Assembly (NCBI RefSeq): GCF_000153465.1
Contig: NZ_CH672387.1
Span: 107,214 to 150,158 of the forward strand
Length of the DNA: 42,945 nt
Direction: 5' to 3'
Source: Aurantimonas manganoxydans SI85-9A1
GTDB taxonomy: Bacteria > Pseudomonadota > Alphaproteobacteria > Rhizobiales > Rhizobiaceae
Shown here piece by piece: positions 1-42,945 of this stretch. The position numbers and the translations under genes are program-made. Numbering within the stretch: the stretch's first letter is position 1; the number at the start of each line of letters is the position of its first letter. The notes under the pieces are model-generated. The model did no database searches. It was not told the origin of the DNA and saw nothing but the letters and a program-made list of their open reading frames with translations.

Positions 1-1499
<1,499 letters not shown>

Positions 1500-2185
1500 T
1501 CCCTCATCACGTCGCCGTTGTTGGTATGAAGCCCTGCAGGGGCGCGGATAACCCGTGCTGTCGAGGTGCCTGCCTCGGCAAACCGCCAGTCTGCCACGCC
1601 ACGGTTTATGTAGTAGATGGCTCTATGGGACGTGAGTTCATCGAGGGATCGAGGCGTGCCCCAGCAATCGAGATAGGCAGGAGACGCAACAAGCAGGCGC
1701 AGACTAGGCGCAAGCTGCCAAGCAACGAGGCGGGTATCGTCGATCGTCCCGTGTCTGATCACCGCGTCATATCCGTCGGCCGCGGGGTCGACACGCCGGT
1801 CGTCCAAGACGAGAGACAGCTCGATGCCGGGATGCTGTGCAAGGAAGTCGCAGATGGCCGGCCCGAGATGCATGCGCCCAAAGGTGACCGGAGCGGAGAT
1901 CCGAAGAGGCCCTATCAATTTTCCCCGACGCTGTGCCACGTCGGCGGCCGTGTTTTCGACATCGTGCAAGATGCCGATTGCCCGATCGAGAAGCGCCACG
2001 CCGTCGTCGGTCAAGGTGAGCCGCCTCGTTGTTCGTCTGACGAGGATGGTTCCCAGACTGCGCTCGAGTTCGGCCAGCCGCTCGCTGACCACGGACTTGG
2101 AAAGCCGAAGGCGCCGGCCGGCTTCGCTGATCGAGCCAGCTTCCGAGACAGCCACGAAGGCGGCGAGCCCATCAAGCTTCATCAT
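1500..2185 (-). pseudogene. LysR-family regulator, 3' end lost to IS3 insertion
   Basis: The N-terminal winged HTH (MKLDGLAAFVAVSEAGSISE through LTDDGVALLD, residues 1-65) and most of the LysR substrate domain are present. The start at 2185 (or the adjacent ATG at 2182) aligns with the usual LysR N-terminus; a longer in-frame start at 2251 would add an atypical leader. After about 229 codons the frame meets the IS3 end at 1499, so some 60-70 C-terminal residues of subdomain I are lost. The DNA-binding domain is intact, so a truncated, effector-blind protein is possible. It diverges from the secreted hydrolase gene (122 bp between starts), the classic layout of a LysR regulator and its target. 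Confidence 0.85.
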
Positions 2186-2307
2186 CGTTCGGCGTTTCCG
2201 GATACGAGTTCCGCGATATGCATCCTTATCTGGAAGCCGCGGCGCAGTCATACCTAGACAGCCGGACCATCAATCGCCGTTCGGTTTTCTTGACCGGAGT
2301 CCGAACA

Positions 2308-3237
2308 ATGATACACCAACTCGCATGCGTAGCGACGCTCCTTGCGGCTTTGTTCGCAACGCAACCAGTGCTCGCGACCGATGCATTCACTTTTCCTGAA
2401 GGCTTTCAAGTCGAGGAGATCGCCGCACCTGGAGCGACGATCCATGTCCGGTATGGGGGACAGGGACCGGCTGTCCTCCTTCTTCACGGCTATGGTGAGA
2501 CAGGCGACATGTGGGTGCCGATGGCCAAGGACCTGATGCACGACCATACGGTCGTCGTTCCAGACTTGCGCGGTCTCGGTTTGTCCTCGAAACCGAGAGG
2601 CGGCTTCGACAAGAAGTCCCAGGCGCAGGATGTCGCTGCTGTCCTTGACGCTTTGAAGATTGCAAGCGTGGACTTGGTCGCGCATGACATCGGCAACATG
2701 GTCGGGTACGCATTCGCCGCGCAGTACCCCACGCGCGTTAGCCGCCTCGTTCTCATTGATGCCCCGGTCCCAGGCATCGGTCCGTGGGAAGAGATCCTGA
2801 AGAACCCTCTCCTCTGGCACTTTCGCTTTGGAGGTCCCGATATGGAGCGCCTGGTCGAGGGTCGGGAGCGGATCTACCTGGATCGATTTTGGAACGAGTT
2901 CTCCGCAGATCCCGTGAAGTTCACGGAAGATGCCCGCGAGCATTATGCCAAGCTTTACGCGCTACCCGGTGCCATGCATTCGGGTTTTTCTCAGTTTGCC
3001 GCGTTTGACCAGGATGTCATCGACAACCGAGCATTTCTCGCATCAGCCAAGCTAACGATGCCCGTGCTTGCAGTCGGAGGGGAATACTCCTTCGGGCCCA
3101 CGATGGCGACCGTAATGCGCTTTGCGGCCACCGATGTGCAGGAGGCGATCGTCCTTGGCTCCGGGCATTGGATCATGGAAGAAAATCCAAAGGCGACGGT
3201 CGAGATGGTCCGAGCATTCCTTGATGCGACACGCTGA
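2308..3237 (+). CDS. Secreted alpha/beta hydrolase, epoxide hydrolase/dehalogenase type
   Basis: This 309-residue protein begins with a signal peptide (residues 1-23, cut after VLA). The mature part is an alpha/beta hydrolase: oxyanion motif HGYG at 60-63, nucleophile elbow HDIGN at 126-130 with Asp127 where esterases have Ser, and His287 in GSGHW. An Asp nucleophile is typical of epoxide hydrolases and haloalkane/fluoroacetate dehalogenases; the cap region contains candidate tyrosines 213 and 217. Export is unusual for the soluble epoxide hydrolase branch but occurs in some bacterial members. I chose ATG 2308 because GGAG lies eight bases upstream and the signal peptide then starts at once. 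The substrate is unknown. Regulation was probably by the divergent, now broken, LysR gene. Confidence 0.85.
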   Translation: MIHQLACVATLLAALFATQPVLATDAFTFPEGFQVEEIAAPGATIHVRYGGQGPAVLLLHGYGETGDMWVPMAKDLMHDHTVVVPDLRGLGLSSKPRGGFDKKSQAQDVAAVLDALKIASVDLVAHDIGNMVGYAFAAQYPTRVSRLVLIDAPVPGIGPWEEILKNPLLWHFRFGGPDMERLVEGRERIYLDRFWNEFSADPVKFTEDAREHYAKLYALPGAMHSGFSQFAAFDQDVIDNRAFLASAKLTMPVLAVGGEYSFGPTMATVMRFAATDVQEAIVLGSGHWIMEENPKATVEMVRAFLDATR

Positions 3238-3491
3238 TCGCCTTCAGTTCATCGGCAGCGGATGTCCGCTTCCAGGTTTCGCGAAACGCCGATGAACGAT
3301 CTACAGGGACCGGATGCTGAATGGCGGCTTTCGCATCTGTAGATGCTTGGAAGCTGCCAGTCTCCTTTCGGCCCCTCATTGCCCAACCTGGCCGCGAGTG
3401 ATCTGGACGAGCGGGAAGTGGCGGACGGCTTTGTCGCCGGTCTCGGAGTTCCGCAAGACCACGGCCTTCGAAGCCGTTCTTGGAACCGTGA

Positions 3492-4865
3492 TCAGAACGT
3501 TTGCCGCGTTCCCAGAGCATCAACGAACAGTGACGGCGATCCGAGTTGTCCGCCCTTGAGAACCACCTGGAGTCCATCGAACTCCCGTGCGCGGCTGTGG
3601 CAGCGGCAGATCGGCGCTCCCTTGCCGAGCGGGTGCGCGATTTCCAGCGCCGTCACCGGCGACGCCTCAAGGACCCGCCCGGACGTATCGCCTCCCGCAA
3701 CGACGATCCGCTGCAGGCCAAGGCGCGGGACGGCCGTGGCGGCGATCCGGCCGAGCGCACGGCCGATGGAATCCTGGGCGTCCGAAAAGGAAATGTTGCG
3801 ATCGGCGGCCGTCCGCTGGAGGGCGGCGAAGGCCGGATCGTCGACGGTCCTGGCGGCAAAGACGATGACGCGGCCGCAGCGCTCGATCGCCGCGTCGACC
3901 GCCGTCTCGATCCTGGCGAGTTCAGTCGCCGCGGTCTCGGGGGCGATGGCCTGCACCACGTCGAGACGGATAGTTTCAAAGCCGCTCGCTTCGGCGATCT
4001 CGATCTGCTCGGCCGTGACCGGCGAGCAGCTGCCCGACAGCACCAGCAGGCGATCGACCGGCGGGACCGGCGCGAACGGGGCCGGGGTCTGAGCCAACAT
4101 CCCAGCCCGGTGCCAGTGCGCCACCAGCGCGTATTGCAGTCCCGAGGAGGACGCGCTGAACACGGGTTCGTCGCTGCCGTCCCAGACGAGCCGGCCGGCT
4201 TCGGCCTGCGTCATCTCGTCGGCGACATCGATGAAGGCAATCGTACCCGGCTTGTCGCGTACCCTGTCGGCGGCTTCGTCGGCGGTTCCGCCGGCGATCG
4301 CCGCGACGTCGATCGCGACAATGTCCCGTTCGGTCTGCGCGGCCAGATGCAGGCGCAGATCAGCTTCGCGCATGGGTGTCACGGGATGCCGCGACATCGT
4401 CGGATGCCGATCGATGCGATAGCGTGTACCGCCGGCGGCGGCGAAGAGATTGGCGAAAACCTGCCACCGGCCGAGTTGCGGGGCGCCGACGATCGACGGC
4501 GACCAGGGGCCGGCGACAAGGCTGTCGCCGATATCGATGGCGCGTCCGATCGAGCCGACGTCTGCGGCGGAATCGAAGGTCGAGCAAACCTTGTACTGGA
4601 GAATTCTGGGCGAAAGGTCGGCCAGCGCCCGGAACGGGCCCGGCAGGTTTTGGTCCATCCACTCCGGGCTTCGCGAGCGCGCGGTTCCGGCGATGCCGAC
4701 CACCGGATAGTCGGCGAAGCTGGCGAGATCCCGCGCGTTGGGCGTGCGGGTGAACAGCACGGTGCGCAGCCCGGCGAAGGCGGTGACCTCCATGGCATCG
4801 GTCGATCCGGTGAAGTCGTCTCCATAAAAGGCGAGGAGGACGCCGTCCGGCAATCCGCCCGTCAT
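3492..4865 (-). CDS. Four-carbon acid-sugar kinase (DUF1537; OtnK/OiaK-like)
   Basis: This 457-residue kinase belongs to the two-domain DUF1537 family, which phosphorylates acid sugars such as 3-oxo-tetronate, erythronate or 3-oxo-isoapionate at the terminal hydroxyl. Visible motifs are GDDFTGSTDA at 15-24 in the substrate domain, SGSCSPVT at 277-284 at the start of the nucleotide domain, GGDTSG at 391-396 and LKGGQLG at 436-442. The start at 4865 overlaps the RLP stop codon as ATGA, so the two are probably translationally coupled. It is the last gene of the TRAP/SDR/RLP operon. Pairing of this kinase family with an RLP is known from apionate catabolism (kinase OiaK with a decarboxylase or transcarboxylase RLP), which supports a 3-oxo acid sugar as substrate. 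The exact substrate cannot be read from sequence, so no symbol is given. Confidence 0.9.
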   Translation of the reverse strand: MTGGLPDGVLLAFYGDDFTGSTDAMEVTAFAGLRTVLFTRTPNARDLASFADYPVVGIAGTARSRSPEWMDQNLPGPFRALADLSPRILQYKVCSTFDSAADVGSIGRAIDIGDSLVAGPWSPSIVGAPQLGRWQVFANLFAAAGGTRYRIDRHPTMSRHPVTPMREADLRLHLAAQTERDIVAIDVAAIAGGTADEAADRVRDKPGTIAFIDVADEMTQAEAGRLVWDGSDEPVFSASSSGLQYALVAHWHRAGMLAQTPAPFAPVPPVDRLLVLSGSCSPVTAEQIEIAEASGFETIRLDVVQAIAPETAATELARIETAVDAAIERCGRVIVFAARTVDDPAFAALQRTAADRNISFSDAQDSIGRALGRIAATAVPRLGLQRIVVAGGDTSGRVLEASPVTALEIAHPLGKGAPICRCHSRAREFDGLQVVLKGGQLGSPSLFVDALGTRQTF

Positions 4866-6103
4866 GCGAACGTCTTCACGGCGACGGCCAGGTCGGGCGA
4901 GGCTGCGGCGGCTTCCTGCAACGGCACGCCCTGCATCGCGGCGTCCCAAGCTTCTCGCAGGGATCGCACCCCGGCGGCGATTCCCGAGGGATGCGCGACG
5001 ATGCCGCCGCCCGCGCAGTAGATGAGATCCGGCGACCCCAGATGCCGCCAGGTGCCCTCCGCCTGCTTGACGCTCTGTCCGGACGAGAAGACCGGCATCA
5101 CCACGTCCGGGCGGGCCGGGGACAGCGGTGTCAGGCACGCCTTAGCCGAAGCGACGACGCTGTCGTCCGGCTCCCAGAACTTGTTGGCCAGGCCGTTGAC
5201 ATGCATGTGGTCGACGCCGGCCAGCCGCCAGATCTTCTGCCAGGCGACATAGGACCAGCCGTTGTCCGGCGAGCGGCCGAGATAGCCCCAGCCATTGCGG
5301 TGCGCGTGGATCGGCAGGCGGGCATGCCGCCGCAGGGCAGTCAGGCCTGTCAGGCCGACACTGTTGAGGCTGACCATGACGCAGGTGCCGCCGGCCGCCT
5401 CGACCTGGTCGTGCCGCCGGAGCATCTCGTCGATCTCACCGGTCAGATTGACGGCATACATCACCTTGCGGCCGGTCCGCTCGGCATGGCGCGCGATCAC
5501 CGTCGTCACAGCCGCAAGCCGCTCCTCGAAGGGACAGATCGCACCGTCGGCCTGCAGTTCGTCGTCCTTGATGAAATCGATGCCGCCGTCGCAGAGCTGG
5601 TCCACCAATGCGGCCGTTTCGGCCGGGTTCAGGCCGATCGACGGCTTGATGATGGTGCCGATCACGGGACGATCCACAACGCCTGTCAGTTGCCGCGTTC
5701 CCTCCACGCCGAAGGCCGGACCGGGATAGCGGTCTGCGAAGGCTGGGGGCAGGCGCAGATCGACCAGCTTGAGTCCGGCGACCTCGCGGAGCTCGAAGAG
5801 ATTGCCGGCGAGGGTGGCCAGAAGGTTCGGCAGCGACGGCCCGACATTGGCAAGCGGCCAGGACAGGGTCATCCGATAGCTGCGCGGAGCTTCCCCAATC
5901 GCGCCCGGCAGCATCGGCAGACCGCTATCCTCGATCTCCTCCAGGCGATCGACCGTGGCGGCGGATCGTGCCTTCAGTTCCTCGCTCTCTCCGGGGATCG
6001 CGATGAATGTCCCCGAGGATTGCTCGCCGGCAATGATATCCGCGACACGATGCGGATCCCCAGCCGTTCTGAGGATGTATTCGGCGACGATCCGCTGATC
6101 CAT
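4862..6103 (-). CDS. RuBisCO-like protein (RLP), probable acid-sugar-phosphate decarboxylase
   Basis: This 413-residue protein has the RuBisCO large-subunit fold but is not a RuBisCO. Lys153 corresponds to K175, but K177 is replaced by Ser155 (motif IIKPSIGL). The metal/carbamate site is intact: Lys179, Asp181 and Glu182 in FIKDDE (K201, D203, E204). His268-Arg269 (H294, R295), His301 (H327), Lys308 (K334), Ser341 (S379) and the GGG at 365-367 are also present, and Asn101 matches N123. The usual Thr-Trp of the N-terminal domain is absent. Known RLPs act in methionine salvage (enolase, isomerase), or as tetritol-phosphate epimerases or 3-oxo-isoapionate-4-phosphate decarboxylase/transcarboxylase. 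The kinase neighbour argues for the last group. It is fourth-to-fifth in the operon, 24 bp after the SDR gene. Confidence 0.9.
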   Translation of the reverse strand: MDQRIVAEYILRTAGDPHRVADIIAGEQSSGTFIAIPGESEELKARSAATVDRLEEIEDSGLPMLPGAIGEAPRSYRMTLSWPLANVGPSLPNLLATLAGNLFELREVAGLKLVDLRLPPAFADRYPGPAFGVEGTRQLTGVVDRPVIGTIIKPSIGLNPAETAALVDQLCDGGIDFIKDDELQADGAICPFEERLAAVTTVIARHAERTGRKVMYAVNLTGEIDEMLRRHDQVEAAGGTCVMVSLNSVGLTGLTALRRHARLPIHAHRNGWGYLGRSPDNGWSYVAWQKIWRLAGVDHMHVNGLANKFWEPDDSVVASAKACLTPLSPARPDVVMPVFSSGQSVKQAEGTWRHLGSPDLIYCAGGGIVAHPSGIAAGVRSLREAWDAAMQGVPLQEAAAASPDLAVAVKTFA

Positions 6104-6127
6104 GTTTCCTCTCCGCAGTTCGTGAGA

Positions 6128-7087
6128 TCAGTGAGGGCGGGCGCCCTGCAGCCACGCGCGATAGTCGCGCAGGCCCTCGCGGATGTCGGCGAAGCGGGGC
6201 TCGAAACCCAGGCGCGCACGAGCCTTGGAGATGTCCAGCGGCGCACCGCGTTCGAAGAACAGGCCCGAGCCGAGCGTGACCTTGCTTTCGTGTCCGACGA
6301 TGTCGGCGACGTGACCGACAATGTCGCGATGGGCCACGGCGACACCGCTGGAAATGTTGAAGGCCTCACCTGACACATCCGCCGGAGCGTCGAGCAGAGC
6401 GACGACGCCGGCCGCCGTGTCGCGGACATGCGTCCAGTCGAGCGACTGGTCGCCGCCCTTCGGCGAATCTGCCTCGGTCGGACCCTCCAGCGGGCCGAAC
6501 ATCGCCTGGTAGAGCACGTGCATCCGCGACGGCAGCTTGCCCGGGCCGTAGACGAAATAGAGCCGCGCGTTGCGAACGTCGATTCCGTAGGTCTGCCCGT
6601 ATTGCAGTGCCAGCACCTCGTTCGACGCCTTGGTCGCTCCGTAGAGGTCGGTCACCTTGACCGGCAGGTCCTCGGTCTGGCCGCCGGCCTGGTCGCCATA
6701 GACGGCGCCGGAGCTGAGATTGATGAATTTCGGCACGCCGAAGATGCGGCAGGCCTCGATCACGTTCAGCATCCCGACCGTGTTGATCTGGATGTGGCGG
6801 AACGGCCGCTTGGCGAAGTTCGGACCGGCGATGACGGCGACGCCGAAGATGACGGCGTCGATCCGCCCTTCATAGGCGCGCATCCGTTCGAACAGGGTGT
6901 GGACATCGAGTACGTCGACGTTCTCGAAGGTCAGCCGGTCGCGATAGGGCTCGAGATAGTCGAGGCCCAATCCGTCGAGGCCGGCCGCGCCGAGATCGAA
7001 GATCACGACATCCTCGCCACGTGCTGCCAGATCATGGGAAATCCAGGACCCGACATGTCCTAGCCCGCCGAAGACGAGGGTTGCCAT
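6128..7087 (-). CDS. Extended SDR: NAD-dependent epimerase/dehydratase-type oxidoreductase
   Basis: This 319-residue protein has an extended-SDR Rossmann fold: GGLGHVG at 7-13 for NAD(P), Asp31 at the end of beta-2 favouring NAD, Ser125/126 with Tyr149-x3-Lys153 (YGATK) as the catalytic set, and a C-terminal substrate lobe. In sugar-acid operons this family includes D-erythronate 2-dehydrogenase (DenD) as well as uronate dehydrogenase and sugar epimerases. Here it most likely oxidises the imported sugar acid, or its lactone, before the kinase acts; this is inferred from position between the TRAP genes and the RLP. The start ATG at 7087 follows the DctM stop by 32 bp. Confidence 0.88.
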   Translation of the reverse strand: MATLVFGGLGHVGSWISHDLAARGEDVVIFDLGAAGLDGLGLDYLEPYRDRLTFENVDVLDVHTLFERMRAYEGRIDAVIFGVAVIAGPNFAKRPFRHIQINTVGMLNVIEACRIFGVPKFINLSSGAVYGDQAGGQTEDLPVKVTDLYGATKASNEVLALQYGQTYGIDVRNARLYFVYGPGKLPSRMHVLYQAMFGPLEGPTEADSPKGGDQSLDWTHVRDTAAGVVALLDAPADVSGEAFNISSGVAVAHRDIVGHVADIVGHESKVTLGSGLFFERGAPLDISKARARLGFEPRFADIREGLRDYRAWLQGARPH

Positions 7088-7119
7088 CAGAATGCTCCGT
7101 TTTGAAAAGTTGTCCGGGC

Positions 7120-8412
7120 TCAGTTCAGCAGAAGGTTCGGAACCGCGAGGACCAGCCAGGGCACGAAAGTGATCGCGATCAGCATCGCGAACAACGGAAT
7201 GTAGAAGGGGAGGATTTCCTTCACGAGGTGGCCGAAGGGAATGTCGGCCACCCGCTGCACGGTGAACAGAACCGTACCGACCGGGGGCGTCACCAGCCCG
7301 ATCATCAGGTTGAAGATCATCATCACGCCGAAATGCACCGGGTCGATCCCGTAGCTGACCACCAGCGGGGTCAGGATGGGCGTCAGCAGGAACAGCGCCG
7401 GCACCGAGTCGATGAAGCAGCCGACCAGCAGGATGAAGACGTTGAGGAGCGCCAGCAGCACATACTTGTTGTCGATGTTGGCTGCGAGGTAGTCGATGAT
7501 CTGCGAGGTGACCTGATAGCGCGCCAGAACCCAGGCATAGAGGGCGGAGCCGGCAATGATCACGAGGAGTGCCGCGGTGTCGATCGCGGTATCCTTGCAG
7601 ATCACCCAGAACTCGCGCACCGTGATGGTGCCATAGACCAGGAAGGCGATGAGGGTGCAGTAGACCACGGCAATCGCCGAGGCCTCGGTCGGCGTGAAGA
7701 TGCCGGACAAAATGCCCGCGATGATGATGATCGGCGTCAGGATTGGCAGGAAGCCCGCACTGCAGGCGGCGGCGATCTGACGAAGAGTCGCACGCTTGGC
7801 GATCGGATAGCCGCGCTTGTGCGACAGATAGGCGACGAGGGCCATCAGGCCGAGACCCATCAATACGCCAGGAACGATGGATCCGAGGAACACGGCGGCG
7901 ATCGAGACATTGGCGAGCGCGCCATAGATCACGGCAGGGATGCTCGGCGGAATGATCGGTCCGATGGTCGCCGAACTGGCAGTGACCGCCGCGCTGAAGC
8001 CGCGGTCGTAGCCGTCGCGCTCCATGGCCCGCATCTGCAGCGGGCCGAGGCCCCCCGCATCGGCGACGGCCGAGCCGGACATGCCTGCGAAGATCATGCT
8101 GGACAGGACGTTCACGTGGCCGAGGCCGCCGCGCAGATGCCCGACAAGCGAGCGGGCGATGTTGAAGACGCGGTCGGAAATGCCGGAGGCGTTCATCAGC
8201 CGGCCGATCAGCAGAAACGCGGGGATGGCGAGGAGGGTGAAGCTGTTGACGCCGTAGAGGGTACGCTGGGCGAGCATCTCGTAGGGAATGCTGTCGAAGC
8301 CACGTGTGGCTGCGAGCACCGAGATCGAGGCGCCGATCATCGCGAAGCCGACAGGCACGCCGATGAAGAGCAGAAGGAGAAGCGTGCCGAAGAGGGCGAG
8401 GAAAATGATCAT
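7120..8412 (-). CDS. dctM: TRAP transporter large permease, DctM type
   Basis: This 430-residue membrane protein has about a dozen hydrophobic segments and the conserved DctM features GMSGSAVADAGGLGPLQ near residue 115 and GLVTPPVGTVLF near 375. It is the sodium-coupled transport subunit that receives substrate from the periplasmic DctP and acts with DctQ. Length is normal for the family (about 425-430). Its ATG overlaps the DctQ stop codon (ATGA), as expected for subunits made in fixed ratio. The substrate is probably a sugar acid, given the downstream enzymes. Confidence 0.93.
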   Translation of the reverse strand: MIIFLALFGTLLLLLFIGVPVGFAMIGASISVLAATRGFDSIPYEMLAQRTLYGVNSFTLLAIPAFLLIGRLMNASGISDRVFNIARSLVGHLRGGLGHVNVLSSMIFAGMSGSAVADAGGLGPLQMRAMERDGYDRGFSAAVTASSATIGPIIPPSIPAVIYGALANVSIAAVFLGSIVPGVLMGLGLMALVAYLSHKRGYPIAKRATLRQIAAACSAGFLPILTPIIIIAGILSGIFTPTEASAIAVVYCTLIAFLVYGTITVREFWVICKDTAIDTAALLVIIAGSALYAWVLARYQVTSQIIDYLAANIDNKYVLLALLNVFILLVGCFIDSVPALFLLTPILTPLVVSYGIDPVHFGVMMIFNLMIGLVTPPVGTVLFTVQRVADIPFGHLVKEILPFYIPLFAMLIAITFVPWLVLAVPNLLLN

Positions 8413-8927
8413 GACATGCTGTCCGTCTGACCTGCGCCGCGGAAAGCGTCGGCGATGTCCTTGAGGAGGAGGGCGATCAGCATGATCAGACCGACCGCCT
8501 GGATCAGGTAGAGATTGGCGAAGGAGACCGGGATGGTGCTGGCGCTGACATTCTGGGTCCGGCCCATCATCTCGAAGGCGCCGACGACCACCAGAATGGC
8601 GATGGCTGCCGTCAGGACGTCGCCGAGAATGTCGAACCAGCGCCGCACGCGCGCCGACAGCAGGTCGAGCAGGACGGTGATCCTGATCTGCGCGCCGTAT
8701 CGCTGGGCGATGGCCGCGCCGAGAAAGATCTCGGCGATGAAGAGAAAGCGGGACGTCTCGTCGGTCCAGGGGACGCCGATGCCGAGTGCGTAGCGCGATG
8801 CCACCTGGATGAACATCACGACCAGCATGGCGATGAAGGCGAGGGTCATGACGACCTCGACGAACCGCCAGAAATAGCCTGCAAGTCTGTTCGGAAAGCC
8901 GCTGCTTCCCTGCTCAATCGACGCCAC
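8409..8927 (-). CDS. dctQ: TRAP transporter small permease, DctQ type
   Basis: This four-helix DctQ subunit has the family signature around VASRYALGIGVPWTDETSRFLF (after the first helix) and a last helix ending near KDIADAFRG. I chose the GTG at 8927 (172 residues) because a purine-rich GGGGGGAT precedes it by about six bases and it gives the usual short cytoplasmic N-terminus. An ATG at 8990 would add 21 residues that look untranslated and almost abut the dctP stop. Overlap with dctM is four bases. Confidence 0.88.
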   Translation of the reverse strand: MASIEQGSSGFPNRLAGYFWRFVEVVMTLAFIAMLVVMFIQVASRYALGIGVPWTDETSRFLFIAEIFLGAAIAQRYGAQIRITVLLDLLSARVRRWFDILGDVLTAAIAILVVVGAFEMMGRTQNVSASTIPVSFANLYLIQAVGLIMLIALLLKDIADAFRGAGQTDSMS

Positions 8928-9002
8928 CGCGCGATCCCCCCGAAACCGTTCAGTCGACGGCACGCCCGTCGCTGGACGGGCGTGCCGCATGCTAAGGATG
9001 CG

Positions 9003-9968
9003 TCAGTTCAGCTTGGACAGGACGTAGTCCCGGACCTCAGGTGCGAAGCCGTCCGCTATCTTGCGGATGGCCGGGGCCGCCTTGGCACGGAACGCGGCGA
9101 CGTCCGGCTCAACGACCTGCATGCCCTTCTCCTGGAGCTGCTCGTACAGCTTGGCCTCGTTGCCAGTGACCAGCTCGTCGCCCCAGGCAATTGCCTCGTC
9201 GACGGATTCCTGCAGCATCGCCCGGTCCTCCTCGGAGAGGCCCTGGTAGAAATCCTCGTTCATCAGCCAGTGAAAGAACGAATAGACGTGCTGCGTCTTG
9301 GCGACGTAGGACTGCACCTCGAAGAGCTTGCCCGACCAGATGTAGTCGACGGGATTTTCCTGCATGTCGATGACGCCGGTCTGCAGGGCGGTGTAGACCT
9401 CCGGCCAGGCGATCGGGCTCGGCAGGGCGCCGATTTCCGTCCAGATCTGCACCCAGGGGGCGATTTCCGGCACCCGCATGCGAACGCCCTGGATGTCGTC
9501 CGGAGTCTTCACCGGGTTCTTCGAGGTGAGGTTGCGCGGGTTGCGGATCGACAGGCCGACCAGCTCCAGATTGCCGGTCTCGCGGACGGCCTGGCGCAGC
9601 TGCTCGCCCATCTCGCCTTCATAGACCTTCTTGGCGTCGGCGCTGGCATCGAACACGAAGGGCAGGTCAGCGCCCGCATATTTCGGCGCGTACAGGGTCA
9701 TCGGCATCGAGCCGCCCAGTGCGATCTGGTACTCGCCGCTGCTGGCGCCCTCGAGGTGATCGCGCTCGCCGCCGACTTCGGTGCCAAGCAGCGTGACCGT
9801 GAAGCGACCCTCGGATTTCTCCTCGATGTTCTTCTTCAGTCGCTCACCGACCTGGAACATCTCGTGGCCGGGCTCGACGTGGAGCGCGATGGCGATGTCC
9901 TCGGCAAGCGCCGGAAAGGCAACGCTGGCAGCGCCGAGAACCAGCGCCGCGAACAAAGATTTCTGCAT
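9003..9968 (-). CDS. dctP: TRAP transporter substrate-binding protein, DctP family
   Basis: This 321-residue periplasmic binding protein has a 22-residue signal peptide ending ALA. The DctP hallmark Arg, which forms the salt bridge to the ligand carboxylate, is probably in GVRMRVPE (Arg163 or Arg165); Arg145 in NPRNLTS is also typical. The conserved WPEVYTALQTGVIDMQENP (188-206) is present. The ligand is thus an organic acid; together with the kinase and RLP, a sugar acid. The ATG at 9968 has GGGAGG seven bases upstream. It is the first gene of the operon, and the FadR-type operator lies 63 bp upstream of this start. Confidence 0.93.
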   Translation of the reverse strand: MQKSLFAALVLGAASVAFPALAEDIAIALHVEPGHEMFQVGERLKKNIEEKSEGRFTVTLLGTEVGGERDHLEGASSGEYQIALGGSMPMTLYAPKYAGADLPFVFDASADAKKVYEGEMGEQLRQAVRETGNLELVGLSIRNPRNLTSKNPVKTPDDIQGVRMRVPEIAPWVQIWTEIGALPSPIAWPEVYTALQTGVIDMQENPVDYIWSGKLFEVQSYVAKTQHVYSFFHWLMNEDFYQGLSEEDRAMLQESVDEAIAWGDELVTGNEAKLYEQLQEKGMQVVEPDVAAFRAKAAPAIRKIADGFAPEVRDYVLSKLN

Positions 9969-10030
9969 GAAGAACCTCCCAATTGGCGAGTCGGACCGCA
10001 TCCCTCCCGGATGGCGGCTCCGCTGCAAAC

Positions 10031-10041
10031 TGGTCCGACCA
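10031..10041. promoter_or_regulatory. FadR/GntR-type operator TGGTCCGACCA
   Basis: A perfect 5-1-5 palindrome, TGGTC-C-GACCA, lies between the divergent dctP and GntR genes. It matches the FadR-subfamily consensus TNGTNNNACNA at every fixed position. It is 63 bp upstream of the dctP start and 103 bp upstream of the regulator start, so one bound dimer could control both. Binding is inferred from consensus and location. Confidence 0.75.
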
Positions 10042-10143
10042 TCAGACGTTCCAGCCAGCTGATGACTTTCTGGCGCATGCTGACTAGGCTTGTCAACGGG
10101 CGCATTCATCGCTCTATCGATCCTGGCAAAAGGGGAGAGCGCA

Positions 10144-10899
10144 GTGGTCGCTGACACCGAGAAGGCCAAGCCGGCCAGACAGAGACGTGCGGGGAGGATC
10201 GTGCGGCGGCGGCGCATGCACGAGGATCTCGTGGACATGCTGGCGACCGACATTCGCGCCGGGGTCTACGAGATGGGCGACGCGCTACCCTCCGAACGCG
10301 ACCTCATGGATGAGTTCGGCGTCTCGCGGCTCACGGTGCGCGAGGCGACCGCCGCGCTGGAAAGCAAGGGCTTCATCGAGACCCGGCCGGGCACGCGCGC
10401 CCGTGTTTGCGGGCCCCGGCCGGACTTTCTCCTCGGCATGCTGTCGGAGGCCGCGGCCTTCCATCTGACCGAACCGGGCGGCCTGCGCTCCTTCATGGAG
10501 ATCCGGGCGATCGTCGAGACGGGCGTCGCCCGAATTGCCGCGGAGCGCATTGCCAAAGACCAGATCGCCGGACTTCGGGCTGAACTGGAGCGGAACCGTA
10601 ATGCCGTGGGCGACATGGACGAGTTCGGGCGCACCGACGTCGAGTTTCACTCCGCGATCGCCCGGGTCGTGGAAAACCCGATCATCGACGCGTTCTTCGT
10701 GGCAATCGACGAGTGGCTCCGGGAGGTCCGCCGGACGAGCCTGCTGAACAGTGGTCAGATGGAGACAGCCTACGCTGCCCATGCCCGCATCTTTGCGGCT
10801 CTCGAAGCCCATGATCCCGATCGGGCGGCTGCCGAGATGCGAGGGCACCTCGACCAACTGTCCCAGATCTACCCGCCCCCGGAGGGTCATCGGACCTGA
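10144..10899 (+). CDS. FadR-subfamily GntR regulator of the RLP/TRAP operon
   Basis: This 251-residue regulator has an N-terminal winged HTH (about residues 26-88, including LPSERDLMDEFGVSRLTVREA) and a C-terminal all-helical FCD domain. The FCD metal ligands appear to be kept: Asp and His in DVEFHSAI, His in AHARIF and His in RGHLDQL. FCD regulators usually bind a carboxylate through this metal and then leave DNA. The GTG at 10144 has GGGGAG eight bases upstream; an upstream TTG in the same frame at 10090 lacks such a site. It diverges from the dctP operon and is most likely its substrate-responsive repressor. Confidence 0.9.
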   Translation: MVADTEKAKPARQRRAGRIVRRRRMHEDLVDMLATDIRAGVYEMGDALPSERDLMDEFGVSRLTVREATAALESKGFIETRPGTRARVCGPRPDFLLGMLSEAAAFHLTEPGGLRSFMEIRAIVETGVARIAAERIAKDQIAGLRAELERNRNAVGDMDEFGRTDVEFHSAIARVVENPIIDAFFVAIDEWLREVRRTSLLNSGQMETAYAAHARIFAALEAHDPDRAAAEMRGHLDQLSQIYPPPEGHRT

Positions 10900-11051
10900 C
10901 TTCGAGCGGGTAGGCGGGCTTAGAGACATGTTCGTCCTAAGCAGCGCGAGAAGGTGGCTGACGCCTCGGAAGGCGAGCGACTGGCGACAGGCATCCAGCC
11001 GCAAGCAGTCGGCGCGCTTGGCTCATAGGCTGGGGTCATCCGGCCGAGGCG

Positions 11052-11065
11052 CTCGCTTGAGCGAG
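11052..11065. repeat. Short inverted repeat CTCGCT-TG-AGCGAG
   Basis: A perfect 6-bp inverted repeat with a two-base centre lies in the 261-bp gap between the GntR gene and the Gate-domain gene, 95 bp before the latter. It could be an operator half-site pair; a two-base loop makes it a poor RNA hairpin. The rest of the gap shows nothing I can name. Confidence 0.3.
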
Positions 11066-11160
11066 GTCCAGCCGCCACCGCAAGGCTTGGCTGATCGTTC
11101 CTTCACTTGGCATGGGCGGCAGTCGGGGCCTCTCATGACCCTTTTCCGGGACGACCGCCG

Positions 11161-12138
11161 ATGCCGCTTCTGAACCGGGCGCTTCGCAGGACGCAGGAGA
11201 CGCTCGCCATCTACTGGATGCTCGCCCGGATCGTGGTGCCGATCACGATCCTCACCGAGATCTTGTCGCGGATGGGGGTGATCGAGGCCATGGCTCCCGC
11301 ATTCGGGCCGGTGATGCGAGTCTTCGGCCTGCCCCCGGAACTGGGCCTTGCCTGGTTGAGCGGGCTCTTGGTCGGGATCTGGGGGGCAATTCCCTTGATC
11401 TACGTGCTGGTGCCGGTGGCCGATCTGAGCGTCGGCGACATCACCGTCTTCTCGGCGCTTCTGCTGTTCGCCCATGGCCTGCCCATCGAGCAGAAGATCA
11501 TCCAGAAGGCCGGGCCGGCGCTGATCGTCACGACGGTCCTCCGCCTCCTCGGTGGTGTCCTCTACGCCTTCCTGCTGCACCGCTTGCTCATGGCGACCGG
11601 TTGGCTGGCGTCCCCGGTGAATCCTGCCTGGATACCGATGAACGTCGAGCCAGGCTGGGGGGACTTCCTTCTCGGCCTGCTGGAGACGATGGCCACGATG
11701 CTTGTCATCTTCCTGGCTCTGTCATGGATGCTGGACATCCTGAAGGCCACCGGGCTGCTGGACCTCATGATGCGAGGACTGGCGCCCCTCCTGCGGCTCG
11801 CCGGAATACGCGGGGAGGCGGGAGAGTTCACGGCGGTCGGCCTGCTTCTTGGGATCTCCTATGGCGGCGGCCTGCTGATCCGCGAGGCGCGATCGGGCGC
11901 GATTTCCCCGCGCCAGATATTTCTCGCCTGCGTCTTCATGGGCTTTGCCCATGGCGTCATCGAAGACACGCTGGTCGTCGTCGCGCTCGGCGCCGATGCG
12001 ACGGGCGTCCTCGTCGGCCGCCTGGTCTTTGCCGTCGCGGCGACGGCTGCGATTTCGGTTCTGATTGGACTGATGTCGGAAAGAACCTTCGCCAGATGGG
12101 CCTTCCGCAGCGGGCCTCGACCAATCCTGGATATCTAG
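11161..12138 (+). CDS. Nucleoside recognition (Gate) domain membrane protein
   Basis: This 325-residue integral membrane protein has about eight hydrophobic segments arranged as two similar halves, each with a Gate (nucleoside-recognition) type module: a first half around GLLVGIWGAIPLIY and a second around GLLLGISYGGGLLIREA. The FMGFAHGVIEDTL segment near 260 is typical of the family. Gate proteins occur in nucleoside transporters, FeoB and spore proteins, and the stand-alone ones have no settled function. The ATG at 11161 has only a weak GGGA upstream. It follows the GntR gene after 261 bp on the same strand and may be separately transcribed. Confidence 0.75.
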   Translation: MPLLNRALRRTQETLAIYWMLARIVVPITILTEILSRMGVIEAMAPAFGPVMRVFGLPPELGLAWLSGLLVGIWGAIPLIYVLVPVADLSVGDITVFSALLLFAHGLPIEQKIIQKAGPALIVTTVLRLLGGVLYAFLLHRLLMATGWLASPVNPAWIPMNVEPGWGDFLLGLLETMATMLVIFLALSWMLDILKATGLLDLMMRGLAPLLRLAGIRGEAGEFTAVGLLLGISYGGGLLIREARSGAISPRQIFLACVFMGFAHGVIEDTLVVVALGADATGVLVGRLVFAVAATAAISVLIGLMSERTFARWAFRSGPRPILDI

Positions 12139-12305
12139 CCGCTGTTCAGTCCGGCCGCCGCATCGCGATGGAGTCGAGTGCTCTTCCGCGCGTTCGCTTG
12201 AGATGCGAATTCCTGCATCTTCGATGTGTGGCGATAGCCGGCAAAGGTGGCGAACCGCACTCACCTGTCTGCAGCCGGTGGGCGGCAGGCACGACCGGTT
12301 CACGT

Positions 12306-13064
12306 TCAGTCTTCAATGACCAGATTGCGCTGCTGCATGGCAGCCTGCAGTTTTGCCGCCACGGCCATGACGAGGTCCTCGCGACCGTGTCGCGCGCAGA
12401 TCTGCATGCCGATGGGCAGGCCGATCGCGGTCGTGGCCACCGGCACCGAGATCGCGCAGAGATCGAGATAGTTCGCCAGTCTCGTCAGGCGCGACATGGG
12501 GAAGACTGCCTCGTCGACATCGGCCAGCCGGCAGGCGGGAAACGGCGTCGTCGGCAAGAGGATGACATCGTCCTTTCCGAGAATCTCCTCGAGTGCGCCA
12601 AGCGCCTGGTGACGCGCAGCGACCCGTACGGCGTGAGCCACATCGTCGATGGCGGCGCCCTGGCGGACGCGGCTGCGCACGGCCGGGTCTAGCGGCAGGT
12701 CGGGATCCTCGACGAGGTGGCGCAGCGCGCCATAAGCCTCCTTCGCCATGATCGCGCCGGTCTCGGCCTGATAGTCGACGAATGCACGCGGCAGGACGAG
12801 TGGCTGCACCAATAGGCCATCGTCCGAGAGGGCCGCGATGCTGGCAAGGAACGCAGCCGCAACGGCCGGATCGAGCGGGTCCAGTTCGGCCCGCGGCGGT
12901 GTTCGAACGATGCCGATCGACCTGTTCGGATCCGACATGGCAGTCGACACTGTCGCCGACGGATCGCGCATGGCCGCAAAGATCAGCGTGGCATCGTCGA
13001 TGTGGTGGGTGAGGGGCCCGATCGTGTCGAAGCTCGGGGACAGCGGCGCAACGCCGTCGGTGTC
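12306..13064 (-). pseudogene. Amidase C-terminal remnant
   Basis: The translation matches the C-terminal part of amidase-signature enzymes (aspartyl-tRNA amidotransferase A/allophanate hydrolase type): APLSPSFDTIGPLTHHIDDA at the upstream end, then SIGIVR, LLPTTPFPACRLAD near the middle and AISVPVATTAIGLPIGMQIC near the end. The family's catalytic Ser-cisSer-Lys set lies upstream of this part and is absent. Homology fades at about 13064, and an in-frame stop lies at 13143-13145, so the N-terminal half was lost by deletion or rearrangement. The fragment cannot be an active amidase. Confidence 0.75.
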
Positions 13065-13167
13065 AAAGTGTGGGCCGAGAAGCGCTATCGACGCAATCGG
13101 CAGAAACGACTTGATCTGAAGCAGAATGGCGTTCCTATAGCGTCACTCAGCGACAGGAGCCGACCAA

Positions 13168-14015
13168 GTGAATGCCGATTTCATCCCAAATCTCAACTCC
13201 TGTGCAGCTATCAGCGGTCGACGGCCGACGTGTGTCGCAAACTGCGGATGAACCGCCAGCAATTCATGAAATACCTCGGCGGGGGAGCCTTTCCCTCAAA
13301 CCGAAGCCTGCGGCGCATCTGCGACTTCTTCGGCGTCGACGAGTACGAAATCCTGATGCCCCACGACCAGTTCCGGGATATCGTCCGCCTCAGGCCCGTT
13401 CAGCACGAGGCCGACGATCTGCTGCCGGCTGCCGTGAAGCGCATCGCAGAGCATGCGGCGCGCCAGCATGCCCAGCTGGCGAAATATTGCGGCTATTACT
13501 ACAAATACTTCTACTCGTTCTCCACGCCGAGTTTCGTGTTGCGGTCGCTCGTCTGCGTGGGCCAGGTCGGCGAGATGACCTACTACAAGACGATCGAGCG
13601 ATTGACCCCGGCCGGCAACCGGCATGCGCCGGGCGATCTGTTCAAGTACAGCGGCGTTGTCCTGCCGGTCGGTGACAGGATTCACCTGATCGATCATGAA
13701 TCGGTGGTGGGCAACGAGATGTCGCAGACGATCCTGTATCCACCCTATCGCAACCGGGTGTCGACGTTGATCGGATTGATGATGGGCATCACGGCGACCG
13801 AGGCGCACCAGCCGGTGGCAGCCCGTGTCGTGATGGAATATCTCGGCCGCCGCGTCGATCACCGACAGGCGATCCGAGGTTGCGGACTCTACGAGGAGGA
13901 CGCCCAGGAAATTTCCCGGCCAATGCTCGATTATCTCCGAGAACCGTCGCCAACGGACGGTTTTCTCATCCGAGCGGGCTCGACCTACGAAAAGGTGCAG
14001 ATGCGAAGCCGATAG
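13168..14015 (+). pseudogene. XRE-type regulator with an apparent single-base frameshift
   Basis: The protein has an HTH_3-like domain (CSYQRSTADVCRKLRMNRQQ, then FPSNRSLRRICDFFGVDEYE) and a long C-terminal part of unknown function (about 200 residues). The best start is GTG 13168 with AGGAG eight bases upstream; it reads MNADFIPNLN and then leaves frame. The HTH continues one frame over from about 13194, so one base appears missing near 13195. Either this is a recent pseudogene, a sequencing error, or translation starts later in the second frame. The rest is open to 14015. It abuts the amidase remnant, so the junction may be a scar of rearrangement. Homologues of this HTH class are common in rhizobia and related bacteria. 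Confidence 0.65.
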
Positions 14016-14101
14016 GCCAGGCTCGGGCCCACCGGCCTTCCGGTAGCCGTGTGCTTCACGCCCGCGCTGCCTGTGTCTGCTCAACAGACCGACGCCGCTC
14101 T

Positions 14102-15010
14102 TCATTCGCCAGCGGTTTCGGCGGCGAGGCGGGCGCTGGTTTCGGCGTGATCGCAGAAGGCGGCGAGGATGGGGGAGGTGTCGCTGGCCCGCCAGCCGAG
14201 GCAGACCTGCACCGTGGGCGGTGTATCGGCGATCTCCACGTAAGCGACGCCCGGAATGTTCAGGCTGCGCGCAACCTCGGGCACGATCGCCACGCCCATG
14301 CCGGCGCTGACGAGGCCGATCATCGTGTGGATCTGGGTGGCATATTGCTCGACCCGCGGGACGAAGCCGGCCTTTTCGCACATGCCGATGATGCGGGCGT
14401 AGAAGAGCGGGCTCTTGCGCTGGGTGAAGAGAATGAAGCCGTCCTCGGAGAGGTCGCGCAGATGCAGGCGGTCGGTGGCGGCGAGGCGATGGTCGTGCGG
14501 CAGCGCCACCACGAAGCGCTCCTCGCGCAAGGGCCGGGCGCGCAGGCTGGGATCCGAGATCGGCGGGCGCAGGATGCCGACGTCGATCTGGCCGTCGCGC
14601 AGCGCCGCCAGCTGCTCCTGGATGGTCATCTCGAACAGTTCGAGATCGACGCGCGGGAAAGCCAGGCGGAACCGGCGCAGGACGAGTGGCGTGACGCCGT
14701 AGGTGGAGGAGTGGATGAACCCCACCGACAGCCGGCCTTCCTGCCCTGCCTCGACCCGTCGCACCTCCTTGGCTGCCTGTTCCAGATCCGCCAGAATCCG
14801 GTAGGAGCGCTCCAGGAACATCCGGCCGGCCGGGGTCAGGGTCACGATGCGCTGATTGCGATTGAGCAAGGTCGCCTGCAGCCGCTCCTCAAGCTGCTGG
14901 ATCTGCCGGGTCAGGGCCGGCTGGGCAATGTGAAGGCGGCGGGCGGCACGGCCGAAATGCAGCTCCTCGGCGACGCAGACGAAGGATCGGAGCAGGCGCG
15001 TCTCGACCAT
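14102..15010 (-). CDS. LysR-family transcriptional regulator
   Basis: This 302-residue regulator has an N-terminal winged HTH (MVETRLLRSFVCVAEELHFG through LTPAGRMFLE, residues 1-65) and a full LysR substrate-binding domain with the usual GMGVAIVPE near 250. The HTH pattern (FGRAARRLHIAQPALTRQIQ) resembles the BenM/CatM branch that senses aromatic or dicarboxylic acids. The ATG at 15010 fixes the standard N-terminus. It diverges from the RraA/Tct cluster, with a LysR-type box in the 102-bp gap, and is most likely its activator. Confidence 0.92.
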   Translation of the reverse strand: MVETRLLRSFVCVAEELHFGRAARRLHIAQPALTRQIQQLEERLQATLLNRNQRIVTLTPAGRMFLERSYRILADLEQAAKEVRRVEAGQEGRLSVGFIHSSTYGVTPLVLRRFRLAFPRVDLELFEMTIQEQLAALRDGQIDVGILRPPISDPSLRARPLREERFVVALPHDHRLAATDRLHLRDLSEDGFILFTQRKSPLFYARIIGMCEKAGFVPRVEQYATQIHTMIGLVSAGMGVAIVPEVARSLNIPGVAYVEIADTPPTVQVCLGWRASDTSPILAAFCDHAETSARLAAETAGE

Positions 15011-15031
15011 CAGTGATGCCCTGTCGCTATC

Positions 15032-15048
15032 ATTGAAGTGCCAACAAT
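15032..15048. promoter_or_regulatory. LysR-type box ATTG-N9-CAAT
   Basis: An interrupted palindrome with the T-N11-A core (T at 15034, A at 15046) lies in the gap between the divergent LysR gene (start 15010) and the RraA gene (start 15113). A second small dyad, CAAT-GT-ATTG, overlaps its right half. Closeness to the LysR start fits autoregulation plus activation of the cluster. Assigned from consensus and place only. Confidence 0.6.
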
Positions 15049-15112
15049 GTATTGGACGGAATGACCGGCCTCGGTCAAGCTCCCCGTGATGAAGAGCGGC
15101 AGGGAGGCCGGA

Positions 15113-15787
15113 GTGGCAGCAGGATTTCGTGTACTGAACGGGCACGTGCGCAGTGACCGATCGCTGGTGGAGGCGTTCGCGCAGATTCCGTCGGCGATCA
15201 TCAGCGACAATCTGAACCGCATGGTCGCCGCCGGACCGTCGGTGCGTCCGATGCACAAGGGGGGCACGCTGGCCGGCACGGCGCTGACCGTGAAGACCCG
15301 GCCCGGCGACAATCTGATGATCCACAAGGCGGCCGACATCGCCCAGCCCGGCGACGTGATCGTCGTCGATGCGGGCGGCGACCTCACCAACGCGCTGATC
15401 GGCGAGCTGATCATCAGCCATGCCCGTTCGCGCGGGGTCGTCGGCTTCGTCGTCAACGGCGCGGTGCGCGACATGGACGTGATCGCGGTCGACGACTATC
15501 CGGTCTATGGCGCCGGCGTCAGCCATCGCGGTCCCTACAAGGACGGCCCGGGCGAGGTGAACGTGCCGATCGCGCTGGACGGCATGGTGATCTCGCCGGG
15601 CGACATCGTCATCGGCGATCTCGACGGCGTCGTGTGCATTCCCCGCGAGGAGGCGGAGAGCGTGCTGGCGGCGTCGCGGGCTCAGCAGGAGAAGGAAGCC
15701 GGCATTCAGGCGGCTATCGCGGGCGCCGGATGGGATCGCGCCTGGGTGGACGAGATCCTGAAGGCCAAGGGCTGCGAAGGCGTGTGA
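15113..15787 (+). CDS. RraA-family protein (HMG/CHA aldolase-like)
   Basis: This 224-residue protein belongs to the RraA/demethylmenaquinone-methyltransferase-like superfamily. It keeps the active-site pattern of 4-hydroxy-4-methyl-2-oxoglutarate (HMG) and 4-carboxy-4-hydroxy-2-oxoadipate aldolases: a glycine-rich GGDLTNALIGEL and the Arg-Asp pair in NGAVRDMD, which hold pyruvate and the divalent metal. True RraA (RNase E inhibitor) lacks the aldolase pair, so an aldolase or oxaloacetate decarboxylase activity is more likely. I prefer GTG 15113, which has GGGAGG five bases upstream; ATG 15089 or GTG 15086 would add eight or nine residues. It is the first gene of the cluster, 65 bp before tctC. 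Confidence 0.85.
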   Translation: MAAGFRVLNGHVRSDRSLVEAFAQIPSAIISDNLNRMVAAGPSVRPMHKGGTLAGTALTVKTRPGDNLMIHKAADIAQPGDVIVVDAGGDLTNALIGELIISHARSRGVVGFVVNGAVRDMDVIAVDDYPVYGAGVSHRGPYKDGPGEVNVPIALDGMVISPGDIVIGDLDGVVCIPREEAESVLAASRAQQEKEAGIQAAIAGAGWDRAWVDEILKAKGCEGV

Positions 15788-15852
15788 GGAGGGATGGGGC
15801 GCCGTCCGCGGCGGCCCGTCGGAAGACCAATCAGCACAAGAGGGAGGACATC

Positions 15853-16815
15853 ATGAAATTCGTCAAGACGATTGCCGTCACCATGGGGCTCGCCGCCGCC
15901 GCGTTGGCGTCGCCGGCCAGCGCCGAATGGAAGCCGGAGCGCCCGATCGAGATCATCGTCGGCTTCGCGCCCGGCGGCGGCACCGACCAAACCGCCCGAC
16001 TGATCGCCTCGGCCGCGCAGGAATTCTTCCCCGTGCCGCTGGTGGTGGTGAACCGCCCGGGCGCATCCGGCACGCTGGCCGCCGAGACCGTCGCCAAGGC
16101 CGAGCCCGACGGCTACACGCTGCTCGTCGCCGGCGGCAGCGAGAGCACCTCGGTGCCCAACCATCGCGAGATTTCCTACAGCCTCGACGATTTCCGCGGC
16201 ATCCTGCGGGTCAATCGCGAGCACATGGTGATCGTCACGAAGCAGGGCAGTGGCCTCGACAGCGTCGAAGCGGTGGTCGAGGCGGCCAAGGCCGATCCGG
16301 GCAAGCTCGCCTACGCGTCCTCCGGTCCTGCCGGCATCCTGCATTCGGCCTTCCTGGTGTTTGAGAAGAAGGCCGGTATCCAGATCCAGCACGTGCCCTA
16401 TCAGGGCGGCGCGCCGGCGCTTGCGGCCCTGCTCGGCGGTCATGTCGACATGGCGATCATCACGCCGGGCGACGCCGCGGCGCAGGTCGAGGCCGGCAAT
16501 GTCAACGCCATCGCCACGACCTCTGACCGGGCCGAGCAGCTGCCCGACGTACCGTCGCTGACCGAGGCTGGCTATGACGTCGATCTGGAGAACATGAAGG
16601 GGCTCGTCGCCCCGGCCGGCATCCCGGACGAAGTGGCCGAATATCTGCAGGACCGCTTCACCAAGGCGATCGAGTCCGACACCTTCAAGACGCTGGCCGA
16701 GCGCGGCAACATCACGCCGGGCTATCTGAACGGCGCCGATTTCGAGAAGGCAATGCGCGACATGTCGGATTCGATCGCCGACGCCATGGGCGACACGCCG
16801 AAGACTGCCCAATGA
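15853..16815 (+). CDS. tctC: Tripartite tricarboxylate transporter binding protein, TctC/Bug family
   Basis: This 320-residue periplasmic protein has a 24-residue signal peptide ending ASA. The Bug fold markers are present: IEIIVGFAPGGGTDQTAR (ligand loop), VVNRPGASGTLAAE, and HVPYQGGAPALAALLGGHVDMAI. These proteins bind carboxylates through water-mediated contacts in the FAPGGGTD and PGASG loops. It delivers substrate to TctAB, whose genes follow directly (tctB overlaps the stop by four bases). The RBS GGGAGGA is five bases before ATG. Confidence 0.93.
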   Translation: MKFVKTIAVTMGLAAAALASPASAEWKPERPIEIIVGFAPGGGTDQTARLIASAAQEFFPVPLVVVNRPGASGTLAAETVAKAEPDGYTLLVAGGSESTSVPNHREISYSLDDFRGILRVNREHMVIVTKQGSGLDSVEAVVEAAKADPGKLAYASSGPAGILHSAFLVFEKKAGIQIQHVPYQGGAPALAALLGGHVDMAIITPGDAAAQVEAGNVNAIATTSDRAEQLPDVPSLTEAGYDVDLENMKGLVAPAGIPDEVAEYLQDRFTKAIESDTFKTLAERGNITPGYLNGADFEKAMRDMSDSIADAMGDTPKTAQ

Positions 16816-17276
16816 CAGCCACACGGGTTGTCGCCATCGTCTGCGGTCTGGCCTCCGTCTACTTCCTGGCGATCCTCGTCCCGGAAGTAGGAGCCAGCGC
16901 CGCTGCGATGGGAACCGGCGATTTCTATTCGGTGGGGCCGACGGCCCTGCCGAACTTCGCCGGGGCGGTGACGCTGCTCCTGAGCGTCGGCGTCTTCGCC
17001 ACCAGCGGCCCGGCTGCGGCCGAGGGCGATCGCCGCTTCGACCGCGGGCTCGGCGCAGGCCTCGTCTTCACCGTCATGCTGGTGGTCTACGCCATCGCCA
17101 TGCCCTCGATCGGCTTCCTGGCCGCCTCGGTGCTGTTCATGGGAGCGGTGTTCCTCGTCTACCGCCCCGCCAGCTGGTTCATCGCCCTGGTCCTGACGCT
17201 CGCCGTTCCGGTGCTGGTCGATCAGGTGCTGCGCAAGCTCTTCCTGATCCCGCTGCCGTCCGGGGCGTGGTTCTAA
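16812..17276 (+). CDS. tctB: Tripartite tricarboxylate transporter small subunit, TctB
   Basis: This 154-residue protein has four predicted hydrophobic helices (starting near residues 4, 50, 78 and 120), the layout of the TctB family. It partners TctA as the small membrane subunit. Its ATG overlaps the tctC stop (ATGA), and tctA starts 19 bp after its stop. Sequence conservation in TctB is low; the call relies strongly on context. Confidence 0.88.
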   Translation: MTATRVVAIVCGLASVYFLAILVPEVGASAAAMGTGDFYSVGPTALPNFAGAVTLLLSVGVFATSGPAAAEGDRRFDRGLGAGLVFTVMLVVYAIAMPSIGFLAASVLFMGAVFLVYRPASWFIALVLTLAVPVLVDQVLRKLFLIPLPSGAWF

Positions 17277-17294
17277 CCACCCGAAGGGGTATCA

Positions 17295-18812
17295 ATGGAC
17301 CCGTTGTTGCAGGCCTTCTGGGGCTTGATGGAGCCGGTCACCCTGCTCACCCTGCTCGTCTCGGTGACGGTGGGGCTGATCATCGGCGCCATTCCCGGCC
17401 TCTCGGTCAATATCGCGGTGGCGTTGGCCGTGCCGCTGACCATCTTCATGCCCATGGACCAGGCGCTGGCGACGCTGATCGGCCTTTATGGCGCCGGCAT
17501 CTTCGGCGGCTCGATCTCGGCGATCCTGCTCAACGCGCCGGGCACCCCGGCGTCCGCGGCGACCATCTTCGACGGCTATCCCATGGCCCAGCAGGGGCTG
17601 GCGACCAAGGCGCTGCGGATCTCGCTGATCGCCTCGGCCTTCGGCTCGATCTTCAGCATCGTCCTGCTGGTGCTCCTCGCCCCGCAACTGGCGAATTTCG
17701 CGCTGCGCTTCGGGCCGGTGGAAATCGCTTCGCTGCTGTTCTTCACCTTCCTGATCATCGGCATCCTGTCCGGCAACTCCCTGATGAAGGGGCTGCTGTC
17801 CGGCGCGATCGGCATGCTGCTGGCCACCGTCGGCACCGATCCCATGGTCGGCACGCCGCGCTTCACCTTCGGCTCGACGGCGCTGATGGACGGGCTGACC
17901 TACGTGCCGTTGCTGGTCGGCCTGTTCGCCGTGGCGGAAATCATCGAGGAGGCCACCCGCCGCTTCTCCCAGGGCACGCGCAAGTTCGACCTTGGCGACG
18001 AGAACGTGGAGGCCAACCGCCTGCGCTGGACCGAGTTCAAAGGCATGCTCATGCCGATGACCCGCGCCTCGGCGATCGGCTCGGCCATCGGCATCATGCC
18101 CGGTATCGGCGCCACGATCGCGTCGTTCATGTCCTATGCCGACGCCAAGCGGTCGCTCAACAAGGACAACACCTTCGGCAAGGGCGACCCGCGCGGCGTC
18201 GCCGTCTCGGAAAGCGCCAACAATGCCGTCGTCGGCGCGACCTTCATCCCGACCCTGGCGCTGGGCGTGCCCGGCGACGCGGTCACCGCGATCCTGCTCG
18301 GGGCGCTCGTCCTGCAGGGCGTGACGCCCGGACCGCTGATCTTCATCACCTCGCCGGACATCGTCTACACGATCTATTTCGCGCTGCTGTTCGCTACGCT
18401 CCTGATGGTCGCGATCGGCTATTTCGCCGTGCGGCCGCTGGCGATGACGCTGCGCATCCCGAAGATCTACCTGATGCCCTGCGTCGCGCTGGTGTGCGTG
18501 GCCGGCAGCTATGTCACCCGCAACAACCTCATGGACATCTATGTGATGCTGGGGGCGGGCGTGCTCGGCTTCATCTTCAACCGGACCGACATCCCGGTTG
18601 CGCCGCTGCTCATCACCTTCATCATCACGCCGCCCTTCGAACAGGCCCTGCGGCAGGCGCTCACCCGGTCCCAGGGATCGTTCGAGCCGTTCCTGACCAA
18701 TCCCGTCTCGCTGACCCTCGGCGTGGCGGCGCTCGCCCTGTTCGTCCTCGCCGCCTACCGCAGCCGGCGCCAGGGAACGGTACCGCCAGTCGAAAGGACA
18801 CAGAACCCATGA
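17295..18812 (+). CDS. tctA: Tripartite tricarboxylate transporter large subunit, TctA
   Basis: This 505-residue protein is the large transport subunit. It has about twelve hydrophobic segments and the clear TctA signature IIGAIPGLSVNIAVALAVPL followed by GLYGAGIFGGSISAILLNAPGTPASAAT, with a repeat of the IPGxxA pattern near 250 (GIMPGIGATIASF). Length matches the family. The protein ends in ATGA overlap with the next dehydrogenase gene, so transport and catabolism are on one message. Confidence 0.95.
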   Translation: MDPLLQAFWGLMEPVTLLTLLVSVTVGLIIGAIPGLSVNIAVALAVPLTIFMPMDQALATLIGLYGAGIFGGSISAILLNAPGTPASAATIFDGYPMAQQGLATKALRISLIASAFGSIFSIVLLVLLAPQLANFALRFGPVEIASLLFFTFLIIGILSGNSLMKGLLSGAIGMLLATVGTDPMVGTPRFTFGSTALMDGLTYVPLLVGLFAVAEIIEEATRRFSQGTRKFDLGDENVEANRLRWTEFKGMLMPMTRASAIGSAIGIMPGIGATIASFMSYADAKRSLNKDNTFGKGDPRGVAVSESANNAVVGATFIPTLALGVPGDAVTAILLGALVLQGVTPGPLIFITSPDIVYTIYFALLFATLLMVAIGYFAVRPLAMTLRIPKIYLMPCVALVCVAGSYVTRNNLMDIYVMLGAGVLGFIFNRTDIPVAPLLITFIITPPFEQALRQALTRSQGSFEPFLTNPVSLTLGVAALALFVLAAYRSRRQGTVPPVERTQNP

Positions 18813-19708
18813 CGGACACCATCGGATTCATCGGGCTCGGCGTGATGGGCGCCGGCATGGCGAAGAACATCCTGAAGGCCGGCTTCAGGCTGGTGGCGAC
18901 GACCTCGTCGGCCGAGAAGGCCGATGCCTTCCGGGCGCTCGGGGCCGAGATCGTCGACAGCCCGGCCGAGATCGCCGGCCGCACGGGGCTGATCGTCACC
19001 TGCGTGCCGGATGCGGCAGCTTTGCGACAGACGCTGTCCGGCGACAATGGTCTGGCATCGGCGCAGTGGGACGGCGGGCTTCTCGTCGACTGCTCCACCA
19101 TCGCGCCCTTCGAGGCCGAGGAGATGGGGGCCGCCCTGGCGAATGCCGGCGCGGCGCTGGTCGATGCGCCGGTCAGCGGCGGTCGCAAGGGCGCCGAAGA
19201 GGGCAAGCTGACGATCATGTGTGGCGGCAGCGACGCCGATGTCGCGCGCGCCCGTCCGGTTCTCGACGCCATGGGCACCAACATCCACCATGTCGGTCCG
19301 CTCGGTGCCGGGCAGGCGGTGAAGGCCTGCAACCAGCTGATGGTCGCGGTCAACATGATGGGCGCCTTCGAGGCGGTGGCGCTCGCCCGCGCCGCGGGTG
19401 TCGATCCGAAGGTGATGCGCGAGGTGCTGTCCTCCGGCGCGGCGCGCAGCGGCGTCCTCGAAGCCCATGCCCTGCGCTACATCGAGGGCAATCTGGAGCC
19501 CGGCTTCCGGGCCGAGCTGATGCGCAAGGATCTCGGCATCGCGGCGGCCGTCGGCGCCCATTACCGGCGCGCCCAGCCGGCGACGGGCCTTGCCCATCAG
19601 CTCCTGGTCGCGGCCTGCAACAGCGGCATCGCCAAACTCGACAGCGCGGCCCTCGGGCTCCTCTACGACCAGATGAACGGCACCGACGACGAAAGGCCGA
19701 CCCGATGA
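18809..19708 (+). CDS. 3-hydroxyisobutyrate dehydrogenase-family (beta-hydroxyacid) oxidoreductase
   Basis: This 299-residue protein has the four family signatures: N-terminal NAD(P) loop GLGVMG at 9-14, substrate loop DAPVSGG at 119-125, catalytic Lys172 in VKACNQL with Asn175, and KDLGIA near 245. The family includes 3-hydroxyisobutyrate, tartronate semialdehyde and other beta-hydroxyacid dehydrogenases. In this cluster it probably oxidises or reduces a hydroxyacid formed from the imported carboxylate. The start overlaps the tctA stop, and its own stop overlaps the next start. Confidence 0.92.
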   Translation: MTDTIGFIGLGVMGAGMAKNILKAGFRLVATTSSAEKADAFRALGAEIVDSPAEIAGRTGLIVTCVPDAAALRQTLSGDNGLASAQWDGGLLVDCSTIAPFEAEEMGAALANAGAALVDAPVSGGRKGAEEGKLTIMCGGSDADVARARPVLDAMGTNIHHVGPLGAGQAVKACNQLMVAVNMMGAFEAVALARAAGVDPKVMREVLSSGAARSGVLEAHALRYIEGNLEPGFRAELMRKDLGIAAAVGAHYRRAQPATGLAHQLLVAACNSGIAKLDSAALGLLYDQMNGTDDERPTR

Positions 19709-20763
19709 CCCGCTTTTCCCTTGCGACGCTCCGGCCGTTCGCCAACGCGCTCTTCGAGGCCAGCGGACTGAGCCAGGATCATGCGGCGCTGGTCACCGAC
19801 GTCCTGATCCATGCCGATCTGCGCGGCCACGGCTCGCACGGCCTGACGCGCATTCCGATCTATGCGGAGCGTATCGCCGCCGGCGCGGTCAACGCCCGGC
19901 CCGACATCCGCTTCGAGCGGCCGGCGCCAGCCTTCCTGCAGGTCGATGGCGACAACGGGCCCGGGCCGGTGGTCAGCGACGCGGCGGTCGAGGCGGCCAT
20001 CGCCACGGCGAAGGAGCAGGGGGTCTGCGTGGCGGCCGTCGCCCGCAGCAACCACAACGGCTCCGGTTCCTTCTATGTCGAGAAGGCGGTGGCTGCCGGA
20101 TGCATCGCGCTGGCGATGACCAATGCGCCGCCGTCCATGGCGGTCTTCGGCGGTCGGCAGGCGGTGATCGGCACCAATCCGGTGACCTTCGGGACGCCGG
20201 TGGACGGCGGCACGCCGATCATGATGGACATGGCGACCTCGGTGGTCGCGCGCGGCAAGGTGGTCGAGGCGGCCAAGCGCGGCGAGGCGATCCCGGAAGG
20301 CTGGGCGCTCGACGCCGACGGCAAGCCGACCTGCGACGGTCGTGCGGCCGAACGCGGCGTCGTCCTGCCGCTCTCCGGTCCGAAAGGGTCGGCCCTGGCG
20401 ATCATGGTCGAGGTGCTGTGCGGCGTCCTGTCGGGCGGCCGTTTCGCCGGCTCGCTCGGCAATCTCTACAGCGATTTCGAGACGCCACAGGATATCGGCC
20501 ATTTCATGCTGCTGATCGACGTCTCACGCATTCATGCATCGAGCGGCTATGCGGCGCGGGTGCGCGATCTCGTCCTCGAACTGAAGGACAGCGCCACCGC
20601 CGAAGGCTTCTCCGAGATCAAGATGCCCGGAGAGGTCGAGATGGAGCGTGCGCGCAGCAACAGCGCCGAGGGTATCGACCTGCCGGACAATGTCGTCGCC
20701 GACCTCAACGCCATCGCCGCCAAATTCGCCCTGGCGCCCCTGGCCGAGACGGAACAGGCCTGA
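19705..20763 (+). CDS. LDH2-family malate/L-lactate-type dehydrogenase
   Basis: This 352-residue protein belongs to the LDH2/MDH2 family, which has its own NAD(P) fold unrelated to classic lactate dehydrogenase. Conserved segments are RGHGSHGLTRIPIY (residues about 37-50, with the catalytic His), NHNGSGSFY, GTNPVTFG near 155, DMATSVVARGKV and the C-terminal half with GFSEIKMPGE. Members oxidise malate, lactate, ureidoglycolate or sulfolactate. Here it would act on a 2-hydroxy acid. Length is normal. Confidence 0.92.
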   Translation: MTRFSLATLRPFANALFEASGLSQDHAALVTDVLIHADLRGHGSHGLTRIPIYAERIAAGAVNARPDIRFERPAPAFLQVDGDNGPGPVVSDAAVEAAIATAKEQGVCVAAVARSNHNGSGSFYVEKAVAAGCIALAMTNAPPSMAVFGGRQAVIGTNPVTFGTPVDGGTPIMMDMATSVVARGKVVEAAKRGEAIPEGWALDADGKPTCDGRAAERGVVLPLSGPKGSALAIMVEVLCGVLSGGRFAGSLGNLYSDFETPQDIGHFMLLIDVSRIHASSGYAARVRDLVLELKDSATAEGFSEIKMPGEVEMERARSNSAEGIDLPDNVVADLNAIAAKFALAPLAETEQA

Positions 20764-21050
20764 TCAGAAAGGCCCGGTCGTTTCTCTTGACCGGCCTGCC
20801 ACGCCGACGGCGTCACGGCCAGCGACATCTACCGCTAGCACATCGTCGCTGACGTGCAGGTCAGCGATACAGGATCTCCATGCCAGCGGCCATTGACGCT
20901 CGCCGCGGTCATTCCCCGATGCACCCGTCCGCCATCGGCACTCACCGCAAGTGCACGTTGCTTTCAGCAACCGGTCCATCGCAGACATGCGGGGCCGCGC
21001 GGGCAGGTGGGCCTGTGCTATTGTTCCGGTCGAACGTCCGGCATTTCGAA

Positions 21051-21380
21051 ATGGATGCCGATTCCAAACGGGCATGGGCCGACATGAGCAGATCGGATGT
21101 CTCGCGCGGCGAGACCGTTTACCAGCAGTTGAAAGCCCCCAGCCAGGCCGGCGAGATGCCGCCCGGATCGCGGGTCAGGGAACTGGAGATCGCCGAGCGT
21201 CTCGGCCTCAGCCGCACGCCGGCCCGCGAGGCGATCCGCCGGCTCGAGGCGGAGAGGCAGATCTCCTTCACCCCGCGATTCGGCGCCGTGGTCTCCAAGC
21301 TCGATCACCAGGAGACCATGCGCCAGGAATATCCGTCGCGCTCCAGCGACGAGGACGAGCCCGGCATCACCGGCGATTGA
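21051..21380 (+). CDS. GntR-type DNA-binding domain without effector domain (possible pseudogene)
   Basis: The 109-residue product contains a full GntR winged HTH (LKAPSQAGEMPPGSRVREL, then LGLSRTPAREAIRRLEAE and the wing ending GAVVSKLD). Family members continue with a helical FCD or UTRA domain of about 140 residues; here the frame leaves the homology after LDHQE and stops within 20 residues, with no remnant of FCD before the next gene at 21463. Start choice is weak: ATG 21051 or ATG 21084, neither with a good ribosome site. It may be a deletion product, or a small constitutive DNA-binding protein. The 287 bp upstream of it shows no further gene. Confidence 0.6.
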   Translation: MDADSKRAWADMSRSDVSRGETVYQQLKAPSQAGEMPPGSRVRELEIAERLGLSRTPAREAIRRLEAERQISFTPRFGAVVSKLDHQETMRQEYPSRSSDEDEPGITGD

Positions 21381-21462
21381 CCCGATCCGGCAGCGTCGCC
21401 GACCGCCGGGATGTCGTCCGGCGGTCCCACGCAGAGTCCGTTCAACACCCAGGGAGACCAGC

Positions 21463-22419
21463 ATGGCCGACTATCCGACACGCGTGAGGATCAACGAGGA
21501 GGGACCGCGCGAGGGCTTCCAGTTCGAGAAGGGACCGATCGCGACGGCCGACAAGATCGCGCTGATCGATGCCCTGTCGCAGGCGCGGCTGCCGCAGATC
21601 CAGGTGGCGTCCTTCGTCAATCCGGCCCGAGTGCCGGGCATGGCCGATGCCGACGCCGTGGTCGCCGGCATCACCCGCGCGCCGGGCACGACCTACACAG
21701 CGCTGTGGCTGAACGAGAAGGGTTTTGACCGGGCGCTGGCCCATCGCGGCCAGATCGATCTCAAAGGCTCGATCTCGATGGTCGCGTCGGAAAGCTTCAT
21801 GCTGCGCAACCAGAACCGGGATTTCGCGGAGAACCGCCGGGTCCAGACGCGCATGGTGGCGCGCTATGTGGAGGCGGGGCTGACCGTCGAGCGGGCGTCG
21901 ATGATGGCGGCCTTCGGCTGCAATTTCGAGGGCGAGGTGCCGGTCGCGCGCGTCCTCGCAGTGATGGCCGAGACCTTCGAGATCGCCGCGGAATGCGGCG
22001 TCACGATCAAGACCTATTCCCTGGCCGACACCATGGCCTGGGCGACGCCTGCGGCGGTGCAGCGGGTCGTCGGCGCAGTGCGCGAGCGCTGGCCGGACCT
22101 GAAGGTCGCGCTGCATCTGCATGACACGCGCGGCATGGGCATCGCCAATGCCTTTGCCGGTCTGCAGATGGGCGTCGACACCTTCGATGCCTCGGTCGCC
22201 GGGCTCGGCGGCTGTCCGTTCGCCGGGCACAAGGCCGCCGCCGGCAATGTGTGCAGCGAGGATCTAGCGTTTCTCTGCGAGGAAATGGGCATCGAGACCG
22301 GGATCGATCTGGAGGCCCTGTCGGAAGCAGCGCGGCTTGCCGAACAGGTCGTCGGCCATGCGCTGCCCGGCAGCGTGATGAAGGCCGGCCGCCTCAACGC
22401 CTATCGCCGCGCCGCCTGA
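21463..22419 (+). CDS. HMG-CoA lyase-like protein (DRE-TIM metallolyase)
   Basis: This 318-residue protein is a TIM-barrel lyase of the HMGL family. Residues 13-20 (EGPREGFQ) correspond to the PRDG loop: Arg16 is kept and Glu17 replaces Asp. The metal histidines are His218 and His220 in HLHD, the active-site cysteine is Cys251 in GLGGCPFA and Asn262 is in GNVCSED. HMGL-type enzymes split 3-hydroxyacyl-CoA into a ketoacid or acetoacetate and an acyl-CoA. With the CoA transferase downstream, the likely order is activation, then cleavage. Substrate could be 3-hydroxy-3-methylglutaryl-CoA, citramalyl-CoA or a relative; the sequence does not decide. Confidence 0.88.
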   Translation: MADYPTRVRINEEGPREGFQFEKGPIATADKIALIDALSQARLPQIQVASFVNPARVPGMADADAVVAGITRAPGTTYTALWLNEKGFDRALAHRGQIDLKGSISMVASESFMLRNQNRDFAENRRVQTRMVARYVEAGLTVERASMMAAFGCNFEGEVPVARVLAVMAETFEIAAECGVTIKTYSLADTMAWATPAAVQRVVGAVRERWPDLKVALHLHDTRGMGIANAFAGLQMGVDTFDASVAGLGGCPFAGHKAAAGNVCSEDLAFLCEEMGIETGIDLEALSEAARLAEQVVGHALPGSVMKAGRLNAYRRAA

Positions 22420-22479
22420 GGGATCAAGTGCGTCCGGGGCGGGCTCTCAGTCCGTTCCGGCCCGGTCGCGCCTCTGGTG

Positions 22480-22544
22480 GTGGCGGTCTCAAAGGATGCC
22501 CGCGTGGCGACGGATGCGAAGACCGCGAGGTCGCGCAGTTCCAT
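22480..22544 (-). pseudogene. Remnant of a LysR-type N-terminus
   Basis: On the minus strand an ATG at 22542-22544 opens MELRDLAVFASVATRASFE, which looks like the first helix of a LysR winged HTH. Similarity stops after about 19 residues; the rest of the frame has no LysR features. It sits in the 407-bp gap between the lyase gene and the CoA transferase gene. It may be what is left of a regulator that once diverged from the CoA transferase. The match is short, so chance cannot be excluded. Confidence 0.4.
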
Positions 22545-22700
22545 TGGACATCGGACGTGACCGTTCAGGCGAAGCTGGTGGGTGGAAAGAGATCGGACAA
22601 TCACGCATGACTCGGCATGCGATGCCGTGCCGCCGGGGGAGGCGGCCCGTCGTAGCGGCGGAGCAGATCGCACGCCCGCTTCGCAAAGGGGGGAGGACTT

Positions 22701-22823
22701 ATGACAAGGCATGCTGCGAACATGGTTGCGCTGGGGAACGTGGACGAGATGATCGCCAATTCGATGCCGGTCCGCGTGCCGGGCGTGGGCGCCCCGTTCC
22801 CCGACCCGTCCATCCGGAGCTGA
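22701..22823 (+). CDS. Small ORF (40 residues) with a strong ribosome site before the CoA transferase gene
   Basis: A very good Shine-Dalgarno (GGGGGGAGG) lies seven bases before this ATG, and the stop is four bases before the ATG of the CoA transferase. The peptide (MTRHAANMVALGNVDEM..., ending FPDPSIRS) matches nothing I recognise. It could be a leader that couples translation of the transferase, or the remains of a deleted gene whose start region survived. The strength and spacing of the ribosome site make expression plausible; function is unknown. Confidence 0.4.
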   Translation: MTRHAANMVALGNVDEMIANSMPVRVPGVGAPFPDPSIRS

Positions 22824-22826
22824 GCC

Positions 22827-24032
22827 ATGGGCATGGAACCAGCCACGCGCCTGCCGCTTGCCGGCATTCGCGTCCTCGACTTTGGACATACGGTGATGGG
22901 CCCGACCTGCGGGCTGATCCTGGCTGATCTCGGGGCCGACGTGATCAAGATCGAGCCCGCTCCCCGCGGCGATCCGACCCGGACCCTGACAGGCTTCGGG
23001 ACCGGCTTCTTCGGCTTCTTCAACCGCAACAAGCGCTCGATCGCGCTCGATCTGAAGACGGCGGAGGGGCAGGAGATCGCCCATCGCCTGGTGCGCAGCG
23101 CCGACGTCCTGGTGGAGAATTTCGCGCCGGGCACGATGGACCGGCTGGGCCTGTCGGCCGAGACGGTGGCCGCGCTCAATCCGCGCCTCGTCAATGCCAG
23201 CCTGAAGGGATTCCTCAAGGGGCCCTACGACAACCGGCTGGCGCTGGACGAAGTCGTGCAGATGATGACCGGCCTCGCCTACATGACGGGGCCGCCGGGA
23301 CAGCCGCTGCGGGCGGGCACCTCGGTGGTCGACATCACCGGAGGCATGTTCGCGGTGATCGGCATCCTTGCGGCCCTGATGCAGCGGGGCGAGACCGGCA
23401 AGGGCGCAGCCGTCGGCTCTGCCCTGTTCGAATCCTGCGTGTTCCTGGTCGGCCAGCATCTGGCCTATGCCTCGCAGATCGACGAAAAGGTGCCGCCGAT
23501 GCCGGCGCGCCGCTCGTCCTGGGCGGTCTACGAGCTGTTCACCCTCGAGGATGGCGAGCAGATGTTCGTCGGGATCACCACCGACGCCCACTGGCAGCGT
23601 TTTTGCGCGGCCCTGCAGCGTGATGATCTGGGCAGCGATCCGGAACTGGCGACCAACAACCAGCGCGTCGCCGCGCGCGGCCGGCTGATCCCGGTCATCC
23701 AGGAGATCTTCCGCGGTCTCGATTCGGCGGCGGCGACCGCGCTCTGCGAGGCGGCGCGCATTCCCTTCGCCCCGATCGCGGAGCCGGCGGATCTGTTCGA
23801 CGATCCGCATCTGGAAGCGACCGGCGGGCTTCTGCCCGTCACCATGCCCAACGGGACGAAGACGAGGCTGCCGCGGCTGCCGTTCCAGATCGCCGGCCAC
23901 GATCTCGGCATCCGGTCCGATCCTCCGGCCATGGGCGCGGACACCGACGCGCTGCTCAAGGAACTGGGTTATGACGACACGGCGATCGCCACGCTGCGCC
24001 AGTCCGGGGTCATCGTGAGCCCGGCGGACTGA
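22827..24032 (+). CDS. Family III CoA transferase (CaiB/BaiF)
   Basis: This 401-residue enzyme has the interlocked-dimer CoA-transferase markers: LAGIRVLDFGHTVMGPTCG near the N-terminus, LADLGADVIKIEP, the NRNKRSIALDLK loop and the catalytic Asp, probably Asp141 in LDEVVQMMTGL. These enzymes move CoA from one acyl-CoA to another carboxylate through an aspartyl mixed anhydride. In this cluster it would make the CoA ester that the HMGL-type lyase cleaves. ATG 22827 is the first of two close starts (the other is 22833); GGAG lies eight bases upstream, inside the small ORF. Confidence 0.92.
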   Translation: MGMEPATRLPLAGIRVLDFGHTVMGPTCGLILADLGADVIKIEPAPRGDPTRTLTGFGTGFFGFFNRNKRSIALDLKTAEGQEIAHRLVRSADVLVENFAPGTMDRLGLSAETVAALNPRLVNASLKGFLKGPYDNRLALDEVVQMMTGLAYMTGPPGQPLRAGTSVVDITGGMFAVIGILAALMQRGETGKGAAVGSALFESCVFLVGQHLAYASQIDEKVPPMPARRSSWAVYELFTLEDGEQMFVGITTDAHWQRFCAALQRDDLGSDPELATNNQRVAARGRLIPVIQEIFRGLDSAAATALCEAARIPFAPIAEPADLFDDPHLEATGGLLPVTMPNGTKTRLPRLPFQIAGHDLGIRSDPPAMGADTDALLKELGYDDTAIATLRQSGVIVSPAD

Positions 24033-24062
24033 GACACCTGACTCCCCGATCGCTACCGGTTC

Positions 24063-25007
24063 TCAGCCTCTGACCGGCCGACTGCCGGCGGCGACGATGG
24101 CGATGATGATGAGGCCGGTCATCAAGAGGCGGACGCCGGCGCCGAGGCCGTAGGAATTCAGCATCGAGACGATGAGGAACAGGAACAGCGCGCCGGCCCA
24201 GATGCCGGGGACGTTGGAGCGGCCGCCGCCAATGGATGAGCCGCCGATGACCACGACGGCGATCGAGGTCAGGAGATATTCGGTGCCCATGTTCAGCGCG
24301 GCCCCGCCGGAAAAGCATGAGAGCAGGAAGCCGGTGAGCCCGGCGAGCCCGGCGCAGAGAACGTAAGTGATGGCCCGCACCGCATCGACGGGCACGCCGG
24401 CGAGCCGCGCGGCGCGCGGGTTCTGGCCGCTAGCGGACAGATTGCGCCCATAGGCGGCGCGATTGAGCGCCACCCAGGCGATGACCGCGATGACGAGCGC
24501 CAGCCAGGCGACGTTCGGCACGCCGAGGCTGCGACCGATGGCGAAATCGGACAGCGCCTCGGGCGGCTTGATGCGGATGCCACGGTTCGACCAGATCGCC
24601 AGCGACAGATAGACGAAGGACGAGGCAAGGGTCGCGATGATCGGCGGGATGCGCAGGAGCTTGATCAGCGCGAAATTGGCGATGCCGGCACCAAGGCCGA
24701 TGCCCAGCGCGACCAGAAGGCCGACAAGCGCGACATCCGCCCCGGCCGCGCCGCCCATGTATTTCAGCGATACGGTGCCCGCGAGCGTCATGGTCGCCGG
24801 GATCGACAGGTCGACATTGCCCGGTCCCAGCGTGATGACGAACATCTGGCCGAGACCGACGATGACCGAAAAGGCCGAGAAGGTCAGCGCCGCGACCAGA
24901 AGGCCGGTGCCGCCGGCGGTCTGCCCGATGGCGGCTGTGAAGGCGAAGGTGATGCCCGCCGCGACGAAGGCCCAGATCCAGGCGCGCGAGAAGAGCGTCG
25001 CGATCAT
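24063..25007 (-). CDS. Ribose-type ABC transporter permease, second subunit
   Basis: This 314-residue membrane protein of the RbsC/BPD_transp_2 family has about nine hydrophobic segments and the conserved loop ASGQNPRAARLAGVPV (the coupling region that contacts the ATPase) and IGGSSIGGGRSNVPG. Together with the preceding permease it forms a heterodimeric channel. Its ATG overlaps the stop of that gene (ATGA). It is the last gene of the operon and meets the CoA transferase gene end to end with a 30-bp gap. Confidence 0.9.
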   Translation of the reverse strand: MIATLFSRAWIWAFVAAGITFAFTAAIGQTAGGTGLLVAALTFSAFSVIVGLGQMFVITLGPGNVDLSIPATMTLAGTVSLKYMGGAAGADVALVGLLVALGIGLGAGIANFALIKLLRIPPIIATLASSFVYLSLAIWSNRGIRIKPPEALSDFAIGRSLGVPNVAWLALVIAVIAWVALNRAAYGRNLSASGQNPRAARLAGVPVDAVRAITYVLCAGLAGLTGFLLSCFSGGAALNMGTEYLLTSIAVVVIGGSSIGGGRSNVPGIWAGALFLFLIVSMLNSYGLGAGVRLLMTGLIIIAIVAAGSRPVRG

Positions 25008-25939
25008 GCCGCCACGCCCCGGTTGCGCCGCCGGACCGAAAGAAGCAGCCGCGCCGCGAGCACGATGATCAGGATGAACCCCTGGGCGCCGATCTGCCAG
25101 TCGGGCGACAGGCGGATGAACGACAGGAAGCTGCCGGCCAGGGCCAGCGTCAGGGCGCCGATCACCGCACCGACGGGCGAGATGCGGCCGCCGGTGAACT
25201 CGCCGCCGCCCAGAATGACGCCGGCGATCGACAGCAGCGTGTAGCGCAGCGCGATATTGGCGTCCGCGGCGGTCGACAGGCCGACCAGTGTCATGCCCGA
25301 CAGGATGCCGAAGACCGCCGACAGGGCATAGGCGCTGGCGCGCAGGCGGATCAGCGACCAGCCGGCCCGGGCCAGCGTCCGCTCGTTGCCGCCGAAGCCG
25401 CGCAGCACGGTGCCGAAGGAGGAGCGCATGATCAGGAGATGGGCGAGGCCGGCAATGAGCACGCTGGCGACGATCGCCATCGGCGCGATCGGTGGCTTGG
25501 CCGTCATCAGCCAGCGCAACCAGCCCGGCGAGGCACCGCCCGGCGAGGGCAGGATCATCAGCGCCAGCCCGGCCCAGACGAAGGACATGCCGAGGGTGAC
25601 GACGATGGCCGGCAGGCCGCGGGCCTGGATCAGCGCACCCAGCCCGGCATAGGCCAGAACCGACGCCGCCAGGATCGCGGCGCCGATCAGCGGCGCGTCG
25701 TTCAGCCATGTGGCGGTGACGCAGGCCACGAAGCTGACGAAGGTGCCGACCGACAGGTCGATGTCGTTGACCATGATGATGATCATCTGGGCGACCGTGG
25801 CGAGCGCGATCGGCACCGCCAGGTTGAACAGCAGGTTCAGCCCCAGATAGCTCATCGTGCGGGGCTGGATGACGAAGACCGCCCCGAGCAGGAGCGCCAG
25901 CGAGAGCACCGGCAGGAGAATGCGCAGATTGGGCTTCAT
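25004..25939 (-). CDS. Ribose-type ABC transporter permease, first subunit
   Basis: This 311-residue RbsC-family permease has hydrophobic segments throughout, the MVNDIDLSVGTFVSF motif near 55-70 (family DLSVG), and the coupling loop FGGNERTLARAGWSL. It diverges considerably from its partner, consistent with a heterodimer, rather than the RbsC homodimer. ATG at 25939 overlaps the ATPase stop. It exports nothing by itself and acts in the inner membrane with the double ATPase encoded upstream. Confidence 0.9.
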   Translation of the reverse strand: MKPNLRILLPVLSLALLLGAVFVIQPRTMSYLGLNLLFNLAVPIALATVAQMIIIMVNDIDLSVGTFVSFVACVTATWLNDAPLIGAAILAASVLAYAGLGALIQARGLPAIVVTLGMSFVWAGLALMILPSPGGASPGWLRWLMTAKPPIAPMAIVASVLIAGLAHLLIMRSSFGTVLRGFGGNERTLARAGWSLIRLRASAYALSAVFGILSGMTLVGLSTAADANIALRYTLLSIAGVILGGGEFTGGRISPVGAVIGALTLALAGSFLSFIRLSPDWQIGAQGFILIIVLAARLLLSVRRRNRGVAA

Positions 25940-27405
25940 GCGGCCTGACCCTGCATTTCGAAGCTGTTCGACAGGATCTGCTCCTCGGAGATCGCGGCGC
26001 CGGTCAGCTCGGCGGCGATGGCGCCGTTGCGATAGACGAAGACGCGGTCGCACAGGCACGTCTCGTCGATCTCGGTCGAATACCAGAGGAAGGTGCGGCC
26101 GGCGTCGGCCTCGTGTCGGATCATCTCGTAGACCTGGGTCTTGGTGCCGATGTCGACGCCGCGCATCGGGTCGTCCATGACGACGATCGGGGCCTGCGTC
26201 GCCAGTGCCCGGGCGAACAGCACCTTCTGCTGGTTGCCGCCGGACAGGGACAGGATCGGGTTGTCGATGTCGTCGGTGCGGATGCCGATCTTCTCGCGCC
26301 AGTCGTCGGCGAGGGTCCGTTCGCCGTCTGCGTCGACCATGCCCCGGCGTGTCAGGCGCGGCAGGGCGGCAAGCGTGGCATTGCGCAGGATCGACCACAG
26401 CGGAAAGATGCCGTCGCGGCCGCGGTCACCCGCGACGAAGACCGCCTGCGGTGCCCGGGCCCGCCAGTTCGAGGTCTGCGACAGGTAGAAGGCGGCCAGC
26501 GCTTCGGCCTGGCCGTGGCCGGCCAGCCCGGCAAGGCCGACGATCTCGCCGCGCCGTGCCTTCAGCCCTTCGGGCGTCGACAGGATGTCGTCGCCCTGCG
26601 GGCGCACACGCTGTGCGGCCTTTTCTGAGGCGACATGGCCCATCGCCGAGACCAGCGATTGCCGGGTGAAGTGCCCGGCCTCGCGGTCAGCGATGACGCG
26701 GCCGTCCTTCATCACGGCGATCCGGGTCGCCACGTCGAAGACCTCGCCCAGCATGTGGGAGATGAAGATGACCGAGCCGCCCCCGGCGCAGAAGCGGCGG
26801 ACATGGGCAAGCAACTGCCCGGCGATCGAGCCGTCCAGCGAGGAGGTTGGTTCATCCAGAATGACCAGCCGCGCCGGTTCGGCGCCGTCGGCAAAGCCGA
26901 TCGCCACCTCGACCATCTGGCGCTCGGTCAGCGTCAGGTCGCCGACGATTGCCTCGGGCTGAATGCGGTGGCCGAGAAAGATCTTGTCGAGCGCGGCCAT
27001 CACGCGGCGCGCCGCCCGGCCGCGCCAGCCGCGACCGGTGAGGTCGCGCTGGGAGATGCGAACATTCTCGGCGACGGTCAGATTGGGGCAAAGCGACAGT
27101 TCCTGATGCACGGCGCGCACGCCGGCACGGCGCCGCGCGATCTGGCCCGAACCGTCGGTGCCGTCGGCAAAGCCATATCGGACCGCGCCGTCGGTCGGCT
27201 CCAGATTGCCGTTGATCAGATTGACCAGGGTCGACTTGCCGGCCCCGTTATGGCCGACGAGGGCGAGGCATTCGCCGCCCGTCACCGTCAGATCGACCGT
27301 ATCGAGAGCCCGGACCGGCCCGAAGGATTTGCGCGCGCTTTGAAGCGCGACCAGAATGTTTCCCCGGGGGCCGGCTGCCCCCGGAGCGTCACTGCCTGTC
27401 GTCAT
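25936..27405 (-). CDS. Ribose-type ABC transporter double ATPase (RbsA-like)
   Basis: This 489-residue protein has two fused nucleotide-binding domains. The first has Walker A GHNGAGKST near residue 51, Walker B VILDEPTSSLD and a divergent signature segment LTLTERQ. The second has the usual degenerate Walker A region of the family (GLAGLAGHGQAE), the signature LSLSGGNQQKVLFARAL and VVMDDPMRGVDIG. This asymmetry is normal for RbsA/XylG. It powers the two permeases that follow. Start ATG 27405 lies 10 bp after the binding-protein stop. Confidence 0.92.
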   Translation of the reverse strand: MTTGSDAPGAAGPRGNILVALQSARKSFGPVRALDTVDLTVTGGECLALVGHNGAGKSTLVNLINGNLEPTDGAVRYGFADGTDGSGQIARRRAGVRAVHQELSLCPNLTVAENVRISQRDLTGRGWRGRAARRVMAALDKIFLGHRIQPEAIVGDLTLTERQMVEVAIGFADGAEPARLVILDEPTSSLDGSIAGQLLAHVRRFCAGGGSVIFISHMLGEVFDVATRIAVMKDGRVIADREAGHFTRQSLVSAMGHVASEKAAQRVRPQGDDILSTPEGLKARRGEIVGLAGLAGHGQAEALAAFYLSQTSNWRARAPQAVFVAGDRGRDGIFPLWSILRNATLAALPRLTRRGMVDADGERTLADDWREKIGIRTDDIDNPILSLSGGNQQKVLFARALATQAPIVVMDDPMRGVDIGTKTQVYEMIRHEADAGRTFLWYSTEIDETCLCDRVFVYRNGAIAAELTGAAISEEQILSNSFEMQGQAA

Positions 27406-27415
27406 CGGGCCGAAC

Positions 27416-28426
27416 TCAGTTGGTGCCGGCGATCACGCCCTGGGCGTCTTCCAGCGTGTACTCGACATTGGCGACGCCGCCCTCGGGCGTCGTCTTCAGG
27501 GCCTCGTCGAGCCCGTCCTGGTCGATCCGCAGGAACGGCACGGTCAGATCCTTCGGCACCTCCTTGCCGTCGAGGATCTGCTGGGCGACCCAGAAGGCGA
27601 GGGTGGACACACCCGGCGCGATCGAGACCGACATGGTCTCGTAGCCATTGGCGTCGCGCTGCTCGGCCCACCAGGTCAGCTCGTCCTGGCGGTTGCCCAT
27701 GACGATGATCGGCGTCGGTCGGCCAGCGGCCTCAAAGGCTTGGGCGGCGCCGTAGCCGTCGCCGCCCTGGGTCGCGACGCCGACGACTTCCGGCAGCGAC
27801 GGCAGCACGCCGGCGACGGCCTTCTGCGCCACGTCCTGCGCCCAGTCGCCATGCACCGAGCCGACGATCTTGAACTGCGGGTTGGCCTCGACGCCGGCGT
27901 GGATGCCGGACGAGATGGCGTCGTCGACGAAGACGCCGGCGAGGCCTCGGATCTCGAGCAGATTGCCGCCGTCGGGCAGGCGGCCCTTCAGATAATCGAT
28001 CTGGTCGGCGCCCATCTGCTTGAAGTCGACGGCGATCCGCCAGGCGCAGGGCTCCTCGACGATGCCATCGAAGGAGACGACCGTGATGCCGGCATCGCAG
28101 GCTTCCTTGATGGCGCCGTTGAGCGCCGTCGGCGACGCCGCATTGATGACGATGGCGTCGTAGCCCTGCAGGATCATGTTCTGGATCTGCGCGGCCTGTT
28201 CGGTGGCCTGGTTCTCGGCGGTGGTGAAGGCGTCGGCTTCGGCGACGATACCGTCGGCCACGGCCTTGTCGGTCACGGTCTTCCAGCTTTCCAGCATGGC
28301 CTGGCGCCAGGAATTGCCGGCGTAATTGTTGGACAGCGCGATGCGCTTGTCGGCGGTCTCGGCATGGGCGCCGGTCGCAAGCATGATGGTGGCTGCCGAT
28401 ACGGCAGCTTTCAGAAGCCTCGTCAT
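27416..28426 (-). CDS. Ribose-type ABC transporter substrate-binding protein
   Basis: This 336-residue periplasmic binding protein has a signal peptide of about 22 residues ending HAE, and a type I (Peripla_BP_4) fold: RIALSNNYAGNSWRQAMLES, then ILQGYDAIVINAASPTALN and ITVVSFDG. The ligand is likely a sugar or sugar-like polyol; aromatic residues typical of sugar stacking occur (Trp in NSWRQ and in ELTWWAEQ). I chose ATG 28426 with GGGAGGA four bases upstream; a start at 28525 would bury the signal peptide. It heads the operon that ends with the second permease. Confidence 0.9.
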   Translation of the reverse strand: MTRLLKAAVSAATIMLATGAHAETADKRIALSNNYAGNSWRQAMLESWKTVTDKAVADGIVAEADAFTTAENQATEQAAQIQNMILQGYDAIVINAASPTALNGAIKEACDAGITVVSFDGIVEEPCAWRIAVDFKQMGADQIDYLKGRLPDGGNLLEIRGLAGVFVDDAISSGIHAGVEANPQFKIVGSVHGDWAQDVAQKAVAGVLPSLPEVVGVATQGGDGYGAAQAFEAAGRPTPIIVMGNRQDELTWWAEQRDANGYETMSVSIAPGVSTLAFWVAQQILDGKEVPKDLTVPFLRIDQDGLDEALKTTPEGGVANVEYTLEDAQGVIAGTN

Positions 28427-28710
28427 GATGTCCTCCCAGACGGTGATCGGCCGCACTTCTCCCGATGCGGCAAAGCACCGATGAACCGGCGCCTCGGGAA
28501 GGTAATCACAGAGTGCGGCGCACAAACCAGTGCGATCTGTCGTCGGGCCGCGAAACTTTGCCGTTATCTTGCGGACAGCGCGTGTTTCTGCCGCGGCCGC
28601 TTACTCGCTTAATACCGCATGACAGTCCGGGACGAATCGTATCGTATGCCATCCGCTGCGAGGGGAGGGTGGACGCCGGATACGGGGGCATCCAGCGGCC
28701 GGGAGACTGG

Positions 28711-29550
28711 ATGGCGGACATGGCGATAGACGAAAAAGGCCGGACCGTGGCGAAGCGCGTGACGTCACGATCCGCGCCGATTGCCGTGCCCGGCCTGTTT
28801 TCGCTCGACGGGCAGGTGGCGCTGGTCACCGGCGCGAGCCGGGGGCTCGGCCTGGAGGTCGCGCGGGCCATGGCAGAGGCGGGTGCCCGGGTCGTTCTGG
28901 CCGGCCGCGACCGGTCGCGCGTGGAAGCGGCGGCCGGCAGCATCCGCGGGACCGCGCATGAGCCGGTCGGCGCCGTCTTCGATTTCACCGACCCCGATGC
29001 GACACGTGAAGCGCTGCGCCGAATCCATGCAGACGCTGGCCGGATCGACATCCTCGTGCACAATGCCGGGGCCCGCGATCGCAAGCCGCTGGCGGAGTTT
29101 TCCGACGCCGACATCCGCGCGCTCATCGACACCAATCTGACCGCCGGCATCGTCCTTGCCCGCGAGGCGGCGGCGCTCATGGTGCCGCAGGGTTCTGGCC
29201 GGCTGATCATGATGACGTCGATCGCCGGACATGTCGCCCGCGCCAACGACGCGGTCTATACGGCCTCCAAGCACGGCCTGACCGGTCTGGTGCGGGCGCT
29301 GGCGGCCGAATACGGCCCGCACGGCATCACCAGCAACGCGATCGCGCCCGGCGGTTTCGCGACGGAAGCCAATGCCGAGATGATCGCCGATCCGAAGGCC
29401 GTGGAGCATTTCGCCGGCCGGTCGCTGATCGGGCGCTGGGGACAGCCGCGGGAGATCGCCGGCGCGGCCGTGTTCCTGGCCTCGCCCGCGGCATCCTACG
29501 TCACGGGGCATGTCCTCGTGGTGGACGGGGGCCTGACGACGGCGATGTGA
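28711..29550 (+). CDS. Classical SDR, gluconate 5-dehydrogenase/3-oxoacyl reductase type
   Basis: This 279-residue protein has a classical SDR core after a 30-residue leader: TGASRGLG for the cofactor, NAG (HNAGARD), the catalytic Ser in MMTSIAGH with Tyr and Lys in YTASKHG, and the C-terminal YVTGHVLVVDGG. It resembles sugar-acid or polyol dehydrogenases. It diverges from the sugar-type ABC operon and may act on that substrate. The ATG at 28711 has GGGAG five bases upstream. The 284-bp shared region with the binding-protein gene holds no other gene that I can see. Confidence 0.88.
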   Translation: MADMAIDEKGRTVAKRVTSRSAPIAVPGLFSLDGQVALVTGASRGLGLEVARAMAEAGARVVLAGRDRSRVEAAAGSIRGTAHEPVGAVFDFTDPDATREALRRIHADAGRIDILVHNAGARDRKPLAEFSDADIRALIDTNLTAGIVLAREAAALMVPQGSGRLIMMTSIAGHVARANDAVYTASKHGLTGLVRALAAEYGPHGITSNAIAPGGFATEANAEMIADPKAVEHFAGRSLIGRWGQPREIAGAAVFLASPAASYVTGHVLVVDGGLTTAM

Positions 29551-29627
29551 ACATGCGGCGCGGCGCCAAGCGCACGCGTCGGGGAGGTGCCCGGACCCCA
29601 TCCGGGCATGAAAACGGGGGAAGAGCA

Positions 29628-30719
29628 ATGGACCGCAGAAACTTCATGGCGACGGCCGGACTGGGCGCCGTCGGCAGTACGCTCGCCGCACCGGCGCTGG
29701 CGCAGTCGCAGCCGGAGGTGATCTGGCGCCTGCAATCGAGCTATCCGAAATCGCTGAACACGATCTACGGCGCGGCCGATTCCTTTGCGAAGGCCGTGAC
29801 CGAGGCGACGGACGGTCGCTTCCAGATCCAGGTCTTTGCCGCCGGCGAGATCATTCCGCCGCTGAGCATCGTCGACGGCGTCCAGCGCGGCACGGTCGAG
29901 ATGGGCCAGACCGGCTCGTATTTCTATATCGGCCAGGACCCGGCCTTCGCCTTCGGCACCTGCATTCCGTTCGGCCCGAATGCCCGCCAGCAGAATGGCT
30001 GGTTCTACGAGGGCGGCGGCAACGACCTCTTCAACGAGTTCTGCGCGACCTACGATCTGGTCCATTTCCCGGCCGGCAACACCGGCACCCAGATGGGCGG
30101 CTGGTTCCGCAAGGAGATCAACAGCGCCGAGGATCTGAAGGGCTTGAAGATGCGGATCGGCGGCCTCGCCGGCAACGTCCTGCAGCGGCTCGGCCTCGTC
30201 CCCACGCAGATCGCAGCGGGCGACATCTATCCCTCGCTGGAGCGCGGCACGATCGACGCGGCCGAATTCGTCGGCCCGCAGGACGATCAGAATCTCGGCC
30301 TGTCGAAGATCGCGCCCTTCTATTACTTCCCGGGCTTCTGGGAGGGCGCCGCGTCGCTCAGCTTCTTCATCAATCTGGAGAAGTGGAAGGCGCTGCCGGC
30401 CAGCTACCAGTCGATCGTGCGGACCGCGGCAATGGCCGCCGGCACCGAGATGACGGCGAAATACGACGTCCAGAACCCGATCGCCCTTGCCCGCCTGCTG
30501 TCCGAGGGCACGCAATTGCGCGCCTTCCCGCAGGACGTCCTGCAGAAGAGCTACGCTGCGGCGAGAGAAGTCTATGCGGAACTCGGCGAGAAGAGCCCGG
30601 CTTTCAAGAAGCTGCTCGACCACCAGATGGAATATCGCGACCGGACCTACCAGTGGTGGCGGATCTCCGACTACAGCTATGACACGCTGATGCTGCGCGC
30701 CGCGCAGGAACAATGGTGA
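29628..30719 (+). CDS. TRAP-type substrate-binding protein, TakP/mannitol-chloroaromatic type, orphan
   Basis: This 363-residue periplasmic protein begins with a Tat-like signal (MDRRNFMATAGLGAVGSTLAAP, cut near ALA). Family features are GTQMGGWFRKEI, LKMRIGG (the ligand-carboxylate Arg) and GDIYPSLERGTIDAAEFVGP. TakP-type proteins bind 2-oxo acids with sodium and usually have DctQ/DctM partners; none lie within the flanks here. The gene is 77 bp after the SDR gene on the same strand and probably in the same transcript. Confidence 0.88.
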   Translation: MDRRNFMATAGLGAVGSTLAAPALAQSQPEVIWRLQSSYPKSLNTIYGAADSFAKAVTEATDGRFQIQVFAAGEIIPPLSIVDGVQRGTVEMGQTGSYFYIGQDPAFAFGTCIPFGPNARQQNGWFYEGGGNDLFNEFCATYDLVHFPAGNTGTQMGGWFRKEINSAEDLKGLKMRIGGLAGNVLQRLGLVPTQIAAGDIYPSLERGTIDAAEFVGPQDDQNLGLSKIAPFYYFPGFWEGAASLSFFINLEKWKALPASYQSIVRTAAMAAGTEMTAKYDVQNPIALARLLSEGTQLRAFPQDVLQKSYAAAREVYAELGEKSPAFKKLLDHQMEYRDRTYQWWRISDYSYDTLMLRAAQEQW

Positions 30720-30747
30720 GCAAGGTCGGCTGAGCGAACAGATTCCA

Positions 30748-30773
30748 GGCGGCGAGGTGTCAGCCTTGCCGCC
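30748..30773. terminator. GC-rich hairpin between convergent genes
   Basis: A 10-bp stem (GGCGGCGAGG with CCTTGCCGCC, one G-U pair) and a six-base loop lies between the ends of the TRAP binding-protein gene and the glutaredoxin-MauE gene. There is no T tract on either strand, so it would be a bidirectional but imperfect intrinsic terminator, or a 3' end protector. Confidence 0.55.
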
Positions 30774-30794
30774 CCCGGATAGCAGTGCCGGGTC

Positions 30795-31565
30795 TCAGCC
30801 CCACAGCATCATGCGAAGGGGCATCCACAGGCCCATGCCGATCATCACGAGGTTCTCGGTCAGCGACACGAAGCCCAGGGGCACGTTCGAGCCGCCGCCG
30901 ACGCAGGCGCATTTGAGTTCGCGCTTCTGCACATAGACCGCATAGAAGACCGACACGGCGCCGATGGTTCCGATGATCAGCGCGATCGGCGCCGACAGCC
31001 AGGTGAGGGTGCCGGCGATCATCAGCACGCCGGCCAGCGTCTCGCCGAACGGGTAGATCTTGCCGTAGCGCACCCATCGCTTGGCCAAGAGGTCGTAATT
31101 CAGGAGCATGGTCGAGAAACTCTCGACGTCCTGCAGCTTCTGGATGCCGAGCAGGCACATGGAGATGGCGAAGAACCACTCGATCGCCCGCAGGGTGAAG
31201 ATCGTCTGATAGGCGGCGAAAGAGACCGCCAGCGCCATCAGGAAGGCGACCGAGAAGATGGCGATCACCGGCTGGTAGGTGGTCTCGTCCTCAGACTGGA
31301 CCGACTTGCCGAAATGTTCGCGCAGGTCGGTGTAGCCGCCGACGCGATCGCCGCCGATGAAGATCTGCGGCGTCGTCTCGACCCCATGCTTCGCCTTGAA
31401 GGCGTCGGTCTCCTCGCGGGTGGTCAGCCAGTTGTCGTCGACCGTGAACCCTTCGCGCTCGAGAAGGTCCTTCGACTTCAGCCCGTAGGGGCAGACATGC
31501 TCCTCCATGACCATCCGGTAGAGGACGGCCGACGGATTCCTGTCGTTCGCTGCGGCGTTGCTCAT
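30795..31565 (-). CDS. Glutaredoxin-MauE/DoxX fusion membrane protein
   Basis: This 256-residue protein joins a glutaredoxin domain (residues about 13-88) to a four-helix MauE/DoxX-like membrane domain (about 98-255). The glutaredoxin active site is CPYG at 25-28, with only the first Cys, and has the cis-Pro in TPQIFIGG (65-72) and GGYTDL. The membrane part ends with a CxC pair (Cys219, Cys221) followed by GFVSLTENL. MauE proteins supply reducing or oxidising power for periplasmic maturation (for example of methylamine dehydrogenase), so this is probably a thiol-electron relay across the membrane. Neighbours give no partner protein. Start ATG 31565 is the only good one. Confidence 0.85.
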   Translation of the reverse strand: MSNAAANDRNPSAVLYRMVMEEHVCPYGLKSKDLLEREGFTVDDNWLTTREETDAFKAKHGVETTPQIFIGGDRVGGYTDLREHFGKSVQSEDETTYQPVIAIFSVAFLMALAVSFAAYQTIFTLRAIEWFFAISMCLLGIQKLQDVESFSTMLLNYDLLAKRWVRYGKIYPFGETLAGVLMIAGTLTWLSAPIALIIGTIGAVSVFYAVYVQKRELKCACVGGGSNVPLGFVSLTENLVMIGMGLWMPLRMMLWG

Positions 31566-31630
31566 GCCTCATTATCCTTCCTGCGGCGTCCCTCTTGCCG
31601 CCTTGCCGTTACCTTTTCGGGCTAAGCAGT

Positions 31631-31652
31631 TGCGGGCGCAGAAGTTCCCGCA
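31631..31652. repeat. Inverted repeat TGCGGG-N10-CCCGCA
   Basis: A 6-bp perfect inverted repeat lies in the 184-bp gap downstream of the response-regulator gene and upstream of the glutaredoxin-MauE gene. It could form a small hairpin at the end of the kinase/regulator message, but no T tract follows. Function is uncertain. Confidence 0.3.
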
Positions 31653-31749
31653 GGTCGCCGCCGGGTGCAGGATCTGCCGGAATCTCGAACGGGAACGGGT
31701 GAAGGAATAGGACGGCCGGGGAACGGGCCGCGCTCTTGCCGGCGGGCGA

Positions 31750-32649
31750 TCAGACGAATTCGCGGATCTGCTCCATGGCGATCGCCGTGGCGGCCGAACG
31801 GTTCTCGACGCCGAGCTTGCGGAAAATCGTCTCCAGATGCTTGTTCACCGTCCGCACGCTGAGCTTTAGGATGTCGGCAATGTCCTGGTTGGACTTGCCG
31901 CGCGACAGCCACAGCAGCACCTCGGCCTCGCGCGGCGAGATCGGCAGTTTCGCATTGAGGGACGCGATCAGCGTCGCGTCGCTGGCGACCTGCGAGACCC
32001 GCAGCAGGAACTCGCCGTCCCCTGCCTCGCCGAGGAAGGCGAAGCTCAGCCCGGTGCCGGTGTCCGTCGCCGATGCACGGCCCTGGCGCAGGCTGGCGAG
32101 GATGGTCTTCAGGACGCCTGCGGCGATCGGACCCTCAGCGGCCTCCAGAATGTGGCGGCGGGCCCATGGCGTCGTCCAGAGAACTTCGCCCGACGCGTCG
32201 ATGGCAAAGAGATGCCGACCGGCGCTGTCGAGGGCAAGCCGAGCCGAACGGGTCTTGCGGGCATTCGCCTGGTGGACGCGCATGCGGGCGAAGACCTGCT
32301 CGATGACGACGGGCTTGGTGACGTAGTCGACACCGCCGGCCTCGAAGGCCTCAAGCACGTGCTCGGTCTCGCTGAGCCCGGTCATGAAGATTACCGGAAT
32401 GTCGGCCAGACGGCTGTCGGCCTTGATCTGGCGGGTGGTCTCGAACCCGTCGGTGCCGGGCATGACGGCATCCATCAGGATGATGTCGGGGATCGTTCGG
32501 CGGGCGATGGCGAGTGCCCGCGACCCGCTGGCCGCCACGAGTACTGTCATGCCCTCGTCCTCCAGCGCCGTGCGCAACAGGCTGATCGTGTCGGGCGAAT
32601 CGTCGACCACGAGGACGGTGGTGCGGTGGCCGCCGCGTTCCGCGATCAT
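31750..32649 (-). CDS. Response regulator with REC and LuxR-type HTH domains
   Basis: This 299-residue regulator has a receiver domain (acidic pocket Asp16-Asp17, phospho-acceptor Asp60 in ILMDAVMP, Lys112 in YVTKP). A middle region of about 110 residues has no motif I can name but ends like a PAS or sensor linker. A GerE/LuxR HTH (LSPREAEVLLWLSRGKSNQD onward, about 233-280) ends the protein. The ATG overlaps the kinase stop (4 bp), so the pair is co-transcribed. Its likely targets are the divergent Urt/Fmd promoter and its own operon. Confidence 0.92.
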   Translation of the reverse strand: MIAERGGHRTTVLVVDDSPDTISLLRTALEDEGMTVLVAASGSRALAIARRTIPDIILMDAVMPGTDGFETTRQIKADSRLADIPVIFMTGLSETEHVLEAFEAGGVDYVTKPVVIEQVFARMRVHQANARKTRSARLALDSAGRHLFAIDASGEVLWTTPWARRHILEAAEGPIAAGVLKTILASLRQGRASATDTGTGLSFAFLGEAGDGEFLLRVSQVASDATLIASLNAKLPISPREAEVLLWLSRGKSNQDIADILKLSVRTVNKHLETIFRKLGVENRSAATAIAMEQIREFV

Positions 32650-35600
32650 CGCCCGCCTCCCGCCAGAAGCGCCTCGACGGCATCGAAATCCATGCGCTCG
32701 ACGGCGGAACGGAGCTGCGCGACTCCGGCCGCGACGCCCGGGTCACGACGGGCGATCTCGTCCAGCTTGGCGTTGATCCCCCGCATATGGCCGATCTCCA
32801 CCAGCGCCAGCAGGTCGCTGCGGTCGATCTCCGCAAGATCGCGAACGCCGCCGAGATCGGCACTTTCACCGGACGCCGCGGCCGGTGCGACCAGCACATC
32901 GTCCGCCGCTTCGTCGTCATGTAGCCATTCGAGGCCCAGCGTGCGGGCGATGGTGTCGAGCAGGGTGTCGATCACCAGCGGCTTGGACACCCAGTCCGCG
33001 ATCGGTCCGCTGATCGACTGGGGCCGGGCGTCGGCCGACAGCATGACGATCCGGCTCGCGATCCCGCCCGCGGCGATGCGTTCGGCGACCTCCCAGCCGC
33101 TCTGGCCGGGCATGCTGACGTCGAGAATGACGAGGTCCGGCTCGGCGAGACGGGCCATGCGCAGGCCGGTCTCGCCGCCGTCGGCTGTGAGCACGGTGAA
33201 GCCGATCGGCGTCAGGATTTCCTCGACCAGCTGCCGATGCACCGGCTCGTCGTCGATGACCAACACGGTCCGGCGTTCGCCGCGATAGCCGGTGACTTCC
33301 CGGCGCTGGGTCACTACCCCGACGGGGGCGACGACGGTCGCCAGCATCAGGCGGACCGTGAAGGTGCTTCCGACCCCGAGCGTCGAGGCCAGGCGGACGT
33401 CGCCGCCCAGGATCTCGGCAAGCAGCTTGGTGATGGTAAGCCCGAGCCCCATGCCGGGCACCGGCCGTGCGGCGCCGTCCTCGATGCGCTCGAAGGGCTC
33501 GAAGACGCGTTCGACATGCTCCTCGGCGATCCCCGGTCCGGTGTCGGAAATGGCGAATTCGGCGATCTGGCTGCGATAGCGCACCGTCAGGGTCACCTGA
33601 CCCTCGCGGGTGAACTTGATGGCGTTCGACAGGAGATTGATCAAGATCTGCCGGGTGCGCTTGGCGTCGCCGCGCACGATGTCCGGCAGGGCCCCCTCGA
33701 CCCTGTAGACGAAGCCGATGCCGGCATTGCCGGCCTGCAGCCGGAACATTTCGACGATCTGCGACAGGAGCGGGCCGAGGCCGAATTCGTCGCGGTAGAT
33801 TTCCAGCTTGCCGGCCTCGATGCGAGAGATGTCGAGCAGCCCGTCGATCAGCCCGGCCAGATGCTCGCCGCTGCGGCGGATCACCTTCACGCCCTCGCGG
33901 CGCTTTTCGGGAATGGCCGTATCCTTGTCGAGGATCTGGGCGAAGCCGAGCAGCGAATTGAGCGGCGTGCGCAATTCGTGGCTCATGCCGACGACGAAGC
34001 GCGTCTTGGCGAGGCTCGCCGCCTCGGCCTTTTCCTTGGCCCGCTGCAACTCGGCGTCGGTGATGCGATGCGCCTCGATCTCGCGGGTCAGAAGCCCGGT
34101 CTGGTGCCGTGTCTCCTCGAGCGCGACGCGGCGGCTTTCATGGGCGAGGACGAAGACCCAGGAGGCGATGCCGATGAAGATGATCAGGATGACGAAGACC
34201 TGCGCCAGCACCATGGCCGCGGTGGACGGATCGGCCGAGCGGGTCAGGGTCGCCTGCAGGTAGATCAGCGACAGGGCGGCGGCGCTGAAGCCGATCAGGG
34301 TCAGGAAGATCGCCAGATAATGGCCGCGGGCGGAATCGGCGAAGGCGGCGAGGCGGGTGGAGACGTTGCGCGCCAGCCCGTCGACGATCTGTTCGCGGGC
34401 CCGGCTGCCGGTCTTGCAGAGGTCGTTGCAGCGCGCGTCGAGCGTGCAGCAGAGCGAGCAGATCGGCCCGGCATAGGCCGGACAGGACGCCATGTCCTCG
34501 CGCTCGAATTCGTGCTCGCAGATGCAGCAGGCCAGTGTCGGCAGACCGGCCCAATCATCGCGCGCCCTGCGGGCCAGATAATAGCGGCCGTCGGTGGCAT
34601 AGGCGATTGCCGGAGCCGCGACGAAGGCGGCGATCAGCGTGACGAACACCGACAGGGCGGCCAGGAGCTCGCCGAACAGGCCCACATGGGCGAGGGCGCC
34701 GAGGATGATGCCGGTGCCCATGGCGCCGAAGCCGACCGGGTTGATGTCGTAGAGATGCGCCCGTTTGAACTCGATATGGGCCGGCGACAGGCCGAGCGGC
34801 TTGTTGACGACGAGATCGGCGACGAGGGGCGCGACCCAGGCGACCGCGAGGATCGCGTAGAGCGCCAGGATTTCCTCCAGCGCCTGGAGGATGCCCATCT
34901 CCATCAACAGGACGGCGATGGCGACGTTGAAGATCACCCAGACGACGCGGCCCGGATGGCTGTGGGTGAGCCGGGAGAAGAAGTTCGACCAGGCGATCGA
35001 CCCGGCATAGGCGTTGGTGACGTTGATCTTCATCTGGGCGATGACGACGAACAGTCCGGTGGTCCACAGCGCCGCGGTCGCGTCCGGAATGATCGCCTCA
35101 TAGGCGGTCAGATACATCACGGTGGGATGATGGGCCTCGGCGATTGACAGGCCCTGCCCGACCACGAAGACCGCCAGCATCGAGCCGGCGAGGATCTTCA
35201 GCGTGCCGACGATGATCCAGCCGGGGCCGCCGGCGATCAGCGCGGTCCACCATGCGACGCTTCGGCCGGCCCGGCGCCGCGGCATGAAGCGCAGGAAGTC
35301 GACCTGTTCGCCGAGCTGCGCGGTCAGGGCGAAGAGGATCGCCGTCGCGCCGCCGAACAGCAGGATGTCGAAGCTGCCGTCGCCGCGGGTGCCGGTATAG
35401 GCCGCCCATTCGGCGTCGGGCAGGCCGCCGGCCAGCGCAAGGGCGACGAAGGGGGCGACGTTGAGCAGCACCCAGATCGGCTGGGTGATCGTCTGGAAAC
35501 GACTGATCAGGGCGATGCCGTGGGTCACGATGGGGATGACGGCGACGGCGCAGACGATGTAGCCGGCCCATAGCGGCAGGCCGATGGTTATCTTCAGCGC

Positions 35601-36029
35601 CATCGCCATGATCGCCGCCTCGATGGCGAGGAAGATGAAGGTGAAGCTCGCATAGATCAGCGAGGTCACCGTCGAGCCGAGATAGCCGAAGCCGGCACCG
35701 CGGGTCAGGAGGTCGATGTCAACGCCGTATTTGGCGGCGTAGAACGAGATCGGCAGGCCGGCCAGGAAGATCAGGATGGCGACGCAGGCGATGGCGGGCA
35801 GGGCGTTGGCGACGCCGTAGCTCAGCGTCACCGTGCCGCCGATGGCTTCCAGCGCCAGGAACGAGATGCCGCCCAGCGCCGTCATGGCGATCTGCATGGG
35901 GGTGAAGCGCCGGGCGCTCTTGGCGGTGAAGCGGAGGGCGTAGTCTTCCAGCGTCTCGTCGGCGACGAACTGGTTGTAGCTGCGGCGCACCCGGAGGATG
36001 CGCTGGGGCGCGCTGCGCGGGTCGTTCAC
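32646..36029 (-). CDS. NCS1-permease/hybrid histidine kinase fusion with a cysteine cluster
   Basis: This 1127-residue membrane protein has several parts in order. Residues 40-475 form a complete permease-like domain with about 11-12 helices resembling NCS1 purine/cytosine/allantoin symporters. A cytoplasmic-looking Cys cluster follows at 501-538 (nine cysteines: 501, 502, 504, 516, 524, 527, 528, 534, 538), likely a zinc ribbon. Two more helices lie at about 571-630, then a coiled coil. The HisKA domain has phospho-acceptor His684 in MSHELRTP, and HATPase_c has GxG motifs near 830-865. A receiver has Asp970 in LVILDVSMPG, and the tail to 1127 is alpha-helical, perhaps Hpt-like, but lacks a clear HxxK. 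The start GTG 36029 precedes the conserved RVRRSYNQ start; a longer open frame to 36236 has atypical composition. The gene pairs with the next response regulator and diverges from the amide/urea operon. Confidence 0.88.
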   Translation of the reverse strand: MNDPRSAPQRILRVRRSYNQFVADETLEDYALRFTAKSARRFTPMQIAMTALGGISFLALEAIGGTVTLSYGVANALPAIACVAILIFLAGLPISFYAAKYGVDIDLLTRGAGFGYLGSTVTSLIYASFTFIFLAIEAAIMAMALKITIGLPLWAGYIVCAVAVIPIVTHGIALISRFQTITQPIWVLLNVAPFVALALAGGLPDAEWAAYTGTRGDGSFDILLFGGATAILFALTAQLGEQVDFLRFMPRRRAGRSVAWWTALIAGGPGWIIVGTLKILAGSMLAVFVVGQGLSIAEAHHPTVMYLTAYEAIIPDATAALWTTGLFVVIAQMKINVTNAYAGSIAWSNFFSRLTHSHPGRVVWVIFNVAIAVLLMEMGILQALEEILALYAILAVAWVAPLVADLVVNKPLGLSPAHIEFKRAHLYDINPVGFGAMGTGIILGALAHVGLFGELLAALSVFVTLIAAFVAAPAIAYATDGRYYLARRARDDWAGLPTLACCICEHEFEREDMASCPAYAGPICSLCCTLDARCNDLCKTGSRAREQIVDGLARNVSTRLAAFADSARGHYLAIFLTLIGFSAAALSLIYLQATLTRSADPSTAAMVLAQVFVILIIFIGIASWVFVLAHESRRVALEETRHQTGLLTREIEAHRITDAELQRAKEKAEAASLAKTRFVVGMSHELRTPLNSLLGFAQILDKDTAIPEKRREGVKVIRRSGEHLAGLIDGLLDISRIEAGKLEIYRDEFGLGPLLSQIVEMFRLQAGNAGIGFVYRVEGALPDIVRGDAKRTRQILINLLSNAIKFTREGQVTLTVRYRSQIAEFAISDTGPGIAEEHVERVFEPFERIEDGAARPVPGMGLGLTITKLLAEILGGDVRLASTLGVGSTFTVRLMLATVVAPVGVVTQRREVTGYRGERRTVLVIDDEPVHRQLVEEILTPIGFTVLTADGGETGLRMARLAEPDLVILDVSMPGQSGWEVAERIAAGGIASRIVMLSADARPQSISGPIADWVSKPLVIDTLLDTIARTLGLEWLHDDEAADDVLVAPAAASGESADLGGVRDLAEIDRSDLLALVEIGHMRGINAKLDEIARRDPGVAAGVAQLRSAVERMDFDAVEALLAGGGR

Positions 36030-36338
36030 GCCGCGTCCCGGGAGAGGCACAGACAGCCGTCCTGCATTCGCGTCCTCACATTGTCGCCGCGCCGTGTGGC
36101 GTGGTCGATGGATGACAGCGACCGCCGGCCCGCGGTCCCCGTTTCCGCACACAGGAATCTGCCGCCCGTCCTGTCGCAAAGGCCCGTCCGCATGGCGGGA
36201 TGATGGGGCCTGACGGTCAGCACCGGAATACGTCAATCTGCGTATTGTTGCCCTGCAGCATTCGTCGCGATGATCGCCCTGTCAACCGAGTGGTCAGTCC
36301 GGACCGCCGGGCTCATTCATCCAAAGACGGGGTTTCAG
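36030..36338. promoter_or_regulatory. Divergent promoter region of kinase and amide/urea operon
   Basis: This 309-bp stretch holds no gene I can support. It separates the starts of the hybrid kinase (minus) and the UrtA/FmdD gene (plus) and contains the inverted repeat at 36227-36246. No convincing sigma-54 (-24/-12) element or strong -35/-10 pair was recognised. Confidence 0.6.
36227..36246. promoter_or_regulatory. Inverted repeat AATACG-N8-CGTATT, candidate response-regulator site
   Basis: The two half-sites AATACG (36227-36232) and CGTATT (36241-36246) are exact reverse complements with centres about 14 bp apart, suiting a dimer of an HTH protein. The site lies 93 bp upstream of the UrtA start and 198 bp upstream of the kinase start. 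TAC/GTA-type dyads are known for LuxR-class response regulators such as those controlling alcohol oxidation. Binding by the adjacent regulator is inferred. Confidence 0.6.
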
Positions 36339-37607
36339 ATGACAGACGCGACCAGAGGTGACGGCCTGCGCTCCAGGCTGCGACGCCAGCTTCTGCTGGG
36401 AACCGCGGCGGCGTTGACGCTTGCCGTGACCGGTGCGGGCGCCGCCTTCGCCCAGACGCCGCCGACCGAGGAGGTGAACACCACCGGCCTCGCGGTCACC
36501 GAAGACACCGTGAAGGTGGGTATCCTGCATTCGGTCACCGGCACCATGGCGATCTCGGAGACCGGCTCCGTCCAGGCCGAGAAGCTCGCCATCGAGCAGA
36601 TCAACGCCATGGGCGGCGTCCTCGGCCGCAAGATCGAATACACCCAGGAAGACGGCGCCTCTGACTGGCCGACCTTCGCCGAGAAGGCCAAGAAGCTGCT
36701 CGTCGAGGACAAGGTCGCGGCGGTGTTCGGCTGCTGGACCTCGGCATCGCGCAAGGCGGTTCTGCCGGTCTTCGAGCAGTATAACGGCATGCTCTACTAC
36801 CCGACCTTCTACGAGGGTCTCGAGGAGTCGCCCAATGTGATCTACACGGGTCAGGAAGCGACCCAGCAGATCCTGTCCGGCATAGACTGGGTGGCCAAGA
36901 ACAAGGACGCCAAGAGCTTCTACCTGCTCGGCTCGGACTATATCTGGCCGCGCACCTCCAACAAGATCGCGCGCAAGCACATCGAGAAGCTCGGCCTGAA
37001 GGTCGTCGGCGAGGACTATTATCCGCTCGGCCACACCCAGTTCAACTCGGTCATCAACAAGATCAAGCTGAAGAAGCCGGACGTCATCTACGCCATCGTC
37101 GTCGGCGGCTCCAACGTCGCCTTCTACAAGCAGCTCAAGGCCGCCGGCATCGACATGACCAAGGAGGACCCGGTCCTCCTGACGATCTCGGTGACCGAGG
37201 ACGAGATTCGCGGCATCGGCGGCGAGAACATCGAGGGCGCCTACGCCGCGATGAAGTATTTCGAGAGCCTGCCGAACGAGAACAATCAGAAGTTCGTCGC
37301 CGACTTCAAGAACATGTGGGGCGAGGACATCGTCATCGGCGACGTGACCCAGGCCGCCTATCTCGGCCCCTGGCTGTGGAAGGCCGCGGTCGAGAAGGCC
37401 GGCAGCTTCGACATCGACGCGGTTCGCGAAGCGTCCCCGGGCATCGAGCTGACCACCGCACCGGAAGGCTATGTGCGGATCCACGAGAACCATCACCTCT
37501 GGTCCAAGACGCGCATCGGCCACGCCCAGGCCGACGGCCAGTACAAGGTGGTCTACGAGACCAAGGAACTGATGGAGCCCGATCCATTCCCGGAAGGCTA
37601 CCAATAA
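36339..37607 (+). CDS. urtA: Urea/short-chain amide ABC transporter substrate-binding protein (UrtA/FmdD)
   Basis: This 422-residue periplasmic protein has a signal peptide ending AFA near residue 38 (twin Arg in the n-region may be chance). It shows the UrtA/FmdD/AmiC family text: VKVGILHSVTGTMAISETG, DGASDWPTFAEKAKKLL, VFGCWTSASRKAVLPVFE and YPTFYEGLEESPNVIYTGQ. The ligand is urea or a short amide; the formamidase downstream favours an amide (FmdD of Methylophilus). No urease genes are present. I chose ATG 36339; upstream in-frame sequence is not signal-peptide-like. Its 3' flank holds two strong hairpins, likely to raise expression of this binding protein over the permeases. Confidence 0.92.
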   Translation: MTDATRGDGLRSRLRRQLLLGTAAALTLAVTGAGAAFAQTPPTEEVNTTGLAVTEDTVKVGILHSVTGTMAISETGSVQAEKLAIEQINAMGGVLGRKIEYTQEDGASDWPTFAEKAKKLLVEDKVAAVFGCWTSASRKAVLPVFEQYNGMLYYPTFYEGLEESPNVIYTGQEATQQILSGIDWVAKNKDAKSFYLLGSDYIWPRTSNKIARKHIEKLGLKVVGEDYYPLGHTQFNSVINKIKLKKPDVIYAIVVGGSNVAFYKQLKAAGIDMTKEDPVLLTISVTEDEIRGIGGENIEGAYAAMKYFESLPNENNQKFVADFKNMWGEDIVIGDVTQAAYLGPWLWKAAVEKAGSFDIDAVREASPGIELTTAPEGYVRIHENHHLWSKTRIGHAQADGQYKVVYETKELMEPDPFPEGYQ

Positions 37608-37620
37608 GCCGCAACGCTCC

Positions 37621-37649
37621 GGCGGGCCGTCCCTTGCGGACGGTCCGCC
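37621..37649 (+). other. First intergenic hairpin between urtA and urtB
   Basis: A 12-bp stem (GGCGGGCCGTCC with GGACGGTCCGCC, one G-U pair) with a five-base loop follows the binding-protein stop by 13 bp. No U tract follows, so it is more likely an attenuator or RNA-stabilising hairpin than a full terminator. Confidence 0.65.
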
Positions 37650-37680
37650 GATCGGGCGGCCCGCCGGCCCTTGCCCGATC
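37650..37680 (+). other. Second intergenic hairpin between urtA and urtB
   Basis: A perfect 8-bp stem (GATCGGGC with GCCCGATC) with a 15-base GC-rich loop follows the first hairpin without a gap. It can stack with the first or compete with it through shared GGCGG/CCGCC runs. Confidence 0.55.
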
Positions 37681-37761
37681 CAGCCGTCTTCCCGCCCGCG
37701 CCTCGTTCCGCTTCCCGCGACCCGTGCGCCGAGCCCCCTTCCGCCCAACAAGGAGCCCCGG

Positions 37762-38688
37762 ATGTTCTCCGACTATTCCTGGAGCGAACTCGGATCGATC
37801 TTCGCCATGCAGGGCTTTGCCGGGCTGGTGCTGTTCTCGGTCCTGGTGCTCATGGCCCTCGGCCTCGCGATCATCTTCGGCCAGATGGGCGTCATCAACA
37901 TGGCCCATGGCGAGTTCATGATCCTGGGCGCCTATGTGACCTATCTGGTCGCTGGCTTCTTCGAAGCCTTCCTGCCGGCGCTGGTGCCGATCTCCTTCTT
38001 TGTGGCGGTTGTTCTGGCGTTCTTCGCCTCCGGCGCCCTCGGCGTCGCGGTCGAGATGAGCCTGATCCGCTTTCTCTACAAGCGTCCGCTCGACACGCTG
38101 CTGGCGACTTGGGGCCTGTCGCTGATCCTGCAGCAGACCTATCGCACCGTCTTCGGCGCACGTGAGGTCGGCGTCACCCTGCCAAGCTGGATGATGGGCT
38201 CGCTGCCTCTCACCGACATCATCGAGATCCCGATCAACGGGTTGATCGTCATGGCGATCACGCTTCTGATCACCCTCGGCGTCTACCTCGTCATGTTCCG
38301 CTCGCGGCTCGGCGCGCAGACCCGCGCCGTCGTCCAGAACCGCACCATGGCGGGGGCCGTCGGCATCGACACCGAAAAGGTCGACCGGATGACCTTCGGG
38401 CTGGGCTGCGGCATCGCCGGCGTCGCCGGCAGCGCCTTCACCATGATCGGCTCGACCGGGCCGAGCGCCGGCCAGCTCTACATCGTCGACACCTTCCTGG
38501 TCGTCGTCTTCGGCGGCGCGGCAAGCCTTCTGGGCACCATCGCCTCGGCCTTCACCATCTCCCAGGCCCAGTCGACCATGGAATTCTTCCTGTCCGGGTC
38601 GATGGCCAAGGTGCTGACCCTCCTGACCGTCGTCGGCATCCTGATGCTGCGACCGCAGGGCCTGTTCACCCTCAAAGTCCGCCGGTGA
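37762..38688 (+). CDS. urtB: Urea/amide ABC transporter permease, first (UrtB/FmdE type)
   Basis: This 308-residue LivH-family permease has about eight hydrophobic segments and family motifs ALGLAIIFGQMGVINMAHGEF near residue 35-55 and GARE, with VVFGGAASLLGTIAS near 255. UrtB of cyanobacteria has an N-terminal extension of about 200 residues that is absent here, as in FmdE and LivH. The ATG at 37762 has AAGGAG eight bases upstream. It is 154 bp after the binding-protein gene. Confidence 0.92.
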   Translation: MFSDYSWSELGSIFAMQGFAGLVLFSVLVLMALGLAIIFGQMGVINMAHGEFMILGAYVTYLVAGFFEAFLPALVPISFFVAVVLAFFASGALGVAVEMSLIRFLYKRPLDTLLATWGLSLILQQTYRTVFGAREVGVTLPSWMMGSLPLTDIIEIPINGLIVMAITLLITLGVYLVMFRSRLGAQTRAVVQNRTMAGAVGIDTEKVDRMTFGLGCGIAGVAGSAFTMIGSTGPSAGQLYIVDTFLVVVFGGAASLLGTIASAFTISQAQSTMEFFLSGSMAKVLTLLTVVGILMLRPQGLFTLKVRR

Positions 38689-38698
38689 GGATCAAGCC

Positions 38699-39847
38699 AT
38701 GACGAAGTTCCTGTCTTCCAACGGCCGATACGAGGCGATCGGCTTCCTCCTCCTCGCAGCCCTCCTGATCGTCGTGATCCCCGCGATGACCGACGCCTTT
38801 CGCCTCAACCTCGTCGGCAAGTACCTGACCTACGCCTTCGTCGCTGTGGGCCTCGTCCTGTGTTGGGGCTCGGCCGGCATCCTCAGCCTCGGGCAGGGCA
38901 TCTTCTTCGGCCTCGGCGGCTACTGCATGGCCATGTTCCTGAAGCTGGAGGCCTCGACGCCGGAGGCGACGGCGATCCAGTCCACCCCGGGCATTCCGGA
39001 CTTCATGGACTGGAACCAGCTGACCGAGCTGCCTTTCTTCTGGGAGCCGTTCCACTCCTTCGGCTTCACCCTTCTGGCGGTGGTGCTGGTGCCGGCGATC
39101 CTGGCCTTCGTCATCGGCTTCGCGATGTTCACCCGGCGGGTCGGCGGCGTCTATTTCGCCATCATCACCCAGGCCATCGCCGCGATCCTGACCATCCTGA
39201 TCATCGGCCAGCAGGGCTATACGGGCGGCGTCAACGGCATCACCGACCTGCGAACGCTGCACGGCTGGGACATCCGCACCGACGACGCCAAGACGATCCT
39301 CTATTTCGTCAACGCGCTGCTGCTGCTCGGCGCCATCGGCCTGTCGATGCTCGTGCGCAATTCCAAGCTCGGCCGCATCCTCGTCGCGCTGCGCGACAAG
39401 GAGGATCGGGTGCGCTTCTCCGGCTACGACGTCGCCGCCTTCAAGACCTTCGTGTTCTGCTTTGCCGCGGCGCTTGCCGGTGTCGGCGGGGCGATGTTCA
39501 CCCTGCAGGTGGGCTTCATGTCGCCGACCTTCGTCGGCATCGTGCCGTCGATCGAGATGGTGATCTTCTGCGCCGTCGGCGGGCGCCTGTCGCTGATCGG
39601 CGCGGTCTACGGCACGCTGCTGGTCAACTGGGCCAAGACCTCCTTCTCCGAGAGCTTCCCGGAACTGTGGCTGTTCGCCATGGGCGCCCTGTTCATCGTC
39701 GTCGTCATGGTCTTCCCGAACGGCCTGGCCGGCATCTTCACCAGCCACGTGCGGCCGCTGATCGACCGGTTCCTGCGCCGCTCGCCCGCACCGCTCGCCG
39801 ACCGCCGAACGCCCGATGCCGCGGTCGGTCCCGCCGCCGCCGAATAA
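38699..39847 (+). CDS. urtC: Urea/amide ABC transporter permease, second (UrtC/FmdF type)
   Basis: This 382-residue LivM-family permease has about ten hydrophobic segments and the text SLGQGIFFGLGGYCMAMFL near 63-82 (family motif LSLGQAxFFGLGGY) and FTRRVGGVYFAIITQAIA. It forms the heterodimer channel with UrtB. It starts 10 bp after urtB and ends 11 bp before urtD, so the operon is compact. Confidence 0.93.
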   Translation: MTKFLSSNGRYEAIGFLLLAALLIVVIPAMTDAFRLNLVGKYLTYAFVAVGLVLCWGSAGILSLGQGIFFGLGGYCMAMFLKLEASTPEATAIQSTPGIPDFMDWNQLTELPFFWEPFHSFGFTLLAVVLVPAILAFVIGFAMFTRRVGGVYFAIITQAIAAILTILIIGQQGYTGGVNGITDLRTLHGWDIRTDDAKTILYFVNALLLLGAIGLSMLVRNSKLGRILVALRDKEDRVRFSGYDVAAFKTFVFCFAAALAGVGGAMFTLQVGFMSPTFVGIVPSIEMVIFCAVGGRLSLIGAVYGTLLVNWAKTSFSESFPELWLFAMGALFIVVVMVFPNGLAGIFTSHVRPLIDRFLRRSPAPLADRRTPDAAVGPAAAE

Positions 39848-39858
39848 GGATCCGCGCC

Positions 39859-40605
39859 ATGACGACACCCAAAGAGTTTCTTCTGGCCGTGGAAGGTCTC
39901 ACCGTCTCCTTCGATGGCTTCAAGGCGGTGGACGATCTCTCCTTCTACGTCGATCCAGACGAGATCCGCGTCATCATCGGCCCGAACGGCGCCGGCAAGA
40001 CGACGGCCCTCGACCTGATCTGCGGGCGCACCAAGGCGTCCTCCGGCTCGATCCGCTTTCGCGGCCAGGAGCTGACGAAGATGAAAGAGCACCAGATCGT
40101 CCATGCCGGCGTCGGGCGGAAATTCCAGAACCCGTCGATCTACGACGATTTGACGGTCTTCGAGAATCTGGAGATTTCCTTTCCGCGGGGACGCACGGTG
40201 TTCGGAGCGCTGGCCTTCAAGCGCGACGCGGAGGTGCGCGACCGGGTGGAGGAGATCGCCGAGATGATCTTCCTCGCCGACCATCTGGACGATCGCGCCG
40301 AGTTCCTCAGCCACGGCCAGAAGCAGTGGCTGGAGATCGGCATGCTGCTGATCCAGGACCCCGAGCTCCTGATGCTCGACGAGCCCGTCGCCGGGATGAG
40401 CGTGTCGGAGCGGGTCAAGACCGCCGAACTCCTCAATCGCATCATCAAGGGCCGCTCGGTGATCGTCATCGAGCACGACATGAAGTTCGCCGAGGACATC
40501 GCGACACGGGTCACCGTGCTGCACCAGGGCAAGGTCATCTCCGAGGGCGACATGGCCCATGTGAAGGCCGATCCCAAGGTCGTCGAAGTCTATCTCGGAC
40601 ACTGA
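39859..40605 (+). CDS. urtD: Urea/amide ABC transporter ATPase, UrtD type
   Basis: This 248-residue LivG-type ATPase has Walker A GPNGAGKTT near residue 41, Q-loop FQNPSIYDDLTVFEN, the divergent signature LSHGQKQWLEIGM typical of UrtD, Walker B LLMLDEPVAGMS and switch His in VIEHDM. The LSHGQKQ signature separates UrtD from LivG (LSYGxQR). Acts with UrtE as a heterodimer. Confidence 0.94.
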   Translation: MTTPKEFLLAVEGLTVSFDGFKAVDDLSFYVDPDEIRVIIGPNGAGKTTALDLICGRTKASSGSIRFRGQELTKMKEHQIVHAGVGRKFQNPSIYDDLTVFENLEISFPRGRTVFGALAFKRDAEVRDRVEEIAEMIFLADHLDDRAEFLSHGQKQWLEIGMLLIQDPELLMLDEPVAGMSVSERVKTAELLNRIIKGRSVIVIEHDMKFAEDIATRVTVLHQGKVISEGDMAHVKADPKVVEVYLGH

Positions 40606-40616
40606 GGAACACGCCG

Positions 40617-41306
40617 ATGCTGAACATTTCCGACCTGCATGTCGCCTATGGCTCGAGCGAGGTGCTGCACGGGCTGACCTTCGACGTGGCGCCCGGCGAG
40701 ATCGTCGCCGTCATGGGCCGCAACGGCATGGGCAAGACGACGCTGATGAAGTCGCTGATGGGGATCGTGCCTCAGTCCTCCGGCGCCGTGATGGTGGACG
40801 GCACCGACATGTCGGGCGCGAAGAGCCACCAGCGGGTGAAGGGCGGTCTTGGCTACGTTCCGCAGGGGCGTATGATCTTTTCCACCATGACGGTGCGCGA
40901 GAACATCGAGACCGGCCTGACGGTGACCGGCGAGAGCCAGGTGCCGGAGGACATCTACGAGCTGTTTCCAGTGCTTCTCGAGATGAAGGGGCGGCGCGGC
41001 GGCAATCTGTCCGGCGGCCAGCAGCAGCAACTGGCGATCGCCCGCGCGCTCGCCTCGCGGCCCAAGGTCCTGCTCCTCGACGAACCGACCGAAGGCATCC
41101 AGCCCTCGATCATCCGCGAAATGGGCCGCACCCTGAAGCGCATCCGCGACGAGAAGGGCCTGTCCATCGTCGTCTCCGAACAGGTCCTGTCCTTCGCCCT
41201 CGACATCGCCGACCGCGTGCTCGTCCTGGAGAACGGCGACCTCGTCCATGACGAGCCGGTGGACGGCGCCGACGAGGCGCGGATCGCCAAATATCTGTCG
41301 GTCTGA
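40617..41306 (+). CDS. urtE: Urea/amide ABC transporter ATPase, UrtE type
   Basis: This 229-residue LivF-type ATPase has Walker A GRNGMGKTT near residue 36 (UrtE/LivF-type), the Q loop at YVPQGRMIF, signature LSGGQQQQLAIARAL, Walker B VLLLDEPTEGIQPSII and a switch region ending VVSEQVLSFAL, where the usual His is replaced by Gln (SEQ), as in most UrtE. It starts 11 bp after urtD; formamidase follows 42 bp later with AAGGAG. Confidence 0.94.
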   Translation: MLNISDLHVAYGSSEVLHGLTFDVAPGEIVAVMGRNGMGKTTLMKSLMGIVPQSSGAVMVDGTDMSGAKSHQRVKGGLGYVPQGRMIFSTMTVRENIETGLTVTGESQVPEDIYELFPVLLEMKGRRGGNLSGGQQQQLAIARALASRPKVLLLDEPTEGIQPSIIREMGRTLKRIRDEKGLSIVVSEQVLSFALDIADRVLVLENGDLVHDEPVDGADEARIAKYLSV

Positions 41307-41348
41307 CCGGCAACCATTCCCGAAGCCGAAACGAAGGAGCGCAACGGC

Positions 41349-42578
41349 ATGACCGACACCCTGATCAAGGTCGATTTGACCCAGTCGCCGCATGACAACG
41401 AGATGGTCCACAATCGCTGGCATCCCGACATTCCGATGGCCTGTTGGGTCAATCCGGGCGACGACTTCAAGGTCGAGACCCATGACTGGACCGGCGGCCA
41501 GATCAAGAACGACAACGACGCTTCCGACGTGCGCGACGTCGAGCTCGAACAGGTGCATTACCTGTCCGGCCCGATCGGGGTGAAGGGCGCCGAGCCAGGC
41601 GATCTCCTCGTCGTCGACATCCTCGACATCGGCGCCTTCGAGGAGAGCCTGTGGGGCTTCAACGGCTTCTTCTCCAAGCAGAATGGCGGCGGCTTCCTGA
41701 CCGAGCACTACCCGCTGGCCCAGAAGTCGATCTGGGATTTCGAGGGCATGTTCACCAAGTCGCGCCACGTGCCGGGCGTGCGCTATGCCGGTCTCATCCA
41801 TCCGGGCCTGATCGGCTGCCTGCCGGACCGGGCCATGCTGGACGACTGGAACACCCGCGAGAAGGCGCTGTTCGACACCGATCCGGACCGGGTGCCGACG
41901 CTGGCGGCCCTGCCTAACACCCAGTCGGCTCACATGGGCAAGCTGACGGGCGAGGCGAAGGCCAAGGCGGCGGCCGAGGGCGCGCGCACCGTGCCGCCGC
42001 GCGAGCATGGCGGCAATTGCGACATCAAGGATCTGTCGCGCGGCTCGAAGGTCTATTTCCCGGTCTATGTCGACGGGGCCGGGCTCTCCATGGGCGATCT
42101 CCACTTCAGCCAGGGCGACGGCGAGATCACCTTCTGCGGCGCCATCGAGATGGCCGGCTGGCTGCACATCAAGGTCAGCCTGATCAAGGGCGGCATGAAG
42201 AAATACGGGGTTAAGAACCCGATCTTCCGGCCTTCGCCGATCACGCCGAAATACGACGACTACCTCATCTTCGAGGGCATCTCCGTCGACGAGGCCGGCA
42301 AGCAGCATTATCTCGACGTCCACATCGCCTATCGCCAGGCCTGTCTCAACGCCATCGAATATCTGAAGAAGTTCGGCTATTCCGGCGCCCAGGCCTATTC
42401 GATCCTCGGCACCGCGCCGGTCCAGGGTCACATCTCGGGCGTCGTCGACGTGCCGAATGCCTGCGCCACCCTGTGGCTGCCGACGGACATCTTCGAGTTC
42501 GACATCATGCCGGGCAATGACGGGCCGACGAAGTTCCTCGACGGCTCGATCGACATGCCCATCGCGCAGGACCTGTAA
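41349..42578 (+). CDS. fmdA: Formamidase/acetamidase (FmdA)
   Basis: This 409-residue zinc-type amidase family enzyme hydrolyses formamide (or acetamide) to ammonia and the acid. Family features are NRWHPDIPMACWVNPGDDF near the N-terminus, GPIGVKGAEPGDLLVVDI (68-85), FPGLxGCLP-like LIHPGLIGCLPDRAML and the NCDIKDLSRGSKVYFPVYVDGAGLSMGD segment. The glycine-rich DLHFSQGDGEITFCGAIE (about 252-269) is a hallmark. It ends the transport operon and gives the imported amide its use as nitrogen source. Length equals FmdA of Methylophilus. Confidence 0.95.
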   Translation: MTDTLIKVDLTQSPHDNEMVHNRWHPDIPMACWVNPGDDFKVETHDWTGGQIKNDNDASDVRDVELEQVHYLSGPIGVKGAEPGDLLVVDILDIGAFEESLWGFNGFFSKQNGGGFLTEHYPLAQKSIWDFEGMFTKSRHVPGVRYAGLIHPGLIGCLPDRAMLDDWNTREKALFDTDPDRVPTLAALPNTQSAHMGKLTGEAKAKAAAEGARTVPPREHGGNCDIKDLSRGSKVYFPVYVDGAGLSMGDLHFSQGDGEITFCGAIEMAGWLHIKVSLIKGGMKKYGVKNPIFRPSPITPKYDDYLIFEGISVDEAGKQHYLDVHIAYRQACLNAIEYLKKFGYSGAQAYSILGTAPVQGHISGVVDVPNACATLWLPTDIFEFDIMPGNDGPTKFLDGSIDMPIAQDL

Positions 42579-42582
42579 GGCG

Positions 42583-42924
42583 ATGCCCTTCTACGACTAT
42601 GATTGTGCCGATTGCGGCACCTTCACCAGTCTGCGCCCCATGGCGCAGGCTGGTGAGCCCTGCGATTGCCCGTCCTGCGGCGACAGTGCTCGCCGAGTCA
42701 TCCTCTCGGCACCGCGGCTGTCGACCATGGATGCCGGCCGCCGCACGGCCTTCGCTACCAACGAACGCAGCGCCAATGCGCCGCGCTCGGGTGGCAAGAA
42801 GCACGGCGCCGGCTGTTCCTGCTGCGCGGCGCCGGGCGGCCGGGCGAAAGCCGGTGCGACGCTGACCATGCCGACCGGCGCCAAGACCTTTCCCGCCAAG
42901 CGGCCGTGGATGATCAGCCACTGA
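42583..42924 (+). CDS. fmdB: FmdB-type zinc-ribbon protein
   Basis: This 113-residue protein begins with the FmdB zinc-ribbon (MPFYDYDCADCG, then CDCPSCG: Cys8, Cys11, Cys29, Cys32, with a spare Cys27). A disordered Ser/Ala/Gly-rich tail contains a second Cys cluster (Cys78, Cys80, Cys81). It is translated five bases after formamidase. FmdB was first described as a regulator in the Methylophilus formamidase operon; how it acts is not settled. Confidence 0.9.
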   Translation: MPFYDYDCADCGTFTSLRPMAQAGEPCDCPSCGDSARRVILSAPRLSTMDAGRRTAFATNERSANAPRSGGKKHGAGCSCCAAPGGRAKAGATLTMPTGAKTFPAKRPWMISH

Positions 42925-42945
42925 CTGGAAACGGGTAGGGGACAG

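Follow-up and report, generated by a model that had tools for sequence, protein, structure and literature searches.

A conserved TRAP-SDR operon of Aurantimonas manganoxydans that may deliver a sugar acid to a putatively decarboxylating RuBisCO-like protein

For RuBisCO-like proteins (RLPs), the relatives of RuBisCO, only a few reactions have been established. One such protein is encoded in Aurantimonas manganoxydans SI85-9A1 between an extended SDR and a DUF1537 kinase, in one operon with a TRAP transporter, which raises the question of what reaction this RLP catalyses and which enzyme supplies its substrate. The original prediction, made on the 42,945-base stretch of DNA analysed here (the window), described a six-gene minus-strand operon, dctP-dctQ-dctM-SDR-RLP-DUF1537 kinase; all six genes are present and each name is supported by Pfam. 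The span 3492-10899 also contains a divergent GntR/FCD regulator, absent from the earlier six-gene list. The features of the locus are:

3492..4865, minus strand: DUF1537 sugar-acid kinase, 457 aa, OiaK-like (Pfam PF07005 and PF17042; kinase tree)
4862..6103, minus strand: RLP, 413 aa, putatively of the apionate-type family (Pfam PF00016, 222 bits)
6128..7087, minus strand: extended SDR (SDRe), 319 aa (Pfam PF01370, 125 bits)
7120..8412, minus strand: dctM, TRAP large permease (Pfam PF06808, 396 bits; TIGR00786, 422 bits against a cut-off of 268)
8409..8990, minus strand: dctQ, TRAP small permease (Pfam PF04290, 91 bits)
9003..9968, minus strand: dctP, TRAP solute-binding protein, 321 aa (Pfam PF03480, 220 bits)
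10031..10041, no strand assigned: operator-like palindrome TGGTC-C-GACCA, between dctP and the regulator
10144..10899, plus strand: divergent GntR/FCD regulator (Pfam PF00392 and PF07729)

The ATGA overlaps at the dctQ/dctM and RLP/kinase junctions read as claimed, and the remaining intergenic gaps, taken from the coordinates, are 12 (dctP/dctQ), 32 (dctM/SDR) and 24 bases (SDR/RLP). Of 86 RLP-kinase pairs, 63 allow an exact 4-base RLP/kinase overlap, a count biased toward this value because the kinase start closest to -4 was picked. Aurantimonas coralicida (L010), Jiella pacifica (L011) and another family member (L102) share the TRAP-SDR-RLP-kinase order, and rearranged versions of the set are found in three further genomes (L103, L104, L107). 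The operon is a real, conserved gene set. We give about even chances to reading it as a sugar-acid catabolic operon, in which TRAP import would be followed by SDR oxidation, phosphorylation by the kinase and decarboxylation by the RLP.

In the apionate pathway, decarboxylation of a 3-oxo-acid phosphate by an RLP has been described (Carter 2018, via the part of PMC6302742 available), so that the possibly undescribed route of the original prediction would not involve a new kind of chemistry; its placing of an SDR where ApnO would act, and its reading of the RLP as a decarboxylase, are supported. The operon resembles the OiaC-type D-apionate pathway (ApnO-OiaK-RLP decarboxylase) in having an RLP with an ATGA-coupled DUF1537 kinase, the RLP being putatively of the same family by elimination, with the same catalytic residues and a 3-oxo-acid phosphate as its expected substrate. 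It differs in containing no ApnO, ApnL-type lactonase or Gfo/Idh dehydrogenase, in a keto acid that would likely come from the extended SDR, and in the separate clade of its RLP, which carries no ApnO label. A search for an ApnO that could supply the substrate from the same operon found none there, and OtnI and OtnC are likewise missing inside the operon, as predicted. The tetronate pathway proceeds from DenD or LtnD through OtnI and OtnK to OtnC (Zhang et al. 2016; steps via portions of PMC12540250 and PMC10580937). It shares with the operon a dehydrogenase, a DUF1537 kinase, decarboxylation and a possible end product, dihydroxyacetone phosphate (DHAP), and in L106 the operon's TRAP-SDR module has OtnK and OtnC as its partners. 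The window SDR, however, is not DenD (36.1 bits against a cut-off of 325, model NF043036), its kinase is not OtnK (166.8 against 350, NF043035) and stays below the OiaK model as well (551.4 against 700, NF042436), an RLP replaces the class II aldolase OtnC, and the operon is without OtnI.

The RLP itself was placed by phylogeny. Among 98 tree rows, ApnO is the commonest labelled neighbour (48 rows; partner not found for 23), and the window RLP falls in a 14-row clade (bootstrap 100, SH-aLRT 98) labelled with SDR neighbours and bearing the ApnO label on no row, which the trees nest among the ApnO-partnered RLPs. Residues K153, K179, D181, E182, H268, R269, H301 and K308 are identical in 14/14 rows of the SDR clade and in 48/48 ApnO-labelled rows; we take them to correspond to RuBisCO K175, K201, D203, E204, H294, R295, H327 and K334, the numbers being partly assigned by motif. 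The RuBisCO of this genome retains the catalytic set as well, which is hence not specific for the OiaC type. The nesting in the trees favours a grouping of the window RLP with apionate-type RLPs. Methionine salvage was tried as an alternative function and rejected: both enolase models are far under their cut-offs (NF007095, 190 bits against 409; TIGR03332, 159 against 513.6), the likeness to MtnW is one of superfamily only, and no salvage gene is among the six.

A RuBisCO superfamily protein and a DUF1537 kinase are equally found in the OiaX-type D-apionate pathway, in which the RLP is a transcarboxylase/hydrolase, an activity reported in the part of PMC6302742 available. An RLP oxygenase has been reported for the D-hamamelose pathway of Ochrobactrum anthropi (Kim et al. 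2018, via parts of PMC8914248 and PMC10176493), a branched-sugar route whose reported end is 3-phosphoglycerate and glycolate. A window RLP of either kind, yielding those same products, would be consistent with its retained RuBisCO catalytic lysines, but we consider it very unlikely. The RLP scores 452.7 bits with the OiaX model NF042437, below the cut-off of 700, which is exceeded by an OiaX encoded elsewhere in the genome (798 bits); relative to the window RLP, this true OiaX has substitutions at residues 27 (D for E), 101 (G for N), 299 and 301 (Q for H) and 340 (C for S), nothing in the operon points to oxygenation, and the OtnC swap described below points to decarboxylation. Because the genome's OiaX belongs to a different family, the family of the window RLP is assigned to the OiaC (decarboxylase) type by elimination, as are the ApnO-partnered RLPs, in a tree without a characterised RLP sequence. 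Decarboxylation of a 3-oxo-acid phosphate is the best-supported of the reactions proposed for this RLP.

The extended SDR is under the cut-off of all 16 NCBIfam models that it matches (galE, 87 bits against 262). Its G7/G10/G13 nucleotide loop, D31, S125, Y149 and K153 are invariant in 8/8 aligned sequences, the window's included, D31 presumably indicating NAD rather than NADP, and the protein is probably an NAD-dependent sugar-acid dehydrogenase; its structure model is poor (pLDDT 43.9) and uninformative on regiochemistry. It is also rare, as SDR-only searches led to six loci, its own included. The RLP and kinase lie within 6 kb of the SDR in five of them; in the sixth, from Paroceanicella (L106), their place is taken by OtnK (550 bits, cut-off 350) and OtnC (317 bits, cut-off 250), divergent from the same TRAP-SDR operon. 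This exchange of RLP and kinase for OtnK and OtnC points to an intermediate of the 3-oxo-tetronate type and to its decarboxylation. At L107 the RLP and kinase next to the same TRAP-SDR module group with ApnO-labelled rows and not with the SDR clade, a separate recruitment. SDR, RLP and kinase also occur together in freshwater Burkholderiales (L013, L014, L016, L020), where the reference transporters found no match nearby, L013 and L016 being short contigs.

DenD is an SDR that acts at C2, and enolisation is a reaction of RuBisCO superfamily enzymes. The window SDR could likewise be a C2 dehydrogenase, with the kinase phosphorylating the 2-oxo acid and the RLP shifting the keto group by enolisation before decarboxylating it, a route parallel to the three-step 2-OtnK/2-OtnC bypass but with an RLP. 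Such a scheme, which we hold to be quite unlikely, agrees with the weak DenD match (36 bits) and with the OtnI-like gene that adjoins the RLP upstream in L103 and would fit C2 oxidation. From the portions available, C2 oxidation in the tetronate route also appears in PMC10580937, and a 2-oxo-threonate route without OtnI in PMC12540250. The kinase, however, finds its best model matches among 3-oxo-acid kinases (OiaK, OtnK), and in L106 the same SDR accompanies OtnK and OtnC, no OtnI being annotated within 9 kb.

The observations are the gene content and its conservation, the phylogeny, the catalytic residues and the OtnK/OtnC exchange; the favoured route, whose reactions, oxidised position and substrate are all inferred, would begin with TRAP import of a small tetronate-like hydroxy acid whose four-carbon backbone may carry a branch at C2. 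DctP gave an AlphaFold model with pLDDT 90.7, and the five binding-site residues given for TRAP proteins of the pantoate/erythronate type (in the part seen of PMC11668362) have equivalents in R145, R165, N205, W188 and E68, by an alignment to 4P47 counted by eye. The set (two carboxylate-binding Arg, Asn, a closing aromatic and an acidic residue) is complete and would fit such ligands, although it is common to many TRAP proteins and therefore not specific. The extended SDR would then oxidise a hydroxyl, most likely at C3, and since this would give the 3-oxo acid directly, neither an isomerase nor ApnO would be needed. The OiaK-like kinase would phosphorylate O4, and the RLP, with a carbamylated lysine and Mg2+ as in RuBisCO, would decarboxylate the 3-oxo-acid 4-phosphate to a ketose phosphate, namely DHAP if the acid is an unbranched tetronate.

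The GntR/FCD protein is likely to regulate the operon. Its longest ORF begins at 10090, and GTG 10144 is the most likely start by comparison with L104. A related regulator adjoins the SDR operon in L010, L011, L102, L103 and L104, and an FCD protein does so in L106; at L107 no regulator turned up. The exact pattern TGGTCNGACCA occurs once in the window, and with one mismatch allowed two TGGTCNGACCA sites are found against 1.0 expected; because this count is unremarkable, the case for an operator rests on place and conservation. GTCTGATGGTCNGACCAGTT is conserved at the same place in L010, L011 and L102, and two half-sites similar to the pattern are present in L106, while no such site was found at L103, L104 and L107.

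Elsewhere in the A. manganoxydans genome there is an OtnK-OtnC pair (C1:2255215-2257070), an OtnI-like gene under the OtnI cut-off (C1:2960047), and ApnO, which is the single PF16896 match, 2.9 Mb away from the operon, in a separate apiose-type cluster with its own OiaX and kinase. According to the original prediction, the missing genes, if encoded elsewhere and co-regulated, would make this a known route; they are indeed encoded elsewhere, which bears out one half of this argument. The stretches read around the OtnK-OtnC pair (L112) and the OiaX cluster (L101) hold no exact copy of the operator-like pattern. It could still be argued that the operon helps apionate catabolism in trans, ApnO from elsewhere feeding its kinase and RLP while the SDR does something else, given that ApnO is present in this genome and in 5/7 SDR genomes. 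We regard this as highly improbable: the ApnO cluster comes with an OiaX and a kinase of its own, no ApnO match was found in G022 (98% complete) or in the L010 genome (a MAG of unstated completeness), and the linkage of SDR, RLP and kinase persists across genera. Since G022 has neither an ApnO match nor an OtnK over cut-off, no source other than the SDR is visible there for the RLP. The extended SDR likely stands in for ApnO as the source of the keto acid.

OtnC is over cut-off in 7/7 SDR genomes searched against 51/151 family genomes, a comparison that is no test, as the seven are related, and it adjoins the SDR operon in three relatives (L011, L103, L104). The RLP looks redundant beside this second decarboxylase unless the two use different acids. 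The substrate reported for the apionate RLPs in the part available of PMC6302742 is branched. The acid imported here could itself be C2-branched (2-C-hydroxymethyl- or 2-C-methyl-tetronate), the SDR producing 3-oxo-isoapionate or an analogue, the RLP acting as OiaC, and OtnC, where present, serving unbranched tetronates brought in by the same transporter. The company of OtnC would then make sense, combined tetronate and apionate clusters (OtnK-OtnC plus RLP-kinase-ApnO) do exist in L061 and L085, and SDR- and ApnO-partnered RLPs are alike in their catalytic residues, with window residue 42 the sole position that tells them apart at the thresholds used. Only tetronate enzymes accompany the same SDR in L106, however, and we judge the branched substrate unlikely.

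A broader proposal, which we consider doubtful, is that the RLP and its ATGA-coupled kinase form a plug-in decarboxylating end-piece in sugar-acid routes, fronted by ApnO, an extended SDR, a classical SDR or a VOC protein. In the Aurantimonas/Jiella group the SDR would produce 3-oxo acids directly; OtnC would take one C2 configuration of 3-oxo-tetronate 4-phosphate, and the RLP would use either the opposite one (L-erythronate/D-threonate series) or an acid branched at C2. Tetronates would in that case be degraded to DHAP by an RLP pathway that a dehydrogenase feeds. What would be new in the favoured route is the dehydrogenase feeding the RLP, the RLP decarboxylation step of the apionate pathway being already known. 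An RLP clade that seems to receive its substrate from an ordinary dehydrogenase rather than from ApnO amounts to three enzymes open to assay with simple sugar acids, and with RLP and kinase naturally exchanged for OtnK and OtnC at one TRAP-SDR operon, the decarboxylase hypothesis can be put to a direct test. Should it be true, RuBisCO-type chemistry would be a general CO2-releasing module in sugar-acid breakdown.

The original prediction had described six closely packed minus-strand genes, and all of them are found as it stated, their names backed by Pfam, together with a divergent regulator.

Operon genes and regulator (names supported by Pfam)
3492-4865, minus strand, DUF1537 kinase
4862-6103, minus strand, RuBisCO-like protein (RLP)
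6128-7087, minus strand, extended SDR
7120-8412, minus strand, dctM
8409-8990, minus strand, dctQ
9003-9968, minus strand, dctP
10144-10899, plus strand, GntR/FCD regulator, divergent from the six operon genes

Against the NCBIfam models, the operon kinase reaches 551 bits with OiaK (cut-off 700) and the RLP 453 bits with OiaX (cut-off 700), and they are predicted to be an OiaK-like kinase and an apionate-type RLP, respectively. A role of the RLP in methionine salvage is rejected by NCBIfam scores far under the cut-offs of those models, and the known OiaX pathway is rejected for the operon because its RLP falls under the OiaX cut-off and the over-cut-off OiaX of the genome sits elsewhere. The extended SDR passes no NCBIfam cut-off, and its identity as DenD was discarded at 36 bits against the 325 needed. 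The glycines G7, G10 and G13 of its loop, as well as D31, S125, Y149 and K153, are invariant in all eight aligned sequences, window included; its predicted structure is too poor for a fold search, and none of 17 pattern matches in viral contigs is a relative.

Residues 27, 32, 101, 153, 176 and 179 of the window RLP correspond to RuBisCO E60, T65, N123, K175, D198 and K201, and residues 181, 182, 268, 269, 301 and 308 to D203, E204, H294, R295, H327 and K334, the RuBisCO numbers past E204 being assigned by motif. All 12 are identical in the 14 rows of the clade that contains the window RLP and in 48/48 rows labelled by a nearby ApnO, the oxidoisomerase of the apionate route; at the thresholds used, residue 42 is the sole position separating both groups. 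The OiaX of the same genome departs from the window RLP at 27, 101, 299, 301 and 340.

The rows compared derive from a scan giving at least 80 RLP loci from 84,980 species genomes (the best 80 of 550 relatives), where the closest named relatives by RLP, among the matches listed, are Aurantimonas (86%) and Jiella (72%). Plasmid and genome loci were added, and tblastn matches up to 6.5 kb away gave 93 rows their neighbour labels, first as ApnO (40), none (28), extended SDR or SDRe (9), and the classical SDR types SDRc5 (8) and SDRc (8). Five rows were relabelled by hand to ApnO: L069, whose SDR match is 32% and whose ApnO is nearer, and L004, L007, L028 and L030, where ApnO is further off in the same cluster. 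L064 was changed by hand to none and L101, the separate cluster of the window's genome, was named OiaX. L056 and L008 were kept as none despite an ApnO 7 to 9 kb off, which is inconsistent with the change made to L004, L007, L028 and L030; part of the rows without a label are short contigs, and L005 and L009 have SDR labels since their own SDRs served as references. L022, a partial row, and L098, which duplicates L102, were removed, and with the RuBisCO of the window's own genome and six rows from plasmids the first tree came to 98 rows: 48 ApnO, 23 none found, 8 SDRc5, 8 SDRc, 7 SDRe, 2 VOC, 1 OiaX and 1 RuBisCO. The careful tree has 83 rows; the RuBisCO row was among the 15 left out, as were near-identical copies, partial rows and a few more.

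The window RLP belongs to a clade of 14 rows, namely six SDRe rows, L012 and seven Burkholderiales with an adjoining classical SDR, which is nested among ApnO-partnered RLPs and supported by an SH-aLRT of 96 in the quick tree (98 rows) and by bootstrap 100 and SH-aLRT 98 in the careful tree (83 rows). No ApnO match was found in the stretches of these 14 rows. L012 has a classical SDR 47% alike, 3 kb off on the opposite strand. Since classical SDRs are common, SDRc labels at 29-47% identity are weak; the SDRc5 labels in the clade are strong, with 66-69% identity and 28 to 58 bases to the RLP match in 7/7. In the kinase tree, the kinases of the seven SDRe-type clade rows form one clade (SH-aLRT 100) and those of the seven Burkholderiales another, not joined to it.

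The SDR is rare, being found, at the limits used and with the own genome counted each time, in 4/151 family, 2/397 order and 1/385 class genomes (at most five candidates were scored per genome in the order and class searches), and also in one plasmid record. These searches set no RLP requirement and led to six loci: the own one, L102, L103, L104, L107 and L106 (Paroceanicella profunda). Five of the six have an RLP and kinase no more than 6 kb from their TRAP-SDR genes; in L103 and L104 the regulator and OtnC come between these genes and the RLP. In L106, an FCD regulator-OtnK-OtnC set diverges from DctPQM-SDR, and no RLP was found within 9 kb. The SDR loci L010 and L011 came via the RLP scan and are not independent of that scan. 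In the careful RLP tree and in the kinase tree, the RLP and kinase of L107 group with ApnO-labelled rows and not with the SDR clade, so two or more separate origins seem likely for the pairing of RLP and kinase with this SDR.

Other RLP sets were met in the survey. In freshwater Burkholderiales (L013, L014, L016 and L020; L013 and L016 are short contigs), SDR, RLP and kinase stand together between housekeeping-like flanks, a deaminase/hydrolase upstream and an LD-carboxypeptidase downstream (Pfam was run on L020). No reference transporter matched near these four sets, whose substrate may arise intracellularly, and no description of such sets was found in the literature searched. L146 (Paroceanicella pD4M1A, a VOC-type RLP on another plasmid of the L106 strain) and L149 (Azospirillum argentinense) carry TRAP, a VOC/glyoxalase-like protein, RLP and DUF1537 kinase with a LacI regulator; the VOC/glyoxalase-like protein would be a further kind of front enzyme for RLP and kinase. 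In L068 (Polaromonas sp. P2-4, 7091-11218), an aldehyde dehydrogenase piece, a classical SDR and a seemingly incomplete isocitrate/isopropylmalate-dehydrogenase-like piece of 223 aa precede RLP and kinase. In L040, ApnO comes directly after RLP, and the stretch gave no match to a DUF1537 kinase. L061 and L085 combine OtnK-OtnC with RLP-kinase-ApnO, thus tetronate and apionate-type genes in one cluster, to which L061 adds a xylose-isomerase-like TIM barrel. In L150, a plasmid of Halalkalicoccus sp. FCH27, RLP-kinase adjoins a GntP permease and an ApnO-like gene whose annotation is the C-terminal domain of phosphogluconate dehydrogenase; its host is a haloarchaeon, so the RLP-kinase module is present in archaea too.

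The 4.33-Mb genome has three RuBisCO-superfamily genes, each of another kind: the window RLP, an OiaX (798 bits, over cut-off) and a third at C1:560144-561196 (L091), which is taken from its sequence for a form I large subunit and served as outgroup. The OiaX cluster, separate from the operon, also harbors an ABC transporter, a Gfo/Idh dehydrogenase, an ApnL-like lactonase (605 bits, cut-off 750) and an OiaK-like kinase (468 bits, cut-off 700). An ApnO hidden close to the operon was sought and rejected, the single PF16896/ApnO match of the genome being in this apiose-type cluster. An OtnK-OtnC pair lies at C1:2255215-2257070 (566 bits, cut-off 350, and 302 bits, cut-off 250), with no dehydrogenase or isomerase recognised among the neighbours examined, and an OtnI-like gene under the OtnI cut-off at C1:2960047. 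OtnI, OtnC and ApnO, which the original prediction did not see, are thus absent from the operon itself but occur elsewhere in the genome (OtnI only below cut-off).

In the original prediction, co-regulation of such distant genes with the operon would have made this a known route. The divergent intergenic region contains the palindrome TGGTCCGACCA at 10031-10041, and the window has no second exact copy (2 found against 1.0 expected when one mismatch is allowed). A longer form, GTCTGATGGTCNGACCAGTT, is conserved in L010, L011 and L102, and half-sites occur in L106; no palindrome-like site was found in L103, L104 or L107. The stretches around the OtnK-OtnC pair (19.5 kb) and the OiaX cluster (19.9 kb) have no exact copy, and control of the pair through this palindrome was rejected. 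The missing enzymes exist at other sites of the genome, with no sign of co-regulation in these two stretches. Predicted promoters and terminators are no more numerous than in shuffled sequences.

DctP has a good predicted structure (pLDDT 90.7), and its best Foldseek matches come from several classes of TRAP binding protein, including sialic-acid binders. Pantoate/erythronate is a ligand type of TRAP binding sites according to PMC11668362 and PMC5812351, and the five residues given for such sites in the former are all present in DctP, which fits a small hydroxy acid as ligand, without naming which. Elsewhere in the window, an RraA-like aldolase and, after it, the tripartite tricarboxylate transporter components TctC and TctA (15086-18812), with a LysR gene on the opposite strand (within ORF 14102-15526), may be another acid-uptake locus near the operon. 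The window also includes an incomplete Mutator-family transposase (38-766; Pfam model positions 6-233 of 379) and, at 32646-37607, a large sensor kinase that carries a receiver domain, next to a divergent Peripla_BP_5 binding protein.

OtnC is present in all seven SDR genomes searched. L011, L104 and L103 have an over-cut-off copy adjoining their SDR operon, and L103 also has an OtnI-like TIM barrel adjoining the RLP. OtnK exceeds its cut-off in five of the seven (G022 and G919 being without), ApnO is found in five (not in G022 and G918), and OtnI passes in none, with weaker matches in 7/7. In the family as a whole, OtnC has a base rate of 51/151 genomes. Its co-occurrence with the SDR is a lead, not a test, because these seven are relatives of one another and, in the family sample, the two other members of the window's genus carry OtnC but not this SDR. 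For G022 and G919, the OtnK model picks out no kinase other than that of the SDR operon, and the sole over-cut-off OtnC is the one beside it; therefore, this kinase probably serves OtnC too, a 3-oxo-tetronate-type acid is the likeliest intermediate, and RLP is not the sole possible decarboxylase.

The abstract of Zhang 2016 reportedly noted neighbourhoods of TRAP, DUF1537 and RuBisCO superfamily genes, leaving that pair without assignment, so that the gene grouping as such is less novel. Neither a dehydrogenase-fed, ApnO-free RLP clade nor the OtnK/OtnC swap is described in the literature searched. The proposal of an undescribed route stands in part: decarboxylation of a 3-oxo-acid phosphate by an RLP is already known from PMC6302742, and no described SDR-RLP-DUF1537 pathway was met in the literature searched, which mostly excludes subscription papers.

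The main doubts concern the position oxidised, the presence of OtnC alongside the RLP and the further activities that RLPs are reported to have. The best-supported scheme, whose genomic parts are observed and whose reactions we infer, proposes that the acid would be imported by the TRAP transporter and oxidised by the NAD-dependent SDR, probably at C3, that the kinase would phosphorylate it at O4, and that the RLP would decarboxylate the product through an enediolate, yielding DHAP in the case of a plain tetronate.
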